NCBI GenBank assembly: GCA_038040445.1
Contig: JBBPIG010000001.1
Span: 216,402 to 280,401 of the forward strand
Origin: Acidobacteriota bacterium
Lineage (GTDB): Bacteria; Acidobacteriota; Blastocatellia; UBA7656
Length of the DNA stretch: 64,000 nucleotides
Reading direction: 5' to 3'
Shown here: positions 1 to 64,000 of the stretch, piece after piece
How the letters are laid out: each line of letters begins with the position of its first letter
How positions within the stretch are numbered: the first letter of the stretch is position 1
The notes under the pieces: generated by a model
Seen by the model: the letters and a program-made list of their open reading frames with translations, nothing else
The model's database searches: none
What the model was told of the DNA's origin: nothing
Translations under genes and position numbers: made by a program

Positions 1-281
1 GCCTGGTGAAGCCTGGGGGCCGCTGCGTGGTGCTCGAGTTCTCTCATCCCCATCTCCCGGTTTTCCGGAATCTGTTTCATTTCTATTTCACGCGGCTGCT
101 TCCTCTCATTGGTAGCGCGGTGTCCGGGTCAAGGTTCGCTTATCAGTATCTGCCGGACTCGGTGCAGAAATTCCCCGGTCAAAAGGAACTGGCCGCGATG
201 ATGGAGGCGGTTGGTTTTTCCGATATCAGCTACTACAATCTGTTCGGTGGTGTTGCCTCATTACACCTTGGCGAAAAATAG
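1..281 (+). CDS. menG: Demethylmenaquinone/ubiquinone methyltransferase, C-terminal part (gene runs off the window start)
   Basis: This is the last ~93 codons of an open frame that begins before the window. It contains the C-terminal half of a UbiE/MenG class I SAM-dependent methyltransferase: the strand-turn motif VKPGGRCVVLEFS, then FAYQYLPDSV and the terminal YYNLFGGVASLHLG, all typical of this family. The enzyme C-methylates demethylmenaquinone (or the ubiquinone precursor) in the last steps of respiratory quinone synthesis. Acidobacteria use menaquinone, so menG is the likelier role, but the sequence seen does not separate the two. The SAM-binding motif I lies outside the window. A GTG at position 6 is internal and is not a start. 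Confidence 0.85.
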   Translation, partial: LVKPGGRCVVLEFSHPHLPVFRNLFHFYFTRLLPLIGSAVSGSRFAYQYLPDSVQKFPGQKELAAMMEAVGFSDISYYNLFGGVASLHLGEK

Positions 282-355
282 AGCCAGATCGCAAGAGCGC
301 CGGGGGCAGGGAAGAAGTCCGGCGCCGAGTCTCCGCTTCCTCTGAAAGGGATAGA

Positions 356-1792
356 ATGAGCACAGATGCAATCAAGTTTTTCTTCGATCGGTATGGCCTC
401 ACCGACGGCGATATCGACAAGCTACTCGCGACTGCACTGGCGCGCGGCGGTGACTATGCGGATTTGTACTTCGAATACAGGGTTGCAAACAGCGTCAACA
501 TCGAAGAACAGATCGTCAAACAGGCCGCAAAGTCAATCGCCCAGGGTGTTGGCGTGCGCGTGATCATCGGCGACAAGACAGGCTATGCTTACACCGACGA
601 AATAGCCTTCGACGCAATCCGTCACGCGGCCGAAACCGCAAGCCACATAGCTCGCAGCGGGGGGAGCAAGAGACTCGAGGGTGTGAACGCGACGCCGACC
701 GCGTTGAACCTGTATCCAGTCGAGGTTCCCGTGTCGTCGATTGAACTGTCGAGAAAGATCGAGCTGATCAAACGCGGGGATAGAGCGGCGCGCGGAGCCG
801 ACCCGCGCATACGAGAGGTGCAGTCATCAGTCAACGACGAAATGAAGTACGTGATGATCGCCTCTTCCGATGGGAGGTTGGCCGGTGACGTCCAGCCGCT
901 GGCGCGATTCGGCATCTCGTGTATAGCCGATGACGACGGCAATCTTCAGGTCGGCCGCGCGGGAGGGGGTGGCCGCGTCGGTATTGACTTCTTCGAAACC
1001 GAAATGACCCCGGACCACTTCGCCCGCGAAGCGGCGCGTCAGGCGATCATCCAACTGGACGCGGTCGCGACTCCCGCGGGAACGATGGAAGTCGTGCTGG
1101 GGCCAGGCTGGCCGGGCATACTGCTTCACGAGGCTGTCGGCCACGGTCTGGAATCGGACTTCAATCGAAAACAAACTTCGGCCTTTTCCGGCCTCATCGG
1201 ACAGCGCGTTGCCTCAGAGCGTTGCACCGTGGTCGACGACGGCACGATTCCCGATCGCCGCGGGTCGCTCAATATTGACGATGAAGGCGAGCCAACAAGC
1301 CGGACAGTGTTGATAGAGGACGGGATCCTCCGAGCTTACATGAGCGACTATCTGAACGCCGGTCTGACGAAGTCCGCGCGAACCGGAAACGGACGAAGGC
1401 AAAGCTACAAGCACATGCCGTTGCCGCGAATGACCAACACGTTCATGCTCGCCGGCCTGGACGCAAAAGAAGACATAATTCGCTCGGTCAAGCGAGGGTT
1501 GTATGCCGTACAGTTTGGAGGCGGACAGGTCGACATCACCAGCGGTGAGTTCGCGTTCAGCGCGTCCGAAGCCTACTTGATCGAAGATGGAAAGGTGACC
1601 GCACCGGTAAAAGGCGCAACGCTTCGCGGGAATGGACCTCAATCTCTCAAACACGTGACGGCTATCGGCAACGATCTCGAGCTCGATCCCGGTGTAGGCG
1701 TATGCGGTAAGGACGGGCAAAACGTGCCGGTCGGAGTTGGTATCCCGACTATCAAGATAAGCGAAATGACGGTCGGTGGCACGCAGAAATAA
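356..1792 (+). CDS. tldD: Metalloprotease TldD
   Basis: A 478-residue protein of the TldD/PmbA (U62) family, close to the usual length of ~480. It carries the zinc-binding HEAVGH motif (HExxxH) at residues 258-263, the active-site signature of TldD, within GILLHEAVGHGLESD. The C-terminus ends with the family motif IPTIKISEMTVGG. TldD pairs with TldE/PmbA to form a cytoplasmic protease; known roles include maturation of microcin B17 and other modified peptides and degradation of CcdA. The partner gene lies 130 bases downstream on the same strand. No precursor-peptide or RiPP gene was seen nearby, so a housekeeping proteolytic role is the simplest inference. Confidence 0.95.
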   Translation: MSTDAIKFFFDRYGLTDGDIDKLLATALARGGDYADLYFEYRVANSVNIEEQIVKQAAKSIAQGVGVRVIIGDKTGYAYTDEIAFDAIRHAAETASHIARSGGSKRLEGVNATPTALNLYPVEVPVSSIELSRKIELIKRGDRAARGADPRIREVQSSVNDEMKYVMIASSDGRLAGDVQPLARFGISCIADDDGNLQVGRAGGGGRVGIDFFETEMTPDHFAREAARQAIIQLDAVATPAGTMEVVLGPGWPGILLHEAVGHGLESDFNRKQTSAFSGLIGQRVASERCTVVDDGTIPDRRGSLNIDDEGEPTSRTVLIEDGILRAYMSDYLNAGLTKSARTGNGRRQSYKHMPLPRMTNTFMLAGLDAKEDIIRSVKRGLYAVQFGGGQVDITSGEFAFSASEAYLIEDGKVTAPVKGATLRGNGPQSLKHVTAIGNDLELDPGVGVCGKDGQNVPVGVGIPTIKISEMTVGGTQK

Positions 1793-1820
1793 GTTTCGGA
1801 CCTAGGCTGCACGGGCGTCC

Positions 1821-1881
1821 CTCTTTTGGCGCCGCTCATTCCGCAGTTCGGCAGTAGCATGCGGGGAGGGCGCCCAAAGAG
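1821..1881. repeat. Imperfect inverted repeat between tldD and tldE
   Basis: CTCTTTTGGCGCC at 1821-1833 is complementary to GGCGCCCAAAGAG at 1869-1881 with one mismatch, across a 35-base loop. It lies in the 130-base gap between two genes that should be co-expressed. It has no T-tract and may be a processing or attenuation hairpin, or a degenerate intergenic repeat. No function can be assigned. Confidence 0.4.
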
Positions 1882-1922
1882 TGACGCCGATACAGGTGTA
1901 TACCAGAGATCATCCGCGCTGA

Positions 1923-3272
1923 ATGACATTCCACCTTACTAAAGAATTCGCGGCCGGCGTCGCCCAGCAATCTGTAGAGCGAGGAGCGAGCGCCGCTGAA
2001 GTAGTAATAAGGCAGAGGACGGAGTTCTCTGTTGGAGTAAGGCTCGGGGAAGTGGAGACGCTTAAGGAATCAACAGATCGGGGACTCGGTTTGAGAATCC
2101 TGATCCACGGACGACAGTCCTCGGTTTCCGGTTCAGACTTCAGCCGCGATGCGCTGACTTCGCTGATCGATGAAGCAGTCGAGTTGGCGCGACTCACCTC
2201 GCCGGATGAAACCGCAGGTCTGCCAGATCCTCAAGAGCTTGCCACGTCCGTTCCTAACCTGGATCTGTACGACGAAGCGATCGAGAAGCTTTCAACCGAA
2301 GAGCAGATCGAGATGGCGTTGAGAGCGGAGCGCGCGGCGCAAGAGTTCAGCGTTCAGATAATAAACTTCGACGGTGGCGGATTCGATTCGGCATACGGTT
2401 CCGTGGTTTTAGCGAACTCACTGGGTTTTGCCGGCGAGTTTCAAACCACCTCGTGCTCGCTTGCCTCGGTGCCGGTCGCCGCGGAAGACGGGAAGATGCA
2501 GCGCGACTATTGGTACGATGTGCGGCGCAAGCTTTCGGAGATGGACAGCCCTGAAGAGATCGGCATCACGGCAGCCAGGCGGACCCTTCGCAAACTCGGC
2601 GGGCGAGCGGTGCCGACGCAATCGGTGCCGGTGGTGCTCGAGCCGAACATGGCGCGCGATCTGCTCGGCGATATCTTCAATGCGGCATCCGGAGAATCGA
2701 TCTTTCGAAAGGCAAGCTTCCTGGTCGGGCAGCTTGGCGAACAGGTCGCGAGCCGGCGGCTGACCGTTATTGACGACGGGTCCATGCCGCGGGGGCTCGG
2801 GTCGCGACCGTTCGACGGCGAGGGACTGCCGACGCGGCGCACCGTTGTGATAAGGGAAGGCGTGCTCGAGAGTTATCTGCTGAACACCTACACCGCGCGC
2901 AAGCTGGGTCTCAGGTCGACGGGAAACGCGGGGCGCGGCTTGAGTGGCGCCACGGGCGTCGAGGCTGGGAACTTGTATATCGAGCCGGGGCCGTATTCAC
3001 CGGACGAGATCATCAAGTCGGTGACAAAGGGCCTTCTGATTACCGAACTGCTTGGGTTTGGCGTGAATATCGTCACCGGCGATTACTCGAGATCGGCCTC
3101 GGGAATCTGGATCGAGAACGGCGAGCTGACTTTTCCCGTTCAAGGGGTGACGATCGCGGGAAACCTGAAGGAGATGCTCAGTTCGATCGAGATGATCGGG
3201 AACGATCTTGATTTCAGAGGCAGCGTTGTCTCGCCGACGCTGTTGATTGGAAGGATGACGATAGGAGGATGA
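1923..3272 (+). CDS. pmbA: TldE/PmbA-family protein, partner of TldD
   Basis: A 449-residue member of the TldD/PmbA family. It shares the overall pattern of its neighbour TldD (SVERGASAAEV near the N-terminus, LTVIDDGSMPRGLGSRPFDGEG in the middle, terminal motifs around IGNDLDF and RMTIGG). It lacks the HExxxH zinc site: the equivalent stretch reads VPVVLEPNMARDLLG. That is the normal difference between TldE (non-catalytic partner) and TldD. The two are expected to form the cytoplasmic TldD-TldE heterodimer. The start at 1923 gives the usual length for the family. It is probably transcribed together with tldD. Confidence 0.9.
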   Translation: MTFHLTKEFAAGVAQQSVERGASAAEVVIRQRTEFSVGVRLGEVETLKESTDRGLGLRILIHGRQSSVSGSDFSRDALTSLIDEAVELARLTSPDETAGLPDPQELATSVPNLDLYDEAIEKLSTEEQIEMALRAERAAQEFSVQIINFDGGGFDSAYGSVVLANSLGFAGEFQTTSCSLASVPVAAEDGKMQRDYWYDVRRKLSEMDSPEEIGITAARRTLRKLGGRAVPTQSVPVVLEPNMARDLLGDIFNAASGESIFRKASFLVGQLGEQVASRRLTVIDDGSMPRGLGSRPFDGEGLPTRRTVVIREGVLESYLLNTYTARKLGLRSTGNAGRGLSGATGVEAGNLYIEPGPYSPDEIIKSVTKGLLITELLGFGVNIVTGDYSRSASGIWIENGELTFPVQGVTIAGNLKEMLSSIEMIGNDLDFRGSVVSPTLLIGRMTIGG

Positions 3273-3308
3273 GCAACAGACAAAGGTCTGGGCTACTTTG
3301 AGGAGCGC

Positions 3309-3791
3309 ATGTTCGAGCAACCAGCCGTCAAATCAGAGAAGGATCGCTCACAGACAATAATGATCTTGAGCGGCCTGGCAGTCCTCGTCGTGCTCGTACT
3401 GATCATTATTGTAACGTCGCTTGGACGTGGACCGTCGCAAACCGAAGTCGCGTACGCCGGTTCGCCGGAGTTCGACGCTTACGCCCCGAACGTAATAATC
3501 AGTAACATGGAAAAGCGGAGCGGTGAGAGACTCAACATCCGGTATGCGCGCATTTTGTGCGCGGTACAGAACGCCGGAGATCAAGTGCTCGTCGGACTTC
3601 AACTCAGGGCGGCGGTGATCGGAACCGGCGGTCAGGTGCTGAGAGAGAAGATCATTACGCCTGTGCCAAAGACCAGTGAGACACTCGGGCCGAACCAGAC
3701 TATGAAAATCGACGTCTCTCTAGAGCCGGTACCCGACCCGTCGGAGATCATGGAGATGACTATCGAGCTTTATGGATTAAAAGTGAAGTGA
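3309..3791 (+). CDS. Single-pass membrane protein of unknown function
   Basis: A 160-residue protein with a charged N-terminus (about 18 residues), one strongly hydrophobic helix at about 19-37 (MILSGLAVLVVLVLIIIVT), and a soluble domain of about 120 residues predicted to be outside the cytoplasm. The soluble part has an alternating pattern typical of an immunoglobulin-like beta sandwich (ILCAVQNAGDQVLVGLQLRA, then LGPNQTMKIDVSLEPVP), similar to FxLYD/DUF2393-type domains in which a residue's contribution to intramolecular strand pairing is visible but no catalytic motif is. It starts 36 bases after tldE on the same strand, so it may belong to the same transcript. Function unknown. Confidence 0.75.
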   Translation: MFEQPAVKSEKDRSQTIMILSGLAVLVVLVLIIIVTSLGRGPSQTEVAYAGSPEFDAYAPNVIISNMEKRSGERLNIRYARILCAVQNAGDQVLVGLQLRAAVIGTGGQVLREKIITPVPKTSETLGPNQTMKIDVSLEPVPDPSEIMEMTIELYGLKVK

Positions 3792-3797
3792 TTCAGG

Positions 3798-4550
3798 CTA
3801 ATCCGCTCGCTTTACGGTTACCCCTGGAGGCGGGGTGAACCCGAACAGACTGTCGGCTGCGATGTAGTTCTCTCGGACGTTCGACAAAAGAAAATCCATC
3901 CTCGCTCCGCTGCGCTCAAAGATCACCATTCGCCTTACCTCAAACGAAGCCGTCGAGACCTCGACGATTAGTTGTTTGAACTCTTCGGGGGCGCGCTTAG
4001 GAAACAAGCGTAGCACCTGGTTACCAGAGCCGATTGCCGGCTCGCCTGTGGCGACCTCTATGCGCGAGAAGTCGCGCCGCAGGTTTCCTCTGCCAAGCAG
4101 AAAAAGAAAAGGAATCTGAGGGTCGGCGGTCTCTTTGATCGGTGACTGCGTCGCATTCTTTTCTCCGTAGACGTGAAAGAATACGTTCTTGCCGTCAGAC
4201 ACGAACAGCTTGCGTTCCGGCGACGTGTATTCCCACCGGGCCTTTCTTGGCCGCTTCAGCAGGAGCTGACCTGTCTCGCGAATGATCCGGCCGTCGGCGC
4301 CGGAGTAGATCTGAATGAAATCCGCCGCGAGCCCTTGCATGCGCGAGTACTTGCGCTGAAGGCCATCAATCAACGGGTTCAAATCTGGTGATTGACTTCC
4401 AAGGACCGGCTTTGTGTTTGCACCGGCCATTGCTATGAATGAAGAAGACAGCAACGCGAATGCGAGCAGCACGGGTCGGAGACGCTTGGGAATCGGGCCG
4501 TAGATTGATTGAGGTGTCATAGGCTTAGTCTGTGTAACAACCGGGCGCAC
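3798..4550 (-). CDS. lolA: Outer-membrane lipoprotein carrier protein LolA
   Basis: A 250-residue secreted protein with a signal peptide (hydrophobic LLAFALLSSSFIAMAGA at about 29-45). The mature part shows the LolA fold pattern: the helix LIDGLQRKYSRMQGLAADF, GQLLLKRPRKARWEYTSPE (the RPG/FRW region of LolA), LFVSDGKNVFFH, and the strands around FKQLIVEVS. LolA carries lipoproteins across the periplasm to the outer membrane, so the organism has a two-membrane envelope. An ATG at codon 11 (MTPQSIYG, 4520) is an alternative start. The gene converges with the preceding plus-strand gene with only 6 bases between them. Confidence 0.88.
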   Translation of the reverse strand: MRPVVTQTKPMTPQSIYGPIPKRLRPVLLAFALLSSSFIAMAGANTKPVLGSQSPDLNPLIDGLQRKYSRMQGLAADFIQIYSGADGRIIRETGQLLLKRPRKARWEYTSPERKLFVSDGKNVFFHVYGEKNATQSPIKETADPQIPFLFLLGRGNLRRDFSRIEVATGEPAIGSGNQVLRLFPKRAPEEFKQLIVEVSTASFEVRRMVIFERSGARMDFLLSNVRENYIAADSLFGFTPPPGVTVKRAD

Positions 4551-4570
4551 CCTTGCAAGAGACGGAAAAA

Positions 4571-4592
4571 CACAGACTGAAGTCTATGCTAC
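4571..4592 (-). repeat. Copy of a dispersed ~21-bp repeat (TAGCATAGACTT family)
   Basis: Read on the minus strand this is GTAGCATAGACTTCAGTCTG followed by TG. Nearly the same sequence forms both arms of the inverted repeat at 18881-18961. It sits in the short gap between the ABC ATPase and lolA and overlaps the last codon of the ATPase gene. Confidence 0.6.
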
Positions 4593-5548
4593 TGTTCGGT
4601 GTCTGCAAAAACGTCCTCGAGCGAGGCTCGCCTGGGATTGATCGAAACTAGCTTGCCTCCGCACTCATGTATGAGAGCAAGCGTATTGTCGATCTCGCGT
4701 TCGTCGCCCAGCACAAGGTGAACGCCGTTGGGCGTCGCGGTCGCAGATTGCAACGAGGAGACGATTTGTGGGAACCGGCCAAGCGCAGCAGGCTCGATGC
4801 CGATTGCTACGATTTCCAGGGCTGCCTCCTCAATGGCCGTAAGTTCATGCACCGTGCCGCACCGAACGAGCTTGCCTCGGCTCAGAATCGCAGCGCGATC
4901 ACACAGCGCTTCGACATCCGAAAGGATGTGAGATGAGAAGAAAACCGTCTTGCCCTGGGCGCGGAGCGATAGCAGCAAGTCTCGAACTTCGCGCCTTCCT
5001 ATCGGGTCCAAGCCGGACATCGGTTCATCCATAAAAACGATTTCCGGATCATTGACCAGAGCTTGCGCAATTCCGATTCGTTGAAGCATGCCCTTCGAGT
5101 ATTTCCGAAGCTGGCGGTTGGCGCCGTCGGAATCAAGCCCCACAAGCTCGAGCAACTGTTTTCCTCTCACACGCGCCGCCCCATCGGGAAGACCGAAAAG
5201 CGCTGCGGTATACTCCAGAAGCTCCCGGCCGGAAAGGTAGTCGTAGAAGTAAGGGTTCTCAGGCAGGTAGCCGATTCGCGAACGGGTTGCCACGTTGTCA
5301 ATTGGACGCCCGAGTATTCGGGCGGTGCCCTCCGTCGGATAAATAAGGCTCATCAGCAGCTTGAGCGTGGTGGTCTTGCCCGCTCCATTTGGACCTAGAA
5401 ATCCGAATATCTCGCCCCTCCGCACTTCGAGGGTCAGGTGGTCGAGGGCTCGCGCTTTTCTCTTCTTGAGAAAGCCGGCCTCGTAGTCCTTCGTCAGTCC
5501 GATCATCTCGATTACTGCTTCGGAAGTCTGTTTTGCAGGTTCGCTCAT
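4589..5548 (-). CDS. ABC transporter ATP-binding protein (CcmA/NatA type)
   Basis: A ~319-residue ABC ATPase with a complete set of motifs: Walker A FLGPNGAGKTTTLK, the signature YSKGMLQRIGIAQ, Walker B EIVFMDEPMSGLDP and the switch histidine in FFSSHILSDVE. The ~80-residue C-terminal extension is typical of ATPases that pair with ABC-2 permeases (drug, sodium or polysaccharide export). No permease gene lies nearby, so the substrate is unknown. The ATG at 5548 forms a four-base ATGA overlap with the end of the DUF721 gene, suggesting coupled translation. An upstream in-frame ATG at 5569 would overlap more. lolA follows 38 bases downstream. Confidence 0.88.
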   Translation of the reverse strand: MSEPAKQTSEAVIEMIGLTKDYEAGFLKKRKARALDHLTLEVRRGEIFGFLGPNGAGKTTTLKLLMSLIYPTEGTARILGRPIDNVATRSRIGYLPENPYFYDYLSGRELLEYTAALFGLPDGAARVRGKQLLELVGLDSDGANRQLRKYSKGMLQRIGIAQALVNDPEIVFMDEPMSGLDPIGRREVRDLLLSLRAQGKTVFFSSHILSDVEALCDRAAILSRGKLVRCGTVHELTAIEEAALEIVAIGIEPAALGRFPQIVSSLQSATATPNGVHLVLGDEREIDNTLALIHECGGKLVSINPRRASLEDVFADTEQ

Positions 5549-6021
5549 TTCGTTGTTCTCTCGAGGCATTTTCCCGCGGCGCGTAGAAATGTTTCACGGA
5601 TCTCCTGGTCAGGTATCCGGTCAGCCTGTTCCCGCAACGGCAGTGCCATCTTTTCGGGGGCGGTGAACTTGACTTCGTTGGGGGCTTCGGGTTCAGAAAC
5701 GATAAGGCTGGGGTTGACGACGAACTCAATCGTTGTTACCAGCGGCGCGCCAAGCAATGAGTTCAGTTTGAACAGAGCCTGTCCGTGCATTCTGATCAAC
5801 TGGGTGCGCCATGTCGCGTCGGGCACCGCCACGATCAACGTTTTCCGTTCGAGCCGGATGGGCGACGTGACCTTGCGGATCGGACCGCCAACGGCTACGA
5901 GCCATGCCGCGAATACCGCCTGCTCGCGCATCTCGTCGGAGTCCGCGGCTTGGCGGAGCATCTGCGGAACCAGCATCAACAGATCGGTCAACATAGAACG
6001 GTCAGCGATCGGGGGAACCAT
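5545..6021 (-). CDS. DUF721 protein, DciA-like
   Basis: A 158-residue protein with a DUF721 core in its first ~110 residues: the WLVAVGGPIRKVTSPIRLE region and LIVAVPDATWRTQLIRM, then LFKLNSLLGAPLVTTIEF. DUF721 includes DciA, the widespread loader of the replicative helicase DnaB in bacteria that lack DnaC. The ~50-residue tail after VVNPSLIV is not conserved with anything I recognise. DciA genes are often next to unrelated genes, so context adds little. It is translationally coupled to the downstream ABC ATPase by an ATGA overlap. A helicase-loading role is inferred from the family only. Confidence 0.72.
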   Translation of the reverse strand: MVPPIADRSMLTDLLMLVPQMLRQAADSDEMREQAVFAAWLVAVGGPIRKVTSPIRLERKTLIVAVPDATWRTQLIRMHGQALFKLNSLLGAPLVTTIEFVVNPSLIVSEPEAPNEVKFTAPEKMALPLREQADRIPDQEIRETFLRAAGKCLERTTK

Positions 6022-6036
6022 TGACGGACTAGTGGA

Positions 6037-6672
6037 CTATTCCCCTTCACCTTGAGACTTTCTTTTCACATCCCTAAGCCGCCTTGGAGGCGGGAATTCT
6101 ACTCGCTCGTAAATCTCAGCCAAGCTCAATGTGCATCCGATTGAACTAAGTACTATCACTTCGCCAGGATCGCTTATATCGTGCAAAGTCCATTCGTCAT
6201 TCGATTGTCTTACATAATGCTCGACTCGTATTCTATGCTGACTAACAAAGACAATTTCCTTGACGCTCTTAACGCCGCGATAATCCGAGAACTTTTCACC
6301 CCGGTCGCGCGCTTCAGAAGTCTTGGATAGTACTTCAATGACGACCGTGGGATTTAACAGCGTATCAAGCTCCGCGTCTTCAAACTGCGGTTCGTCACAC
6401 ACAACCACCACATCAGGATAAGTGTAATCCGCTGGCGTTGTCCTCACGCGCATATCGTTTGAGTAGGTCTCGCACTGTATGCCTTCGAGTTGATTCCTGA
6501 GCCTCTGAGCTATATTCCCCGTTATTAGATTGTGTTCGCGAGTAGCGCCAGCCATCGCCACCATGTCGCCCGAGATGTACTCGTGCCTAAGTTCAGAGCT
6601 TCGCTCGAGAGCCAGGTACTCTTCGATAGAGTAATGATCTTTCTCCTGCAGTCCTTGTTTCATAACGAACAA
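6037..6672 (-). CDS. Uma2-family putative restriction endonuclease (PD-(D/E)XK fold)
   Basis: A 211-residue Uma2 (DUF820) protein. Visible landmarks are YSIEEYLALERSSELRHEYI at the N-terminus, ISGDMVAMAGAT, the nuclease-fold residues in YPDVVVVCDEP, and PTVVIEVLS followed by the lysine-containing ARDRGEKFSDY. All the expected acidic and lysine positions of the PD-(D/E)XK site are present. Uma2 genes are abundant in cyanobacteria, Chloroflexi and Blastocatellia, and their substrate is unknown. It stands alone without a methylase gene. Two possible ATGs are three codons apart (6672 and 6663). Confidence 0.85.
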   Translation of the reverse strand: MFVMKQGLQEKDHYSIEEYLALERSSELRHEYISGDMVAMAGATREHNLITGNIAQRLRNQLEGIQCETYSNDMRVRTTPADYTYPDVVVVCDEPQFEDAELDTLLNPTVVIEVLSKTSEARDRGEKFSDYRGVKSVKEIVFVSQHRIRVEHYVRQSNDEWTLHDISDPGEVIVLSSIGCTLSLAEIYERVEFPPPRRLRDVKRKSQGEGE

Positions 6673-6790
6673 GATGACCGAGCGCGCCGCACAGCGCTTA
6701 TTTGTGCTCGCGACCTGGCTTGCGGCCAGTACCTACTCCCACATTCGTCTCGTAGCCGCATTTGCACTTTACTTTGTATGTTCCACTTGT

Positions 6791-8302
6791 TCAGTGTTTT
6801 ATTTTCGGCCAGTAGACGGCGAAGTCGAAGTCCGGATCGTTCGGTTCCTTGTGACACTGCATGCAGCCCACGGGGGTCGCCACGAAGCCATATCCTTTAG
6901 CCGGGTTGCTTGCGTGCTCTTGGCCGGGGCCGTGACATTCCTCGCACTGCACATTAGCGAACTGAGGCGTGGTGTACAGCGATTGGAAGCCTCCCCGTTG
7001 GAAGCCGACCACGTGACACGCGATGCATTCGTTGTCGAATTGTTGGCTCTTTTTCTCGAGCGTGGCCATCGCGTGAGCATGCCTGGTGCCCACCCATATC
7101 TGATTCTCTTTTTCGTGACAACCGGCACACGTCTCGACTCCAACGTAGGGCGACCCTGTTGCGTTCAGCAAAGCGGGCTTTGGCGAACCGGCGGTCGCTT
7201 GTGCGCTCTGGCTTTGTTCGTTGGTGAACTCGGTATGAGCCGCGGTGACGACCTCTACGGCTGAGGGGTCGTCGGGAATGTTGGAATCAAGCGCCACGTA
7301 CCGGTTAACCTGATTCTCTGCGCTCCGGTCGCCTTTGACATAAACGCGCAGCTCGCCCAGATACTTGGTCTGGTTATAAGAGTAAGTGATCGTGGCGCGA
7401 TTGAAGTGCTGGGGTTCATCCATTGAACTGGTCTGCCGCGCTCCAATAACCGTATCAATCTCGGAATTTTCGGTGGCCAGACGTTGAGCAGACGCTGCGT
7501 CCATATAGGCGAGCGCTACAATAAAGTCAGACTTCTGCTTTAGCTCGGGCAAGATCTTTTTGGCGGCTTCAAACGGATCGGTTATGCGGTAGCCGGCGTA
7601 GACTTCCTCCTTTTGCGTCTGAGTCACAGGCTTGCCTTCCGTAAATCCGACTATCCCGATTTTCAACTTCTGCCCGGGAGCGCCGCGCTTCAGCACAATC
7701 TCACGAACAACATAGGGAACGGGAGCGCGATGCTGATCATCCTGCGGCTGGAGGTTAGCTGACACCAGTCGCTGCATGAATGGATACTCGTCAACTCGCT
7801 TGTCATAGCCGTCTTTCTTTAGAAGCTCGGATATGTAAGGCAGGTCAAGGTAGCTGATGTTAGCAGCGTCGTGATGAAAATCGCCGTATCCCTTGACTAC
7901 CCACTTGTTTTTTGTCATAACCTCGGCGGGTAGTTGGTCCGCGCTGTAACGATCATCTGAGAACAAGTTACCTGCATCAACGAGGAGCGTCGGGACTTCC
8001 GTGTTTGACCTGTGCCTAAAAGCCTTGATATAGCTGACACGCCGTGCCAGTCCACCCATAGGGTGGCTCGGTCAGCCACAGGTTTCCAGGCTGCCGTGAA
8101 CGTCAGCGCCGTACATGATCGCAAAGGCGTAGCCGTCGTCTTCGCCTAACCGCTCTTTTATTTTTGGATCGTTCAGGTCGAAACTGATGGTGTCGTCTCG
8201 ATCAGCGTCGTCCATACCACCGGAACGGGAACAGCCGTTGTTGATTATTGCGAGCCCGGTCATAAAAGTAGCAATGACCAGCAATGAGATTTTTCGACGC
8301 AC
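6791..8302 (-). CDS. UshA-like tetraheme cytochrome lipoprotein with an in-frame TGA (candidate selenoprotein)
   Basis: Two adjacent minus-strand frames are one gene separated only by an in-frame TGA at 8072-8074; reading through gives 503 residues. Residues 1-24 form a lipoprotein signal (AIINNGC, lipid-modified Cys24). A metallophosphoesterase/UshA-like domain follows: DVHG at 67-70, ETCG-[TGA]-PSHPMGGLARR at 73-88, then DAGN, SANL and GIVGFTE. Related proteins typically have Cys at the TGA position. The C-terminal part has four c-type heme sites, CAGCH, CIACH, CEECH and CMQCH, with histidines at 396, 430, 457 and 484. Several usual phosphoesterase metal ligands are altered (IGARQ replaces the GHxH motif). 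It is presumably an exported redox protein. From memory, unverified, a family named UshA-like (seleno)protein exists in public annotation. Confidence 0.8.
8034..8050 (-). promoter_or_regulatory. Candidate bacterial SECIS hairpin downstream of the in-frame TGA
   Basis: Counting from the base after TGA, bases 22-28 (CUGGCAC) pair with 32-38 (GUGUCAG), giving seven base pairs including one G-U, with the three-base loop GGC at 29-31. Bacterial SECIS elements are small hairpins inside the reading frame with the apical loop roughly 16-37 bases after UGA and a G among the first two loop bases. This hairpin fits that description. Binding by SelB is inferred. Confidence 0.65.
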
Positions 8303-8395
8303 TGCAACCTCCAGGTTAGTCGCTATTCGCGGGGCTAAGACCGAAGCCGATTCTCAAGCGTTTGCTTTCGCGCCGTCAGTCGCAAACCAATAAAG

Positions 8396-8986
8396 ATGCC
8401 GGGGAGAGAGCCCAGAATCATTCTTGCTTCCGCGTCCCCACGACGCGCCGATTTGCTCAAGCAAATCGGGGTCGAGTTTGAGCTTGCACCCAGCCAAATC
8501 GGGGAGCGCCCTCATCCTGATGAGACGCCAGCCGATTATATCACACGCATTGCAAGGGCTAAAGTTATTGCCGCGGCGCGCACGCGTGAAGCCGGACTGG
8601 TCATCGGCGCGGATACGGTGGTTGTGCTGGACGGCCGCCTGATGGGCAAACCTCAGGATGAGGCGAGCGCCGCAACCATGTTAGAGCAGTTGTCAGGAAG
8701 GTGGCACGCCGTGATGACCGGCGTCGCGCTCTACGACATCGAAACCCGGCGCGAGGTTGCGGACTATGATAAGACTCTGGTCAAATTCGCCCAGCTCACC
8801 GACAGAGAGATTGAATGGTATGTAAGCACCGGAGAGCCGATGGATAAGGCTGGCGCTTATGGGATTCAGGGGCTTGGCGGTCTGTTTGTCGATGAGATCG
8901 CGGGCAATTACTACAACGTTGTTGGGTTGCCCATTCCGCTCGTGTATCGCCTGGCGCGGCGGCTCGGATATTCGTTTGTGGAGTAG
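8396..8986 (+). CDS. maf: Maf-family nucleoside triphosphate pyrophosphatase
   Basis: A 196-residue Maf protein with all family motifs: LASASPRRADLLKQIG at residues 10-25, the ETPADYITRIARAK helix, GADTVVVLDGRLMGKP in the middle, the HAVMTGVALYD strand and DKAGAYGIQGLGG near the C-terminus. Maf enzymes hydrolyse non-canonical or standard nucleoside triphosphates (dTTP/UTP or m7GTP) to monophosphates and have been linked to septum formation arrest. The substrate subclass was not determined. Length is normal. An SDR gene follows 24 bases later on the same strand. Confidence 0.93.
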   Translation: MPGREPRIILASASPRRADLLKQIGVEFELAPSQIGERPHPDETPADYITRIARAKVIAAARTREAGLVIGADTVVVLDGRLMGKPQDEASAATMLEQLSGRWHAVMTGVALYDIETRREVADYDKTLVKFAQLTDREIEWYVSTGEPMDKAGAYGIQGLGGLFVDEIAGNYYNVVGLPIPLVYRLARRLGYSFVE

Positions 8987-9010
8987 CGTAGGCTCGGAAA
9001 GGGAATTCGC

Positions 9011-9730
9011 ATGAGCAACATCGAAGGCAAAACATCAGTTGTGACCGGAGCAACTCGCGGAATCGGGCTGGCGATCGCGCGCGCTTTGCTGGAGCGCGGC
9101 GGACGGGTCTTCATTTGCGCTCGAAGCAGGGAAGAGGTCGAGCACAGCGTCGCGGCTCTCAAATCGGACTATGGTGACAACATCAAGGGCGTAGCGTGCG
9201 ATGTTCGCGACTACGATAGCGTCCGCTCACTGTTCCGCGAAGTCCTGGCTTCGTTCGGCACGCTCGACATCCTGATCAACAATGCCGGTGTAGGCTCGCA
9301 CAGCTACGTGGAGCAGATGCCGGTAGAAGAATGGAGCGCCACAATCGAGACGAATCTGTCGGGAGTTTTCTATTGCTGCCACGAAGCCCTCCCCTCGATG
9401 AAGGAACGCGGCGGCTACATCATCAACATCGGGAGTCTCGCGGGTAAGAATGCATTCCCCGGCGCGGCGGCCTACTGCGCGTCGAAGTTCGGACTGATAG
9501 GCTTCTCCGAAGCTCTGATGCAAGAAGTGCGGCACGACCACATCCGAGTGAGCTATGTGATGCCCGGCTCTGTGAATACGCGCTTCGGCCGCGGCGGTGA
9601 GCAGGACCCGTCAACGACTTGGAAACTCGCGCCGGAGGATGTGGCCAACGTCGTCATCAATCTAGTTGAAAGCGATCCGCGAGCGTTGGCGAGCCGAGTC
9701 GAACTAAGGCCATCCGAGCCGAAGAAGTAG
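9011..9730 (+). CDS. Short-chain dehydrogenase/reductase (FabG-like)
   Basis: A 239-residue classical SDR. It has the cofactor motif TGATRGIG at about 13-20, the NNAG motif in ILINNAGVG, the catalytic Ser in NIGSLAG and the Tyr-Lys pair in AAYCASKFG. Arginines after the second strand (CARSREEVE) suggest NADP(H). Such enzymes reduce or oxidise carbonyl/alcohol groups on many substrates, and 3-oxoacyl-ACP reductases belong here. The position downstream of maf gives no pathway hint. An ATG at 9011 preceded by GGAAAGGGAA supports the start. Confidence 0.88.
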   Translation: MSNIEGKTSVVTGATRGIGLAIARALLERGGRVFICARSREEVEHSVAALKSDYGDNIKGVACDVRDYDSVRSLFREVLASFGTLDILINNAGVGSHSYVEQMPVEEWSATIETNLSGVFYCCHEALPSMKERGGYIINIGSLAGKNAFPGAAAYCASKFGLIGFSEALMQEVRHDHIRVSYVMPGSVNTRFGRGGEQDPSTTWKLAPEDVANVVINLVESDPRALASRVELRPSEPKK

Positions 9731-9827
9731 GAATGAACTTCAGGCTGCGGCCGGTTGATTTGCGATGTTCATGCTGTTTGTGTCTCGATTGCTTCGACGG
9801 ATCGCCGTGCGGTCAAACTTGGCGTCG

Positions 9828-9857
9828 TTGACACCCTAAAACAGCGCTTGCTAGAAT
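9828..9857 (+). promoter_or_regulatory. Sigma-70-type promoter upstream of resB
   Basis: TTGACA (9828-9833) and TAGAAT (9852-9857) are separated by 18 bases. The first is a perfect -35 hexamer and the second matches the -10 consensus at five of six positions. It lies about 50 bases before the resB ATG in the gap after the SDR gene. Confidence 0.7.
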
Positions 9858-9905
9858 TCGCGTTGGTTATTAGGGCAATCATTCAATTCACACCGGAACT
9901 TACTT

Positions 9906-11657
9906 ATGGCAACAACTGAAACCGAACTAGCCGCGGCAACGGAAGCTCCGCCTGCGGCCGCGCCGGCCGTCAAGGTCAGCACCAAGAAGAGCGATTCCGT
10001 GCTCGACAAGGTGCTTCGCTTGCTCAGCTCCGTGAAATTCGGCATCGTGATGTTGAGCATTCTGCTTTCGTGTTGCATGCTCGGAATGCTCGTGATGCAG
10101 GTCAACGTCGACGGGTTCGATAAGTATTTCGCGAACCTCAAACCGGCGCAGAAGACGGTCTACGGCGCGCTCGGCTTCTTTGATATATATCGCTCGCGAT
10201 ACTTCACTCTTCTGCTGGCGCTCACCGGACTAAACATAATCCTTGCATCGATCGACCGCTTCCCGGCGGCGTGGCAATACATACGAAAACCGAAGCGCAC
10301 TGCTTCTCCCAAGTTCATCGCCGCCCAGATGTTCAGCACTGAGGAGGTTTCCTATGAACCCCCGGCTCGGATAGCTGAAAGAGTACGTGCTATTTGGTGG
10401 AAGCAGAGTTGGCAACGCGCTGTAATTATCCAGATGTGGATTCTTCTCGTGCTCGGATTGGCTTCCGGCGTGGAGATAGTTCTGCGGATTGCAAAGCTAC
10501 CGGGATTCATTTCGGCTTATTATCTGTTTCTCGCTTGGCTTGGTTATCTCGGGCTAGTTGTCTACCTCTGGCTGAAGAAGAAAAAAGGGACCGGGTGGGT
10601 TCACATTACCGACGAGAATGGCCGTCTCACCGTGTTCGCACAGCGCAACACGTGGAACCGTCTTGGCGCCTACGTCGTGCATGTTGCCCTGCTCACGATC
10701 TTCACCGGCGGCTTTCTCACTAGCCGGTACGGGATGGGCGGTCCGATGGAGATCAAGCCTGGGAAGACTTCTAAGCAGTTCGCGATGAGTGAGATCTCCC
10801 TTGATGGCGCGCGCACGACGCCGGCGGTTCTTCCGTTCGAAATCGAATGCACTGATCTGCAGCAGAAGCTAATCAGGCCCGAAGGCGGTCTGGAAGCATC
10901 GAACACAATCGACTGGTTGAGCTCAATCCGAATCATCGACCAAGAACGGAACGTGCGGAAGGACATGGTTGTTCACATGAACAATGTCGGTGATTACCGG
11001 GGCTATCGTTTCTTCCAAAGCCAATTCCAACCGCTCGGAAATGCCCGGCAGATTACGCTTAGATTTCAACCGGTCGACGGTACTGAAGCTCAGAGCGTCA
11101 CGATACCTCGAGACGGTTCTGTGGATGTGAAGGGGGTTGGGCGCGTGTCGTACGTTGAGTTTCTTCCGGATTTCGTACTAGGGAGCGACGGTCCGACAAC
11201 TCGCTCTACTGACTATAACAACCCTGCGGTTCTACTGGCGATAACGATGCCAGACGGAAGTGCTCGACGGGCGTTTGCCTTTTACCATGACGACGCTGCC
11301 CAGGTGCTTGCGGCTGCAATGGCGAAACAATTGGGTCAGGCCGAGGCTGACCGAGCTACCATCGTTAGCGGGAACAAGGTGTCGCTGAAAGACTTCGAAA
11401 AGGTGTCATCCGCTCACACGTTGACCATTCAGTACGATCCGGGACGCACGCCGGTTTACATTGGATTCACGCTTTTGATTATGGCCTTATGCGGAGTGTT
11501 CTTCTTCTCCCATCAGAGGGCGTGGGCGGTGATTGAACCGAACGGCGGCGGTTCGAAGATTTACTTTGGTGGAAACACAAACCGGAACAGGCCTGCATTT
11601 GAAGGCCGGTTCAATTCGCTGGTGCAGTCTGTTACGGGAGGATCAAGAGATGAGTAG
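9906..11657 (+). CDS. resB: Cytochrome c biogenesis protein ResB
   Basis: A 583-residue membrane protein of the ResB/Ccs1 family. After a low-complexity Ala/Pro/Glu-rich N-terminus of about 35 residues there are three membrane segments (about 42-62, 95-115 and 175-200), a fourth region around LGAYVVHVALLTIFTGGFL with the conserved heme-associated His, a large extracytoplasmic domain with GYRFFQSQF, and a last segment YIGFTLLIMALCGVFFFSH. ResB and CcsA form the system II complex that moves heme across the membrane and attaches it to apocytochromes c. The next gene is ccsA, overlapping by eight bases. The tetraheme protein at 6.8-8.3 kb is a plausible client. Confidence 0.93.
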   Translation: MATTETELAAATEAPPAAAPAVKVSTKKSDSVLDKVLRLLSSVKFGIVMLSILLSCCMLGMLVMQVNVDGFDKYFANLKPAQKTVYGALGFFDIYRSRYFTLLLALTGLNIILASIDRFPAAWQYIRKPKRTASPKFIAAQMFSTEEVSYEPPARIAERVRAIWWKQSWQRAVIIQMWILLVLGLASGVEIVLRIAKLPGFISAYYLFLAWLGYLGLVVYLWLKKKKGTGWVHITDENGRLTVFAQRNTWNRLGAYVVHVALLTIFTGGFLTSRYGMGGPMEIKPGKTSKQFAMSEISLDGARTTPAVLPFEIECTDLQQKLIRPEGGLEASNTIDWLSSIRIIDQERNVRKDMVVHMNNVGDYRGYRFFQSQFQPLGNARQITLRFQPVDGTEAQSVTIPRDGSVDVKGVGRVSYVEFLPDFVLGSDGPTTRSTDYNNPAVLLAITMPDGSARRAFAFYHDDAAQVLAAAMAKQLGQAEADRATIVSGNKVSLKDFEKVSSAHTLTIQYDPGRTPVYIGFTLLIMALCGVFFFSHQRAWAVIEPNGGGSKIYFGGNTNRNRPAFEGRFNSLVQSVTGGSRDE

Positions 11658-13215
11658 AGCTATCAAACACGAAGAAGTAATGATGCCTGAGTTGGAGCTG
11701 ACCGTCCCGGAAAAAGCCATCGGCCTCTTGCCGATCGTCCTTCCCATTCTGGGAACAATACTGTTGATCATGGTGCGCATCCAAGCCGGGCGGCCGATCG
11801 GCTTTATCTACTGCGATGCACTAATCATGCTCGCGCTGATCAGCTACATCTGCGCGGCGGTTCTCCTGATAACCAACATCTTCGTCAAAGAGAACGTCCT
11901 GGCCCGGTTGGGTTTGATCACGGTCGCAATGGGCTACTGCTTCAACCTGACGGGCTGGATGGTACGTTGGATCGAAGCGGGGGACAAAGAGGGTTGGAAG
12001 GATGGAATCAACGGCGTCTGGCGATACTTTCCACTAGATAATCTGTACGCGCTGACTTTGGGGTTTTCCGCCGGCGCGGCGTTGACGACGCTGGTGGTGA
12101 TCCGCAAGCCCAAGTATCGCGCGCTTGGCGCGATGTCGATGCCGATCCTTGTTGTAGTGCTCGCGCTGGGGATGATGCTCGGCAGCGGCATCAGCACTTT
12201 GCCGCCGATCCTGGATAGCTACTGGCGGCCGATTCACGTTTCAATAGCCACGGTGGCATACGGCGTATGCCTTGTCAGCTTCGGTCTGGCGTTCGCGTAC
12301 TTGCTAAAAGACGGAATCCGTTTTGAGGGCGTCGCGCTCTGGACGGCGCTGTACGGATTACTCACGCTCGTGATGTTAGGATTCGGCTCTGCGAGCGCCT
12401 TCGAGGTTTTCCGCGGTCAATACACCGTGAACTTGTTCATGGACAAAAGCGCGCTGCCGCTGCGAACTGAACTGCCGATGGTCGGACCGCTGATGAGCCT
12501 GACGTTGTTGGTGCTTGTCGTTGCGGTCGCGCTGTTCGCGCTCGATCATTTCAACAAAGACGAGAAAGCCAGAGCGTGGGGGTGGAAGCTCTTCAACGGC
12601 GCGGTAGTTTTGCAAGTCCTGGTGTTGGTGCTTCTGTTCTGGCAGATGAAGAGCCTCGACAATCCGGCTGCGCACATACCAACTCGAGAGTACCCGGCTT
12701 TCAGCGTGTGGATGTCCGAGCAGTCGCAGCAAAGCGTGACGCCGTCAGACGCCGAGAGGTGGGTTCAGCAAAACGCATCGAGTTTGAAGCTCAGCATGAC
12801 TTCGAACCCGGTCGAATTTGGCGGGCTGATCGGCCTCACTGTCGCGCTATTCCTTGTCACACTCTTCTCCTGGAAGCGCGAACCACTGTTGTCGGCACTG
12901 CCGCCGCTTAAGACGATCGACTCCTTGCTGTACCGAACGGTCGGAGTAGCGTTCCCGTTGTTGTCGCTGCTGCTGATCACCGGCGCCGTGTGGGCCAATG
13001 AGTCCTGGGGCCGGTATTGGGGATGGGACTCGAAGGAAGTCGGCGCGCTGGTGGCGTGGATGGCTTACGCGGGCTTCCTGCACACGCGCATTGCCCACGG
13101 CTGGCGTGGCCGAAGAAGCGCTTACTTCGCGCTGCTAGGATTCGCGCTGGTGATATTCACCTGGCTCGGGGTGAGCTTCATAATTCCAGGTCTCCACTCC
13201 TACGCCGGGGTCTAG
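11650..13215 (+). CDS. ccsA: Cytochrome c biogenesis protein CcsA
   Basis: A ~521-residue integral membrane protein, the partner of ResB. It ends with the CcsA heme-handling region: the tryptophan-rich WGRYWGWDSKE motif, the histidines in GFLHTRIAHGW, and the final segment FALVIFTWLGVSFI ending in GLHSYAG. The N-terminal half has several extra membrane helices and a ~45-residue soluble loop (ARDAERWVQQ region) not essential to the core. The ATG at 11650 overlaps the end of resB by eight bases. An in-frame start at 11533 lies deep inside resB and is unlikely. A strong terminator follows at 13248. Confidence 0.92.
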   Translation: MSRAIKHEEVMMPELELTVPEKAIGLLPIVLPILGTILLIMVRIQAGRPIGFIYCDALIMLALISYICAAVLLITNIFVKENVLARLGLITVAMGYCFNLTGWMVRWIEAGDKEGWKDGINGVWRYFPLDNLYALTLGFSAGAALTTLVVIRKPKYRALGAMSMPILVVVLALGMMLGSGISTLPPILDSYWRPIHVSIATVAYGVCLVSFGLAFAYLLKDGIRFEGVALWTALYGLLTLVMLGFGSASAFEVFRGQYTVNLFMDKSALPLRTELPMVGPLMSLTLLVLVVAVALFALDHFNKDEKARAWGWKLFNGAVVLQVLVLVLLFWQMKSLDNPAAHIPTREYPAFSVWMSEQSQQSVTPSDAERWVQQNASSLKLSMTSNPVEFGGLIGLTVALFLVTLFSWKREPLLSALPPLKTIDSLLYRTVGVAFPLLSLLLITGAVWANESWGRYWGWDSKEVGALVAWMAYAGFLHTRIAHGWRGRRSAYFALLGFALVIFTWLGVSFIIPGLHSYAGV

Positions 13216-13247
13216 TTTTTTAGGTCGACCCTTGGAGTTAGTTACGA

Positions 13248-13287
13248 AAAGAGGGCGAGCCCGCAGGCTCGCCCTCTTTGTTCTTTT
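13248..13287 (+). terminator. Rho-independent terminator after resB-ccsA
   Basis: A perfect 14-bp stem (13248-13261 with 13266-13279) around the four-base loop CGCA is followed by a T-rich run GTTCTTTT. It ends the resB-ccsA operon 30 bases after its last stop codon. The stem is symmetrical and preceded by AAAA, so it could partly act on the other strand too. Confidence 0.9.
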
Positions 13288-13406
13288 CGGCTTTTCTTGG
13301 ACACATGCCTGGCCCACGGCATTTGAAGAAACGATTACTGTAGGTGTTAGGGGTCGCGCCGGTACGCGTCTAGCTCCTTGTGCGGTCTGGTGCTATCGCG
13401 GAGTCG

Positions 13407-13694
13407 CTACGTTGTTCTGTCTCCACTAACTTCTTCCTGTAGCCGTTCAGCCAACCACAGGTTGACCAATGTTTCAGGCAAGACTCCACGGACTCGGGCC
13501 TGAGCCTCGAGGTGAGCAAAGACTTTGGGATCGAGTGTCACGCGCCGCCTCCGTTGCGCCCTTACCTCGAATTCAACCTCGTGGGTTTGATCCCAATAGT
13601 CGCCGAGACTATGCGTATCCCAGAACTCACCGATTTCCTCTAACGTCTTTGCCTTCGATATGCTTGTGAGTTGTTGATCATCACTTTCGTTCAT
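13407..13694 (-). CDS. CopG-family antitoxin (BrnA-like)
   Basis: A 95-residue protein with an N-terminal linker containing SLGDYWDQTHEVEFEV, a region found in CopG-type antitoxins of the BrnT/BrnA class, and a C-terminal ribbon-helix-helix DNA-binding segment (RRRVTLDPKVFAHLEAQA, then ETLVNLWLAERLQEE). It should neutralise the BrnT ribonuclease-type toxin encoded just upstream and repress the operon. Its ATG overlaps the end of the toxin frame by 14 bases, the usual toxin-first order of this class. The toxin gene is frameshifted, so the antitoxin may be unpaired. Confidence 0.82.
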   Translation of the reverse strand: MNESDDQQLTSISKAKTLEEIGEFWDTHSLGDYWDQTHEVEFEVRAQRRRRVTLDPKVFAHLEAQARVRGVLPETLVNLWLAERLQEEVSGDRTT

Positions 13695-13964
13695 AACGTT
13701 TTCGCTCCTTACTATCCATGTCTCGCGCGCTTAAGATCAGGGCCATGTTGCCTGATTTGTGAATGAAGAACACAATCACGTAACGGCCTGCATCGGTCTG
13801 CCCGTTGGCTGAGTAGACATCTTCGCCTGGTCGATGCCGTGACTCAACAAAACGATATTGTGGCTCATTGAAGAACACTTCCTCGATCTCGTCTTGTGTG
13901 ACGTTATGTTTAGCGCGAGCTTGTCCAATATGTCGGGCAACCAGATGAAATTATCGATGTACAT
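13681..13964 (-). pseudogene. brnT: BrnT-family toxin gene interrupted by a one-base frameshift
   Basis: The intact product would be about 94 residues. The first 17 codons from the ATG at 13964 read MYIDNFIWLPDILDKLA. The rest, KHNVTQDEIEEVFFNEPQ onward to ILSARDMDSKERKRYERK, is in the next frame. Inserting one base between the GCG and the AAA codons, near 13923, restores the typical BrnT (DUF4258) sequence, so one base has been lost. BrnT toxins are RelE-like ribonucleases. Either the toxin was inactivated by mutation or there is a sequencing error. The second frame alone has a weak ATG at 13878. Confidence 0.8.
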
Positions 13965-14058
13965 AACCCCTCTGACACACTCGCAGGTGGTCGGTCAACA
14001 CATCGACAAACCTAACGCAGTTCTCACTCTCCCACGCCACCGAATTCCTTATTCTTTG

Positions 14059-14688
14059 TTATCTCTTCCGAGCTTCTTGCACTGCATTGTATAATTCAAG
14101 GAATTTATCGCGGACAGACGAGTCTAGCTTCGCAGCGAAAGAGGAATCGAGTGACTTCGCCTTAATCAACTCCTGCACGTCCGCGAGGTCTTTCAGGCGG
14201 TCGGGCGCCGTCATTCCGGATGCAAGTTTCAATTCAATCAGCTTCTCAAGCGTGATCGTTTTCACACCGTCAATTACTACGAAGTGCTCACTCGGGCCTG
14301 GGAACTTGACCGGCTTTGGAAGCCCATCACCGGGGTATTCACCTGCCGTGATGATTTCTATCGGAACATTTTCCGCTGCCGTGCGAAACTTCCTGGTCGA
14401 GCCCTCGAATGCAGGGCGATAGCCGAGGCCAATCAATTCCTCTCGAAACTTTTCGAGTCCTTCCTTTGTCAGCAGCAGATCAATGTCTTCGGTGAAACGC
14501 CGGTAACCATGCTGATTCAATGCGATCGCTCCGATCACGGCGTAATCAATTCCGTGAGAGTCGAGGTCCGATGCGATGCGCCGCAGCGCGTTGTTCAAAA
14601 GGCTCTTGCCCATGAAAAACCTTAAACCTTCTTCGTAGGCTTCGGTCGGTGACGAAAGTATCTGCTGAAAGTCTTCGCGCTGCTGCAT
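14059..14688 (-). CDS. Nucleotidyltransferase, AbiEii/AbiGii-toxin type
   Basis: A 209-residue protein with a DNA polymerase beta-like nucleotidyltransferase core. AVIGAIALNQHGYRRFTEDI at about 50-69 is the GxAxxxHG...DxD signature with the metal-binding aspartates in TEDIDLL. A second acidic position may be in VPIEIITAG, followed by the LEKLIELKLASG helix. AbiEii-like enzymes are toxins of type IV toxin-antitoxin or abortive-infection systems, and related stand-alone MNT proteins AMPylate or pyrophosphorylate targets. No AbiEi-like antitoxin lies beside it. It is 95 bases from the broken BrnT gene, so the block looks accessory. Confidence 0.75.
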   Translation of the reverse strand: MQQREDFQQILSSPTEAYEEGLRFFMGKSLLNNALRRIASDLDSHGIDYAVIGAIALNQHGYRRFTEDIDLLLTKEGLEKFREELIGLGYRPAFEGSTRKFRTAAENVPIEIITAGEYPGDGLPKPVKFPGPSEHFVVIDGVKTITLEKLIELKLASGMTAPDRLKDLADVQELIKAKSLDSSFAAKLDSSVRDKFLELYNAVQEARKR

Positions 14689-14751
14689 AACTTACTCAAA
14701 CTAACTCTGCCAAATGATAGCACAAGGCCCGAAGCTGGCTGAGCGCGTAGT

Positions 14752-15486
14752 TCACGATCGTCGAACCCCGGAGCTCGGCGTCGCCTTGGGCGGTTGCGCG
14801 CTCGATGGCACTATCCATAACTCAATCGCCGGCTCTTCCCGAAGGCCGCCATCCACGATCACCACCCGGGCGGCATCCAGGCCGCGCTTCGAAACAAGAT
14901 AAGCTTTCGCCTTGTTCGCCGTCTTCTGCGCATCGCCGGCCCGGCTCGCGCGTCCACCGTAAGCGATGATGTAGCTCTGTGCCGTTGTGTCGAGACTGAG
15001 TTCGATCATAAGCTTGTCGAGCCTCTCATCCTCGTCTTTGGGCTTGAGCTTGCCATACTCGTCCAGCTTACGCGCCTCGGCTTTCTTGGTCACCGTAGTT
15101 GTACAACTGGCCGCTGTAGAACCATAACCACAAGCTCGGTCGAACCCGCCCGCCTCAACCGTCGCAGTCACCGTTGCATCAGGGGCTATTTCCTTCGTGC
15201 TCACTTCAATGTTTGGGGTGCCCTGGCCCGATTCGATTGAGCCAGCCGAGACCGTCCAGTTATATGTCGGCGTTACCTTCGGGTCACCACCACGGACCTC
15301 CACCGTGATCTTCAACGTATCGTTCGCCTCGACCGAGTCGGGGCACGTTACCTTCGTGACCGGGCACTTGGATTGCGGCTGCTGTCGTTGCTGAGCGGAG
15401 ACATGGCGAATCGCGCTCGCGCAGGGGAGGAATAGGAGGGCGATGACTGGCAACATCACAAAAACAGTTCTGTCTTTCGGTTTCAT
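14752..15486 (-). CDS. Secreted protein with a PKD/Ig-like domain and an OmpA-like C-terminal region
   Basis: A 244-residue protein with a signal peptide (FVMLPVIALLFLPCASA, cleavage near 27). Residues ~40-125 look like a bacterial Ig/PKD domain (CPDSVEANDTLKITVEVRGG, YNWTVSAGSIESGQG, with paired cysteines). Residues ~140-225 resemble the alpha/beta pattern of OmpA-like peptidoglycan-binding domains: SYIIAYGGRA, a helix with AQKTANKAKAYLVSKRG, then RVVIVDGGLREEPAIELWIV. The key OmpA Asp/Arg pair is not clear, so this part is tentative. Proteins of this layout are frequent in Blastocatellia genomes and have no assigned function. Confidence 0.65.
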   Translation of the reverse strand: MKPKDRTVFVMLPVIALLFLPCASAIRHVSAQQRQQPQSKCPVTKVTCPDSVEANDTLKITVEVRGGDPKVTPTYNWTVSAGSIESGQGTPNIEVSTKEIAPDATVTATVEAGGFDRACGYGSTAASCTTTVTKKAEARKLDEYGKLKPKDEDERLDKLMIELSLDTTAQSYIIAYGGRASRAGDAQKTANKAKAYLVSKRGLDAARVVIVDGGLREEPAIELWIVPSSAQPPKATPSSGVRRS

Positions 15487-15736
15487 AACTAGTGCTCTCC
15501 TGGAACGATGGTTTTATCTGCTTGTCGAGCGACTCAGATGAGGTGCTAAAAGCGGGCTTGCTCGAACTTTCCGATCAACCTTACTGATACATTTTGATCA
15601 GGTCAACGCCGGCTGGAGATCAGGATTAGGCAATAGCTTCGCAAAGCGGTCCTGGAGGCGACTTAACTTCTCAATGTGCATGCCGGCTCTCGGACGAAGG
15701 TCGATCGAGACCGCGGCCGTTGCGATTAGCCGTAGC

Positions 15737-16564
15737 TTACCGTCTTGCGAACTTCCCGTTTGCCTCACTGGCTGCTCGCTGCAACTGTTCCGCTTGTTCA
15801 ACCGGTATCTCAATCTTTGCTTTCGAGCGCAGTGACAACTTCGATGGCAGGCCCCCTAACGGTCGCCCGGAGAGTTGCCCATAGATGACCAGGGCGGCCA
15901 GGTACGAACCCGTCACAGTCGGATGAAGTCCGTCTTTTGAGTACAGCTCGATTTTGGGATTGATTCTCCAGGCACTCAACCAGGCTTCGCCCACCGGCAA
16001 AACCAGCCCGTCAATATCTTCGGCGGCCTGGCTGTAGGATTGACTGACGCCCGCGAAATCCTGCTCTCGGCTCGACGAAGGCCAGACCATATACAATGCC
16101 GGCCTTGCGCCAGTGCGCCGAATTTCTTCAGCAAATCGACGAGCGTACTCGCGAAGCACGGCGCGACCTTCCTTAGAAGCTGAGGGCCCTTGCTGCAGCA
16201 CCACGTAGTTCCATTTTCCGTTCTTTATCGCTTTGCCCGCGTCTCCTTTGTTCCAATGATCCTCGAGGCTGAAGTCTGCAAACGCGATCATCTTGTAGGC
16301 GAGGCGCTGGTCATTCGCTTCGGCCAATGCCTCGACAATGGAGGGAAGATCGTTGAAGTAGGTCAGGCTGTTGCCTACGAATAAGATTCGGAGCGTATCG
16401 GCTGGGAGCCGACCGCCGAGACTGCTACTGCGAGGAGGTGTGGCAAACAAAAAGACAATAACCAAAACCATTGAGAGCCAGCCTGAGGTTCTCGTCCGGG
16501 AGTTTCTGATTGCAAGAAACAAATTCATGAGAAGGTGTCGCGTGCTGTGATAACGAGCTGCCAC
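15737..16564 (-). CDS. SGNH/GDSL-type hydrolase, secreted
   Basis: A 275-residue protein with an N-terminal hydrophobic export segment (WLSMVLVIVFLFATPP at about 29-44). The catalytic core follows the SGNH pattern: block I is FVGNSLTYFNDLP with the nucleophile Ser, VVLQQGPSAS is a middle block, and DGLHPTVTGSYLAA is block V with the catalytic Asp/His. Members are esterases or acyl-hydrolases acting on lipids, acetylated sugars or other esters. The substrate is unknown. The GTG at 16564 lies 10 bases after the MscS stop; the ATG at 16528 is an alternative that would shorten the N-terminus by 12 residues. Its 3' flank (15487-15736) shows no other supported gene. Confidence 0.82.
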   Translation of the reverse strand: MAARYHSTRHLLMNLFLAIRNSRTRTSGWLSMVLVIVFLFATPPRSSSLGGRLPADTLRILFVGNSLTYFNDLPSIVEALAEANDQRLAYKMIAFADFSLEDHWNKGDAGKAIKNGKWNYVVLQQGPSASKEGRAVLREYARRFAEEIRRTGARPALYMVWPSSSREQDFAGVSQSYSQAAEDIDGLVLPVGEAWLSAWRINPKIELYSKDGLHPTVTGSYLAALVIYGQLSGRPLGGLPSKLSLRSKAKIEIPVEQAEQLQRAASEANGKFARR

Positions 16565-16574
16565 GAATTAAGCC

Positions 16575-17348
16575 TCAAAGGATTTGCAGTTCAGCTTGTC
16601 TGAAACGGTTCAACAGTCGAAGATACTCGTCCGCCGTCACACTCGAAAACTCTTCGGGCCTTGTCCACGCCCAGATGATCAACGTTGTCGTGTTGTCTGC
16701 TATCGAAGTGATCCGGACCGACGGCGCAGGCTCGCTCAATATCCTCGGGTCATCGGCCAAAGCCGCATTGATTGCGGCGATCGCAATCTCTACGTCGTCC
16801 TGTCGTACTTTCAGCGTCAGCTCCAAACGCCGGCGTTGGCTCAACGAATAGTTCACAATCTTCGAACCCCACACCTTTGAGTTCGGCATGATAACCCGGA
16901 CTCCGTCAGTCGTCGTCATCTGCATGTTCACGATTGTCAATTCTTCGACCACGCCGTGCGCGCCTTCGACTTCGATCAACTCCCCTGCCCGAAAAGGCCG
17001 GTAGATCAACAACAACAGGCCGGCTGCAAAGTTCGATAGCGTGTCTCGCAGCCCGAAGCCCAGTATCAAACCGGTGATACCGAGGCCGGCGATAAGCGAG
17101 GTTACCGGCACCTCCACCTTTTCGAGCGCGATGAGCGTTGCGGCGATCAGGATCGCCAGAGATATCGAGCGGACGAAGAAGTTCTTGAGTAACACGTCAT
17201 CGCGTACGCGACTGCGATTGAGAATCGGCGTCATCCACCGTTTGCTGAGCTTCGAAGCGAGCACTCCGATTAGAAAAATGAGCAAGGCGGCGAGCCATTG
17301 CAGAGCGTGACTTGATACAAACGTCTTAATGTTATCGAACTGGATCAT
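16575..17348 (-). CDS. mscS: Small-conductance mechanosensitive channel, MscS family
   Basis: A ~257-residue protein of typical small MscS length. It has three membrane segments (about 13-33, 55-75 and 80-115), the last containing the pore helix pattern SLIAGLGITGLILGFGLRD followed by LSNFAAGLLLLIYRPF, then the beta domain with IEVEGAHGVVEEL and MPNSKVWGSKIVN, and a C-terminal alpha/beta domain. MscS opens on membrane tension and releases solutes during hypo-osmotic shock. The ATG at 17348 is preferred over an in-frame TTG 33 bases upstream. It is followed closely by the SGNH hydrolase gene. Confidence 0.9.
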   Translation of the reverse strand: MIQFDNIKTFVSSHALQWLAALLIFLIGVLASKLSKRWMTPILNRSRVRDDVLLKNFFVRSISLAILIAATLIALEKVEVPVTSLIAGLGITGLILGFGLRDTLSNFAAGLLLLIYRPFRAGELIEVEGAHGVVEELTIVNMQMTTTDGVRVIMPNSKVWGSKIVNYSLSQRRRLELTLKVRQDDVEIAIAAINAALADDPRILSEPAPSVRITSIADNTTTLIIWAWTRPEEFSSVTADEYLRLLNRFRQAELQIL

Positions 17349-17463
17349 CGTCAATCCGTTGTTGCTCGGCGGGCCGGGCAATCATCAGGCAAGGTACATT
17401 GCCAACCGCGAACCTGCAAGCCGGCGCTACTTGTTGTGAATATCTTGTTGCATGAGAAAGGTA

Positions 17464-17493
17464 TTGAGAATCGAGAGCTGCACTTGGTAGTAT
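17464..17493 (+). promoter_or_regulatory. Putative sigma-70-type promoter for the lytic transglycosylase
   Basis: TTGAGA (17464-17469) and TAGTAT (17488-17493) are spaced 18 bases apart, 38 bases before the ATG of the next plus-strand gene. Both hexamers match the consensus at four to five positions. It lies in the divergent gap between mscS and that gene. Confidence 0.5.
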
Positions 17494-17531
17494 TACACCA
17501 TCTGTATTTCACTTAGTGGGAGACCAATCGC

Positions 17532-18794
17532 ATGATAAGAGTTGCAGTTTGGATGCTTGCCATGCTCGGCGGCGCCGGAGTGGACCACACCAACAACCAC
17601 TTATTGAGCAACATTGAAGAGGGAAGGGAACAGGTAAAAAAGGAATCAGTTCAATTGATAATGGGCACCGTCGGCACGCGGCGGGTACGAATCGGCCGCC
17701 GGCAGTTCAAAGACGTTCCGGTCACCGGCATCGTCGGGCGCGAGATGGCGTTGGCGATCCTGGACACGGACGGTAAGATCCGAATTGCACGAGCAATCAA
17801 GCGCGACCCGGGTTTCGAGGTCCTCACTCCTGGTTTCATACTTTCGATGCGGCGCGAGAACGGAATCAATTCCGACATCGCTTGCATAAGTCCGGCAGGC
17901 GGAAAGGTTGTAGCAGTCAAGTATCCGGTGTCAAACGAGGGTAATCGCTTCGGGCCAGGCGACCCAGTGATAGAAGCCGTCTACACACCGTACTCGGCCG
18001 AGATAAAGACAGAAGAAGTAATCAAGAAAGGCATCGACGTAAAAAACGGATTTATTGAAAAGGCGTATGCTCGACTGCGTGACCGAGGAGTCCAGTCGCG
18101 GGCGTTCGCGGGAAGGCGAATCGTCGACGTTATACCCAAAGACATCCTTAGGGTGCTGTTGCTAAACGAGCACATAGATCCAAGCGAATTTAAGAGCGCC
18201 GGTGTAACCAAGCCGCTGGCTGAACGAGTGTTGACGGTGATTGCGACAAATCGCGATAAGGCATATGCATACTCGATCAGCCCCGCGGGAGCTCGCGGGC
18301 TTGTGCAGATGATACCCTCAACCTACTCGCTTCTTTTGAACAGGTATCCGGCGGCGGGGCTGAAACGTGATTTCCACGCGGCAATGGGAGACCCGATAGG
18401 CGCGGTGATGGCTCAGGTGTTGTTATGCGATTCCGATTGGGAATCGATTAGGGCGCGAGTTGACTTGCCGGCAGATCGCGTCGGTCCTTATTTAGCTGCA
18501 GCCTACAACGGCGGGGTCGGCCGAGTCTTGTCGGTGCTGTCCCACGATCAAACCGACTGGATGGAAGATCCCGATTCGAACACCCGCCCGACTATGACCG
18601 TCTCCAGGAAAGTTGCAGTCAGGGTTCGCTCGCGTAGCGGACGAGTAGCAAGACGCTACGTCGTGAAGAAGTATACACAACCGATCTTCAAGAATGAGAC
18701 AAGCAAGTACGTTAGCCAGTACCACTGGATCAGCGATTTTCTTGCAGAGCGTTCGAAGCCGAGCACGCGACCGCGTAACATTGAAGTGCGATAG
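17532..18794 (+). CDS. Lytic transglycosylase-like protein (SLT domain)
   Basis: A 420-residue protein. The last ~190 residues hold a lysozyme-like SLT domain: AYSISPAGARGLVQMIPSTY with the GLMQ-type motif (GLVQM) and AAYNGGVGRVL matching the AYNxG motif. The catalytic Glu expected before the SxxGAxGLMQ motif is not obvious in VIATNRDKAYAYSISPAGA, so activity needs checking. Residues ~40-170 form a beta-rich N-terminal domain (LIMGTVGTRRVRI, TGIVGREMALAILDTDGKI) that I do not recognise. The N-terminus (MIRVAVWMLAMLGGAGV) is only a weak export signal. Such enzymes cleave peptidoglycan glycan strands. A terminator follows at 18830. Confidence 0.75.
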   Translation: MIRVAVWMLAMLGGAGVDHTNNHLLSNIEEGREQVKKESVQLIMGTVGTRRVRIGRRQFKDVPVTGIVGREMALAILDTDGKIRIARAIKRDPGFEVLTPGFILSMRRENGINSDIACISPAGGKVVAVKYPVSNEGNRFGPGDPVIEAVYTPYSAEIKTEEVIKKGIDVKNGFIEKAYARLRDRGVQSRAFAGRRIVDVIPKDILRVLLLNEHIDPSEFKSAGVTKPLAERVLTVIATNRDKAYAYSISPAGARGLVQMIPSTYSLLLNRYPAAGLKRDFHAAMGDPIGAVMAQVLLCDSDWESIRARVDLPADRVGPYLAAAYNGGVGRVLSVLSHDQTDWMEDPDSNTRPTMTVSRKVAVRVRSRSGRVARRYVVKKYTQPIFKNETSKYVSQYHWISDFLAERSKPSTRPRNIEVR

Positions 18795-18829
18795 GCTTGT
18801 GCTTCGATCTGCCTTAACCGGAACGCTTG

Positions 18830-18859
18830 GGCCGCCGTTGGAATGGCGGCCTTCGTTTT
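18830..18859 (+). terminator. Rho-independent terminator after the transglycosylase gene
   Basis: The stem GGCCGCC (18830-18836) with GGCGGCC (18845-18851) encloses an eight-base loop and is followed by TTCGTTTTA. It lies 36 bases after the transglycosylase stop codon. Confidence 0.75.
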
Positions 18860-18880
18860 ATGGCTAACGTTCTTTTGCCG

Positions 18881-18961
18881 GGTAGCATAGACTTTAGCCT
18901 GTGTCGTGCGAAATCTCTTCTATGTGATCGGCACACAGAAACTAAAAAAGTCTATGCTACC
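18881..18961. repeat. Inverted repeat made of two copies of the TAGCATAGACTT repeat
   Basis: GGTAGCATAGACTTT at 18881-18895 is perfectly complementary to AAAGTCTATGCTACC at 18947-18961. The similarity extends inward through AGCCTGTGT and ACACAGAAACTAA with small gaps. A third copy lies at 4571-4592. The arrangement, two inverted copies around a ~50-base spacer in an intergenic region, resembles REP/BIME-type elements or a miniature inverted-repeat element. Confidence 0.75.
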
Positions 18962-19250
18962 AGGATTGCGAGAACAGGCGAGAAAAATAAAGAAGGACCG
19001 AAGCGATCAGCACAGCCCCCGTTGCCCTGATCATTTCGGCCCTTCCGTTTTGAAGCTCGGTAATAGAGTTGGCAAGGTTGGTGCCAAGGCAAATATCAGA
19101 TGAGTCCAGCTGTAAACTGTTGATACTTGGTTGAAGACAGTTCTCCCGCCACAGGACCCGAAAGCCAACTCACAGATTCTGTCATCGGATGTTACTGTTT
19201 TTGTTATAGCGGCAGCAGATCGGTGCGATTGTAACCGGAAGTTGAACTCA

Positions 19251-19265
19251 CACTCCTATGGAGTG
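19251..19265. repeat. Short palindrome of the CTCCTA-GGAG type
   Basis: CACTCCTATGGAGTG is a near-perfect palindrome. Two relatives, CAACTCCTACGGAGTTG and CAACTCCTAACGGAGTTG, flank the start of the DUF2442 gene region at 58875 and 58924. Similar short palindromes are common in intergenic DNA of several environmental bacterial phyla. Confidence 0.5.
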
Positions 19266-19321
19266 AAACCAACAAGTCCCGGTTCTCATTGCGCCCCAAG
19301 TTGGCTAATCGAGTCCCAACT

Positions 19322-19351
19322 TTGACGAGCGGAGTTTCTTCACGATATGAT
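19322..19351 (+). promoter_or_regulatory. Sigma-70-type promoter of the nucleotide-sugar operon
   Basis: TTGACG (19322-19327) and TATGAT (19346-19351) with an 18-base spacer match the -35 and -10 consensus at five of six positions each. The aminotransferase start is about 60 bases downstream. Confidence 0.65.
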
Positions 19352-19410
19352 AAAGCGCTCATGCGGATCGCCCCCATCGTGACGCCGCCTCCCCCGGAGT
19401 GCTAGAGCCA

Positions 19411-20559
19411 ATGCAAGAAAGAACGCAGATGAAAGTTCCGATGCTGGATCTGAGTGTCCAGCACCAGACGATCGCGGAAGAGATTCAAGCGGCCGTAGCA
19501 GGCGTCCTGAACAGCCAGCAGTTTATTCTTGGGCCTGAGGTGCGCGAGCTTGAGCGGGAGCTGGCGCCTTACTGCCAGTGCGCAGAAGCTGTAGGATGCG
19601 CGTCGGGTTCGGATGCCCTTCTACTCGCTCTTATGGCTTGCGGAGTGGGACCCGGCGATGAGGTCATAACAACTCCCTTTAGTTTTTTTGCTACCGTAGG
19701 GTCAATCGTGCGGTTGGGAGCCAGGGCAGTCTTCGTCGATATCGATGTCGCGACTTTCAACATCGATGCAAATCTTATCGAGGGCGCAATGACCGAGCGA
19801 ACGAAAGCCATCATGCCCGTGCATGTCTTCGGGCAATGCGCAGAGATGGACCGCATCAATGAACTTGCCAGGCCCGGCAAGATCGCGGTTATTGAAGATG
19901 CCGCTCAGGCTATCGGCGCCGAGTATGGCGAAAGAAGGGCTGGCAGCCTGGGGCTAGTCGGGTGCTTCAGCTTTTACCCGTCGAAGAATCTGGGCGGGGC
20001 AGGAGACGGTGGTTTACTTACGACTAATGATCTTGAGCTGGCCGAGAGTCTGAGAACCCTGAGGGCGCATGGGGCCAAGAGAAAGTATCATCACGATCGG
20101 GTGGGGATAAACAGCAGGCTGGACTCGTTGCAGGCCGCAATTCTGCGGGTCAAGCTTCGCTATTTGGATCAGTGGGCAAAGACTCGTAGAGCAAATGCGC
20201 AAAGATATCGAGGGCTGTTTGACTCAGCCGGATTGGTTTCGAGCGGTGCGGTGCGATTGCCCGGCGAGTCCGCATCGGCACGGCACGTATACAATCAATT
20301 CGTTATTCGGGCCCGCGAACGGGACAAGCTAAGAGCGTACCTTGCGGAGCGCGGCGTAGGGACGGAGATTTACTACCCGGTGCCACTTCATATGCAGGCC
20401 TGCTTCGAAGACTTGGGTTATCGGGTGGGAGATTTCCCCGAATCAGAGAGGGCAGCCGAAGAGGCGCTGGCGATCCCGATATATCCAGAGCTCGGCGAAA
20501 CCGCGCAGGGTTACGTGGTCGAGACAATAGGCTCGTTCTATCGGCAGGGTATCGCTTGA
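19411..20559 (+). CDS. DegT/DnrJ/EryC1/StrS-family sugar aminotransferase
   Basis: A ~382-residue PLP-dependent aminotransferase. It has the N-terminal [12 protein letters not shown], the cofactor region [13 protein letters not shown], the [11 protein letters not shown] motif contacting the PLP ring nitrogen, and the Schiff-base lysine in [14 protein letters not shown]. The closest recognised subgroup is WbpE/WlbC-like enzymes, which add an amino group to UDP-3-keto sugars. These build amino sugars for capsule, O-antigen or exopolysaccharide. The ATG at 19411 has GGAG 12 bases upstream; an ATG at 19429 (MKVPML) is an alternative. It leads an apparent operon with UXS and UGD. Confidence 0.87.
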
Positions 20560-20578
20560 TGTGCACAGGTGAACTGAA

Positions 20579-21559
20579 ATGCGAGTGCTGATAACAGGCG
20601 GAGCAGGATTCTTAGGCTCACATCTGGTCGACCGCCTAATCGCGGACGGACACGACGTGATCGTGTTCGACAACCTGCTTACCGGCCGCGTAGAGAACGT
20701 CGAGCATCATCTGGGCAACGAACGCTTCAAGTTTGTCAAACAGGATGTGACCGAGTATTTGCACGTCGCCGGCGAACTCGATGCGGTTGTGCATTTCGCA
20801 TCCCCTGCGAGCCCGATCGACTATTTGCAGTTACCGATTCAGACGCTGAAGGTTGGCAGTCTTGGAACGCACAAAGCATTGGGCCTGGCGAAGGCAAAGC
20901 GCGCGCGGTTCCTGTTGGCGTCGACGTCGGAGGTCTACGGAGATCCGCAGGTGCATCCGCAACCGGAAGAGTACTGGGGACACGTGAATCCCGTCGGGCC
21001 ACGAGGCGTGTACGATGAAGCAAAGCGCTTCGGCGAAGCGATCACGATGGCTTATCATCGCTATCACGGCGTTGACACCCGCATCGTCAGAATATTCAAC
21101 ACGTACGGCACCAGGATGAGGCCTAATGACGGACGAGTGGTTTCAAACTTTGTGGTTCAGGCGCTCAAAGGCGAACCTCTCACCGTCTACGGAGACGGGG
21201 ACCAGACGCGCTCCTTCTGCTACGTTAGCGATTTGATCGAAGGTATATTGCGCTTGTTGATGAGTTCCGATGCGCGAGGATCGAAGTCAGCCGGCGGACG
21301 GCCGGGCGCAGACGACGATATTCACTTGCCGACAAACATCGGCAACCCCGGTGAGTTCACCGTGATCGAGCTTGCTCGCATGGTGATCAGGTTGACCGGG
21401 AGCAAGAGTATCATCGAGCACAGACCCTTGCCGGTGGACGATCCGCGCGTGAGGCAGCCCGACATCAGCCGCGCTGTCAGACTTCTAGGATGGGAGCCGA
21501 AGGTAAGCTTGGAAGAGGGGCTCAAGAATACGATCGCATTCTTTGCCAGCATTCTGTAG
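20579..21559 (+). CDS. UDP-glucuronate decarboxylase (UDP-xylose synthase)
   Basis: A 326-residue extended SDR. It shows [14 protein letters not shown] at the N-terminus (NAD binding), [27 protein letters not shown], the catalytic YDEAKR, and [20 protein letters not shown]. The combination of the SEVYGDP, YWGHVNP and [11 protein letters not shown] motifs is specific for UDP-glucuronic acid decarboxylases, which convert UDP-glucuronate to UDP-xylose through a 4-keto intermediate. The substrate is made by the next gene product, UDP-glucose dehydrogenase. It starts 19 bases after the aminotransferase and nearly touches the next gene, so the three form one operon. Confidence 0.9.
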
Positions 21560-21587
21560 CGTGCTGATCGAGAGCTGGAGAAAGTCA

Positions 21588-22889
21588 ATGCACATAGCAG
21601 TCATCGGCACCGGCTACGTTGGCCTTGTCACAGGTGCGTGCTTTGCCGACTTTGGTATGAGGGTCACCTGTGTGGACAAGGACCGGGACAAGATTCACTC
21701 GATTAAAGAGGGCAAGCTGCCGATCTACGAGCCGGGACTTGATGCGCTGGTCTCGAAGAATGTCCGGGAGGGAAGGCTTGACTTCAGCACCGATGTGAAA
21801 GAAACAGTCGAGCAATCGCTGGTCGTGTTCCTTGCGGTCGGCACGCCGCCCAGCGGAGACGGGTCGGCCGATATGAGTCAGATCGATGAAGTGGCTTACG
21901 AGATAGCAAAGTCACTGAACGGCTATAAAGTAATCGTGACCAAGAGTACGGTACCGGTCGGCGCGGCTTCTCGCATCAAGAAGATCATCGAGGAGAACAG
22001 GGCGGCGCCAGGCCGGTTCTCGGTTGCGGCGAACCCTGAATTCTTGAGAGAAGGGGCAGCCATTAGCGACTTCATGCGGCCGGACAGGGTAGTGATTGGT
22101 TGCAGAGATGAAGAAGCGGTGGCGATACTGAAAGATATCTACCAGCCGCTGTACCTGCTCGAGACCCCGTTCGTTATCACGACGCCGGAGTCTGCGGAAA
22201 TGATCAAGTACGCTTCAAATGCATTTCTGGCGACGAAGGTTTCATTCATCAATGAGATATCGAGGCTGTGTGAATTGCTCGGCGCCGATGTCCACGATGT
22301 GGCTAAGGGAATGGGGATGGATGTCCGAATCGGGTCTAAGTTCCTCCATCCCGGACCTGGTTTCGGCGGAAGTTGCTTCCCGAAGGATGCAAAGGCGCTC
22401 GTGGCGCTAGGACGCAGCGTGAACTATGACGTCCGAATCGTCGATGCTGCGCTGCGCGTTAACGAGTCTCAGAAGAACTCAATCATCGATCGCATCAGGC
22501 GTCTATTGCCGCAACTGGGCGGCAAAACGATCGCAATACTAGGATTGGCTTTCAAGCCCGAGACCGACGACATCAGAGAAGCGCCGTCAATCAAGATAAT
22601 CGAGGACCTGCTCGAGGCGGGAGCCAAGGTTCGAGCTTACGATCCGGCGGCTATGGAGTCCGCGCGCCGGCTGCTAACCGACGTCGAGTATTGCGAGGAT
22701 GAGTACGAAGCCGCTCGCGGTAGCGATGGCCTGGTCGTTGTTACCGAGTGGAACCAATTTCGGCGGCTCGATATGGATCGACTGAAGCAACTGATGCGCG
22801 AGCCAAACATCATAGATCTTAGAAACCTCTACGAGCCTGTGGCGATGCGTTTGGCGGGGTTCAACTATCTGGCGATGGGGCGCAACTGA
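21588..22889 (+). CDS. ugd: UDP-glucose 6-dehydrogenase
   Basis: A ~433-residue UDP-glucose/GDP-mannose dehydrogenase. Visible motifs are GTGYVGLVTGACFADFG (NAD binding), AVGTPPSGDGSADMSQI, the EFLREG segment, and the catalytic cysteine in GPGFGGSCFPKDAKAL. The third domain has LGLAFKPETDDIREAPS. It oxidises UDP-glucose twice to UDP-glucuronate, feeding the decarboxylase encoded just upstream. The ATG at 21588 has GGAG at 21577-21580 and begins with the typical MHIAVIGTGYVG; an in-frame ATG at 21543 overlaps the decarboxylase gene and is less likely. Confidence 0.94.
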   Translation: MHIAVIGTGYVGLVTGACFADFGMRVTCVDKDRDKIHSIKEGKLPIYEPGLDALVSKNVREGRLDFSTDVKETVEQSLVVFLAVGTPPSGDGSADMSQIDEVAYEIAKSLNGYKVIVTKSTVPVGAASRIKKIIEENRAAPGRFSVAANPEFLREGAAISDFMRPDRVVIGCRDEEAVAILKDIYQPLYLLETPFVITTPESAEMIKYASNAFLATKVSFINEISRLCELLGADVHDVAKGMGMDVRIGSKFLHPGPGFGGSCFPKDAKALVALGRSVNYDVRIVDAALRVNESQKNSIIDRIRRLLPQLGGKTIAILGLAFKPETDDIREAPSIKIIEDLLEAGAKVRAYDPAAMESARRLLTDVEYCEDEYEAARGSDGLVVVTEWNQFRRLDMDRLKQLMREPNIIDLRNLYEPVAMRLAGFNYLAMGRN

Positions 22890-22925
22890 ATTGAGGTCTG
22901 TACCGGTTTCAAGGAGATCGCGGTG

Positions 22926-23972
22926 ATGAAACAATGCGGTCGGCTCGACAGATTGCGGCTGGTGACGGTCGTCGCCGGCCTCCTTTTCGCGCTCGTGGTT
23001 CCGGTGACCAGCGCGCAGCAGGAGCGAAGCCAGAAGCCGGTTCCTCGAGAAGATGAGCCGATCAAGCTCCACACGACTCTTGTGCAGGTACCTGTCGTCG
23101 TTAGCGAGCATGGTGGCCGCTACGTGAGCGATCTAACGCGCGATGACTTCAATATCTTCGAGGATGGCGTCAAGCAGAACCTCGAACTGTTCGGCTCAGT
23201 TGAAGAGCCGTTCAGTGTTGCGCTGCTGCTGGACTCGAGCGGCTCAACCGAAGGGGCGCTGGATCAAATCAAGTCGGCAGCAATGGCTTTTCTCGGCAAC
23301 CTCAGGCCGCACGATCGCGTGATGGTCGCTTCGTTCAATGACAGCGTTGAGGTCATGTGTGAACTAACCAACGATGCGACTCGGCTTGCGGCGGCCGTGC
23401 GATCGATCAAATCGGGCGAGTACACCCAGGTTTACGAGGCAGTCTATACGGCGGTATGGGAAAGGCTCCGCGATGTTCCCGGAAGAAAGGCGGTGATCGT
23501 TTTCAGCGACGGACTCGACACGGCAAGTAGCGAGATTTCCGAAGAGGACACGCTGGATGCGGTCATTGAGAGCGAGGACATCATCGTTTACCCGATTCGC
23601 TACGCCACGCGCGAGGATGTCGAACGCAAGATGGACGCCAGGGTAAGGGGCTTGTTGAATTCGAAAGGGACTTCCGCGGTAGACTCCAAACTCGAGCAAA
23701 GCAGGCGAGAGCTGGATCGCGCGTACAGAAGCGCAGACGAGTATCTGCAACGCCTTGCTGATATGTCGGGCGGGATAGTCGAGCGCGCGGATAGACTCGG
23801 CGACTTGAAGTCGGCGTTGGGAAGAATAGCCGAAGAACTGCGTCACCAATACCTTCTTGGTTATTACCCGACAAACAAGCAAAAGGACGATCGCGCGCGT
23901 AAGATAACGGTACGAGTCTCTCGCCCGAGCGTCACAGTTCGAGCACGCCCGGCATATAGAGTCGCACAGTAG
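22926..23972 (+). CDS. Secreted VWA-domain protein (acidobacterial VWFA-related type)
   Basis: A ~348-residue exported protein. A signal peptide spans about residues 10-32 (VVAGLLFALVVPVTSAQQ). FNIFEDGVKQNLELF before the VWA domain and GYYPTNKQKDDRARKITVRV after it are hallmarks of the VWFA-related family expanded in Acidobacteria. The metal-ion-dependent adhesion site is intact: DSSGST at the start of the domain and VFSDGLDTAS further on. The role is unknown. It follows ugd by 36 bases, with a good AAGGAG ribosome-binding site, so it may be co-transcribed with the sugar genes. Confidence 0.87.
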   Translation: MKQCGRLDRLRLVTVVAGLLFALVVPVTSAQQERSQKPVPREDEPIKLHTTLVQVPVVVSEHGGRYVSDLTRDDFNIFEDGVKQNLELFGSVEEPFSVALLLDSSGSTEGALDQIKSAAMAFLGNLRPHDRVMVASFNDSVEVMCELTNDATRLAAAVRSIKSGEYTQVYEAVYTAVWERLRDVPGRKAVIVFSDGLDTASSEISEEDTLDAVIESEDIIVYPIRYATREDVERKMDARVRGLLNSKGTSAVDSKLEQSRRELDRAYRSADEYLQRLADMSGGIVERADRLGDLKSALGRIAEELRHQYLLGYYPTNKQKDDRARKITVRVSRPSVTVRARPAYRVAQ

Positions 23973-24037
23973 TCAGGTCGCGCGTTGACTTCAAACCAAG
24001 CTTTAGGGCCGCCTACGAATGGTCGGCGAATTTATTT

Positions 24038-24814
24038 ATGGCGGGGCTAAAGAACCTTCTGAAGACTATCGAGGATGGCGCATCGCGCGAGGAACCCCTG
24101 GCGGTCGTCCGAGTTTTGAACGAGGCTTCAGGCAAGAACGCGACGGTTACGGTTTCTAACGGCGAATTGTCCCCGCCAATAGCGGACCGAGTAATAGCTT
24201 CCAAGATACTGGCTTCAGTGGAGAGCGTTAGAGCAAAGGGCGGCGTCGCCGATCTGATCGAGACGCTGGATGAGCAGGGAAGTTCGGTAAGGCTCGTTAT
24301 CGAGATAGTCAAACCCAAGTTCGAATTGGTGGTATTCGGCGCTGGACACGTTGGCCAGGCCGTTGCACTGATGGGGGCGCTAACCGGATATCAGGTCACT
24401 GTTGTAGACGACAGGGAAGAGTTCGCTTCGCGCAGCCGATTGCCTGACCCGAGGATCCGCCCGCTGGTGAGCGATTATGCCAGCGCAACCGAGAAGCTAA
24501 AACTCTCACCGAGCACAGCGATTGTGATTGTTACGCGTGGGCATCAGTACGACGAGGTTTGTCTCAAGAACGTCATCCGCTCAAACGCGACGTACATCGG
24601 AATGATAGGAAGCCGTAGACGAGTGCTGTCGGTGTTCAAGAAGCTCGCCGGCGAGGGCTTTTCCGAAGAGGCCTTGCAGAGAGTACACGCGCCCATTGGA
24701 TTGCGGATCGGAGCGATCTCTCCGCAGGAGATAGCCGTGTCGATTCTCGCCGAGATAATTGATCACTTGAACAACCCTGACCACAAAAACAAGGGAGAGA
24801 AAAATGCCATTTGA
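24038..24814 (+). CDS. XdhC/CoxI-family protein (molybdenum cofactor insertion type)
   Basis: A 258-residue protein with an XdhC-type Rossmann domain in its C-terminal half: LVVFGAGHVGQAVALMG, VVDDREEFAS, TRGHQYDEVCLKN, YIGMIGSRRR and the closing HAPIGLRIGAISPQEIAVS. The N-terminal ~100 residues correspond loosely to the XdhC_CoxI domain. XdhC proteins bind molybdenum cofactor and insert it into xanthine dehydrogenase or CO dehydrogenase-type enzymes. No such molybdoenzyme gene is in the window, but a Mop-domain remnant lies 2 kb downstream. The gene overlaps the start of gcdH by 11 bases. Confidence 0.82.
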   Translation: MAGLKNLLKTIEDGASREEPLAVVRVLNEASGKNATVTVSNGELSPPIADRVIASKILASVESVRAKGGVADLIETLDEQGSSVRLVIEIVKPKFELVVFGAGHVGQAVALMGALTGYQVTVVDDREEFASRSRLPDPRIRPLVSDYASATEKLKLSPSTAIVIVTRGHQYDEVCLKNVIRSNATYIGMIGSRRRVLSVFKKLAGEGFSEEALQRVHAPIGLRIGAISPQEIAVSILAEIIDHLNNPDHKNKGEKNAI

Positions 24815-25976
24815 AGGATTGGATGTTTTGGGAGTCGGCGCGCTGCTATCGGATGAGGAGAGACTCGTGCAGTCTGAGGTCAGGAAGTATGTTGAGTCGG
24901 AGATTACCCCGATCATAGCCGGGTGTTTCGAAGAAGGAAGGTTTCCGAACGAACTGATACCGAGCCTCGCCGAGCTCGGCGTGTTGGGGGCGAATCTTCC
25001 CGAAGATTACGGCTGCGCGGGGATGAACAACGTCGCCTACGGGTTGGTGATGCAGGAACTCGAAGCGGGTGATTCCGGGATCAGGAGCTTCGCTTCGGTC
25101 CAGGGCGCGCTCTGTATGTATCCAATATTTCAGTTTGGAAGCGAGGAACAAAAGCGCAAGTGGTTGCCCGAAATGGCTGCCGGCAAGGTAATCGGATGCT
25201 TTGGGCTTACAGAGCCGAACTTCGGTTCTGATCCGAGCGGTATGCTGACAAGAGCCAAAAGAGACCGAAACGGCTGGGTGCTCAATGGCTCGAAGGCATG
25301 GATAACGAACGGCTCAATGGCGCACATCGCCATCGTGTGGGCCAAGACCGATGAAGATGACCAGATCCGCGGCTTCATAGTTGAGAGAGGCACGAAAGGC
25401 TTCAGCACGCGGCAAACTCATCATAAACTAAGCCTGCGCGCGTCTGACACATCGCAACTGTTCTTCGAGGATTGCGTGATTCCTGAGGAGAACATCTTGC
25501 AGGGCTCAGGTGGGCTAAAGAGCCCGCTGATGTGCCTGACGCAAGCGCGCTACGGAATAGCGTGGGGCGCGGTGGGCGCCGCGATGTCTTGCTTTGACGT
25601 TGCGCTAAAGTACTCAAAGGAGCGGACACAATTCGGGCGCCCGCTCGCTGGGTTTCAACTGACTCAAAAGAAGCTAGCCGAAATGGCGACTGAAATCAGT
25701 AAAGCGCAGTTGTTGTGCTTGCACCTGGGGCGGTTGAAGGACGGCGGCAAGATTAAGCCAGTGCACGTATCGATGGGCAAGATGAACAACGTGTCGATCG
25801 CTTTGCAGTGTGCGAGAACGGCTCGAGGGATCCTCGGGGCGAACGGCATCACCGGTGAGTATCCGATCATGCGTCACATGTGCAACCTTGAATCGGTTTA
25901 CACCTACGAAGGCACGCACGAGGTCCACACGCTGGTGCTTGGGCAGCACCTTACAGGCGAAAGCGCATTCCAGTAG
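24804..25976 (+). CDS. gcdH: Glutaryl-CoA dehydrogenase
   Basis: A 390-residue acyl-CoA dehydrogenase of the GcdH subgroup. The signature segments are RSFASVQGALCMYPI, GCFGLTEPNFGSDPSGM, KAWITNGSMAHIAIVWAK, ARYGIAWGAVGAAM, RTQFGRPLAGFQL and the C-terminal ESVYTYEGTHEVHTLVLG, where the Glu of YEGTHE is the catalytic base. It oxidises and decarboxylates glutaryl-CoA to crotonyl-CoA in lysine, tryptophan or benzoyl-CoA breakdown. GGGAGA upstream of the ATG supports the start. The partner flavoproteins are not in the window. The benzoate-CoA ligase-like gene at 48-50 kb may feed the same pathway, but that is a weak inference. Confidence 0.92.
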   Translation: MPFEGLDVLGVGALLSDEERLVQSEVRKYVESEITPIIAGCFEEGRFPNELIPSLAELGVLGANLPEDYGCAGMNNVAYGLVMQELEAGDSGIRSFASVQGALCMYPIFQFGSEEQKRKWLPEMAAGKVIGCFGLTEPNFGSDPSGMLTRAKRDRNGWVLNGSKAWITNGSMAHIAIVWAKTDEDDQIRGFIVERGTKGFSTRQTHHKLSLRASDTSQLFFEDCVIPEENILQGSGGLKSPLMCLTQARYGIAWGAVGAAMSCFDVALKYSKERTQFGRPLAGFQLTQKKLAEMATEISKAQLLCLHLGRLKDGGKIKPVHVSMGKMNNVSIALQCARTARGILGANGITGEYPIMRHMCNLESVYTYEGTHEVHTLVLGQHLTGESAFQ

Positions 25977-26001
25977 ATCGCACGCGGCCTATTCCATTAC
26001 T

Positions 26002-26018
26002 TTTTGAGGCAAAGCTCG
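26002..26018 (+). repeat. Copy of an intergenic repeat (TTTTGAGGCAAAGC)
   Basis: TTTTGAGGCAAAGCTCG here and TTTTGAGGCAAAGCCCG at 26431 differ at one position and continue with related sequence ending in CTAC. The two direct copies bracket a Mop-domain remnant. Confidence 0.55.
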
Positions 26019-26098
26019 TTCCTACTAGACGCGTATGCAATGGCTTTTCTTATAAACGGAGTCTGCCTCACCAAGCTCATCGCGGCGTCCGTTGAATT

Positions 26099-26269
26099 GT
26101 GTTTCTAGACGTGGCGTATGGTCAAAGCGAAGTAGTAATTGAGCTTGCGGGCGGTACGGAAGTCGTTTCAATTATCACTAAGGATTCCGCTGAAAGGCTA
26201 GGGCTTACAGAAGGCAAAGAGGCATATGCAGTTGTCAAAGCTAGTGACGTGATGATAGGCATTGACTAA
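26099..26269 (+). pseudogene. Molybdopterin-binding (Mop/TOBE) domain, 5'-truncated remnant
   Basis: The 56-codon frame from a GTG at 26099 reads with high similarity to the Mop/TOBE domain that binds molybdate or tungstate: VAYGQSEVVIELAGGTE, then VSIITKDSAERLGL, EGKEAYAVVKASDVMIG and a stop. A full Mop protein or ModE-type domain starts about 12 residues earlier with a motif such as SARNQLKG, which is not present here, and an in-frame stop lies directly upstream. So it is a remnant or a very short protein. It lies between two direct repeats after the XdhC-gcdH pair. Confidence 0.6.
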
Positions 26270-26323
26270 AGCGAATCACTGCCATTTCTATGTCGCCTCT
26301 TTATCGTGCAGCCATTTCGACTC

Positions 26324-26361
26324 TACACAAGAATAGGTATCAAAATCGGCTTTCTTGTGTA
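26324..26361. repeat. Perfect 10-bp inverted repeat
   Basis: TACACAAGAA (26324-26333) and TTCTTGTGTA (26352-26361) are separated by 18 bases. It has no T-tract and may be a hairpin at the end of the converging transcripts of this region. Confidence 0.45.
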
Positions 26362-26430
26362 AAGCCAAGGACACCATCGAATTTCGGGGCAGAAATCCCC
26401 GCTGGCCTCATAAATCGACTCGGAAGGTGC

Positions 26431-26447
26431 TTTTGAGGCAAAGCCCG
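26431..26447 (+). repeat. Second copy of the TTTTGAGGCAAAGC repeat
   Basis: TTTTGAGGCAAAGCCCG, the partner of the copy at 26002. It lies 44 bases before the 3' end of the chemosensory operon. Confidence 0.55.
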
Positions 26448-26490
26448 CGTCTACATAATATCTATTATCGGACGCAACGGATCGGTTCTT

Positions 26491-27675
26491 CTAGGAGATG
26501 CCGTACTGATCCCCTTCGAGCTGCACGACTCGACGCTGCAACGCGATGCGGTCGAGAGCGAGGCTCGCTTGACTGGCCAGGGCGACCAATTCCCCAAGTC
26601 CCGTCAGTTCAGCGTTGCCGGGATAGTTGTCGCCGTAGATTACGAAGGCCGGAGATTCATTGCAGCTTAACGGCAACACGAAGAAAGTAAGCTCGTGGCC
26701 GAAGCCTCCCACGCGACTGAGCAATTCCGAGAACCAATAGCTGTCCGGCTTAGCTCCGACAAACGGCTCGCCTGTCCTCACGACACGAGCAAGAACGCTG
26801 TCGCCTTCCAACGGAAGGCAAAGGTCGCGAACCAGTTCATCGGCGCTCTTGCCGTCCGCGCCCTGGTTGAGCCCGAACTGCCCGAGGCCATATAGCTTCG
26901 AGTCTTTGATCGCGAACAGAATGCCCCGCGCTGCAAGCTCGCTCGCATACCTCATCAGCAGCAAACTGATCTCAGCTTCAAACGAGTGCTGCTTCATCTC
27001 GGCAAGTAATGAGCACAAAAGACTCGATCGATCGTGATTCCCCCGCTTTGGCGCATCGTCATCGTGCCCCATCCGTGTCCCGAACGAGACTTGAGCGTCC
27101 CGACGGTTGCCGAGAGGCCGGGTTTCCCGCCCGCCATTCAAACTGAACCAGCCAGAGTCGTCGTGTAGCGCTTCCGTCTCTCGTTCTTTGTATGATTTAT
27201 CTTGTTCGTGCGCTGCGTGCAACAGAGCCTCGCCGACATCGAGGCCTTCGGCGAGCCGTATGCCCTCTACCGATTGCGGAAGCGTCGCCTCACCCAGCGC
27301 TATGCTGAAGCGTCCCTTCTCTATTCTCACGAGCTTTGCTATGACGCGTTGAGTGTGGCGACGGGCAGCGGCGGCCAGTCCGTTCCGTGTGAGAATCCCG
27401 CTTTCCACCAACCGTTCGAGGCCGGCATCCTTGTGGTCGCCGCCGGCGGCCAGCGTTCTCAAAGCATCCGCTCCAAGCAACCCTGCAAGCGCCAGACTAT
27501 CCCTGAGAGTTTCTCCGGGCCGGACTGAGGAATGTGTTATTCGCCCTCCCTCTACTATTATCTTGCCCTCCGACCCCCCGCCTTCAAGAGACACCATTCC
27601 CGTTTTTCTGCTCAGCGACAGTATCTGCAAGATGTCTGTTAGAGCGAAGTCGCTCAAGTCCCCAGTTAGCTGCAT
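26491..27675 (-). CDS. DUF4388 (PATAN-type) protein with a C-terminal GAF-like region
   Basis: A 394-residue protein, last gene of the chemosensory operon. It starts directly with a DUF4388 domain (LTGDLSDFALTDILQILSLS, then TGMVSLEGGGSEGKIIVEGG and ITHSSV), residues 1-~150. A polar linker follows (about 155-225). The C-terminal ~170 residues look GAF-like (LLMRYASELAARGILFAIKD, LPLSCNESPAFVIYGDN, VALASQASLALDRIALQ). DUF4388 proteins occur beside response regulators in Myxococcota, Acidobacteria and cyanobacteria and are proposed adaptors for output. Nine bases separate it from the upstream response regulator, so the two are co-translated. A direct protein-protein role with that CheY is inferred. 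Confidence 0.8.
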   Translation of the reverse strand: MQLTGDLSDFALTDILQILSLSRKTGMVSLEGGGSEGKIIVEGGRITHSSVRPGETLRDSLALAGLLGADALRTLAAGGDHKDAGLERLVESGILTRNGLAAAARRHTQRVIAKLVRIEKGRFSIALGEATLPQSVEGIRLAEGLDVGEALLHAAHEQDKSYKERETEALHDDSGWFSLNGGRETRPLGNRRDAQVSFGTRMGHDDDAPKRGNHDRSSLLCSLLAEMKQHSFEAEISLLLMRYASELAARGILFAIKDSKLYGLGQFGLNQGADGKSADELVRDLCLPLEGDSVLARVVRTGEPFVGAKPDSYWFSELLSRVGGFGHELTFFVLPLSCNESPAFVIYGDNYPGNAELTGLGELVALASQASLALDRIALQRRVVQLEGDQYGIS

Positions 27676-27683
27676 AGCCGTGC

Positions 27684-28070
27684 TCAGTGCTCACCCAGGA
27701 AATCCTTCACTAACTCCTTCAGCCTCGCCATCGATACGGGCTTGGAGAGATAACCGCTGGCGCCCAGGCTCATCCCCAGTTGGACATCCTCATCAGCGCC
27801 CTTGGTGCTGATTATGATAATCGGCAGCTCGCGATGCTTTGGCTCGGCACGCACCGTTCGAATGAATTCCAGGCCGTCCATTCTTGGCATTCGAATATCA
27901 GTCAGAACCAGGTCGAAGTTCCGGTTCCTGACTTTGTTCAATGCATCCTCGCCGTCGAAGGCTTCGGTTATGTTTGCCTGAGTAATGCCCTCGACTCTTG
28001 TCAGGGTCATACAGAGGAGCTGTCGCATGGTCGCCGAATCATCGACCACCAGCAGAGACTTGTCAGCCAT
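27684..28070 (-). CDS. Single-domain response regulator (CheY-like)
   Basis: A 128-residue receiver domain with no output domain. It has the acidic pocket in VVDDSATMRQ (Asp10, Asp11), the phosphoacceptor Asp58 in LVLTDIRMPRMDG, the Thr/Ser in IISTKGADE and the Lys in YLSKPV. It is one of two free receivers in the operon and probably carries phosphate from CheA. Its start overlaps the end of the GAF gene by eight bases. The target is unknown; no FliM gene lies in the window. The neighbouring DUF4388 protein is a candidate partner. Confidence 0.9.
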   Translation of the reverse strand: MADKSLLVVDDSATMRQLLCMTLTRVEGITQANITEAFDGEDALNKVRNRNFDLVLTDIRMPRMDGLEFIRTVRAEPKHRELPIIIISTKGADEDVQLGMSLGASGYLSKPVSMARLKELVKDFLGEH

Positions 28071-28896
28071 TGGCGCCTCCTTGTGGCACTCGCAACAAAC
28101 TCATGAATCCTTCAATTGTGCGAAGCTTTCTATCGGCCATCGAGTAGAGCCTCGAGCTGATGAGCGCACTCGCGGCGTGGCCGGCTAGCAACTCCATTAG
28201 CTGATGATCCAGCTCGGTAAGTCCCCTCTTGTGAGACAGCAGTTGGTAAATCGTTATCAAACCGACGACGCGCTCCTTTATCTTCAGCGGTACGCAGGCG
28301 CGAGGCCCGTCCCCTTCGCCTTCGCTGAAATACGGCTCTCCCGTAAGAGCGACGACACCTTCGATGCCTTCACCGAGAGTAACCTGCGCCTTGTCCGGCC
28401 GGCCGCCGGTATCGCCCTCGTAGCCCGCCCGCACGAGTTCATGAGTCTCATCATCGACAACAAAGAGACCGAAATCCTCAGAGCCGATCATGTTGAGCAG
28501 GATTTCCTTGATGCACTCCAGAACCTCGGCCGAGTCCAGCGTCGAGTGCAGTCGATGGCTGGCAACGTACAGATTCGCGAGGCTCTCGTTCTGCTCTTCC
28601 ACCTGAACGTATCTTTGCGCGAAGTCTTTGTTCTCGGCTTCGACCTGTTGAAACCTGCGATCGAGGAATTCGAGCTTTTGCGCCATCTGGCCGTTTTCGA
28701 GTCTCAATCGCTCGACTTCGTTCATCAGCGCGTCCGACGAGTTCATCTGGTCCGCCTCCAACTGGACCACGCGGTAGCGGAGTCGCTCATTCTCACACAT
28801 TAATTCTTCGGTGAATGCCCTTCCCTTTCTGAGCATGTCCACCAGCTCTTCGCTCTTGTTGAAGAGGTTCAAGATCTCTGCGGGCTCTTGTGCCAT
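28063..28896 (-). CDS. Coiled-coil and GAF domain protein of the chemosensory operon
   Basis: A 277-residue soluble protein. Residues ~1-115 form a long predicted coiled coil, rich in Glu, Leu, Gln and Arg (LRYRVVQLEADQMNSSDALM region, then QMAQKLEFLDRRFQQVEAEN). Residues ~120-265 form a GAF domain: LYVASHRLHSTLDSAEVLEC, LNMIGSEDFGLFVVDD, CVPLKIKERVVGLITIY and ELLAGHAASALISSRLY. GAF domains bind small molecules or serve as dimer interfaces. The product may sense a cytoplasmic signal and bind the array proteins or the response regulator. Similar GAF/coiled-coil proteins accompany some non-flagellar chemosensory clusters, but I cannot name one. Confidence 0.78.
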   Translation of the reverse strand: MAQEPAEILNLFNKSEELVDMLRKGRAFTEELMCENERLRYRVVQLEADQMNSSDALMNEVERLRLENGQMAQKLEFLDRRFQQVEAENKDFAQRYVQVEEQNESLANLYVASHRLHSTLDSAEVLECIKEILLNMIGSEDFGLFVVDDETHELVRAGYEGDTGGRPDKAQVTLGEGIEGVVALTGEPYFSEGEGDGPRACVPLKIKERVVGLITIYQLLSHKRGLTELDHQLMELLAGHAASALISSRLYSMADRKLRTIEGFMSLLRVPQGGANG

Positions 28897-28908
28897 GTCA
28901 GCGCTCCC

Positions 28909-29373
28909 TCAATCCAAATCCTGAATTGTAATGTTGACTCGCACTTCACCGTAGGCGGTAGCTATTGGCGCAACCAGGGTCTCGAAGCATTGATCGTAGC
29001 TGACAAGATTCGCGCCCGTTATCACCGTCGGTGGGCTCATTCTGAGTCTGGTGCCGCCCTCGTTGATCTTCGATATGGCGCGACCGATCGCCATCGAAGC
29101 GAGCTCCGCTATTGAGCTGCGAACCAGCGGCGTCATTCCCGGCGACGGTTCTCCGAGCATGTGTCCGGCGAGCTGCACCGCCGTGAACAGATCCATATCG
29201 AAGATGACGCGTCCTTGCGCTTCGCCGGCGAGTCCGATGATCGCCATGACCTCTCTGCCGGCCACCGGGCTTGGTTTCATAGAAATTGAAGGGACATCAA
29301 CCGTCGGCCCAATCAACTCCCGAAACACCACGGTGGTCGAGTCGACGAATATTTTTACGAAGTCTAGTCTCAT
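28909..29373 (-). CDS. cheX: CheX-like chemotaxis phosphatase family protein
   Basis: A 154-residue protein of the CheC/CheX/FliY phosphatase family: residues 1-155 cover the full CheX fold, with GREVMAIIGLAGEAQGRVIF, LAGHMLGEPSPG, SSIAELASMAIGRAISKI and the C-terminal VRVNITIQDLD. In CheX the active motif is E-x-x-N. Here the matching positions read ELAS, so the Glu is kept but the Asn is Ser. It might still dephosphorylate a CheY, or have become a binding protein. The start overlaps the downstream end of the response regulator by four bases. Confidence 0.8.
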   Translation of the reverse strand: MRLDFVKIFVDSTTVVFRELIGPTVDVPSISMKPSPVAGREVMAIIGLAGEAQGRVIFDMDLFTAVQLAGHMLGEPSPGMTPLVRSSIAELASMAIGRAISKINEGGTRLRMSPPTVITGANLVSYDQCFETLVAPIATAYGEVRVNITIQDLD

Positions 29374-29801
29374 ATCACTCCCCTGGCACGATTGTCGGGA
29401 GCCGAGGACAGGACGTTCTCAATCGCCTTTCTTAGCTCTTCGGTAGTGACGGGCTTGGGGAGGAACCACTTTGCGCCTGCAGACATTGCCTCGGCCACCT
29501 TTTCTGTGTAGCTTACCGAGCTGATCATTATGACCCTTGCTTTCGGGTCTTCGTCGCATATTCTCTTAACGGTTTCGACGCCCTCCAGGCCCGGCATGAC
29601 GATGTCCATCAGCACAATATCCGGTCTGAGGCGGCTGTATTCTCTTATGGCCTCGGTGCCGTTGGCGGCTTCACTGGCGATGACGTTCTCGAAGGAATCC
29701 ATCATTCGCCTCAGGTGAAATCGCATAAACGCCGAATCGTCCACGATCAAACACGTGAGGGGCGGTTTCGCGATTGCTGTTTCTTCGTCACTTACATGCA
29801 T
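29370..29801 (-). CDS. Single-domain response regulator
   Basis: A 143-residue receiver with the acidic pair in CLIVDDSAFMR (Asp21, Asp22), the phosphoacceptor Asp66 in IVLMDIVMPGLEG, Ser in IMISSVSY and Lys in FLPKPVT. The N-terminal ~14 residues (MHVSDEETAIAKPP) are a short leader. The ATG at 29801 overlaps the end of cheB by 14 bases; an in-frame start at 29918 lies deep inside cheB and is rejected. It sits between cheB and cheX, so it is the likely substrate of CheX. Confidence 0.88.
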   Translation of the reverse strand: MHVSDEETAIAKPPLTCLIVDDSAFMRFHLRRMMDSFENVIASEAANGTEAIREYSRLRPDIVLMDIVMPGLEGVETVKRICDEDPKARVIMISSVSYTEKVAEAMSAGAKWFLPKPVTTEELRKAIENVLSSAPDNRARGVI

Positions 29802-30876
29802 AGACTTTCTCCACCTCGACAAGCTGTCCCGCCTGACTCGTGAGATATGACGCCATCTCGGCGAGCGGCACGATCTTGTTTGCGTAACCTCTTTCCACTG
29901 CGATTCTAGGCATCCCATAGACCGCGCAGCTTTCCTTATCCTGCGCGATAGTCTGTCCCCCGGCTTGCTTGATCTCTCCCAGTCCCAGCGCTCCGTCGCT
30001 GCCCATTCCTGTCATTATGATTCCTGTAGCCATTGGCCCATACTCCGCTGCAACAGACCGGAACAAGACGTCAACGGATGGCTTGTGGCCGTTCACCTGA
30101 GCGCCTCCCTCCAGCAACACCTGGCATCCGGCCGGCGTTTTCCGGACTTTCATATGCATATTGCCTGGCGCAATCAACGCCTTTCCGGGGAGAGCCAGAT
30201 CGCCCGATTCCGCTTCTTTCACCTCCAGGTCGCAAATCTCGTTGAGCCAGTGAGCGAGCATCGCAGTGAAGCTCTCCGGCATGTGCTGCACGATCACGAT
30301 GCCCGCGTCGAAGTCTGCCGGGATTCGCGGCAATAAGTATCGCAAAGCGTGCGGCCCGCCCGACGAAGCGCCTATCGCAACGATCCTTCCGGCTCCCCTG
30401 CCCCGTCCTTCAACCCGAGGCTTTTTCTTGACCAGTGGTCCGGGCAAAGAGCCGCCCAGCGCCGCTACGTTCGTTCGCGCGGCGGCCTTGATCTTCGACA
30501 CAAGCTCCTCTGCCATCTCCGGCAGCCGGGCCGTGCCTGAAGGCTTGCAGACGAAGTCCACTGCTCCCTTCTCGAGCGCCTGCATAGTCAGAGCTGCCCC
30601 CCGCGTGGTCAGCGAGCTGAGCATAATCACAGGAGTGCGATGCTTTGAAACGAGTTCCCCGAGCGCGGTCAGTCCGTCCATTCGCGGCATATCCACATCC
30701 AGCGTCACCACGTCCGGCTTCAGTTGTTCAACCTTGGTTAACGCGAAGCAGCCGTCAATCGCAGTCGCGATCACCTCGATCTCAGGATCTCCCTCCAATA
30801 GCTTCGAGATGAGCTTGCGCATCAAGGCGGAGTCGTCTACTACCAACACGCGAATCTTTTTTCGCTCAGACGGCAT
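29788..30876 (-). CDS. cheB: Chemotaxis protein-glutamate methylesterase CheB
   Basis: A 362-residue protein with an N-terminal receiver (Asp60 in VVTLDVDMPRMDG) and a C-terminal methylesterase/glutamine deamidase domain with the catalytic Ser in IGASSGGPHAL, His in VQHMPESFT and Asp in MGSDGALGL. CheB removes methyl groups from receptor glutamates and resets the signalling state; it opposes CheR, encoded two genes upstream. Length and domain order are standard. Its start overlaps the end of cheA by 11 bases, indicating coupled translation. Confidence 0.95.
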   Translation of the reverse strand: MPSERKKIRVLVVDDSALMRKLISKLLEGDPEIEVIATAIDGCFALTKVEQLKPDVVTLDVDMPRMDGLTALGELVSKHRTPVIMLSSLTTRGAALTMQALEKGAVDFVCKPSGTARLPEMAEELVSKIKAAARTNVAALGGSLPGPLVKKKPRVEGRGRGAGRIVAIGASSGGPHALRYLLPRIPADFDAGIVIVQHMPESFTAMLAHWLNEICDLEVKEAESGDLALPGKALIAPGNMHMKVRKTPAGCQVLLEGGAQVNGHKPSVDVLFRSVAAEYGPMATGIIMTGMGSDGALGLGEIKQAGGQTIAQDKESCAVYGMPRIAVERGYANKIVPLAEMASYLTSQAGQLVEVEKVYACK

Positions 30877-32623
30877 AAGCCTCCCTGCTGTTCCCTTTCC
30901 CTCGTTCGTACTTCACTGCCTTGCGGAAGACCATCTCCGCGTCCATTATCAGCACAACTCGTCCATCACCCAGCACTGAGGCGCCAGACAGCGCTTCGTT
31001 CTGCACCCAGTGGCTGTCGAGCGGCTTTATCATCAGTTCCTGCTCGCCTATCAGTTCGTCCGCCACAACGCCGTACCTCTTGTCAGCGGTTGCCAGGACG
31101 ACTATAAAGAATTGCTCTGCTTCGCTTCTAAGAGCGGCGCCGCTGCCGCCTTTGCGCCTGTCAAACGAGAGCACAACGCCTGGCCGAACCATCGATACGA
31201 AGCGATCGCGCAGTCTATAGTTTTCGACTCCGTCCAGATAAACAATGTCAGAGCTTTCTGCTCGCGCTATCTCGCTGACCGAGAGCAGCGGCAACGCGAA
31301 GAGCTGCCCGGCAGCCTTGAATAGCAACGCCTTTATGATCGCCAGTGTGAGCGGCATCCGAAGAGTGAAACACGTGCCGGCGCCAGCCTCACTCCTTACG
31401 GTCACGCTCCCGCGTAACTGCTCGATGGCCGACTTCACGGCAGCGGTCCCAATGCCTCGTCCGGACAATCGAGTGACACTTTTGGCCGTGGACACCCCTT
31501 CGAGGAAGATCAACTCCATTGCATCTTCGTCGGAAAGCCGGGCGGCATCCTGGCTTGTTATCGCTCCTGCTTCGATCGCCCTCGCTCTGACGATGGCCGG
31601 ATCGATACCGGCGCCGTCGTCGCTGACTTCGATGATGATGTAGTTCCCTTCATGGTAGGCGCGCATCCCGATGCGACCGGCCGCCGGCTTACCGGCATTT
31701 CGCCGAGCGGCCGTCGTTTCAAGCCCGTGATCGACCGCATTGCGTAGGAGATGTAACAACGGCTCGTACAGCAGATCCACCAACGCGCGATCAAGCTCCG
31801 TCTCGCCCCCGCTTATCTGAAGCTCGACTTCCTTTCCGCGTTCAGCCGCTAGCTCGCGCATAGGTCTCGCGAATCTGCGGAATACGTGGTCGATGGTAAC
31901 CATTCGCATCTTCAGTACGCTCTTTTGCAAATCGGCAATCAGTTTGCCCATGTGTGAGCTGGCGCCGCTGAACCGGCTAACAATTTCGTTTCGAGGAAGC
32001 GCCAGTTCGAGTTCAGGACGGAGCTGACCGATGACTGAACGCGCGATCACCATCTCACCGGCAAGGTTCAACAGGGTGTCTATTTTCGCCGCCTCAACGC
32101 GGACGTAGACGCGGCGATTCCTGGTCGCGGCCTGGCTCTCGACGCGAATCGAAGCTTCTGACCGGTGCCGTGGTTCGACCTGTTGATGATCATCTGGCTG
32201 CGTCGAAGGAAACTCCCCACTTGTCTGAATCGCTCCGAGCGCTTCAACCATCTTGTTCGCAGTTTCAGCCGGGATATCGCCCACTTCACTGCCGTCAATT
32301 GCGGCCTTCACCGCATCGAGGCTATTGAGGATCGCATCCACCGAGCGACGATCAAACGCAATCTTTCCGCTGAGTACCGCGTCGAACACGTCTTCGATCT
32401 TGTGGGCTACTTGTGTCACGCCTTCGAGATCTATGCAGGCCGAATCGCCCTTCAGCGTGTGCGCCCCTCTTCGTAGCCGCGTCATCGCTTCGGCGTCGTC
32501 ACCGGCCGACTCCAGAGTAAGCAGATCGTGCCCCATCTCTTCCAGAATCTGAAGCGACTGGTCGCGAAACACCCCGAGCAACTGATCGAGTTCTGCTTTG
32601 GTCAGATCATCCATCTCGAACAC
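30866..32623 (-). CDS. cheA: Chemotaxis histidine kinase CheA
   Basis: A 585-residue CheA. Residues 1-~110 are the histidine phosphotransfer domain, with the phosphorylated His55 in HTLKGDSACIDL. A ~60-residue linker follows and there is no P2 (CheY-binding) domain. The dimerisation helices contain LAGEMVIARSVIGQL, the ATP-binding domain has LLRNAVDHGLE (N box), VSDDGAGIDP (G1) and LSGRGIGTAAVK (G2), and a CheW-like regulatory domain ends the protein (LTLAIIKALLFKAAGQLF). It autophosphorylates and passes phosphate to CheB and the receivers. Lack of P2 is common in chemosensory systems of non-flagellar type. Confidence 0.94.
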   Translation of the reverse strand: MFEMDDLTKAELDQLLGVFRDQSLQILEEMGHDLLTLESAGDDAEAMTRLRRGAHTLKGDSACIDLEGVTQVAHKIEDVFDAVLSGKIAFDRRSVDAILNSLDAVKAAIDGSEVGDIPAETANKMVEALGAIQTSGEFPSTQPDDHQQVEPRHRSEASIRVESQAATRNRRVYVRVEAAKIDTLLNLAGEMVIARSVIGQLRPELELALPRNEIVSRFSGASSHMGKLIADLQKSVLKMRMVTIDHVFRRFARPMRELAAERGKEVELQISGGETELDRALVDLLYEPLLHLLRNAVDHGLETTAARRNAGKPAAGRIGMRAYHEGNYIIIEVSDDGAGIDPAIVRARAIEAGAITSQDAARLSDEDAMELIFLEGVSTAKSVTRLSGRGIGTAAVKSAIEQLRGSVTVRSEAGAGTCFTLRMPLTLAIIKALLFKAAGQLFALPLLSVSEIARAESSDIVYLDGVENYRLRDRFVSMVRPGVVLSFDRRKGGSGAALRSEAEQFFIVVLATADKRYGVVADELIGEQELMIKPLDSHWVQNEALSGASVLGDGRVVLIMDAEMVFRKAVKYERGKGNSREAYAV

Positions 32624-32635
32624 ATTCCTATCGCC

Positions 32636-33535
32636 TTATCCTTCGAGCCTGTAGGCGATGCCCTTGTTGCGATGCACCATTGCGAATCTGGTTGATAAGC
32701 CCTGAAGGCTTTCCGCGTGCCCCAGGAACAGGAAACCGCCCGGCACCAGGCAATTCGCAAATCGATTGACCAGCCTGCGCTGCTCTTCGGCGTCGAAGTA
32801 AATCATCACATTTCGGCAAAAGACTATGTCGAGTCCGCGAAGCCCGTTGTCGTTCTTCAGGTTGTGATAGTCGAATATCACGCGCTTCCTGACTGCCTCG
32901 CTCATCACGTAGTGCCCGTTCTCCTGCCGAAAGTATTTCGCAACAGAGTCCGGATCGACTCCCCTCAACTGGTCGGCGCGATACAAGCCGCACTGCGCCC
33001 GCTCGAGCGCGGTGAATGACAGGTCCGACGCAAAGACGCGAATGGCCCACGAGTCTCGATCGGGCAATGTTTCCAGCAGCGTCATTACTGCGCTATAGGG
33101 CTCCTGTCCTGTCGAGCACCCAGCGCTCCACACGCGCAGAAGGCGGGTCGCGCTCTTCTCTTTCTTCGAGACAATCTCGGGCAGCACTACCTCTCGCAAT
33201 AAGTCGAACTGCGGCTGGTTTCTAAAGAACGAGGTCTCGCAGATCATCAGTGAGTCCAGAAGCGCGAGCAGCTCCTGCGACCTGCCCTGCGGCGCGGTGA
33301 TCATGCAGTAGTATTCATACCCGCTCGTAACCCCGAGTTGATCCATTCGGCGTCTTAACCTGGATTCCAGAAACGATCGTTTCTCGACACCGAGGCTGAC
33401 ACCACACTGCTCGTAGATAAGGTCCCTGAACAGCCTGAACTCGCTGTCAGACAAAATGTTCAGGCTGAGCGGCCCCGAGTCGAACTGTTGCATGTACCCC
33501 GGTGTCATAACGTGCGATGAATTGCTCATACTCAA
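32636..33535 (-). CDS. cheR: Chemotaxis protein methyltransferase CheR
   Basis: A 299-residue MCP glutamate O-methyltransferase. It has the CheR N-terminal helices (LFRDLIYEQCGVSLG), the SAM-binding motif VWSAGCSTGQEPYSAVM, and GLDIVFCRNVMIYFDAEEQRR, which is diagnostic of CheR. The receptor target is presumably the MCP encoded upstream. It has no TPR tail. The stop of cheW and this start overlap in an ATGA, and 12 bases separate the end from cheA. Confidence 0.95.
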   Translation of the reverse strand: MSMSNSSHVMTPGYMQQFDSGPLSLNILSDSEFRLFRDLIYEQCGVSLGVEKRSFLESRLRRRMDQLGVTSGYEYYCMITAPQGRSQELLALLDSLMICETSFFRNQPQFDLLREVVLPEIVSKKEKSATRLLRVWSAGCSTGQEPYSAVMTLLETLPDRDSWAIRVFASDLSFTALERAQCGLYRADQLRGVDPDSVAKYFRQENGHYVMSEAVRKRVIFDYHNLKNDNGLRGLDIVFCRNVMIYFDAEEQRRLVNRFANCLVPGGFLFLGHAESLQGLSTRFAMVHRNKGIAYRLEG

Positions 33536-34113
33536 AACGATGACGCGGTTGCGAGCTGCTCTCTTCTACGGGACAAGAATTCAATTACTACGTCCAGTTC
33601 GGCAACGATCTCATCGGATAGGGCCTTTCTCAGATCAATCAGCGTGATGAATCTATCGTTGATCTTGACCACGCCCTCGACGTAGCCGGCGCCGATCTCC
33701 GAAATAAGGTCGGGCACGGGCTCAAGCATTTCGTCGCTAACCCGTATCACCTCGGATGCGCCGTCGACTATTAATCCCGCCGTCCGGCCGTCGAGCTTCG
33801 CGATGATTATCCGCTGGTCCGTGGGTATTGGCGTTTCGAGAGCGCGAAGCCGCTTTCTGAAGTCAAGTACAGGCACGAGGTTCCCTCTGAGATTCATTAC
33901 ACCTTCGACATAACGCTCGGTCTCGGGGACTGGCGTTATCTCGCGCATCAGCACAACCTCGCTGGTGAGCATGATGTCAACGGCGAATTCTTCTCCGCCG
34001 ACTTTGAACACCACCAATTGTCGTCTTGCTGGCAAAGCCGCCTCCGTGCTCGCTTCCTGACCGCCTCGCTCAGTCGCCGTGTGGATAGCGTGCGATTGTG
34101 GTCCCGTTTCCAC
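33532..34113 (-). CDS. cheW: Chemotaxis coupling protein CheW
   Basis: A 193-residue protein. Residues ~30-170 form a CheW-like domain: [63 protein letters not shown] and [16 protein letters not shown]. CheW links CheA to receptor tips in the array. The first ~28 residues are a polar leader that overlaps the 3' end of the MCP gene by 44 bases in another frame; no better start codon lies downstream, so this unusually long overlap looks real. Confidence 0.92.
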
Positions 34114-36838
34114 GGTTCCCTGACGAGCCGGGCAGATCGTACGAAAACGGGTGAATATAGTCGTCCTTCACTTTGAACTGCGAGATTGCCTTGTTCAGCC
34201 GGTCTGCGAGCCCCACCATTCCCTCGATCGTTTGCGCGGTTTGGTGAGCGCCGGCGGATGTTTCAAGCGTAATGCTCGATATGGTCTGCATCGCTCCGGC
34301 CACATTGCTCGTCACCCGCGCCTGTTCTTCCGATGCCGCTGAGATTTCCTCGATCAGCTCCGATGACTGGCGCACGGCCTCTGAGATTTCTCGAAGCGCG
34401 GTGCTTGCCTCGCAGGCAAGGTAGCTCCCGCCCCGGACCTCTTTCATCCCGGCCTCCATGGCAGTGAGCGCTTCCGAGGTCTCGTTTTGAATCGACTTGA
34501 TGAGGTTCCCTACATCGCGGGTGGCGCGCGCCGATCTTTCTGCCAGTTTTCTGATCTCGTCCGCCACAACGCTAAACCCCAGGCCGGCCTCTCCAGCATG
34601 TGCCGCTTCGATTGCGGCATTCAGCGCGAGCAGATTGGTTTGGGCGGCGATCTCGTCGATCAAGTCGATGATCTCCGATATCTCGGAACTGCGAATGCCG
34701 AGCAGCCGCATCTTCTCCGCCGTTTGCTGGACGGCGGAATCGATCCTCGACATTGCTTCCGATGTGTCGCGAACGGATTTGTCTCCGTGTTCGGCCTTAT
34801 CGAGTGCGCGGCGCGCCGCGTCAGCCGAAGCATCTGCATTCTTCGAAACCTGATTCATCGACGCCGCCATCTCTTCCACTGCGCTTGATGTATTGGTTAT
34901 TTCGTCCGCTTGTCGTTGCGACCCGACCGCGATTTGCTCTGCCGCGGCTAGTATCTCCGTCGCGCTCGACGAGACAGAGAGCCCGATCTGTTTGACTTCG
35001 GTAAGCATAAGGCTGAAATCGTCGAGCATTTTGTTTACAGACTGGATGACTCTTCCGAGGGTGTTGTCGGTTTCACCGCCGCGTTTTGTCAGATCACCTT
35101 CGGACACCGAAGAGACCATAGTCAGAAACTCTTTGAGGTTGCGCTCGAGGCTTTCTTCGGCCAGTCGTCTTGCGGTTACGTCACGTTTGATTCCGCGAAA
35201 GCCGTCGGGCTTGCCCGAAGCATCGCGCTTGAGAGAAACGGAAGACTCAACGACTCTCTTCGTTCCGTCTTTCGCGACTACCTCATAGGAGAAGCCGCGG
35301 GTGGCTTCCCCGGTTCGAGCTACCCTGCTGAACTCTTGATAGACCTGCTGGGCAACGTCGGGATCCATGAACTGGCGGTTGTTCATTCCCATCAACTCTT
35401 CGGCCTCATACCCGAGCATCTTGCATACTGGGCCATTGAAAAAAGTGAAGTTGCCTCTGAGATCAACTTCGAAGTATCCGTCTTCGATGCTTTCGAGGAT
35501 GGTCCGATACTTTTCCTCGCTTTGTCTCAGCGCTTCTTCAGCGCGCCTGCGATTGAGCGCGCTGGCGATATGCTGCGAGACGAAGGTCAAGACATCCTTC
35601 TCGGTCTCACCAAACCTAACGCTCTCTGTGTAACTCTGGACCGCGAGAACACCTAGCGTTTCGTCCCCTGCTTTGAGGGGAATGCCCAGCCAGGCGACGG
35701 GAAGCGTTCCGATGACCTCGATTTCACCAGTCCCTATCATCGCCTGCAAGTTTTCGCGCGGAGCCAGTAGCGCCGCCCCGGTGCGCAACACGTGTTCGGT
35801 CATCCCCCTCCTGAGCTTTCGCGGTTGAGGCGGGTCGTCGACTTCATCAACGTAATAGGGAAAGCTCACCATATGAGCTGCTTCATCGTAAAGCGCAATG
35901 AAAAAGTTTCCGGCATACATTAGCTCCCCAACGATACGGTGGACTGCCTTGAAGAAAGCCTGCATATCATCTGTCGAGCTGGTCATCTCAGCAACACGGT
36001 AGAGCGCCGACTGGAGCAATTCTGCGCGTTTGCGCTCCGTAATGTCCGTGTGAATCTCAATGTGGCCTGTCACTCGACCGCTCTCATCTTTTATCGCGTC
36101 GGAACGCAAGGCCACAGGTATGATCCTGCCGCTTCGAGCGCGCATCTCGATCTCTCCCGACCAGGATGCGCCGTTACTGACGGCTTCAGAGACCTCTCGC
36201 GCAACGCCGGGATCGACGTAGAGGAGTGCTTTGCTGGCCGCGGCATCCAGCTCTTGGACGTTGTAGCCGAAAAGCTCGGTGAACTTCTTGTTGTAGTAGG
36301 TGCCCTCGGTGGTGGAGTCGGCGACAGCAATTGCGTCCCCCGAGCCTTCGACCGCCTTAATGATCGCGAGAAGCGATTGTTTTTGCCCCGCCTCAGAGCG
36401 CGCTGTCTCGCTCATTCGGTCCATCATCGCATTAAAGCTTCGCGCCAGCTCTTCGAACACCGGACTGGTAAAAGCATCTACGCGGACATCGAGGTTTCCA
36501 GCCGATGCTTCTCTAGTTGCGTGACTGAACTTCTCCAGACTGCTTGTGATGCGCCTCGCGACTACGAGACCGGCTACAAACACCGTCACAAGTGAAAGGA
36601 GAGCCGCCGTCGCAGCATTGACCGTCGAGGCCCTTGATAGTAGAGCACTCGGTTCTGCGGCCGAGCCTTCGAAACTCAGATAAGTAGACACGTATGCGGC
36701 CGCGCCGAACAGAAACGCCAGCGTCACCGCTAAGCCCCCTAGCTTGACGTCCAGGGCCTTCAGACCAACCTTGCCGAGTGTCGAGCGAGCATCAAGACCA
36801 TGGGGAGGCGCACTGTGCCGTTTTTGATTTGAATCCAT
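34070..36838 (-). CDS. Methyl-accepting chemotaxis protein with HAMP, PAS and GAF sensors
   Basis: A 922-residue receptor, first gene of the chemosensory operon. Two membrane helices (about 29-54 and 73-97) flank only ~20 residues outside the membrane, so ligand sensing must be cytoplasmic. A HAMP domain (~94-147) is followed by PAS (~152-275), GAF (~280-435), a second PAS (~445-565) and a HAMP-like linker. The signalling hairpin spans ~640-880 with the tip [20 protein letters not shown]. No C-terminal CheR-docking pentapeptide is evident. It should control CheA through the CheW encoded next to it, in response to an internal or redox signal bound by the PAS/GAF domains. Confidence 0.92.
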
Positions 36839-37200
36839 TTGCGTTACTCTTCTTTTTTTTCGCCCGATTTGAGGCGGGAAAGAGAAGCATGTTTCGAGTT
36901 AAGCCGCTAAACGCACACGCGCTGCGTGCCGGCCAAACCGAGATCGTCTCGAAGAGAATGCGAAAGGGGCAACGTGCGAGGCGAACACTAACTCAAAGAG
37001 GAGCCTCGACCAACTTTGGGTGAAATTTCTTGAAGGGGCAACGGTGGGAGCAACAAATCGAGATGCGCGTCAGATGGCCTTTATTATGCCTATTGCGGGG
37101 ACGCAGTCAATACAATTCTATCGGGACTTTGTGCCTGCTTACCTGTATGGATGACTACCTCCGGATTTCCCAGCCCTTCCCGCGTCAGTGTGACGAGTAG
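36839..37200. other. Intergenic region upstream of the chemosensory operon
   Basis: About 360 bases between the MCP start and the stop of the next metallo-hydrolase gene, both on the minus strand. It holds the candidate promoter at 37083-37110 and otherwise no reading frame with coding character. The resulting leader of about 240 bases may carry regulation, but no conserved motif was recognised. Confidence 0.5.
37083..37110 (-). promoter_or_regulatory. Candidate promoter of the chemosensory operon
   Basis: On the minus strand TTGACT (37110-37105) and CATAAT (37088-37083) are spaced 16 bases apart, each one base from consensus. It is about 245 bases upstream of the MCP start codon, the only good match in the gap. 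Confidence 0.5.
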
Positions 37201-37911
37201 CTACGGCTCACCCATTAGACTCTTCCAGCCTTCAAAGCTTCTGATCTTTAGACAATAGTTCTCTTTTTTTTCGTCGCCGATTGTGCTCGTGGGCTTCGCA
37301 GCGTAGTTGTGCCCTGGATAAACAAGCGTTTCCTCTGGGAGTTTGGCCAGGACCTGCGTCAGCGAATGGTACATGTCCTCGGGGTTGCCGCCAGGAAGAT
37401 CGACACGTCCGCATCCCCCGATGAACAAGGTATCGCCCGAGATCAGCGCAGAAGCCGCGAGAAAGCACTGGCTGCCGGGCGTGTGCCCGGGTGTATGAAG
37501 TAACTTCACTTTGACGTTGCCGATGGAGATATCATCGCCACCGTGGTGCTTTTCAAGGTCGGAATCGGAAAGACCGGTGACTGTTTTTACCCCTTCACTC
37601 TCCACTTCGTTTACGTGAACCTTGACTGGCCGCATCGCGATGAAATCGGCAAGGCCGGCGATGTCGTGGCCGAAGATATTTCCGCCTACGTGGTCGGGAT
37701 GGTAATGCGTCACCAGGGCCCCATCCAGTCCCATGCCTTCGTAGTCGGCGAACTCTATGATACCCGGAATGTCCCAGGCGGGGTCCACAACCATGGACAC
37801 CTTCAGCTCATCGTCTCCGACAAGGTAGACGAAGTTGGCCATCTGCGAAGCGAAATAGTCCGCTCTCGCAAAATCGCGGCCTGCGAGAAGCTGTCTAATG
37901 TATAAGCCCAT
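37201..37911 (-). CDS. MBL-fold metallo-hydrolase, glyoxalase II-like
   Basis: A 236-residue metallo-beta-lactamase fold protein. It has the full dinuclear metal site: THYHPDHVGG (HxHxDH), HTPGHTPGSQ (third His), SGDTLFIGGCGR (bridging Asp) and VYPGHNY (final His). The SGDTLFIGGCGRVDLPGGNPEDMYHSL region resembles hydroxyacylglutathione hydrolases and ETHE1-type persulfide dioxygenases. Substrate is not determinable from sequence: glyoxalase II, persulfide dioxygenase and lactonase roles are all possible. Confidence 0.85.
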   Translation of the reverse strand: MGLYIRQLLAGRDFARADYFASQMANFVYLVGDDELKVSMVVDPAWDIPGIIEFADYEGMGLDGALVTHYHPDHVGGNIFGHDIAGLADFIAMRPVKVHVNEVESEGVKTVTGLSDSDLEKHHGGDDISIGNVKVKLLHTPGHTPGSQCFLAASALISGDTLFIGGCGRVDLPGGNPEDMYHSLTQVLAKLPEETLVYPGHNYAAKPTSTIGDEKKENYCLKIRSFEGWKSLMGEP

Positions 37912-37997
37912 GGTTTACTTCCGTCTCAGATCATTGTCGGAACGGTCAATCGGTCTTCCTTGAAAAGAAGGTCCGGCTTAGGGTAAAAAGGGTGCAT

Positions 37998-38360
37998 ATG
38001 ACTAACGGACGACTAGAATGTCGCATCTTGCTTTTCATGTTGCTGCTCAGCACGCTCTTCGCGGCCGCTTCCTGCGCGACTAACGAGTCGAAGGCCAAGA
38101 AGGTGATTCAAGAATACTTAAAACCCCACGGAGTCACCGATGTCAACGTGGATCTCTTTTACACCAATCCAAACCTTCCCGACAAAGCGTACACCAGCGC
38201 CACCGTGGTCTATAGCTTCGCGAGCACCGAAGGAAAGCCGCAGCGCGAGTTTCTCGGTTTTATTCTGACGCGAGCGGGCAATGAGTGGCGGGTGGAGAGC
38301 ATTACGGGTTATACGAAAGAGCAAAAGGAGGCCGCCGGGTATCTTGCCGGCGGTAAGTGA
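37998..38360 (+). CDS. Small predicted lipoprotein of unknown function
   Basis: A ~120-residue protein. The N-terminus is a lipoprotein signal (LLFMLLLSTLFAAASC, lipobox AASC, Cys near residue 26). The mature part has a helix (KAKKVIQEYLKPHGVTDVNV) followed by strands (SATVVYSFASTEGKP, EFLGFILTRAGNEWRVESI) like a small cystatin- or NTF2-like fold. No family was recognised. An upstream in-frame ATG at 37992 is also possible. It is transcribed away from the metallo-hydrolase gene. Confidence 0.65.
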   Translation: MTNGRLECRILLFMLLLSTLFAAASCATNESKAKKVIQEYLKPHGVTDVNVDLFYTNPNLPDKAYTSATVVYSFASTEGKPQREFLGFILTRAGNEWRVESITGYTKEQKEAAGYLAGGK

Positions 38361-38370
38361 TCCCCAGCTA

Positions 38371-38694
38371 TCACTTCCGGTCTTGCCCGCTTGTCTTCTC
38401 ACCGTACTGTGGGCCGTACCATGCGAGTTCCCTGTTGTACCCCGCTTCCCCCCGTTCAAACCGCTCCGACCCAGCTCCAGCCCCATAGTACCCCGAGTGT
38501 GGGAGCGGCCCGTAGGACTCTCCTGGCTCATCCGCTGGCTTGGGCCGGCTACGATACGGTTTCTCGTATCCGCCGCCGATGCCGTAACCTCTCGCGCGCG
38601 GTTCGAGGCTCCGAGATGGATGTAAGCCAGATGAAGTGCGCTTTTCAGCCTCATCTCTCGTTGGCGGCTGTTTCGAAGTTATCTCGTCTGTCAT
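38371..38694 (-). CDS. Small Gly/Tyr/Pro-rich protein of unknown function
   Basis: A 107-residue low-complexity protein, rich in Gly, Tyr, Arg and Pro in its C-terminal two thirds (RGYGIGGGYEKPYRS, YGPLPHSGYYGAGAG, WYGPQYGEK), and charged at the N-terminus. It is probably disordered. It starts 31 bases after the sigma-54 response regulator gene, on the same strand, and converges with the lipoprotein gene. Similar Tyr/Gly-rich small proteins of unknown role occur in soil bacteria, but I cannot name a family. The ribosome-binding site is weak, so the call is tentative. Confidence 0.45.
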   Translation of the reverse strand: MTDEITSKQPPTRDEAEKRTSSGLHPSRSLEPRARGYGIGGGYEKPYRSRPKPADEPGESYGPLPHSGYYGAGAGSERFERGEAGYNRELAWYGPQYGEKTSGQDRK

Positions 38695-38725
38695 TGGGCC
38701 ATCTCAAAACAATGGGCATCGAAGC

Positions 38726-40168
38726 TCATACTGGCCACGCTGTGGCCCGCGCTGTACCTTCTGTCACCGCGTCGTCCATCTCTTCTTCTTCCTCGCTTCG
38801 CAGCCGGCCGGCATAACCATATTGGCGTAGGCGGCGATAGAGCGTGCGCCGATCTATTCCGAGCACTCTTGAAGTTTTGATTTGATGACCGCCCATCTTC
38901 TCGAGCACTCGGATGATGTAGCGGCGTTCAACCTCGGCGAGCGAGACGCCGTCAAGCGTTGCTTCATGCACTATGTCGCGCTCAGGCGCAGTGACGCTGA
39001 CGGGCAAGTCCTCGGGCAACAGAATCTCGCCGCTTCCCATCGTGAGCGCGTGCTCGACCGCGTTCTCCAGTTCTCTAACGTTGCCAGGCCATTCGTGAGT
39101 CATCAGAACTCGCATCGCCTCATTCGCAAACCGGCTGGTAGGCTCGCTGTGCTGAAGCGCGAACTTCTGCAAGAAGTGGTGGAGGAGAAGCGGAATGTCT
39201 TCACGGCGGTCCTTCAAGTCTGGGAGTCGCACTGGCACGACGTTGAGGCGGTAAAATAGATCCTGACGAAACTCGCCGCGTTTGACTACTTCTTCAAGCT
39301 CCTCGTTGCTGGCAGACACGAGTCTAATATCAATCTGGATGTTCTCACGCCCGCCAACCCTCCTTACGACACGCTCCTGCAAGACTCGCAAAAGTTTCAC
39401 TTGAAGACTCGGCGAAAGCGTGTTGATCTCATCCAGGAATACGGTGCCGCCCTGCGCTTCTTCAATCAAACCACGTCTGGTCTCGTGTGCTCCGGTGAAG
39501 GCGCCTTTTTGATGGCCGAACAATTCAGACTCAAGCAGGGTGTCGGGGATCGCGGAGCAGTTTATGGGCATGAACGGAGCGTCCCGGCGATCCGAGTTGT
39601 AGTGAATCGCACGCGCGACCAGCTCCTTTCCGGTTCCAGTGGACCCGGTTATCAAAGCGGAAGCGTCTCGACGGGCAGCAATTCGCTTTATCACTTCGAA
39701 AAGCTGCTGCATAGGTTTGCTGCGGCCAACGATGTTGGAGAAGTTGTATCGCCCCCGCACCTCGGCTCGAAGCTCTTTCACTTCGCGACGGAGGCTGCGC
39801 CGCTCCAAAGCCTTCTCGACTGTGATGCCTAGTTCGTCGAGCTGAAAGGGCTTGCCGATATAATCTTCGGCGCCGAGCTTCATGGCTTCGACTGCCGAGG
39901 AGATTGAGCTGAAGGCAGTCATGATGACGACGGCCACTTCGGGCCAATCGACCCGAATTCTCGCCAGTAATTCGAGTCCGCTCATCCCGGGCAGCTTGAT
40001 GTCCGTTATGACGAGCGCGTAATCCTGTTCCTGAAGGCGAGCTACGGCGTGTTCGCCATCCTGAGCCGTATCCACGGTGTACGCTTTTTCCGAAAAGAAC
40101 GATGTGAGAAGCTCGCACATTGGAGCTTCATCTTCGACAATTAAGATACGCTGATTAATGTCCCTCAT
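38726..40168 (-). CDS. NtrC-type sigma-54 response regulator
   Basis: A 480-residue regulator. The receiver domain (1-~120) has the phosphoacceptor Asp56 in ALVITDIKLPG. The AAA+ domain (~146-375) has Walker A GSTGTGKELVA, the sigma-54 contact motif GAFTGA, Walker B GGTVFLDEIN and the arginine-rich EFRQDLFYRLNV. The C-terminal Fis-type helix-turn-helix has HQIKTSRVLGIDRRTLYRRL. It activates sigma-54 promoters after phosphorylation by the histidine kinase encoded immediately upstream (22 bases away). The acidic/Ala-rich tail of about 25 residues (RSEEEEEMDDA) is unusual. Confidence 0.94.
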   Translation of the reverse strand: MRDINQRILIVEDEAPMCELLTSFFSEKAYTVDTAQDGEHAVARLQEQDYALVITDIKLPGMSGLELLARIRVDWPEVAVVIMTAFSSISSAVEAMKLGAEDYIGKPFQLDELGITVEKALERRSLRREVKELRAEVRGRYNFSNIVGRSKPMQQLFEVIKRIAARRDASALITGSTGTGKELVARAIHYNSDRRDAPFMPINCSAIPDTLLESELFGHQKGAFTGAHETRRGLIEEAQGGTVFLDEINTLSPSLQVKLLRVLQERVVRRVGGRENIQIDIRLVSASNEELEEVVKRGEFRQDLFYRLNVVPVRLPDLKDRREDIPLLLHHFLQKFALQHSEPTSRFANEAMRVLMTHEWPGNVRELENAVEHALTMGSGEILLPEDLPVSVTAPERDIVHEATLDGVSLAEVERRYIIRVLEKMGGHQIKTSRVLGIDRRTLYRRLRQYGYAGRLRSEEEEEMDDAVTEGTARATAWPV

Positions 40169-40190
40169 GACTTACAGTACCGAGTTTCGA

Positions 40191-41315
40191 CTATGCCGGG
40201 CTACCAGGATTCACAGGCAAATAGATCACAAGCGAGATGCCTCGTTCCCCCGACCCGCTGAAAGCTACTCTCGCGCCCGCCGCGTTCAGTACCTCCTTTG
40301 CAAGCGATAGGCCGACACCTACAGTTGCTGCTTCACTCTGCGCGCCAAGGAAACAGCCAAGAGATTGTGAGAAGTCGTGCCCGACTCCGCCGGCCTCGGT
40401 TCCCGCCAACGCCACGGCCAGAAATCCGGGCCTCTCAGGGGCTTCATCAACTACCACCTCAAGCCTGCCTCCGGGTCCGACTTCCTGACCGGCGTTAAGC
40501 AAGAGGTTGAAGAACGCCTGCCTCAACTGCGGCGCTTCTCCATATACCAGCGGAGGGCTTATTCTGCAAGTGAGGCCAGCTTTCACCTTTGTCTTGTGTA
40601 GATAGTGCCCCACCAGGGTGAGCGCGTCCGACAGCAAGGTGTTGATCTCAATTGCGTCGGCCCGGCCTTGCGGAGGGTGCGCAAGATCGAGCGCTTGTCC
40701 GACCATTGATGCTATACGCCTGGTTTGATTAAGTATGGCCGAGAGTTCCTTGTAGTTTTGACCGTCCGGTTTCGTTCGCATCAGTAGGAACTCGGTGTAG
40801 CCCGATATGACGTTGAGGGGAGTGCCAATATCATGCGCAATTCCAGAGAGTATTTGACCCAAGCTAGCATACCGCTCTGCCTTCAGTAACTGTTGCTGTG
40901 CGCGGCGTTCACCGGTAACGTCGCGCAGCAATCTTATAAATCCACACGTGCCGCCGCGTTCGTCAAGTAGCGGCTCGATGGTCACGAACAGTATTCTCCC
41001 GGACAAGTTCACTTCACCGTCTAGTTTGACCACCGACCCTGTCGCTAGAACTTGCTCGTGTGGGCAAGTCGAATGTTCCCCATGAAAGGCTTGCTGGCAA
41101 CTAGAGCCCTTCAGTTCAGAAAACGACTTGGAGTATATGTCGCAAAGGTTCTTGTTCACCCACAGGATTTCACCGGTTGCCGAGTGGACGCTAATGCCCT
41201 CAGAGACTGCGTCAAGGACAGTGGTCAACAGATACTCCACCGGAGATCCGGGAGTGCCGTTCGCGGAAGTCGAGCCCATACGATCTACGGTTGAGTTGTC
41301 TATACCAGTTGGCAT
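40191..41315 (-). CDS. PAS-domain sensor histidine kinase with degenerate ATP-binding motifs
   Basis: A ~374-residue soluble kinase. A PAS domain covers about residues 25-150 (LDAVSEGISVHSATGEILWV). The dimerisation/phosphoacceptor helix has the H box GIAHDIGTPLNVISGYTEFL with the phosphorylatable His. The N box FFNLLLNAGQEV is present, but the G1 box, normally D-x-G-x-G, reads ALAGTEAGGVG without the Asp, and the G2 region is VGVGLSLAKEVLNAAG. So catalysis may be weak or altered. It is the cognate partner of the NtrC-type regulator 22 bases downstream. The ATG at 41315 is preferred; an in-frame GTG at 41450 lies next to a terminator. Confidence 0.8.
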   Translation of the reverse strand: MPTGIDNSTVDRMGSTSANGTPGSPVEYLLTTVLDAVSEGISVHSATGEILWVNKNLCDIYSKSFSELKGSSCQQAFHGEHSTCPHEQVLATGSVVKLDGEVNLSGRILFVTIEPLLDERGGTCGFIRLLRDVTGERRAQQQLLKAERYASLGQILSGIAHDIGTPLNVISGYTEFLLMRTKPDGQNYKELSAILNQTRRIASMVGQALDLAHPPQGRADAIEINTLLSDALTLVGHYLHKTKVKAGLTCRISPPLVYGEAPQLRQAFFNLLLNAGQEVGPGGRLEVVVDEAPERPGFLAVALAGTEAGGVGHDFSQSLGCFLGAQSEAATVGVGLSLAKEVLNAAGARVAFSGSGERGISLVIYLPVNPGSPA

Positions 41316-41455
41316 GCTTAGCCGGACGGATTCAAATACAGGTCTGCTTGTGAATCCCCAGAAAGTAAACCTATCGCGCTCTGTACAGTGCTCCAGATTG
41401 GGAAGTAAAAAGTATAGCACCGCTTTGCTGCAACGTGAGGTAGCCGCCACAAATC

Positions 41456-41488
41456 AAAAGGGAGGGCCAGTGGTAGGCCCCCCCTTTG
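41456..41488 (-). terminator. Rho-independent terminator after the 554-residue secreted-protein gene
   Basis: On the minus strand CAAAGGGGGGGCC, the loop TACCACT and GGCCCTCCCTTTTG form a 12-13 bp hairpin with one mismatch, ending in a short T-run. It lies ~50 bases after the stop of the secreted-protein gene and just before the possible GTG of the kinase, which argues that the kinase starts further in at 41315. Confidence 0.7.
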
Positions 41489-41536
41489 TCTCGAACGCTA
41501 GTCACAGGGCGCGCTGTCTGAGTCAAGGCACTGCAT

Positions 41537-43201
41537 TCAGCGCTTGACGTTGCTTGGTCTGCGGATAGAAGGCGCGGGCGTACTGAGCGCCGCGGCCGTT
41601 GGCAGAAGCGCTTGTAGGATTGCGCCGCCAGACTGACTCTGTAAGTCTGGCATTTTCCCGACGACCAGCGAACCCGGAGAGGCCATTCGTATTCCGGCTT
41701 CATCCAATGTGAATGAGCTTATCGCCACAATGCTGGTACGGTCCGCATAATAGTCCAGCCGATCAACTCTGGATCCAATTGGCCCGACCAATTGCGGCTT
41801 AGAGTCTTGCAAGTCGCCCGCAACGCCGACGGAATATAGGTTCCCCGAATAAGTGGCAATCAGCCACTCCGAATTCTGCCCGCTAACGAAGTTGGAAAGC
41901 CCACCTTCGTCTTTGAAGTCCTCGGTGAACGAGTTAGCGGATGTGACTTTGTTCTTCTTTCCTAACCTGGCCATAGCCAGCACCGCAAGCTCGGATGTTA
42001 TGTGTAGGTTAGTAGGACGACGGATACCCGGACCTTTTGCGTTAGTCGGCCTCCTGATTTGGACTGTATAGCCAGGCTTGACTATTCCAACGACTCGCTT
42101 CGATGAATCGTACTGGATCAAAAGAGGACTCGCATCGCTCTCGGAGTAGTGCGCCAGTTCCGGGAACGAGTATAGCCGCTTAACCGTCGCAATCTTGTCG
42201 TCGCCTTCAAGATCAACCGCGCACAGCGAGCCGTCACTTGTCGCGAACAATGCAAACTCTGAATCCGCGTGAGAAACAATCGCGATATTGCTGCCGTCGG
42301 CCAGTGCTGTTCCGGCAGGAAACTGATCGGGCATTGTTCGCTTCAGCGGATCGAATGTACCGTACACGCCGAGCCCGTAGAATGATATCTCGGATGAAAC
42401 CGTGGTAACGGTGTCCTCTCCAACGGACCTCCGATTCTGGCAAACGCTCACAACATTGGTGGCCGCATCAACGTTAAGGAACGAGATGCTATCGTCCGGG
42501 CCGTACGCATCAGGTTGCACTATCGCAACACTGTATAGATACCCCTGTGCAAGATTATATGAGAACAGTGAAGCTCCGTTGGTGAACACCAACGTGTCGC
42601 CGTTCCCGTTCAATGCGAAGTCCAACGGCGCTTCACTGGTGTGTTCAGTCGATACCCCCGGGATGTCAAACGTCACCACGTTAGAATCGAGAACGGGCTT
42701 GCCGGTTTCATCCAAACTAAAGTGCACGTAGGCGATCACATCAATTGGCGTGACCTCGCCGTCCTTCTCTTCGAACCTTGTGCCCCTTACATAAACGGTG
42801 CTGCTGGGCGGATCGAATAGGACTCTCGTTGGAAAGTAGACTGTGTTGGGCGCACCAGGCTCTGAATCCCGCGACGACGTGATTTTCTTTGAGAGCGGGG
42901 GCGCATCCGGCTTCTTCGTGTCGATCACATAAAGGGAATGATTGTCGAGTTGCGAAACGTCAAGGTCCCCATTTTCCGCAAGCCCCTTCGAAGGCCAGAA
43001 GGGAGCTATGACGACGTATCTACCAAAGGCCAGAATGGTATTATTGGTTGCGCCGGTGACTCCGCCAAGATCAACGGAATAGACGTTTGTGGAGGACGCC
43101 TGGGGTGAGTAGCTAACGGCGCCATACGCCAACAAGAGGGCTAAGAAAACAACAACTATGCGCATCCCTCTCATCTTGCTGAACAGTCCACTTGTATTCA
43201 T
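41537..43201 (-). CDS. Secreted beta-rich protein with C-terminal IRRP repeats
   Basis: A ~554-residue protein of unknown function. An export signal lies near the N-terminus (MRIVVVFLALLLAYGAVSYS). The body is a chain of short beta strands, with turns such as NSLYVIDTKKPDAPP, LDFALNGNGDTLVFTNGASLF and IAIVSHADSEFALFATSDGSL, as in beta-propellers. The motif IRRPTN/S occurs three times, including the last residues SIRRPSNVKR. The ATG at 43201 has GAGG about 10 bases upstream. Two other starts (43258 and a later ATG near 43166) are possible. A good promoter lies at 43386-43415. Confidence 0.72.
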   Translation of the reverse strand: MNTSGLFSKMRGMRIVVVFLALLLAYGAVSYSPQASSTNVYSVDLGGVTGATNNTILAFGRYVVIAPFWPSKGLAENGDLDVSQLDNHSLYVIDTKKPDAPPLSKKITSSRDSEPGAPNTVYFPTRVLFDPPSSTVYVRGTRFEEKDGEVTPIDVIAYVHFSLDETGKPVLDSNVVTFDIPGVSTEHTSEAPLDFALNGNGDTLVFTNGASLFSYNLAQGYLYSVAIVQPDAYGPDDSISFLNVDAATNVVSVCQNRRSVGEDTVTTVSSEISFYGLGVYGTFDPLKRTMPDQFPAGTALADGSNIAIVSHADSEFALFATSDGSLCAVDLEGDDKIATVKRLYSFPELAHYSESDASPLLIQYDSSKRVVGIVKPGYTVQIRRPTNAKGPGIRRPTNLHITSELAVLAMARLGKKNKVTSANSFTEDFKDEGGLSNFVSGQNSEWLIATYSGNLYSVGVAGDLQDSKPQLVGPIGSRVDRLDYYADRTSIVAISSFTLDEAGIRMASPGSLVVGKMPDLQSQSGGAILQALLPTAAALSTPAPSIRRPSNVKR

Positions 43202-43385
43202 GCTATACCTCACTCCACGGTGCAATCCCGTCACGTCCGTTGCGCTCCCAAAATTCAATTTGCGCCGGTCGCGGCTCTTAAGACCTGAGTCCTGTCTGTG
43301 TCTAGGAGCGGTCAGGGGTTGCCACTTCTAATCTAGTCCTGCTGAAAAGGCGAAACAATACACCGCTGCTGTCGGTCAGACTGCG

Positions 43386-43415
43386 ATAATATTTTCAAAG
43401 GTACCGTCGTGTCAA
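43386..43415 (-). promoter_or_regulatory. Sigma-70-type promoter of the IRRP-repeat secreted protein
   Basis: TTGACA (43415-43410) and TATTAT (43391-43386) on the minus strand are spaced 18 bases apart. The -35 hexamer is perfect and the -10 differs at one position. It is about 185 bases upstream of the start codon. Confidence 0.65.
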
Positions 43416-43481
43416 GCGTTTTTCGAAGCATTTTCAAGAGTTACCGTTCTTTGGACCGCTCCTCCAACGACGACGGGTGGC

Positions 43482-46400
43482 CTAAGCCGGAACCTCCTTT
43501 TGAATTCCGAGCTGTGCAAGCTTAAGCCGCAGCCCTCTCCGCGACAGCCCGAGGTCGATGGCGGTGCGAGAGAGATTGTTTCTGTTGCGGACCAACGCTT
43601 CTTGGATAAGTTGGCGCTCGAGCACCGCTGTCGCTTGCTTAAGTTTTAACCGGGTGCCTTCAGCTGGCTGATCCCTAAGCCCGCTACCATTAGTTCCCCG
43701 GCCTTGCCTATTGTTGCCAACTACGGATGGAGTCCGCTCGGCGCCCCATCGTGACCGGTCGGAACCAGCTTGCTTGCGCGGGTGGATCACTTCGGGCGAC
43801 AGGTCTTCAGTCGATATGCGCGCCCCATCCATCGCATACGCCACGACCCTCTCTATTTCGTTTCTTAGTTGGCGCACGTTCCCTGGCCAGTCATGTTCGG
43901 TGAGCGCGTCGATTGCCTCCTGAGTCATGGTGAGGGGCTGCTTGCCCGCTCGAGACGAAAAGTGCTCGAGGAAATGGGCGGCCAAAACCGGCACCTCCTC
44001 ACGACGCTCTCGAAGCGGCGGAACGTGTATGCGGATGATGTTAAGCCTGTGGAACAGGTCCTCCCTGAAACGTCCGTCCTCCACGGCCCGTTCCAGGTCC
44101 GTGTTGGTGGCCGCGAGTATCCTTACATCTACTCGAAGCGGTTTTGTCTCCCCGAGGGGCTGAATCTCGCCTTCCTGAAGGAAACGCATCAGCTTTGGCT
44201 GCACCTCCAATAACAAGTCGCCAATCTCGTCGAGGAAAAGGGTCCCTCCGTCCGCAGCTTTGATAATCCCAGGATAGTTGGTGGTCGCCCCGGTGAACGC
44301 ACCACGTCTATGCCCGAAGAGCTGGCTGTCTATGATCTCCTTGGGCGCGGCAGTACAGTTGAAAGGGAGAAAAATCGCACGCGGCCTGGCGGATTGATTG
44401 TGTATATGCCTTGCGACCAGCTCTTTGCCGGTCCCGGACTCGCCGGTTATCAAGACTGTGACATCGCTTGTTCTGATCTTGTAGATCTTATCGATTACGT
44501 CGAGCATCGAAGGGCTGGCAACGATGAAGCCGGGCATTATGGTCTGTACGCGTTGTCCCAGACGTCTAGTCGTGCCTCCACGAGCGGCCGCGCGAAGCGA
44601 ACACGTTTCAAGCCCAAGTTCTGCCTGCCTCAATAGCGGCTGCAGTCTTCCGACATCCAGCGAACCGTTTGCTCGAATGTAAACAACTATCGGAGGGTTA
44701 ACACTGTCGCCGAGCCTTATGAGATATCCGTCGGCCAAATGGGTGATGCTCTCCTCTGTCGAAGCATCCAATGTCGCGCACAGCGTTTCAGCTTCGGTAC
44801 GACTCGCGCCTTGCGCAGCCAGCGGTTCCGGGCGCCCTTTGTCCTCTACTCGGCAGATAATAACCGCGCGGACTGAGAGGTTCTCATAAATAACTGCCGC
44901 TAGCTCCTGCACTAGAAGCTCGCGGGACGCTGAAGCCTCGATGAGCCTCTGCATCAACAGAACATCGTTGGTCGTCGAGACTCGCGATGCCTGTGGAAGA
45001 TCCTCTGCCTTTGCACCCAACGCCAGAGCCCTTCTCGTTAACTCTAAATCGGGCTCAGCGCCTAGCTTTTCAAAAATCGCCTTGGCTTGAAGCAGGTTCG
45101 ATTCCGCGCCTTTGAGGTCGTGCGCTTTTCCCAGCAACAGCCCCATCTCGTAATAGCTCCGAGCTAGCTCGCAGGGAATCTCGGTCGTGGTGAAGATCGA
45201 TACGCTTTGCGCGATGTGCTGTTTGGCTTCGGCAAGCCGCCCTGACGAAGCCTCGAGCTGACCTGTTAATCTCTGGATCAACCCCGACACCGGCAGGTAC
45301 ATTTCTTCCTTCAATCGGCCCTGCGCCAGTTCGAGATATTCTCCGGCCTGTTCGTGACCGCCCTGCGAGATGTGAAACTCTGCCAGCCCGACCATCGCCA
45401 GAGTTACACCGTGCAGGTCACCTATAGACGTTGAAAGCTGCATCGTCTCCCGGAGAGTCTTAAGCGCCAGATCTACTCGCCCGGTGCCTCTATGAACAGT
45501 GGCTAGGATTCGTAGCGCATTACTTTCCAGCCATCTGTCTCCACTCCCTTCTAATAAGGCGAGGCTTTTCTTTAGGTGCGCCTCCGCGTCTGCAAATTGA
45601 CCTCTGGCGCAGAGGATTTCCGCGAGTGTGATACAACCGGTAGCTTCATAACTTGGTTTCGTATAGCGCTGGGCAATGTCTATCGCTTTATCGATGTTCT
45701 TTATAGCCTCTTCCCATAATCCCAAGTCACGAAATAAATCACCTAGATTATTGTAGGCACTTGCTAAGTAATCTTTATGGCCGCCGCCCTTTTCAAGGTA
45801 TCCTATTCCACGCTCAATATACCTGACGGATTCCTGGTTCTTTCCAGGGTCGCTCTCCATTAAAGTTGTGCCCAGGTCTACCAAAATGGTTCCAATCAGG
45901 TTCGGATTCGTGGCTCCCTCGGCCAACGCGACCGCTTTCATATAATGCTCTTTCGAGCTTGAAAATGAGCCCTCAAAGAAATCCGCAGTGCCGAGTCGAC
46001 GATATATTTGAGCGAGGAGCTCGCGGTCTAAAGCGGTCTTTTGAAAGCTTGCCGCCGTCACCAGGTGGTCCCTGGCAATTCTGAATTCGTTTATCTCGAT
46101 GTAGGTGCGGCCGAGCGCGTAATGAGCCTCGCTCATCCCGAGGTCATCACCCTGCTCGAGGAAGAGTCGCCTGGCCTCATTCAGCCCGGCAATCGCTTTA
46201 GGATGGTTTCTCAGGAAGCTGTTGACCCAGCCCAGGCGAAGCCTGACGCGAGCACGCGTTCGTGGCGACAGCGAAGTGACCATTCGCGGATCGTCGTACT
46301 TCCCGATGACACTGTGGGCCTCTTCGTACTTGCTCAACTCCTCGAGCGCTTTACTCAGAAGCGAGCGGGTCACCGCTTCGTTCTCGGGAGTCGCGCCGCC

Positions 46401-46994
46401 CTCGGCAAGCGCGGCGTACAAATACTCCGCGGCGGCTTCGTAGCGGGATTGCGCTAGTGCGGCTTCTCCCAGCTGAAACTTCGTCATATCGCTGGCTAGT
46501 CCGGTCTCAGCTACGTGCGGCAAGGCAGGCGCCAGCGTCTTTGCCGCGCCGTTTGTGCTTTGTCTCTTCAGCATCTGCCTTACGGTCACGTGGCTTATGC
46601 GATCGACTATTCCCCGCTCCATCGCAGCCGTGGCCAGCTTCTGGGGAGTCCATTCTTTGAATCCGTAGCCCACCTGAGAGGGTGACATGCCGGCCAGGCT
46701 AAGCATTTCTTCGATCTGAGAGGATGTAAACTTCGGTCTAGGTCCACCCTGCGGACCGCGCTTCTTTGTAGATATCCCTTCCACCCCGTCTTTGTTGAAC
46801 TTGCGAATCCACTTCTTGATGTTGGAAGGATGAGAGCCAATCGACTGACTAATCTCCACCGCGGTTCTGCCCTCAGCGGAAAGCAGAATGACACGCGCTC
46901 GCACTCCTTCCTCTTTGCTCGAAGACTTCGAGCAACGCTTGAGTCCTTCTAGTTCGCCGGTTGTCAGGGGTCGGACCAATAGAGGTTGGAACAT
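43482..46994 (-). CDS. Transposase-type HTH / TPR / GAF / sigma-54 AAA+ / Fis-HTH fusion regulator
   Basis: A ~1170-residue multidomain protein. The first ~150 residues match the tandem helix-turn-helix region of IS630-type transposases: VRARVILLSAEGRTAVEIS, HPSNIKKWIRKFNKDGVEGI and the second motif SQVGYGFKEWTPQKLA. A long TPR array follows (~170-635), with repeats such as SRYEAAAEYLYAALAEGG and YLASAYNNLGDLFRDLGLW. A GAF-like region (~665-825) precedes a sigma-54 AAA+ domain with Walker A GESGTGKELVA (Lys at ~857), GAFTGA near 897-902 and Walker B GGTLFLDEIGD. A Fis-type HTH ends it (NNLSRTAIDLGLSRRGLRL). Probably a sigma-54 activator whose activity is set by TPR and GAF contacts. The ATG at 46994 is preferred to 47069. 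Confidence 0.87.
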   Translation of the reverse strand: MFQPLLVRPLTTGELEGLKRCSKSSSKEEGVRARVILLSAEGRTAVEISQSIGSHPSNIKKWIRKFNKDGVEGISTKKRGPQGGPRPKFTSSQIEEMLSLAGMSPSQVGYGFKEWTPQKLATAAMERGIVDRISHVTVRQMLKRQSTNGAAKTLAPALPHVAETGLASDMTKFQLGEAALAQSRYEAAAEYLYAALAEGGATPENEAVTRSLLSKALEELSKYEEAHSVIGKYDDPRMVTSLSPRTRARVRLRLGWVNSFLRNHPKAIAGLNEARRLFLEQGDDLGMSEAHYALGRTYIEINEFRIARDHLVTAASFQKTALDRELLAQIYRRLGTADFFEGSFSSSKEHYMKAVALAEGATNPNLIGTILVDLGTTLMESDPGKNQESVRYIERGIGYLEKGGGHKDYLASAYNNLGDLFRDLGLWEEAIKNIDKAIDIAQRYTKPSYEATGCITLAEILCARGQFADAEAHLKKSLALLEGSGDRWLESNALRILATVHRGTGRVDLALKTLRETMQLSTSIGDLHGVTLAMVGLAEFHISQGGHEQAGEYLELAQGRLKEEMYLPVSGLIQRLTGQLEASSGRLAEAKQHIAQSVSIFTTTEIPCELARSYYEMGLLLGKAHDLKGAESNLLQAKAIFEKLGAEPDLELTRRALALGAKAEDLPQASRVSTTNDVLLMQRLIEASASRELLVQELAAVIYENLSVRAVIICRVEDKGRPEPLAAQGASRTEAETLCATLDASTEESITHLADGYLIRLGDSVNPPIVVYIRANGSLDVGRLQPLLRQAELGLETCSLRAAARGGTTRRLGQRVQTIMPGFIVASPSMLDVIDKIYKIRTSDVTVLITGESGTGKELVARHIHNQSARPRAIFLPFNCTAAPKEIIDSQLFGHRRGAFTGATTNYPGIIKAADGGTLFLDEIGDLLLEVQPKLMRFLQEGEIQPLGETKPLRVDVRILAATNTDLERAVEDGRFREDLFHRLNIIRIHVPPLRERREEVPVLAAHFLEHFSSRAGKQPLTMTQEAIDALTEHDWPGNVRQLRNEIERVVAYAMDGARISTEDLSPEVIHPRKQAGSDRSRWGAERTPSVVGNNRQGRGTNGSGLRDQPAEGTRLKLKQATAVLERQLIQEALVRNRNNLSRTAIDLGLSRRGLRLKLAQLGIQKEVPA

Positions 46995-47371
46995 TTTGCG
47001 CCTTGTCTCGACTCTCTGGGTTCTGTCTGGGGCTGATCTGAAAAAGTTGAAACTATCTGCTGCCTTCATCCGGTCCGATCCGAAGCGCGACTCCTCATTC
47101 GGACCGTCTCTATTTCAACCCCGTTACCCAGTTGGCTCGACGAGGCTCCGAAAATAACAAAAAACTACTAACCCGTCAACAACTATCTTTCCAGTTTCAT
47201 TTCAGCTCATTGTATACATCAGTGACGGAATGGAAACTTCGGGCCGGTTTGATTGAGCCACGAGTAGCCGGAACACAGCGTCGGCCGAAGGGTTTCGTGG
47301 CTTGAACCGAGGGGATTCTTGTAAAGGGAGGTTAGGTCGTTTGATCTTGCTTAAATCGCCGGCCTGGACAA
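46995..47371. other. Intergenic region upstream of the fusion regulator
   Basis: About 375 bases between the regulator start and the stop of the Ycf48-like gene, both on the minus strand. It contains the promoter at 47151-47179. No gene and no recognisable repeat was seen in the rest. Confidence 0.5.
47151..47179 (-). promoter_or_regulatory. Sigma-70-type promoter of the fusion regulator
   Basis: TTGACG (47179-47174) and TATTTT (47156-47151) on the minus strand have the ideal 17-base spacing. Each matches consensus at four to five positions. It lies 157 bases upstream of the preferred start and 82 bases upstream of the alternative one. Confidence 0.6.
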
Positions 47372-48340
47372 CTATCTCTTTTCGTAATACCTCATCACCA
47401 ATCCATCACGTCCAATGGCGTAGCCGCGGTTCTTATGGAAGGAAACCGAGAACAGGTCGTTGACGGTGTTGCTGTTTTGTTCAACCCAGTTGCGTCCGCC
47501 ATCGTAGGTCCGGATTATGCGGCCTTTGTAACCGACGACCCAACCGGTCTTATTGTCAATGAAGCTCATCCCGAAAAGAGGTTCTCGCACGTTCAAGGAG
47601 ACGCGTTCCCAAGTCGCTCCGCCGTTCTCAGTTCGCAGCAGGGTCCCGTTGTCTCCGGTAATGAGTCCAATACGTTCGGTGACCATATAGACCCTGTTCA
47701 AGTCGTCGTTGACCCCGGACCGTTGCGGATACCAGTTTCGTCCGCCATTGTCTGTGTGAATAATCATCCCGCCGGTGCCGATAATCCAGCCGCGCTCACC
47801 CCGAAAGCTCAGGTGAAACAGTTGTGCATCGGAGCCGCTTTGCTGCTCGCGCCACGTTGCGCCTCCGTCCGTTGACACCAGAATCAGCCCCTTATCGCCG
47901 ACGATGTAAACGTGATCGTCGTCAACGGACTGCACAGAATACAAATCAAGGTCTCCGCCGGTTGCTCCTGCGCGCCGAGTCCCGCGCAATATCCTGACGA
48001 AGCTCCGGCCGCCGTCGGTGCTTCTCAAAATGGTGCCCGCGTCGCCGACTATGCATATTCTGTCTTTTCGAATGTGGACATCGTTCAGCCCCGCATCGAT
48101 GCCCTGATTCATCTCCTGAAACGTTTGCCCGTCGTCGTGCGACCTCGCGATTAGTCCGTGAGCGCCCACTACCCAGATGTCATCGCCATCATAGTAGACC
48201 GAGTTTATCCCGGAAGGCGCGCTCGTCGTCTTGATGGTGTGCAGTCGAGCCCACCCCTGCTGCGCAAACACCACGCCGCACAGCGTACCTGCCAATAACA
48301 CCAGCGTGAATGCCCTGGTAACGCCTTGCCTATTGATCAT
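47372..48340 (-). CDS. Ycf48-like beta-propeller protein, secreted
   Basis: A 322-residue protein with a signal peptide (FTLVLLAGTLCGVVFAQQ, cleavage near 26). It is made of at least six repeats of the Ycf48/BNR type: GDAGTILRSTDGGRSFVRI, KGLILVSTDGGATWREQ, GGMIIHTDNGGRNWYP, NGTLLRTENGGATWERV, KGRIIRTYDGGRNWVEQ and a closing segment GYAIGRDGLVMRYYEKR. Ycf48 assists photosystem II assembly in cyanobacteria, but related propellers in non-photosynthetic bacteria have unrelated, unknown roles. GGAGG lies seven bases before the ATG. The start overlaps the stop of the ligase gene by 11 bases. Confidence 0.85.
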   Translation of the reverse strand: MINRQGVTRAFTLVLLAGTLCGVVFAQQGWARLHTIKTTSAPSGINSVYYDGDDIWVVGAHGLIARSHDDGQTFQEMNQGIDAGLNDVHIRKDRICIVGDAGTILRSTDGGRSFVRILRGTRRAGATGGDLDLYSVQSVDDDHVYIVGDKGLILVSTDGGATWREQQSGSDAQLFHLSFRGERGWIIGTGGMIIHTDNGGRNWYPQRSGVNDDLNRVYMVTERIGLITGDNGTLLRTENGGATWERVSLNVREPLFGMSFIDNKTGWVVGYKGRIIRTYDGGRNWVEQNSNTVNDLFSVSFHKNRGYAIGRDGLVMRYYEKR

Positions 48341-49901
48341 CCGAACCTCCGCTTAAAAGCCGCCCGCTTTCCGCTCTCAGCTTGTACCTTTGAATTTTTC
48401 CCGTCGATGTTCGAGGCATCTCCTCGATGAATTCGATCTGGGAAGGCACCTTGTATTGCGGAAGCCGCGAGCCTGCGAAACTGCGTATTTCATCTTTCAG
48501 CGCCTCGCCGCGCTCACCCTCTCGGATGACCACATAAGCCCGTGCGGTTGCCAGCCCGCTGTCGTCGACACTCGAAACCACCGCCGCCTCTGATACCGCC
48601 TCGTGTGAGATCAGCACCGATTCGACCTCGATCGGCGAGACCCAAAGCCCGCGCACTTTGAAGCAATCGTCGGAGCGGCCGATGTGATAGAAAAAGTCAT
48701 CGTCGTCTCGACGATAGACATCTCCAGTGTGGACCCAGCCATCCTTGATCGTCTGTTCGGTAAGCTCGGGCCGGTTCCAGTATTCTGCTGTCGCGCTCCC
48801 TCCACGCACCCAGAGGTTTCCCAGCTCCTTCGCGCCAACCGCGTGGCCCGCGTCATCGACAAGGCGCGCGTCGTAGCCCTCGACCACCGTGCCACTCGAT
48901 CCCACCAGCGAGTTCCCTTCTCTGTTCGAGATGAAAATGTGAAGCATCTCAGTCGAGCCGATGCCATCCAGAATCGTCAACTCGAACTCCTGCTGCCAGT
49001 CTTCAAAGATCTTCGCGGGCAACGCCTCGCCGGCGGATATGCACAACCGCACGCTCGAGAGATCGACTCGTTTTCCACTCAATCGATAATCCAACAGAGT
49101 TAGATAGACCGCGGGCACGCCGAAGAAAACCGTAGGCGCTCGTTCTTCGATGAATCCCGCGAGGCGTTCCGCGCTCATTCGCTCAGATTCAAGAAGGACC
49201 GTAGCGCCCGCGGCCAGCGGAAACGACAAGCTGTTTCCAAGCCCGTAAGCAAAGAACATCCGCGATGCTGAGAAGACTCGGTCTTCGCTGTTGAGACGAA
49301 GAACATTAGCGGCGTAGTTTTCGACGGTGAACGGTATTGAGCCGTGAAGATGCAACACGCCTTTGGGAGTTCCCGTGCTGCCCGAGGTGTAGAGTAGAAA
49401 ACCAGGAGTCTCGCGAGTTGTTGCCGCGTGCGCGAGCGGTTCTGTGCGTGGGTTGATGTCGTCAGGCTTGGAACAAGATCGCGTTCGCGTGTCCACCTTG
49501 AGGACCGCGCAGCGATTCTCTGTCTCACCACTCGAGTTCACCTTGTCTTCAAGCTCGCTCTCGACAACCAGCAATCGCGCGGCCGAATCTGCGAGTATGA
49601 ACTCGACGTCGCGGGCAGGTAGAAACGTGTTGATGGGAACGCACACCGCTCCAACTGAGACGGCCGCAAGAAAACACGCGATGAACTCAGGCGAGTCGTA
49701 GAGCAACAGCGCAACGCGGTCGCCCTCGTTCAATCCACAGCTCAGTATCCGGCTCGCCCAATGATCCACCTCATCGCGAAGCTCGTTGTAAGTGATCCGC
49801 CTATCTCGGTACTCGATAGCAGTGCGATCGCCGATCTGACGAAGTCGCTCGTCGCCTAAGAAGTAATCGCAGAGATTGAATTGCGATGGATAGACCGACA
49901 T
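48330..49901 (-). CDS. Benzoate-CoA ligase-like AMP-binding enzyme
   Basis: A ~523-residue acyl/aryl-CoA synthetase of the ANL superfamily. It has the AMP motif LLYTSGSTGTPKGVLHLHGS, FFAYGLGNSLSFPLAAGAT typical of benzoate- and 4-hydroxybenzoate-CoA ligases, ILDGIGSTEMLHIFISN, GWVHTGDVYRRDDD and a C-terminal lysine in RTSTGKIQRYKLR. The SRMFFAYGLG block and GIGSTEMLHIF are characteristic of the benzoate-CoA ligase family. It would activate an aromatic or short acid with ATP and CoA. The ATG at 49901 (MSVYPSQFNLCDY) is preferred; an in-frame TTG at 49940 is weaker. The real substrate is unknown. Confidence 0.85.
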   Translation of the reverse strand: MSVYPSQFNLCDYFLGDERLRQIGDRTAIEYRDRRITYNELRDEVDHWASRILSCGLNEGDRVALLLYDSPEFIACFLAAVSVGAVCVPINTFLPARDVEFILADSAARLLVVESELEDKVNSSGETENRCAVLKVDTRTRSCSKPDDINPRTEPLAHAATTRETPGFLLYTSGSTGTPKGVLHLHGSIPFTVENYAANVLRLNSEDRVFSASRMFFAYGLGNSLSFPLAAGATVLLESERMSAERLAGFIEERAPTVFFGVPAVYLTLLDYRLSGKRVDLSSVRLCISAGEALPAKIFEDWQQEFELTILDGIGSTEMLHIFISNREGNSLVGSSGTVVEGYDARLVDDAGHAVGAKELGNLWVRGGSATAEYWNRPELTEQTIKDGWVHTGDVYRRDDDDFFYHIGRSDDCFKVRGLWVSPIEVESVLISHEAVSEAAVVSSVDDSGLATARAYVVIREGERGEALKDEIRSFAGSRLPQYKVPSQIEFIEEMPRTSTGKIQRYKLRAESGRLLSGGSDDQ

Positions 49902-50012
49902 CGGGTGCCGATTATATGCCAGCGATGAAACTTCGATCAATCGGCTTTGCGTTAGGATGAGCGTTGGAATTCAAGTAAGCCGCTACCTGGCCACTCACAA
50001 ACTACCTTTGAA

Positions 50013-51599
50013 TCAATTGAAACCTTTGACTTTGGCGAAGGCGGCCGCGAACCCGTCAGGAACGGCAAACCACGCTGGTGTATGAGTGAAACCTGGATTC
50101 TTCCTCGCGAAGAACCCGTCAGGCTGAACCTCAACGTTGAGATTGGGGTAGCCAATCACGAATACGCGCAAGGCGGGGTCACTAATCTGTCCCGTCACTT
50201 TACCCGGCTTCGCCTTGTTGACCTGCAGCGTGACCGGCTGCTTAAGCTGACCTAACCACGTTGTACCCGTTATCAAGTTCTCAAGGTCGTAAGCTCCGCC
50301 ACCAGCAATCACTCTCCCTGCCAAGTCATCGCGAGGATGCGCCGAGTAAGCGACCGCCTGTAAAACCGTAGCTGCCGACTCCCCCATCACCTTGCGTAAA
50401 GCAGCACCGGCGGCCACTTGTGGAGCAGACGCGCTCGTACCGCTCAAGAACAGTCCCAGCCCGGAGTTCACCCCGACCCCGACCGCCCAGGTGGTAGTGC
50501 GGTTGTAGTAGTCAGACCATACCGTGGGTGTTCCGTTGCGTTCAGTGGCAGCAACCACAGCGCCGGGAGAGCGTAAAGCATATCCTCCAGGATAACGCGG
50601 CGACAGCGTCAGGTTCCTCCCCTGACTGTTCAAGCCATTCCCTGCACTCGCAACCCACACTCCGCCAAGGAAGAAGAACTCAGTTAGGGCTTCCTCCAAG
50701 AACGGATTGTAACCAAACTCGATGAGCGACATGTTCAATACGCGAATCGTCGCATCGGTGCGCGCGTACTGAAGGAAGAGCTGAGCGCTGGCCACCAGGT
50801 CGGCACTGCTTCCGAATGAGTCGGGCCTCAGCATCCTTATCATCAAGAACTGAACCTGGTAGTCCCGGCCGATCATTTGATTGCCGCGCTGAAAGTTTAG
50901 CCGGAGGATGCCTGCGGTCGCGTCCCCGTGCACATAAGCCGGATCTTCTTCCGGGGTGTTGCTTTGCACTCCATTCAAGATCGTGAAACCATTGGCAGGG
51001 TTACCATCGGGTCCGATGCCAGTCCAAAGATCGCCTTCAAAATCAGATTGTTTCAGACCGCCATCAAAAAACCCTGCGACAATCGTGCCATCGCTACCGG
51101 TAGCAGAAACGCTTGAGGGCCGAAAACCTTGAGCTTCGCTCCAGTCCTCTGGAGGGGTTGTGGTGGGGTTCGGCCCGCCTCTTACCAACCAGTTGGGAGA
51201 AGCTTGAGCCACGCGGGGATCTTGTTCCAACTCCGACATTGTCCGTTCGACGTTTGCCGCGTCGACATCCAACTTATAGATGTCACCTCGAGGAGTCTCG
51301 GTGATGTGTTCGAGCTGAACACCGTGTTCGGCCTCGAACTCGGACCTGCGCTTCTGTTCGCGAGCTTGCAGCACCTCAACATGTTCTTGATCAGAATCGA
51401 GGAACGGCCCGAAGGAATCGGGTTCCGGATCTTGAGCGAATCTCAATAAAATTCCGCCCGCAAGACTGCGCGGATCGAGATGCTGCCTCTCCTTGCGCTG
51501 AGCCTGTTCAGCGAACCCGGACAGGTGGGGGGAACCAAGACCGCCTATAAGGATAATCGCGAAAACAGAGATAACTCGCTTTAAGAGTCGTGGTCTCAT
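50013..51599 (-). CDS. Subtilisin-like S8 serine peptidase
   Basis: A 528-residue exported protease. An N-terminal signal (RVISVFAIILIGGLGSPHLSG) and an inhibitor-like prodomain (DIYKLDVDAANVERTMSELE) precede the S8 domain. The catalytic triad is Asp in GFFDGGLKQSDF, His in YVHGDATAGILR and Ser in LSGTSASAPQVAAG; the oxyanion Asn is in SAGNGLNSQ. The His motif HGDATAG deviates from the usual HGTHVAG. A ~100-residue C-terminal region with QPVTLQVNKAKPGKVTGQI and VFVIGYPNLNVEVQPDG adds a beta domain. It is probably active outside the cytoplasm. Confidence 0.88.
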   Translation of the reverse strand: MRPRLLKRVISVFAIILIGGLGSPHLSGFAEQAQRKERQHLDPRSLAGGILLRFAQDPEPDSFGPFLDSDQEHVEVLQAREQKRRSEFEAEHGVQLEHITETPRGDIYKLDVDAANVERTMSELEQDPRVAQASPNWLVRGGPNPTTTPPEDWSEAQGFRPSSVSATGSDGTIVAGFFDGGLKQSDFEGDLWTGIGPDGNPANGFTILNGVQSNTPEEDPAYVHGDATAGILRLNFQRGNQMIGRDYQVQFLMIRMLRPDSFGSSADLVASAQLFLQYARTDATIRVLNMSLIEFGYNPFLEEALTEFFFLGGVWVASAGNGLNSQGRNLTLSPRYPGGYALRSPGAVVAATERNGTPTVWSDYYNRTTTWAVGVGVNSGLGLFLSGTSASAPQVAAGAALRKVMGESAATVLQAVAYSAHPRDDLAGRVIAGGGAYDLENLITGTTWLGQLKQPVTLQVNKAKPGKVTGQISDPALRVFVIGYPNLNVEVQPDGFFARKNPGFTHTPAWFAVPDGFAAAFAKVKGFN

Positions 51600-51609
51600 T
51601 GCTTACTTC

Positions 51610-51804
51610 CTATTCCACATTAATTCCATCTTGCATCTTGATTCCGAGTTGCGAAAGGTAACTACCTTCAAGGCCTCGGATGATTGTCGAGCCTCCGAAA
51701 GTGTAAGTGAATTCTCGATCGAGAGTCTCAAGCAATTCCTGATACGAAGGCTTGGGAAGGTCGGGGAGATAGGCTGCAATTCTTGCCCGCTCGGATAGAG
51801 GCAA
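51610..51804 (-). CDS. Truncated small protein of unknown function (possible gene remnant)
   Basis: A 64-codon frame with the conserved block YLPDLPKPSYQELLETLDRE, FTYTFGGSTIIRGLEGSYLS, IKMQDGINVE and a stop. From memory, this block starts a longer family (~150 residues) of hypothetical proteins in cyanobacteria and Blastocatellia that continues with something like a NLIYTDTP segment. Here it ends abruptly and the S8 protease gene starts 11 bases on, so the 3' half is missing. The start is a TTG within the overlapping upstream frame. It is probably a remnant, but coding in this short form cannot be excluded. Confidence 0.4.
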   Translation of the reverse strand: MPLSERARIAAYLPDLPKPSYQELLETLDREFTYTFGGSTIIRGLEGSYLSQLGIKMQDGINVE

Positions 51805-51925
51805 TAAACTTCTCCTTTCGCTTTGGGAATTCCTCCATGCGTTTGAGAATTTCCTTTTCAGATAGCTTAGCCCTCGGAGGCCGTTCGATCTTGATTTCTT
51901 TGATATCCTTAAGTCGCCTCGCCAT
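51728..51925 (-). CDS. Small basic protein of unknown function
   Basis: A 65-residue protein. Residues 1-48 (MARRLKDIKEIKIERPPRAK, KLSEKEILKRMEEFPKRKEK) resemble small Lys/Glu-rich proteins that sit beside the family of the downstream remnant. The last ~16 residues (SLSPRPSQAFVSGIA) look like an out-of-frame extension. The reading frames of this gene and the remnant overlap by 77 bases, suggesting that the junction between them was altered by a deletion or frameshift. Function unknown. Confidence 0.5.
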   Translation of the reverse strand: MARRLKDIKEIKIERPPRAKLSEKEILKRMEEFPKRKEKFIASIRAGKNCSLSPRPSQAFVSGIA

Positions 51926-51978
51926 AAATCAATCCTCGCTTCCGAACATATTGCTTTCTCCGAATCTTAGCACAGTGC

Positions 51979-52179
51979 TCAATGCGGGCAAGTCGTCGGG
52001 GATTGACGTAAAGGCAGCCCCTTCTCGGCTCTTACTTCAAGACACAACGCGATAGCATCTTTGATATTCTCAACGGCTTCTTGCTTGGTCGTTCCCTGAC
52101 TCACGCAGCCTGGTATGGAAGGACACTCGCTGATCCAAACACCATCTTCATCTCTGTCGAGTGTTATGTTAAATCTCAT
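51979..52179 (-). CDS. HicB-like antitoxin-type protein, orphan
   Basis: A ~66-residue protein with the partial HicB fold: MRFNITLDRDEDGVWISECP, GCVSQGTTKQEAVENIKDAI and ALCLEVRAEKGLPL. HicB proteins neutralise the HicA mRNA interferase. No hicA gene lies beside it and the C-terminus ends abruptly after ~66 residues, before any DNA-binding domain. The group of short HicB-like proteins without HicA is common and may be independent. The ATG at 52179 is preferred over an in-frame start at 52209. Confidence 0.7.
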   Translation of the reverse strand: MRFNITLDRDEDGVWISECPSIPGCVSQGTTKQEAVENIKDAIALCLEVRAEKGLPLRQSPTTCPH

Positions 52180-52380
52180 AGCGAACCTCCAATTGCCAGA
52201 TGATTGCATGTCATCGAGAGACAGGCAAGCGGGTTGCCGAGCCCGGTAATCAACCCCAGATGCTAAGATCGGGGCACACCCGAATGGATAGGAGCGGGGG
52301 ATGCCCCTCTTCTAGCCTTAGGATGAGCCGGCGAGCCAAAAGACAGATCGAGCGATATTCGTTATACTTTGCCTGCGAAA

Positions 52381-53142
52381 ATGAAATACATCCTGCGTCA
52401 GTTGCTAGACTATTCTTTCCTATTACTGAAGCATTGGTTTTTGTGGGTAGTTCTAGCTATGGACGTCCTTGCCATAATCATAGCGCTTATCGTTCCGTCA
52501 TTCGTGGTTCCCCGCCAAGCACTAGTAGGATTGTCCCTGCTTGGTCTGTTTTGGGCTAGTTTTCAGGTTTTTCAGCACGTAGTCGCACAGATACCGAACT
52601 ATCCGCATCAGCCACCGCCAAGACCATCGCTCAGCGTTGAATTGATTGAAGGGAGCGAATACTCCATTTCTCTGTCGCGGGATGGAGCCAGACAGCGATT
52701 ACCAAACTTCAGAATAACGTTGCACTGTCGAATCGCTAACATGGGCTCTGTTAGAGTACACACTCTTTCAATTTATGCCTCAACAGTCGGTAGTGACTTA
52801 CCTTGGGGTGATCAATCCTCTCGGCCGTTGGATACGGAAGGCAGGCTTCTTACAATGCCGCGCTGGCTTAGCCCGGGCGAACCTCCACTATGTTGCGATT
52901 TGGTGGTGGATGTGTCGCCACCGACCGCTCATAATGATGCGCAATTCGCTAATGAATTAGCGTGGATTGGGGATTCCCCGATAAAGGTCACGGTACAAGT
53001 TGAAACGCAGGGTCAAGCGACACCTACAATCACGTTCAGGGCTAAAGCCGAGATACCCGTTCGACCCATAAAGGGCGCGTACTTGGAGTACTGGAAAAAT
53101 CACAACTATGTGGACCTTTTGAATCTGGCAGAAGGGCACTAG
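52381..53142 (+). CDS. Membrane-anchored protein of unknown function
   Basis: A ~253-residue protein with two close N-terminal membrane helices (about 16-40 and 43-62: FLWVVLAMDVLAIIIALIVP, LVGLSLLGLFWASFQVF), a proline-rich linker (YPHQPPPRPSL) and a ~180-residue beta-rich domain with GSVRVHTLSIYAS, LSPGEPPLCCDLVVDVS and FRAKAEIPVRPIKGA. The GC content is lower than its neighbours, and it sits with a second small gene between minus-strand genes, so recent acquisition is possible. No family was recognised. An in-frame TTG at 52369 could also be the start. Confidence 0.62.
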   Translation: MKYILRQLLDYSFLLLKHWFLWVVLAMDVLAIIIALIVPSFVVPRQALVGLSLLGLFWASFQVFQHVVAQIPNYPHQPPPRPSLSVELIEGSEYSISLSRDGARQRLPNFRITLHCRIANMGSVRVHTLSIYASTVGSDLPWGDQSSRPLDTEGRLLTMPRWLSPGEPPLCCDLVVDVSPPTAHNDAQFANELAWIGDSPIKVTVQVETQGQATPTITFRAKAEIPVRPIKGAYLEYWKNHNYVDLLNLAEGH

Positions 53143-53164
53143 GATTTGCAACGAGGGAGAACAA

Positions 53165-53476
53165 ATGGATAACGCAAAGGATATAGAAGCGCGCGAAATT
53201 TATGCACAATCGATTAATCTTGTTGATAAGGAGGGCAGGCTTCGCGCAGCATTCGATGTTAATGACGACGGATCAGTAGACCTTGTGTTCTATCACTATA
53301 AAGAGAACCAACGACATGGCGGAGGGCGCCTTTCAATCGAGATGTCCGCGGATGGGAATCCTAGTATCTATCTAAACAATGATAAGTCTCGTGTTTCGAT
53401 TCGAATGCCGAAAGACCAAGATCCGACGATAGAGCTGTTTAACGAGCAAGGCAGGATTTGGTCGAGCGATGATTAG
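53165..53476 (+). CDS. Small soluble beta-repeat protein of unknown function
   Basis: A 103-residue hydrophilic protein. It consists of short strand-turn units: INLVDKEGRLRAAFDVNDDG, GGRLSIEMSADGNPSIYLN, SRVSIRMPKDQDPTIELFNE and QGRIWSS. The pattern resembles repeats of small beta-solenoid proteins. AGGGAGAACAA before the ATG is a good ribosome-binding site and it starts 22 bases after the membrane protein, so the two form a small operon. Function unknown. Confidence 0.65.
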   Translation: MDNAKDIEAREIYAQSINLVDKEGRLRAAFDVNDDGSVDLVFYHYKENQRHGGGRLSIEMSADGNPSIYLNNDKSRVSIRMPKDQDPTIELFNEQGRIWSSDD

Positions 53477-53478
53477 TC

Positions 53479-54432
53479 TTAGGGCACATAACTCAATTGA
53501 TAAATCTCCTGGTCTCCCTTGCGTTCAATTCTAAGCTTATTCTCGGCCACCGCGTAGTCGAGATGAGCTACCGTCTCCGAAAGCGCAAGAAAGCGATGAT
53601 AACTGCGCGGATCAGGGAACAACAGCATCGAAGTCTCCCAGGCCGTAGCTCCGTTCTTCGGGAGCAGACCCAGAAGCTTCGTCTGGCGTGCTTTGGTGAA
53701 GCGATACATCCGATGAAAGTGCTCATCGTAATCGGTCACGTCATCGCCGTGGCCGCCTTTCAACACCGTCGGCGCGAGCGTGCGAATGCGGGCGAGCGAT
53801 ACAAGATATTCTCCGAGCGATTGAAATCGCCGCTTCGCATCGATTGGATCCGGGCTTAGCACCGGATTGGGGGTGATCGTCTTCAGCACCGTGTCCGACG
53901 CGAACACTGTTCGGTTGCTCGTTCGAACAAGGCATATCGAACCTGGAGTATGCCCGGGCGTGTGAAGGACGATCAGACTTTCATGATCGAAGAGGATCTC
54001 GTCTTCATCCTTCAACCTCTCGACGCGCTCGAGCGGATAGGCAAAGCCCTTGAACTTCTCGTAGCCCGCTTCCATTCGATCGATCGCTTCGCGCGGAACT
54101 CCAGCCGCGGTCAGCAGCTCGCGATACGCGTGATAATCAGTCTCCGCCCCGACAGCCGGCGCGTCCCACTCGTGTATGTATGCGGTGGCGCCTGACTCTT
54201 CGACTATCAACTGCGCAAGCCCGTAGTGATCGGCGTGAGCGTGAGAGATGATGATTCGCTTGATATCCGAAAGCTTATAGCCCAGGCGGGAAAGTCCTGA
54301 CCTTAACGCTTCGAGTGAAGCGTCATCACGCGGTCCGGCGTCGATCAGCGTGAGAGGATCTTCTTCGATCAGGTAGACGTTGACGGGCCCGACATAGAAA
54401 GGCGTGGGTACACTGATTCTGTGAATCTTCAT
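53479..54432 (-). CDS. MBL-fold metallo-hydrolase
   Basis: A ~317-residue protein. The metal motifs are intact: ISHAHADHYG (HxHxDH), HTPGHTPGSICL, the Asp in VFASDTVLKT and GGHGDDVTDYDEHF. The C-terminal ~80 residues (LLGLLPKNGATAWETSML onward) form an extra winged-helix-like domain found in MBL proteins of the RNase Z/lactonase-like group. It may hydrolyse an ester, thioester or lactone. The start at 54432 (MKIHRISVPTPFYVGPVNVY) is favoured over 54450. The gene converges with the small plus-strand operon. Confidence 0.82.
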   Translation of the reverse strand: MKIHRISVPTPFYVGPVNVYLIEEDPLTLIDAGPRDDASLEALRSGLSRLGYKLSDIKRIIISHAHADHYGLAQLIVEESGATAYIHEWDAPAVGAETDYHAYRELLTAAGVPREAIDRMEAGYEKFKGFAYPLERVERLKDEDEILFDHESLIVLHTPGHTPGSICLVRTSNRTVFASDTVLKTITPNPVLSPDPIDAKRRFQSLGEYLVSLARIRTLAPTVLKGGHGDDVTDYDEHFHRMYRFTKARQTKLLGLLPKNGATAWETSMLLFPDPRSYHRFLALSETVAHLDYAVAENKLRIERKGDQEIYQLSYVP

Positions 54433-54651
54433 ATCGCGGGGCCCGGACAAGTCAACTATTGGCGTCCTTTCGTCGATATGTGAGGGTAATTAACCGCTGA
54501 TCATCGCTGACTGCGTAACGCTGATGTTCGCAGATCAGCGCGAATCAGCGAGCCGATAGGCAGCGGAAATCAGCGGTGAATCTGTCGAGCCAGGGCAGAT
54601 TCGCATCTCAGTCGATGTGAATCCGCACTGGCCCGATTCCCTGAGATCACC

Positions 54652-56436
54652 TTACAGGTTATATCTTCCCGCCTCGATGATCGAGTCCGCGATCCGCCGT
54701 CGCGCCGCAACGGTGTTGATCGGAGTGTACTTCATGTAGCGCCGAAGCACCGCAAGCATTGTGCGAAGCTCATCGCCTTCCGACATCGCGGCCAGCGCCG
54801 TCTTCGCATGCTGTTCAACTCTCGAGATCGAGTCATTGACGAAGACACGCGTAGCGTCGATGTGATTCGAGCAAGACGCCTCGCCTCGTCCGGCGATGAA
54901 CTTCTCGGTGCGAAGAATGGCGCTCTCCATGCCGTAGATCTCCATGATGATGTCGCTCGCCGCCGCAAGCACCTCTTGCTGCTCCTGCACCTTGTCGCGA
55001 TACTTCTGCGCGGCTGATCCCAGCACGGCTACCGCCGCCTTCTTCGCATTGCCGAGCGCGACTCGCTCTTGAGAGAAGACTCCTTCGGCCGGTTCTTCGG
55101 GCATCGATGGCGACAGCATCTCGTCCATCAATTTCTTAGCGGCCGCAAACAACGGCAATTCGCCCTTCACCGCGCGGCGAAGCAGTTGACCGGAGATGAT
55201 CAGCCGGTTGATTTCGTTGGTGCCTTCGTAGATACGGCTGATCCGCGAATCGCGATACGCGCGCTCGACCGGATAGTCCTTCGAGTAGCCGTTGCCGCCG
55301 AAGACCTGTACCGCTTCGTCTGCAACGTAGTCGAGCGTCTCGCTGCCTACAACCTTGATGATAGAGCACTCGACGGCGTAGTCCTCGATCGCCTTGAGCA
55401 TCTGCGCGGGATTGTCCCGGTCAATCGTCGCCAGCGAGTCTTCGATCATCCCAACCGTGCGATAAGTCATGCTGTCGGCAACGTAAGTGCGAATCGCCAT
55501 CTCCGCCAGCTTGTGCTTGATCAAGCCGAACGACGAGATCGGCACGCCGAACTGATAGCGCTGTTTGGCGTAGTCGGTCGCGATCGTCGTGAGCCGCCTC
55601 GATCCTGCAATGGTGCTTACGCCAAGCTTGAGCCTGCCGAGGTTCAAAATATTGAAAGCTATCTTGTGACCCTTCCCTATCTCGCCAAGCACGTTCTCAA
55701 CGGGCACTTGCGCTTCTTCCAGATTCACCGCGCACGTTGAGGAACCCTGCAGTCCCATCTTGTGCTCTTCGGGCGCAATTGATACTCCCGGAAATCCGCG
55801 CTCGACGATGAATGCAGTGAACTTCTCGCCGTCGACTTTAGCGAATACGATGTACACATCGGCGAAGCCGGCGTTGGTGATCCACATCTTCTGACCGTTG
55901 AGCACGTAATGCTTACCGTCTTCAGAGAGCACCGCCTTGGTCTTCGCGCCGAGCGCATCAGAGCCCGAACCCGATTCGGTCAGCGCGTAAGCGCCGATCA
56001 TCTCGGCCGTTGCAAGCTTTGGCAGATACTTCTTCTTCTGCTCCTCGGTGCCAAAGTAAACGATGGGCAGCGTGCCTATCGTCGTGTGCGCTCCGAGTGA
56101 TCCCGAAAATGATGCCTGACCCGACATGGCCTCGGAAGCAACGAGCGAGCTGAGAAGGTCCAGCCCCGCGCCGCCGTACTTTTCCGGAATGTCGATCGAC
56201 AACAGCCCCAACTCGCCGGCTTTTCTAAGCAAGCCTCTGGTCAACTCATAATCTTTCGATTCGATCTCGGCATCGAGCGGCAGGATTTCCTTCTCGGTGA
56301 ATTCGCGCGCCGTCTGCGCGATCATCTTGTGCTCGTCGCTCAGATCATCGGGGGTGAATACCTCCGAGGCGTCGTGGTCTTCAAGAATGAAGCTCCCGCC
56401 TTTTATCACTTTCTTTGTTTCTGCAACGCTAGTCAT
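54652..56436 (-). CDS. fadE: Acyl-CoA dehydrogenase FadE
   Basis: A 594-residue acyl-CoA dehydrogenase, the same length as I recall for Bacillus subtilis FadE. The dehydrogenase core is at ~30-410: KYGGAGLDLLSSLVASE, ALTESGSGSDALGAKTKAVL, KMWITNAGFADVYIVFAK, RYQFGVPISSFGLIKHKLAE and QVFGGNGYSKDYPVERAYRD, with YEGTNEINR providing the catalytic Glu. A ~170-residue C-terminal helical extension is of the very-long-chain type. It catalyses the first step of beta-oxidation on long acyl-CoAs using FAD. AGGGAGGA precedes the ATG. It is the last gene of the fad cluster. Confidence 0.92.
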   Translation of the reverse strand: MTSVAETKKVIKGGSFILEDHDASEVFTPDDLSDEHKMIAQTAREFTEKEILPLDAEIESKDYELTRGLLRKAGELGLLSIDIPEKYGGAGLDLLSSLVASEAMSGQASFSGSLGAHTTIGTLPIVYFGTEEQKKKYLPKLATAEMIGAYALTESGSGSDALGAKTKAVLSEDGKHYVLNGQKMWITNAGFADVYIVFAKVDGEKFTAFIVERGFPGVSIAPEEHKMGLQGSSTCAVNLEEAQVPVENVLGEIGKGHKIAFNILNLGRLKLGVSTIAGSRRLTTIATDYAKQRYQFGVPISSFGLIKHKLAEMAIRTYVADSMTYRTVGMIEDSLATIDRDNPAQMLKAIEDYAVECSIIKVVGSETLDYVADEAVQVFGGNGYSKDYPVERAYRDSRISRIYEGTNEINRLIISGQLLRRAVKGELPLFAAAKKLMDEMLSPSMPEEPAEGVFSQERVALGNAKKAAVAVLGSAAQKYRDKVQEQQEVLAAASDIIMEIYGMESAILRTEKFIAGRGEASCSNHIDATRVFVNDSISRVEQHAKTALAAMSEGDELRTMLAVLRRYMKYTPINTVAARRRIADSIIEAGRYNL

Positions 56437-56623
56437 TAGTTCCTCCCTTTATCATTCCCGCAATTTCATCACTGAACTGTCGGCGACAAGTCCGATCCTC
56501 GGAGGGACCGCGTCTTTGACAACCTGTGATGTCGTCAGAGTAAGACCATTGGTTCGCGCAAAGCCGCCCAAGGCGCAAAGGCCGCAAAGCTGCCGCCGCC
56601 GAGCTAACAGAAGGCGCCTGCTT

Positions 56624-57805
56624 TCATTCCATCAGTTCAAAGATTCCGGCCGCGCCCATGCCGCCGCCGACGCACATCGTCACCATCCCGTAACGCGCGT
56701 TTCGCCTTTGCATCTCCCGCAAAATCGTCGCGGTGAGCTTTGCTCCCGTGCAGCCGAGCGGGTGACCCATCGCAACAGCGCCGCCGTTCACGTTCAACTT
56801 GTCTTGATTGATGCCAAGCTCTTTCACTACCGATAGAGCCTGAGCGGCGAAAGCTTCGTTCAACTCGATCAAGTCGATTTGATCAAGCGTCAGGCCTGCG
56901 ATCTTCAACGCCTTCGGTATCGCAGCCACCGGCCCGATGCCCATGTAATCGGGATCAACACCTGCTGTAGCGTACGCGATCATTCGCGCAATCGGTTTCG
57001 CTCCAATCTCTCTTGCGCGGTCCGCTGACATCACCACCGCGGCAGCCGCGCCGTCTGACATCTGCGACGAGTTGCCCGCGGTCACCGTGCCTCGAGCGTG
57101 AAACGCGGGTCTGAGTTTTCCGAGCGCTTCCGGCGACGTATCCGCGCGCGGACCTTCATCGGTGTTGAAGACCGTTTCTTTGACTACGCGCTTCCCTTTC
57201 GCGTCGAGCTCGACTGTTCTGACCGTCAAGGGCACGACTTCATCCTTGAACTTGCCATCGTTGATTGCGGCAATTGCCTTCTGATGACTGCGATATGAGA
57301 ACTCGTCCGCTTCTTCGCGCGAAATCGAATATTTCCGCGAGAGGTTCTCGGCCGTCAGTCCCATATTCAAATAGAAATCGGGATGATTTTCGACGAGCGT
57401 AGGGTTGGGCACGATCTTGTGACCGCCCATCGGAATCAAGCTCATTGATTCAGTTCCGCCGGCTACAATGCAATCGGACCAGCCGGCCATAATGCGCTCC
57501 GCAGCGAAGGCGATGGCTTGAAGCCCCGACGAACAGAAGCGATTGATCGTAACTGCCGACGCTTCTTTCGGAATTCCCGCGAGCCACGACGCCTGACGAG
57601 CGACGTTCATTCCCTGCTCTGCTTCAGGCATCGCGCATCCGAGAATGACGTCTTCGATCATCGCAGGCTCGAGCCCGGGTGTGCGCTCGATGGCTGCTTT
57701 GATGACCGTAGCAGCCATGTCATCGGGTCTTGTGTCTTTGAGTGTTCCGCGCGGCGCTTTGCCGACGGCTGTTCTGAGTGCTGAAACTATCACTGCGTCT
57801 TTCAT
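56624..57805 (-). CDS. fadA: Acetyl-CoA acyltransferase (3-ketoacyl-CoA thiolase)
   Basis: A 393-residue thiolase with the catalytic cysteine in [16 protein letters not shown], the [18 protein letters not shown] segment, [20 protein letters not shown] with the active His and NGG, and the second cysteine in [14 protein letters not shown]. It cleaves 3-ketoacyl-CoA to acetyl-CoA and a shortened acyl-CoA, the last beta-oxidation step. Fits FadA of B. subtilis in length and order (fadN-fadA-fadE). The 187-base gap to fadE contains a GC-rich low-complexity tract (56561-56600) but no gene. Confidence 0.92.
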
Positions 57806-57870
57806 TGTTTGAACTCCAGTTCGTCTTAGAATTCGAAGCTTGCAAGGTACAGTTTTTCAGTGGGCAGGTG

Positions 57871-58350
57871 TTAGGTCTCAACGTAGTACTCTCTAAAATA
57901 CCAATCCCCATTCTCCATGCGCGCCTCAAAATACGCCTTATCATCAATGTCCCTGCCTCTGTACCGGGCTTTCATATCCACGAAGATGAAGTATGTTTCG
58001 TTTCCTTTGTCATCTAAGGCCTTCATAATCTTGGCCAACTTCCACTTAATCGGTATGGCATTTCTGCCCTGTGCGGCCACTTCCTGATTCTTCCTTTTGA
58101 ATTCCTCTCTGCTTAGCTTTTCGCGGGTTACGCCGCTGTACCGTTGAGATAGCAATTCGTATAGCTTTTCGTAGTGATGTGTCCGCTTTAGTTCAAAATA
58201 GAGGTTTAACTTGCCAACAAACCGTTCGCGCAGTTCAGGCTGAATCACCGAAAGCCTTTTGTCGTTTCTGATCTGCGCGGATGAAGAAGTCGTAATCGTC
58301 AAAAGACACAGAAGGACAACGAACTTTACCTTGTGTTTACCTGCAGTCAT
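57871..58350 (-). CDS. Secreted protein of unknown function
   Basis: A 159-residue protein with a signal peptide (VKFVVLLCLLTITTSSSAQ, cleavage near 26). The mature part is one helix-rich then beta-rich domain: LYFELKRTHHYEKLYELLSQ, EEFKRKNQEVAAQGRNAIPI, NETYFIFVDMKARYRGRD and a C-terminal WYFREYYVET. This arrangement is like the NTF2-type (SnoaL) small domains in secreted proteins of this phylum. It interrupts the otherwise continuous fad gene order. No family assignment. Confidence 0.65.
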   Translation of the reverse strand: MTAGKHKVKFVVLLCLLTITTSSSAQIRNDKRLSVIQPELRERFVGKLNLYFELKRTHHYEKLYELLSQRYSGVTREKLSREEFKRKNQEVAAQGRNAIPIKWKLAKIMKALDDKGNETYFIFVDMKARYRGRDIDDKAYFEARMENGDWYFREYYVET

Positions 58351-58387
58351 AGGACTTCCTTCTCAAGGACTGGGATTATCCACGTCA

Positions 58388-58518
58388 CTAATTCCTCAGC
58401 GCCTTCCCGGTGTTTAGCATATGCTGTATTCACTCTTGCGTTTCTTCTCTCCGCACAGCGAAACAAACGCCTCGCGCTCGAGGTCCAACAAATACCGCGC
58501 CAACACCAGCGTCTCACG
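58388..58518 (-). pseudogene. Decayed copy of the fadN 3' end
   Basis: Read on the minus strand the stretch encodes YLLDLEREAFVSLCGEKK, then falls out of frame and ends near a stop, matching the last ~40 codons of fadN (58953-59085) with roughly 80 percent nucleotide identity by eye. It lies about 560 bases downstream of the intact fadN end. The DUF2442 gene lies between copy and original and overlaps the end of the copy slightly. It looks like the remains of a second fadN or of a local duplication. Confidence 0.7.
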
Positions 58519-58789
58519 CAGCAGGAGTCTCGTGCGCGTTGTCGCTTGTCTCGGCAATCGGCTGGCTCTCAAGGTAGAGAGTCTCATAGCTCAGATCGAG
58601 GCCGCCCGGCCACTCGACGGAACCCGCGACCACTCGCGCCGCTTGAAAAAGCGAGCGGTCTCGCAGGCGCACGAAAATGCCACGCGAGAGAAGGGGTTTC
58701 ACGTCAAATATGCGGCGCTCGCCGTTGTCGAATGAAACATCCAACTGGTAATCGTCCAGCGCACGGACGAATGTGACATGCGGATCCAT
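58514..58789 (-). CDS. DUF2442 domain protein
   Basis: A 91-residue protein whose first ~75 residues match DUF2442: FVRALDDYQLDVSFDNGERR, IFDVKPLLSRGIFVRLRD, FQAARVVAGSVEWPGGLDLS and ETLYLES. DUF2442 proteins are small and often sit beside DUF4160 or toxin-antitoxin genes, sometimes with a proposed nucleic-acid role. No DUF4160 partner lies next to it. The ATG at 58789 (MDPHVTFV) is favoured over the frame's longer start at 58873. It lies inside the fad cluster. Confidence 0.78.
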   Translation of the reverse strand: MDPHVTFVRALDDYQLDVSFDNGERRIFDVKPLLSRGIFVRLRDRSLFQAARVVAGSVEWPGGLDLSYETLYLESQPIAETSDNAHETPAA

Positions 58790-58874
58790 CGATCCTTCGA
58801 CTCCAGGGGTTCGATCTTGAACATCTCTCCGACGTCCTACCGTCATTGCTAGCCGCCGCCTTTGACTGCGCATT

Positions 58875-58891
58875 CAACTCCTACGGAGTTG
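58875..58891. repeat. Palindrome CAACTCCTACGGAGTTG
   Basis: A perfect palindrome of 17 bases around TAC. A close relative lies at 58924-58941 and a third at 19251-19265. The spacing of the first two is 49 bases. Confidence 0.6.
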
Positions 58892-58923
58892 GCCCCGTTC
58901 TCGCACCGCCGACTATGAACATG

Positions 58924-58941
58924 CAACTCCTAACGGAGTTG
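58924..58941. repeat. Palindrome CAACTCCTAACGGAGTTG
   Basis: An 18-base palindrome with the loop TAAC, 11 bases after the fadN stop codon on its downstream side. It may act as a 3'-end stabilising hairpin of the fadN message. Confidence 0.6.
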
Positions 58942-58952
58942 TTTGAAGGAGA

Positions 58953-61358
58953 TTAATTCCTCAGCGGCTTGCCAGTCTTCAGCATATGCTGAATGCGCTC
59001 TTGCGTTTTCTTCTCCCCGCACAGCGAAACGAAAGCCTCGCGTTCGAGGTCCAACAAGTACTGCTCCGACACAAGCGTCTTATGTGACAGATCGCCGCCA
59101 GTGATTATGTACGCGAGCTTCTTAGCCACGTGCGCGTCGTACTCGCTGATAAATCCGCCTCGCACCATCATGTGAACCGCCAGCTTGATCGCAGAAAGCG
59201 CCGGCGCTCCGAGCACTGGAATATCAGTGCGCGGGTGCGGCTGCGTGTAGCCCTCGCGCACCATCGCCAGCGCCGTCTGCTTCGCGTCTTCAATCAAGCG
59301 ATCGCGGTTCATCGTGATCGGATCGGTCTCGCGCAGGAAGCCAAGCTCGCGAGCTTCAACGGCTGACGTCGCCACGCGAGCCATCGCAATCGTCTCTGAA
59401 ACTTTTCTGATTCGAGGGAAAAGAACTTCATCCGGCGTTGCGTCTTCCACCGCACGCAGGAGCAACTCCTTCACGCCGCCGCCTCCGGGTATCAGTCCGA
59501 CTCCGACTTCGACCAGCCCGACATAGGCCTCAGCCGACGCGCGAGCCTTGTCGCCGTGCATCGTGATTTCACAGCCGCCGCCAAGAGCCATGCCCTGCGG
59601 CGCGACGACCACGGGCTTTGCCGAATAACGAAGATTCATATTCGCGTTTTGAAACTGCCGCACCGACATTCCGATCTCGTCCCATTCGCCTTCTTGAATA
59701 CCAAGCAGCAGCATCATTATGTTCGCGCCGACCGAGAAGTTATCAGCCTCGTTACCGATCACCAGCGCTTCAAAGTTTTCGCCGACTTCCTTTACCGAGT
59801 AGTTCATCATCGAGATTGTGTCCGCGCCGATCGCGTTCATCTTCGAATGAAACTCGAGGCAAGCCACGCCGTCTCCGATGTCGATCAGCGAAGCCGACGC
59901 GTTCTTCTTGATGACCGCACTTTGATCTTTGAGCGACTTCAGGATTAGGACGCCCGGGCGCGCGGGAACTTCCCTGTAGTCGGCCGAAGGGAAATCAAAA
60001 TAGAAGGTTCGGCCTTCGCGATGTTCATAGAAGCTCTTCTTGCCCGAATCGAGCAGCTTCTGAACAAGCGGCGGAATCTCCTGCCCTTCTTCGCGCATCT
60101 TCGCAAGCGACTTCTCAACGCCAATCACATCCCACAACTCAAACGTGCCGAGCTCGTGATTGAAGCCCCACTTCACCGCGTTATCGATGTTCACGATGTC
60201 GTCTGCGATTTCGGGAATTCGATTCGCCGTGTACGTCAAGTTGGCGCTTATGGTCTTCCACAAGAACTCGCCGACTCGATCCTTACCGTACACGAGCGTA
60301 CGGATTCTCTCGGCCGTATCTTCAATCGCCTTCGCTGCGTCAAGCGATGGAAAGCGCACTCTCTGAGCAGGCTTGTACTCCATCGTGTTGTAGTCGAGCA
60401 CCTGGTACTCGGTCTTTCCACCTTCGCCTCTTTGCTTCTTGTAGAACCCCTGCCCCGCCTTGTTGCCGGTCCAGCCGCGCTTCACCATTTCGCGCATGAA
60501 GTCGGGCGGTACAAGAGCGTCGCGCTTCTCGTCATTTGGTACTGCGGGGTAGAGGTTTTCCGCGACGTAAAGCGCAGTGTCCAGCCCGACGATGTCGGTA
60601 GTCCTGAACGACGCCGACTTCGGCCGCCCCAGGATCGGCCCAGTCATCGCGTCGACCTCTTCAATGGAGTAGCCGCCTTCCATCATCACTCGAACGGCGT
60701 TGAGCGAGCTGAAAGTCGCGATGCGGTTGGCAATGAAGTTCGGCGTGTCCTTGGCGAAGACGATTCCCTTCCCGAGCCTTCGATCGCAGAAGTCGGCGAT
60801 GAAGCTAACGACTTCAGGAAGCGTCTCTGCGGTCGGGATGACTTCGAGCAGTTTCAAGTACCGCGGCGGATTGAAGAAATGAGTGCCAAGAAAATGTTTG
60901 CGAAACCCCTCGGAAAAGCCCTCGGCCATCGCTTTAATAGGGATGCCCGAAGTATTGGAACTAATAATTGTTTCTGGCCTTCGAAAACCTTCAACTCGCG
61001 CAAGCAAATCACGCTTGATCTCGAGGTTCTCCACAACCGCTTCGATGATCCAATCTACGCCGGACACCCTCTGAAGATCATCGTCAAAGTTCCCTGTGGT
61101 AATCAGGCCGGCGAGCTTCGGTGAGAAGAAAGCAGAGGGTTTGATCTTCGTCGCCGCTTCAAGCCCCGCGTTTACTATTCGATTCCTAACCTGCTTGCTC
61201 GCGAGCGTGAGTCCGCGCGCTTCTTCTTGCTTCGTGAGTTCCTTCGGCGCGATGTCCAGCAGATGGACGTCGAGGCCGGCGTTTGCGTAGTGCGCCGCGA
61301 TCTGCGCTCCCATTGTCCCTGAACCCAGCACCGCGACTTTGTTGATCTTGTAACTCAC
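58953..61358 (-). CDS. fadN: 3-hydroxyacyl-CoA dehydrogenase/enoyl-CoA hydratase FadN
   Basis: A ~801-residue bifunctional beta-oxidation enzyme with the dehydrogenase first and the hydratase/isomerase last, the order of B. subtilis FadN (opposite to E. coli FadB). The dehydrogenase has VAVLGSGTMGAQIAAHYANA (NAD binding), HFFNPPRYLKLLEVIP and NRIATFSSLNAVRVMMEGG. The hydratase part has NFSVGANIMMLLLG, MALGGGCEITMHG and LVEVGVGLIPGGGG. It hydrates enoyl-CoA and oxidises the product. The GTG at 61358 has a perfect AAGAAGGAGA ribosome-binding site seven bases away and begins VSYKINKVAVLG; an in-frame ATG at 61406 is weaker. Confidence 0.93.
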   Translation of the reverse strand: MSYKINKVAVLGSGTMGAQIAAHYANAGLDVHLLDIAPKELTKQEEARGLTLASKQVRNRIVNAGLEAATKIKPSAFFSPKLAGLITTGNFDDDLQRVSGVDWIIEAVVENLEIKRDLLARVEGFRRPETIISSNTSGIPIKAMAEGFSEGFRKHFLGTHFFNPPRYLKLLEVIPTAETLPEVVSFIADFCDRRLGKGIVFAKDTPNFIANRIATFSSLNAVRVMMEGGYSIEEVDAMTGPILGRPKSASFRTTDIVGLDTALYVAENLYPAVPNDEKRDALVPPDFMREMVKRGWTGNKAGQGFYKKQRGEGGKTEYQVLDYNTMEYKPAQRVRFPSLDAAKAIEDTAERIRTLVYGKDRVGEFLWKTISANLTYTANRIPEIADDIVNIDNAVKWGFNHELGTFELWDVIGVEKSLAKMREEGQEIPPLVQKLLDSGKKSFYEHREGRTFYFDFPSADYREVPARPGVLILKSLKDQSAVIKKNASASLIDIGDGVACLEFHSKMNAIGADTISMMNYSVKEVGENFEALVIGNEADNFSVGANIMMLLLGIQEGEWDEIGMSVRQFQNANMNLRYSAKPVVVAPQGMALGGGCEITMHGDKARASAEAYVGLVEVGVGLIPGGGGVKELLLRAVEDATPDEVLFPRIRKVSETIAMARVATSAVEARELGFLRETDPITMNRDRLIEDAKQTALAMVREGYTQPHPRTDIPVLGAPALSAIKLAVHMMVRGGFISEYDAHVAKKLAYIITGGDLSHKTLVSEQYLLDLEREAFVSLCGEKKTQERIQHMLKTGKPLRN

Positions 61359-61410
61359 GATCCGTCTCCTTCTTGTAAGGGCACCCACGGAGGGACGCCC
61401 GTTCAAAAAC

Positions 61411-63222
<1,812 letters not shown>

Positions 63223-63237
63223 CGTCTCTCCAGTTGG

Positions 63238-63879
63238 CTAGCTGATCTCGCGCGAGCGCTTGCCTGACTTCGGGCGCGCGATGCCGTTCAGGAAGACATC
63301 AAGCACCGGCTCGGCAGTCGAGGCGAGGCTGTAGCGCTTGCGGCTCAATACCCAGTTAGTAGCCATCTCATCCAATGCGCCGAACAGCACCTTAGCGACG
63401 ACCTTTGTGTTCAGCCCCGAACGAAACACGCCGTGTCGCTGGCCTTCTTCGATGGCCTCGCGTATCAGCTCGAGATATTCCGTGACCTTGGTGGCCGAGA
63501 ATTGTTCCATGAACTTCGTGGAAGAGCGCAGCTCGACTTGAAACACGACGGCAAGATTTCGATCGCGGCCGAGCCCTTCGAGATGCGCATGAACTATTCG
63601 CCTAAGTTTCTCGATTGGATCGTCGGTCTGGGCAAGGCTCTTCCTGCCGGCAGCTAAAGCCTCTTCCATGTAGTCGTTGAAGATTGAAACCAGAATGTCG
63701 TCCTTGTTCCGAAAATAAAGATAGACGGTCCCGTCGGCGACTCCGGCTTCGCGCGCAACATCGGCGACTTTAGAGTTGAAGAAGCCGCTTCCGGCGAACA
63801 CCTTTATCGCCGCGCGAAGTATCGCCTCATACTTGCCGTTAGCCTTTCGTTCCGGCTGTGAAACCCTGGCAGACGCCAT
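63238..63879 (-). CDS. fadR: TetR-family fatty-acid regulator FadR
   Basis: A ~213-residue TetR regulator. The DNA-binding helix-turn-helix is at ~10-60 (AILRAAIKVFAGSGFFNSKV, ADVAREAGVADGTVYLYFRN, KDDILVSIF). The ligand domain contains FQVELRSSTKFMEQF and LEGLGRDRNLAVVF. Family, gene neighbourhood and operator point to the TetR-type FadR of Bacillus and Thermus, which is released from DNA by long-chain acyl-CoA. The ATG at 63879 (MASARVSQPE) is favoured over a TTG at 63891. It is autoregulated through the palindrome at 63899-63916. Confidence 0.88.
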   Translation of the reverse strand: MASARVSQPERKANGKYEAILRAAIKVFAGSGFFNSKVADVAREAGVADGTVYLYFRNKDDILVSIFNDYMEEALAAGRKSLAQTDDPIEKLRRIVHAHLEGLGRDRNLAVVFQVELRSSTKFMEQFSATKVTEYLELIREAIEEGQRHGVFRSGLNTKVVAKVLFGALDEMATNWVLSRKRYSLASTAEPVLDVFLNGIARPKSGKRSREIS

Positions 63880-63898
63880 TCGAGTATCCAATCGTGAC

Positions 63899-63916
63899 TG
63901 AATGATGGTTCATTCA
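63899..63916 (-). promoter_or_regulatory. FadR-type operator
   Basis: TGAATGA and TCATTCA form a perfect inverted repeat around four bases (TGGT). It matches the TetR-FadR consensus TGAATGA-N4-TCATTCA known from Bacillus subtilis FadR. It lies 20 bases upstream of the fadR ATG, in the position expected for self-repression and repression of fadD-fadN. Confidence 0.85.
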
Positions 63917-64000
63917 TCTTTTACTCTAAAACGCCGGCCTAATGCAAGCAGGAATTACGCGCCCTCAAATTCCCCCTCCATTTGAATCAGGAAAAGAGAT

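Follow-up and report, generated by a model that had tools for sequence, protein, structure and literature searches.

The minus-strand gene at positions 6791 to 8302 of the window, the 64,000-nucleotide stretch of Acidobacteriota DNA that was analysed as a whole, almost certainly encodes a selenoprotein, in which the UGA at codon 77 would be decoded as selenocysteine (Sec) under the direction of an RNA hairpin located 22-38 nt downstream. The protein is an UshA-like tetrahaem protein that, judged from its sequence, almost certainly belongs to the NF041198 (UshA-like, CxU) family of selenoproteins. The reading of UGA as Sec is indicated by the composition of the codon column in homologues, covariation in the SECIS hairpin, purifying selection upstream of the TGA and the presence of the sel machinery, and these results together support the proposal of a candidate selenoprotein made in the first-pass annotation from the window sequence. 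The gene comprises 503 codons (8302-6794) from a GTG start at 8302 to a terminal TGA stop at 6793-6791, and a ribosome-binding site (GGAGG, 8308-8312) can be read 5 nt before the start codon. Rereading of the frame confirms that the in-frame TGA (8072-8074, residue 77 of a CGU motif) sits in ETCG-U-PSHPMGGLARR and is followed by 426 further codons, as originally described. The N-terminal residues 1-30 (8213-8302) form a signal or lipoprotein-like leader with Cys24 in the sequence NNGCS, where the AlphaFold model places a hydrophobic helix at residues 3-21 and where the GC pair at residues 23-24 recurs in two relatives. The earlier description of a lipoprotein with four CxxCH sites is correct with respect to the latter, while lipid attachment at this GC pair is plausible, although the lipobox, NNGC, is not canonical.

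The codon column shows a strict alternation between Sec and Cys. Relatives were found in 196 of the 396 Acidobacteriota genomes searched, and an alignment at the TGA column, proposed initially as a check on the assignment of the TGA to a Cys-like position, bears this assignment out in the homologues read at the motif (n=71), with TGA in 45, a Cys codon (TGC or TGT) in 26 and any other codon in none. A tree of these 71 domains implies about nine interchanges of Sec and Cys, and well-supported branches force no fewer than five of them.

The hairpin occupies positions 8034-8050 on the minus strand, in agreement with the 7-bp, GGC-loop structure claimed at first sight, and consists of CTGGCAC-GGC-GTGTCAG at +22 to +38 after the TGA, with one G-U among its pairs; nine positions spanning 8052-8032 are paired in most relatives. 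The rules for bacterial SECIS elements, as set out in a 2026 review (PMC13188914), place the loop 16-37 nt after the UGA and call for a loop of 3-9 nt, a stem of 4-16 bp and a G within the first two loop positions. The hairpin fits these rules with a spacing of 28 nt, a 3-nt loop beginning with G and a stem of 7 bp, so that the bacterial SECIS test suggested at the outset has a positive outcome, to which covariation in the TGA homologues is added. Relative to a free-energy threshold of <= -7.5 kcal/mol, the 7-bp stem alone has an energy of -7.1 kcal/mol, and a 46-nt segment beginning at +13, in which four further pairs extend the stem at its base, has one of -11.9 kcal/mol. As a single structure the hairpin is weak evidence, since of all 2256 TGA trinucleotides in the window 4.7% are followed, within the permitted range of distances, by a stem of equal or greater stability, and the modest excess of the window sequence over synonymous shuffles (rank 0.4) means that the case for a SECIS element rests on the family. 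An Rfam scan of the region returns chance-level matches only, and no comparable hairpin lies downstream of the terminal TGA. In the free 65-mer RNA a competing hairpin is favoured and the SECIS pairs have a probability of about 0.03, which becomes >=0.97 once the first 8-14 nt after the UGA, which would lie inside the ribosome, are omitted.

Conservation of the hairpin across TGA homologues is what makes the SECIS evidence strong. For nine pairs (+20 to +28 with +40 to +32) in 34 distinct ungapped TGA homologues, 91.2% of cells form standard pairs, compared with 28-45% when the partner strand is slid, and the covariation score is 0.391, compared with 0.026-0.099 for the slid arrangements. Cells in which both partners have changed number 34 against a shuffled mean of 11.4, a count reached in 0 of 500 shuffles. 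Homologues with Cys show 60.6% pairing at the same spacing (n=22), no better than shuffled sequences (316/500). Folding energies follow the same division, with a mean of -10.9 against -5.9 kcal/mol for synonymous-codon shuffles in Sec homologues and a value hardly better than shuffles in Cys homologues (-6.4 against -5.9 kcal/mol). A SECIS-like hairpin is still present in a Cys paralogue of the same genome (L071) and in another Cys homologue (L037), which fits a recent change from Sec to Cys. The SECIS element is thus backed by covariation across a phylum.

Two domains are recognised in the protein. An UshA or 5'-nucleotidase-like domain of the calcineurin type covers approximately residues 56-370 (7195-8137), as indicated by a family profile that matches 5'-nucleotidases and SoxB and by an AlphaFold model (mean pLDDT 85.7) for which Foldseek matches CD73 and UshA. 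It is followed by a c554-like tetrahaem domain at 6851-7129 (Pfam PF13435, Cytochrome_C554, 3.4e-14) with CxxCH sites at 7129-7115, 7027-7013, 6946-6932 and 6865-6851. All four sites, as well as Cys75, Gly76 and Sec/Cys77, are invariant in 32 tetrahaem homologues. The fold and the N-terminal block I region are common to the window protein, UshA, CD73 and the SoxB thiosulfohydrolase, whereas the metal ligands of the later blocks are missing from the window protein and a Sec/Cys pair and the tetrahaem domain are added. The ligands of the two metals in CD73 and UshA are well established, and from the UshA-type series (DxH, DxGD, GNHE, GH, GHTH) the window protein retains DxH only, as Asp67 and His69 of block I; alignments show replacement of the Asp of DAGD, the Asn-His of GNHE and both later His residues. 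In the family profile the metal positions of 5'-nucleotidases fall on non-ligand or variable residues, and most family members lack even block I, whose Asp-x-His persists in the window protein and in those most closely related to it.

A redox role for Cys75-Sec77, which we regard as reasonably likely, is suggested by three features: the motif does not vary, most metal ligands are gone and a tetrahaem domain is fused to the UshA-like part. The protein would be exported and then loaded with four c-type haems, redox chemistry would take place at the Cys75-Gly-Sec77 pair, within the pocket that housed the metals in the parent 5'-nucleotidase fold, and electrons would pass between this pair and the tetrahaem domain in either direction. 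The relationship with SoxB, together with the C-x-U motif, allows a guess that the substrate is a thiol or another sulfur compound. As the Asp-x-His of block I is kept, residual metal binding by the window protein is possible, and this retention together with the shared fold is also what would be expected if the selenoprotein had remained a metal-dependent hydrolase, either a phosphoesterase or a thiosulfohydrolase-like enzyme, with Sec binding a metal or acting as the nucleophile. That alternative is rather unlikely, however, in view of the replacement of the remaining ligands, the loss of block I elsewhere in the family and the fusion to a tetrahaem domain.

In bacteria, SelB brings Sec-tRNA(UCA) to the SECIS hairpin, with SelA acting as the synthase and SelD supplying selenophosphate. 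The genome-wide search for selA, selB, selC and selD that had been recommended finds all of them, including an ordinary tRNA-Sec(UCA) on contig C9, SelA on C6 (479 bits), SelB on C45 (359 bits) and SelD (L017) on the minus strand of C21 (108415-109344). SelD carries its own in-frame TGA at SCAG-U-AAK, which indicates independently that this genome uses UGA for Sec, and SelB would be expected to deliver Sec-tRNA(UCA) to the hairpin of the window gene for decoding of UGA 77. Of 54 genomes that have a homologue, 52 also encode SelA; co-occurrence of sel genes is uninformative as a discriminator between Sec and Cys forms, nearly all Cys-only genomes also having SelA. Insertion of another residue such as Trp or Cys at the UGA by a near-cognate or unusual tRNA is very improbable: an additional tRNA-Sec-like gene with the anticodon GCA does show that unusual tRNAs exist here, but GCA reads UGC and UGU rather than UGA, and the tRNA with UCA is the ordinary tRNA-Sec. 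Furthermore, read-through by an ordinary tRNA needs no SelB-type hairpin, whereas the hairpin covaries and is lost in Cys homologues, and the full Sec pathway is available.

The additional tRNA-Sec-like gene (L002, 1501-1591 on the minus strand, corresponding to G000:C5:159193-159283; also L124, L125 and L126) scores 65.4 bits with Rfam RF01852, is missed by ARAGORN and has a T at the discriminator position along with its Cys anticodon. In tRNA-Sec-like genes of four genomes of the same family, GCA is invariant and paired changes occur in the D-stem, and only one CysRS exceeds the cut-off in the genome. The gene resembles selC* tRNA-Cys, for which a review (PMC7609411) names Firmicutes, Thermodesulfobacteria, Nitrospirae and Proteobacteria, and not Acidobacteriota.

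Decoding of the UGA as Sec is also consistent with the selection acting on the codons that precede it. In comparison with an independent Blastocatellia MAG (L009; 78-79% identity), in which the TGA and the gene order are as in the window, dN/dS is 0.07 before the TGA, with the signal excluded, and 0.07 after it, a result that speaks against the 5' part being a relic and against an internal start. A genuine stop, arising from a pseudogene or sequencing error and leaving a shorter protein from the ATG at 8059, would match the 422-aa open reading frame that automatic gene callers would report, but this least probable of the explanations is countered by the same TGA in independent relatives (L009, L022, L023 and 41 more), by the purifying selection upstream, by the lack of conservation of the Met (HPMGG, NPSGG, NPRGG) and by the fact that such a protein would lack the signal for export, without which c-type haems are not attached. 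Automatic calling would truncate this recoded selenoprotein gene.

Assignment to a known family is based on NCBIfam NF041198 (UshA_like_PCGU, 'UshA-like (seleno)protein'), with which the window protein shares the CGU motif, the UshA-like domain and the C-terminal haem domain. The score of 282.6 bits is just above the cut-off of 275, and the motif is TCGU rather than PCGU; residues 332-494 of the haem part align to positions 351-518 of the 519 in the model. A close relative (L009, 258.8) and the second paralogue (L051, 209.4) score below the cut-off. The COG0737 UshA-like CxU selenoprotein was described from marine metagenomes in 2008 (PMC2398784) and the family is listed in reviews of 2022 (PMC9312934) and 2026 (PMC13188914), and the earlier statement that UshA-like proteins have been named as possible selenoproteins is accurate. 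The suggestion that Sec is remarkable when it occurs in a protein with four haems does not hold, as NF041198 itself includes the tetrahaem architecture, which is common in Acidobacteriota. With the CxU family known since 2008 and the four CxxCH sites included, the gene represents a further member of a known selenoprotein family. The open papers searched give no function for the family and no report of it in Acidobacteriota. Other Sec-containing groups are more distant. NF049981 (UshA-like (seleno)protein family 2) is of the same superfamily with the same N-terminal region, but the window protein scores 37.5 bits with it (cut-off 140), and its motif is CxxU in place of CxU. ExtKL (NF040886) and MccSep (PDB 9wt8) are also c-type multihaem proteins carrying Sec, but sequence similarity to ExtKL (14.3 bits, cut-off 250) does not extend beyond the haem motifs, and the profile match to MccSep is confined to a single haem region.

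Three paralogues are present in the genome, namely the tetrahaem Sec proteins of the window and of L051 (G000:C21, CGU motif) and the haemless Cys protein L071 (G000:C39), which has CDC at the motif and a 9-bp SECIS-like hairpin that is possibly a fossil SECIS. A TAG inside L071 was considered as a recoded codon and rejected, being the ordinary stop of L071. In related families there are haemless forms whose CGU column holds TGA (L036, L041, L044, L054, L056, L059, L086), and as the four that were scored (L036, L044, L056, L086) reach 103-125 bits, far under the NF041198 cut-off of 275, haemless Sec UshA-like proteins are probably mis-annotated in databases. A tentative overall reading, for which the odds seem slightly unfavourable, is that a 5'-nucleotidase fold, having given up its metal site, became a periplasmic Sec-dependent oxidoreductase that diversified into several paralogues per genome in Blastocatellia-type acidobacteria, some with four haems and Sec and others haemless with either Sec or Cys, and that the haemless CGU selenoproteins make up one or more branches missed by present curated models. 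The lineage offers natural sets of paralogues differing in Sec or Cys and in the presence or absence of haem for finding the function of the family.

No conserved redox partner gene is found near the UshA-like gene, whose neighbours encode Maf, Uma2, DciA and YceG. The neighbourhood was considered as a clue to function and set aside, since Maf, the immediate neighbour in three distant families, and DciA and YceG, located close by in others, are all housekeeping genes. In the window, maf is located at 8396-8986 and adjoins the UshA-like gene, as it also does at L023, L038 and L050 in distant families of the phylum.

Follow-up and report, generated by a model that had tools for sequence, protein, structure and literature searches.

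The window analysed here, a 64,000-nucleotide stretch of an Acidobacteriota genome, carries a ten-gene chemosensory operon. It is best read as a non-hybrid chemosensory system whose PATAN output is split and directed at type IV pili. On balance, we favour an array that acts on the type IV pilus machine. A search of the host genome gave no match to a flagellar switch gene, and the last gene of the operon resembles cyanobacterial couplers of chemosensory systems to the pilus motor, so the operon probably governs pili used for crawling on surfaces and not swimming. The ten open reading frames (ORFs) lie on the minus strand at 26491–36838 in the order mcp-cheW-cheR-cheA-cheB-RR-cheX-GAF-RR-DUF4388, and all ten products contain the expected Pfam domains above cut-off, which confirms the gene content and order given by the first-pass annotation. 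The features are as follows.

37083–37110, minus strand: sigma-70-like promoter match (10/12) upstream of mcp; shuffled sequences are about as rich (6 versus 4.7, s.d. 2.0)
34070–36838, minus strand: MCP receptor, 922 residues, with two transmembrane-like stretches, HAMP, PAS, GAF, PAS and MCP signalling domain (Pfam, topology)
33532–34113, minus strand: CheW adaptor, GTG start, overlapping mcp by 44 bp (Pfam, junctions)
32636–33535, minus strand: CheR methyltransferase, TTG start (Pfam)
30866–32623, minus strand: CheA kinase, 585 residues, with Hpt, dimerisation, HATPase and CheW domains (Pfam, tree)
29788–30876, minus strand: CheB receiver-methylesterase (Pfam)
29370–29801, minus strand: RR_a, stand-alone receiver, likely ATG start at 29801 (Pfam, start inspection, orthologue lengths)
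28909–29373, minus strand: CheX-like protein, with ELAS in place of the catalytic ExxN (Pfam)
28063–28896, minus strand: GAFcc, with a predicted 114-residue N-terminal helix, a GAF domain and a C-terminal helix of approximately 40 residues (Pfam, AlphaFold, Foldseek)
27684–28070, minus strand: RR_b, stand-alone CheY-like receiver, a near-constant neighbour of GAFcc (Pfam, alignment)
26491–27675, minus strand: DUF4388 (PATAN-like) protein, here also the PATAN-GAF protein, with DUF4388 at residues 1–167, a linker and a GAF-like C-terminal domain at approximately 217–392 (Pfam, AlphaFold, Foldseek)
26346–26368, minus strand: terminator-like hairpin past the last operon gene; shuffled sequences are about as rich (13 versus 10.3, s.d. 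3.0)

The genes are tightly coupled, as first annotated, with overlaps at six of the nine junctions and gaps of 8, 12 and 12 bp at the others when RR_a starts at 29801. The RR_a ORF extends to 29918; resetting its start to the ATG at 29801 yields 143 residues, and the orthologues have 135–141. Five of the ten operon proteins were compared with NCBIfam, and no model was over cut-off for them.

The same ten genes occur in the same order in all five family members in which the region is unbroken (G002–G006), a conservation far beyond chance. An extra MCP gene follows cheW in two of these operons (G003 and G006), and in a congener (G001) a contig end cuts the operon just after cheX. Over the compared distance of up to approximately 10 kb per side, none of the genes that flank the window operon is found next to its counterparts in the five family members; the exceptions are a weak match to VWA in G004 and cross-matches of receivers to RR_b. 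With gene order kept in five of five cases and flanks that vary, the ten genes form one unit. No flagellar or pilus gene was detected among the 35 window proteins scanned with Pfam (RR_a and 34 of the 56 picked ORFs), no pil gene was found adjoining the operon, and none of the ten T2SSE-family matches in the genome falls in the window. The first-pass statement that motility genes are absent thus holds near the operon but not genome-wide, where pilB, pilT and pilC are present.

These pilus genes adjoin one another on contig C32. The PilB protein, which has an MshE-type c-di-GMP motif, scores 800 bits with TIGR02538 (cut-off 675.65) and PilT scores 497 with TIGR01420 (cut-off 319). FliM, the feature of the flagellar (F) class and the only flagellar marker searched, has no match in the host genome, which is rated 100% complete. 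On the absence of FliM, the sole marker, a flagellar output was rejected, and flagella are unlikely to be the output of the operon.

The distribution of DUF4388 was compared with that of PilT in 58 related genomes and in 159 genomes of the phylum (own genome in both, 18 genomes shared; in the larger sample, up to 12 candidates per genome were scored in one step). Among the 58, both were present in 38, neither in 16, PilT only in none and DUF4388 only in 4 (Fisher 6e-11); among the 159, the corresponding counts were 115, 15, 28 and 1 (Fisher 5e-9). Both Fisher values are inflated by kinship, because related genomes are treated as independent. Genomes were scored as PilT-negative from their best E-value (all at 1e-16 or weaker than 1e-50), in agreement with the tallies of 38/58 and 143/159. 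DUF4388 is nearly confined to PilT-bearing genomes in both samples. It occurs without PilT in four distinct genomes (G010, G019, G022 and G038), and 28 of the 143 PilT-bearing phylum genomes are without it. Within family f6, one genome (G049) has both and nine of the ten others have neither. CheW, too, is associated with PilT, though less strongly (27/11 versus 3/17). It is present in 30 of the 58 genomes, 24 of which have no FliM match; PilT is present in 22 of these 24.

The product of the last operon gene matches the DUF4388 profile with 73.9 bits (cut-off 25). The first-pass annotation left DUF4388 as an anonymous domain; we take it to be the PATAN domain, which in cyanobacteria connects receivers of chemosensory systems with the motor of the type IV pilus. 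Makarova reportedly described an α-helical insertion in the PATAN domain in 2006, and the AlphaFold model of the DUF4388 domain has four helices (residues 57–116) between strands 45–52 and 122–127, with a mean pLDDT of 67.6. In cyanobacteria, receivers fused to PATAN bind PilB, the motor for pilus extension, according to two reports (PMC10519157, PMC9090330), and the binding of PixE to PilB is described as hypothesised (PMC7690835). Further che clusters from the class (G005, G009 and G033) likewise place a DUF4388 gene ahead of a receiver and cheW. Three further DUF4388 proteins in the genome have PilZ, DnaJ-TPR and TPR partners, so its role is not confined to chemosensing. When the window DUF4388 protein was compared with PDB profiles, the one match covered part of the domain only (E 0.04) and was taken as chance. 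In a plasmid search for cyanobacterial PATAN relatives, the window DUF4388 protein had no match. The plasmid search with a PATAN protein matched two Deinococcus gobiensis plasmids, one annotated DUF4388, and a receiver-PATAN query gave at least 5000 matches, mostly on the receiver part among the matches listed. A literature search for PF14332 gave no match, and the one paper matched for DUF4388 deals with Chloroflexi nitrite reductase.

The GAFcc-receiver pair is the least explained part of the system. The best 80 of 149 GAFcc relatives were analysed, 78 of them in loci with room for a neighbour; neighbours were counted on all six frames, because a simple longest-ORF picker misplaced genes (for example cheA-cheB in G005). 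A receiver directly follows GAFcc in 77 of the 78 loci. The exception, L121, encodes a 525-residue protein whose two end regions are homologous to the window DUF4388 protein (E 3e-13 and 1e-20) and enclose a receiver, and thus combines PATAN, receiver and GAF-like domains in one chain; this fusion was seen once, on a MAG contig of 4.9 kb. Together with the near-confinement of DUF4388 to PilT-bearing genomes, the near-constant pairing and the fusion suggest that RR_b and the PATAN-GAF protein probably act jointly on pili. The pair is found in three phyla among close relatives. Seven more distant relatives (L065–L071) include three (L067, L069 and L070) beside which no receiver was detected. Only 5 of the 80 loci have DUF4388 within 5 kb of GAFcc, and four of these belong to this operon's family, so that GAFcc and its receiver usually have another role; the pair of G020 adjoins flagellar genes. 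A tentative proposal is that the GAFcc rod and its CheY-like neighbour form an undescribed output or scaffold module shared by arrays of Acidobacteriota, Nitrospirota and Geobacter-type bacteria. Phosphorylated CheY would set the state of a coiled coil that has a GAF domain at its tip and may bind nucleotides. Partners that differ between arrays (PATAN-GAF where pili are controlled, others in other cases) would read that state, much as FliM or CheZ serve flagellar arrays.

In the proposed mechanism, the MCP would sense a cytoplasmic ligand or redox state through its PAS and GAF domains and set the activity of CheA through CheW, with CheR and CheB tuning receptor signalling. CheA would phosphorylate CheB and both stand-alone receivers. 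RR_b would sit on the GAFcc rod and control the PATAN-GAF protein, whose PATAN domain may engage PilB, the motor of pilus extension, or the regulators of its polarity, and RR_a may be a competing or antagonistic receiver, like PilH to PilG in Pseudomonas. The operon offers two candidates for the missing link between arrays of genomes with no FliM match and their targets: the PATAN-GAF protein, expected at the pilus machine, and GAFcc, nearly always accompanied by a CheY-like receiver in close relatives; both make direct binding tests feasible.

Control of exopolysaccharide or matrix production, as by Dif in Myxococcus, with pili affected only indirectly, is an unlikely alternative output. Chemosensory control of exopolysaccharide is known (PMC4671073), and genes for sugar-nucleotide enzymes (DegT aminotransferase, epimerase and UDP-glucose dehydrogenase) lie at 19399–22889. 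These genes, however, are on the opposite strand, approximately 3.6 kb off and separated from the operon by three unrelated genes, and the argument from neighbourhood was rejected because flanking genes, with the exceptions given above, are not conserved. The same reasoning weighs on an output in gene expression or second messengers, which we consider less probable still: the receiver-sigma54 regulator (38726–40168) and PAS histidine kinase (40191–41450) upstream of the operon are not conserved beside it, and although an EAL gene occurs in L068, a paralogous GAFcc cluster of G005, none of the genes that separate mcp from the DUF4388 gene, in the window and in G002–G006, is an output gene of this kind. 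We also give a low probability, similar to that of exopolysaccharide control, to a PATAN-GAF protein that bypasses the pilus motor and targets a polarity switch (MglA/MglB-type GTPase). PATAN genes sometimes adjoin mglA or mglB (PMC4316618), but in this case, too, the array would ultimately control surface motility. The first-pass annotation had proposed gene expression, twitching or second messengers rather than flagella; its doubt about flagella is supported by the lack of a FliM match, and twitching is the one proposal with positive evidence, namely the DUF4388 (PATAN) domain, its co-occurrence with PilT and the L121 fusion.

The receptor has membrane-like stretches at residues 33–51 and 75–93 with 23 residues between them, close to the approximately 20 external residues first noted, and its Pfam content (MCPsignal, HAMP, two PAS and GAF) makes cytoplasmic sensing by the window MCP probable. 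This part of the earlier claim does not extend to the system as a whole, since receptors of G002 and G004 have dCache domains. No link to the operon was seen for the genome's second chemosensory locus (CheA-CheW, contig C15) or second MCP (contig C27).

The CheX-like protein belongs to the CheX family by Pfam (54.6 bits, cut-off 27) and by PDB profile match, like the phosphatases of Thermotoga and Borrelia. CheX phosphatases act through the catalytic pair of the ExxN motif, which reads ELGN and EVGN in solved CheX structures. Eight CheX-like sequences instead have ELAS, EMAS, ELSS or ELTG, with Ser (7/8) or Gly (1/8) for the Asn. The cheX call therefore stands for the family, whereas a working phosphatase is doubted; the protein may bind a receiver, probably without phosphate hydrolysis by the usual mechanism.

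The window CheA has one Hpt and the dimerisation, HATPase and CheW domains; Pfam gives no match to a receiver or to P2, the latter as first annotated. In TFP-class and Pix-like systems CheA is a hybrid kinase that has more than one Hpt domain, a receiver at its C terminus or both, as in L191; the CheA of G009, which is Pix-like, combines two Hpt domains with a receiver. The window CheA lacks this feature, whereas DUF4388 (taken as PATAN) at the end of the operon and PilB and PilT over cut-off in the host agree with these systems. Cyanobacterial Pix/Tax systems (PixG, PilG, TaxP2) share the MCP-CheW-CheA array, two receivers and a PATAN output, and drive pilus-based surface motility, as the window operon may. 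There, however, receiver and PATAN form one protein, whereas in the window PATAN shares its chain with a GAF-like domain and a gene of its own encodes the receiver, and the operon includes CheR, CheB, CheX-like and GAFcc proteins. Pil-Chp of Pseudomonas (TFP class) likewise has two stand-alone CheY-like proteins and a pilus output, which is presumed for the window; it has a multi-Hpt hybrid CheA and pil genes beside the cluster, unlike the window operon. HEAT-repeat che clusters of Geobacter and Nitrospirota share the cheB-GAFcc-receiver core, usually after cheR. They differ in having no DUF4388 or CheX detected within 5 kb, and in typical members that include an AAA_22 ATPase, several CheW and a HEAT protein; their CheA is placed in a different part of the tree (built without named classes) from the window CheA.

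The ten minus-strand genes running from 36838 to 26491 encode, in order, an MCP, CheW, CheR, CheA, CheB, a stand-alone receiver (RR_a), a CheX-like protein, a coiled-coil/GAF protein (GAFcc), a second stand-alone receiver (RR_b) and a DUF4388 protein. Every product has Pfam support and, with the start of RR_a taken as 29801, neighbouring genes either overlap or are no more than 12 bp apart; the ten-gene chemosensory operon proposed in the first-pass annotation is real. The receptor is composed of HAMP, PAS, GAF, PAS and signalling domains (Pfam), with two membrane-like stretches separated by 23 residues. Promoter and terminator matches lie on either side of the operon, at a frequency about equal to that in shuffled sequences. 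Of eight CheX-like sequences, seven have Ser at the position of the catalytic Asn of solved CheX and one, that of genome G033, has Gly, and the Glu is retained; judged by CheX chemistry, activity would probably have been lost.

Conservation was assessed by tblastn alignment of the window proteins to regions of relatives. The full ten-gene order is kept in five genomes from four other genera of the window's family (G002–G006), with an extra MCP 3′ of cheW in G003 and G006. In G001, a congener, the genes are spread over two contigs, the second of which stops directly after cheX. None of the window's flanking genes was detected next to the operon in G002–G006, except for a weak VWA hit (G004) and cross-matches between receivers and RR_b. 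G033, from another family, has the order cheR-cheA-cheB-RR_a-cheX-GAFcc-RR_b-cheW-mcp, with the DUF4388 gene absent from the corresponding place, and one contig of G056 starts inside the same gene run. The cheA of G003 seems split (L060:12561-14119), with the Hpt start in a piece separate from the 470-aa main frame, perhaps through an assembly error.

Relatives of GAFcc were collected by a pattern scan of named genomes, with neighbours scored on all six frames. The best 80 of 149 relatives, which were kept, come from genomes labelled as Acidobacteria, Nitrospirae, and Deltaproteobacteria of the Geobacter type or other kinds; a few are unplaced. Among these best 80, a receiver lies directly 3′ of GAFcc in 77 of the 78 loci that extend 500 bp or more downstream, and CheB directly 5′ in 62 of the 76 with enough sequence; a HEAT protein like those of six seed clusters is present in 60/80, CheX in 5/80, and DUF4388 within 5 kb in 5/80. 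A frequent cluster reads cheA, AAA_22 ATPase, cheW, receiver or MCP, cheW, HEAT protein, cheR, cheB, GAFcc, receiver. Seven more distant relatives (35–38% identity) include four with an adjacent receiver (L065, L066, L068 and L071) and three in which none was detected (L067, L069 and L070); in L067 and L069 a DUF4388 gene adjoins the GAFcc relative instead, that of L067 with a DnaJ domain. The pair in L065 (genome G020) has flagellar rod and FlhA-family genes as neighbours. AlphaFold predicts that GAFcc consists of a 114-residue helix, a GAF domain and a second helix, about 40 residues long (pLDDT 86.6, pTM 0.59). Two further che clusters of G005 (L068:8235-12940 and L071:7399-10700) have a GAFcc relative adjoining CheD and CheA, with an EAL gene in L068.

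The DUF4388 protein comprises an N-terminal DUF4388 domain, a low-confidence linker and a C-terminal domain of predicted GAF fold (AlphaFold with five input sequences; mean pLDDT 67.6, residues 168–230 below 50), and the best Foldseek matches of the C-terminal domain are GAF domains. DUF4388 is presumably the Pfam name of the PATAN domain, and the helical insertion predicted in this model would agree with the title of the PATAN-defining paper. The sole close locus without a receiver 3′ of GAFcc, L121, is a 4,926-base contig from a Vicinamibacteria MAG and encodes CheB, a 525-aa protein and GAFcc. The 525-aa protein begins with DUF4388, continues with a receiver (Pfam) and ends in a C-terminal domain; at both ends it is homologous to the window's DUF4388 protein (E values: N-terminal part, 3e-13; C-terminal part, 1e-20). 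Its receiver retains the Asp and Lys, carries an insert in the alignment, and is weakly similar to RR_b, at about 31% across 71 residues. If taken as a fusion, this single case (n=1) suggests that, in the window, RR_b acts together with the PATAN-GAF protein. G002 encodes another protein, an orphan, that combines DUF4388 with the C-terminal domain of the window protein (L195:8997-10265); no che gene was found in the 20-kb region covered. In G033, G013 and G025 (L185:7331-10828, L186:8229-12279 and L187:6014-9645), a weakly PATAN-like protein of 411–438 aa lies between two DUF4388 proteins; no Pfam family was found in G033 for this middle protein or its 162-aa neighbour.

Across 58 genomes, own genome included, matches over the cut-off were found for both DUF4388 and PilT in 38, neither in 16, DUF4388 alone in four (G010, G019, G022 and G038) and PilT alone in none. 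A second sample comprised 159 genomes of the phylum with a completeness of at least 90% (the own genome among them; 18 shared with the first sample); 115 of these had both, 15 neither, 28 PilT alone and one, G010, DUF4388 alone. The association is asymmetric: DUF4388 nearly requires PilT, and not vice versa, with p-values inflated by kinship among genomes. Within-family contrasts agree in part: family f6 has one genome with both (G049), nine with neither and an exception in G019; counter to the association, all three genomes of f5 have DUF4388, with weak scores, without PilT. CheW is present in 30 of the 58 genomes, 24 of them without a FliM match; PilT occurs in 22 of these 24, and completeness is 78% and 73% for the other two, G041 and G052.

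The own genome, for which searches for fliM and pilT had been proposed, has no FliM match, and PilT is present over the NCBIfam cut-off on contig C32, where PilB (also over its cut-off) and PilT adjoin PilC (T2SSF); further PilT-family matches over the cut-off lie on C8 and C3. On C8, a PilZ-DUF4388 protein is encoded one gene (recX) away from a PilT-family ATPase (L054:6543-7256 and 7909-9495), which physically links DUF4388 to a pilus motor gene. Contig C15 holds a second, small CheA-CheW locus. The only other MCP, on C27 (L056:5468-8566), is a 1032-aa frame with the signalling domain (251–409) followed by an SBP_bac_5 solute-binding domain (581–945), an order we judge unusual.

The outputs proposed in the first-pass annotation were gene expression, twitching or second messengers rather than flagella; the lack of a FliM match fits the latter part, and the type IV pilus now appears the most likely output, through the PATAN-GAF protein acting jointly with a receiver encoded by its own gene. 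In Synechocystis, chemosensory PATAN-CheY receivers are reported to interact with the pilus extension motor PilB (PMC10519157, PMC9090330), an interaction worded more guardedly in PMC7690835 and PMC5812497; PATAN genes are placed near mglA in some genomes (PMC4316618), and two PATAN proteins figure among the candidates of a Myxococcus pilus study (PMC11580455). No description of the operon or the GAFcc-receiver pair was found in the open-licence PMC literature, among the matches listed; the literature covered included a Geobacter review (PMC8396549) and a Myxococcus survey (PMC3945109).

G005, G009 and G033 also possess another cluster, comprising a receiver protein (a TPR-receiver in G009), a DUF4388 protein, a receiver, cheW, MCP and a CheA with a terminal receiver, much like pixGHIJL in gene order. 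Its CheA is set apart from the window CheA in a tree of 42 rows without outside references, and DUF4388 therefore accompanies two kinds of array in the class. In family f8, weak partial FliM matches occur in frames of 520–600 aa (G029:C8, G033:C85 and G054:C937), which may be non-flagellar because G029 is without a CheW match. The window also encodes, at 43482-47069, a 1195-aa protein combining a helix-turn-helix, TPR repeats and a sigma-54 activator domain.
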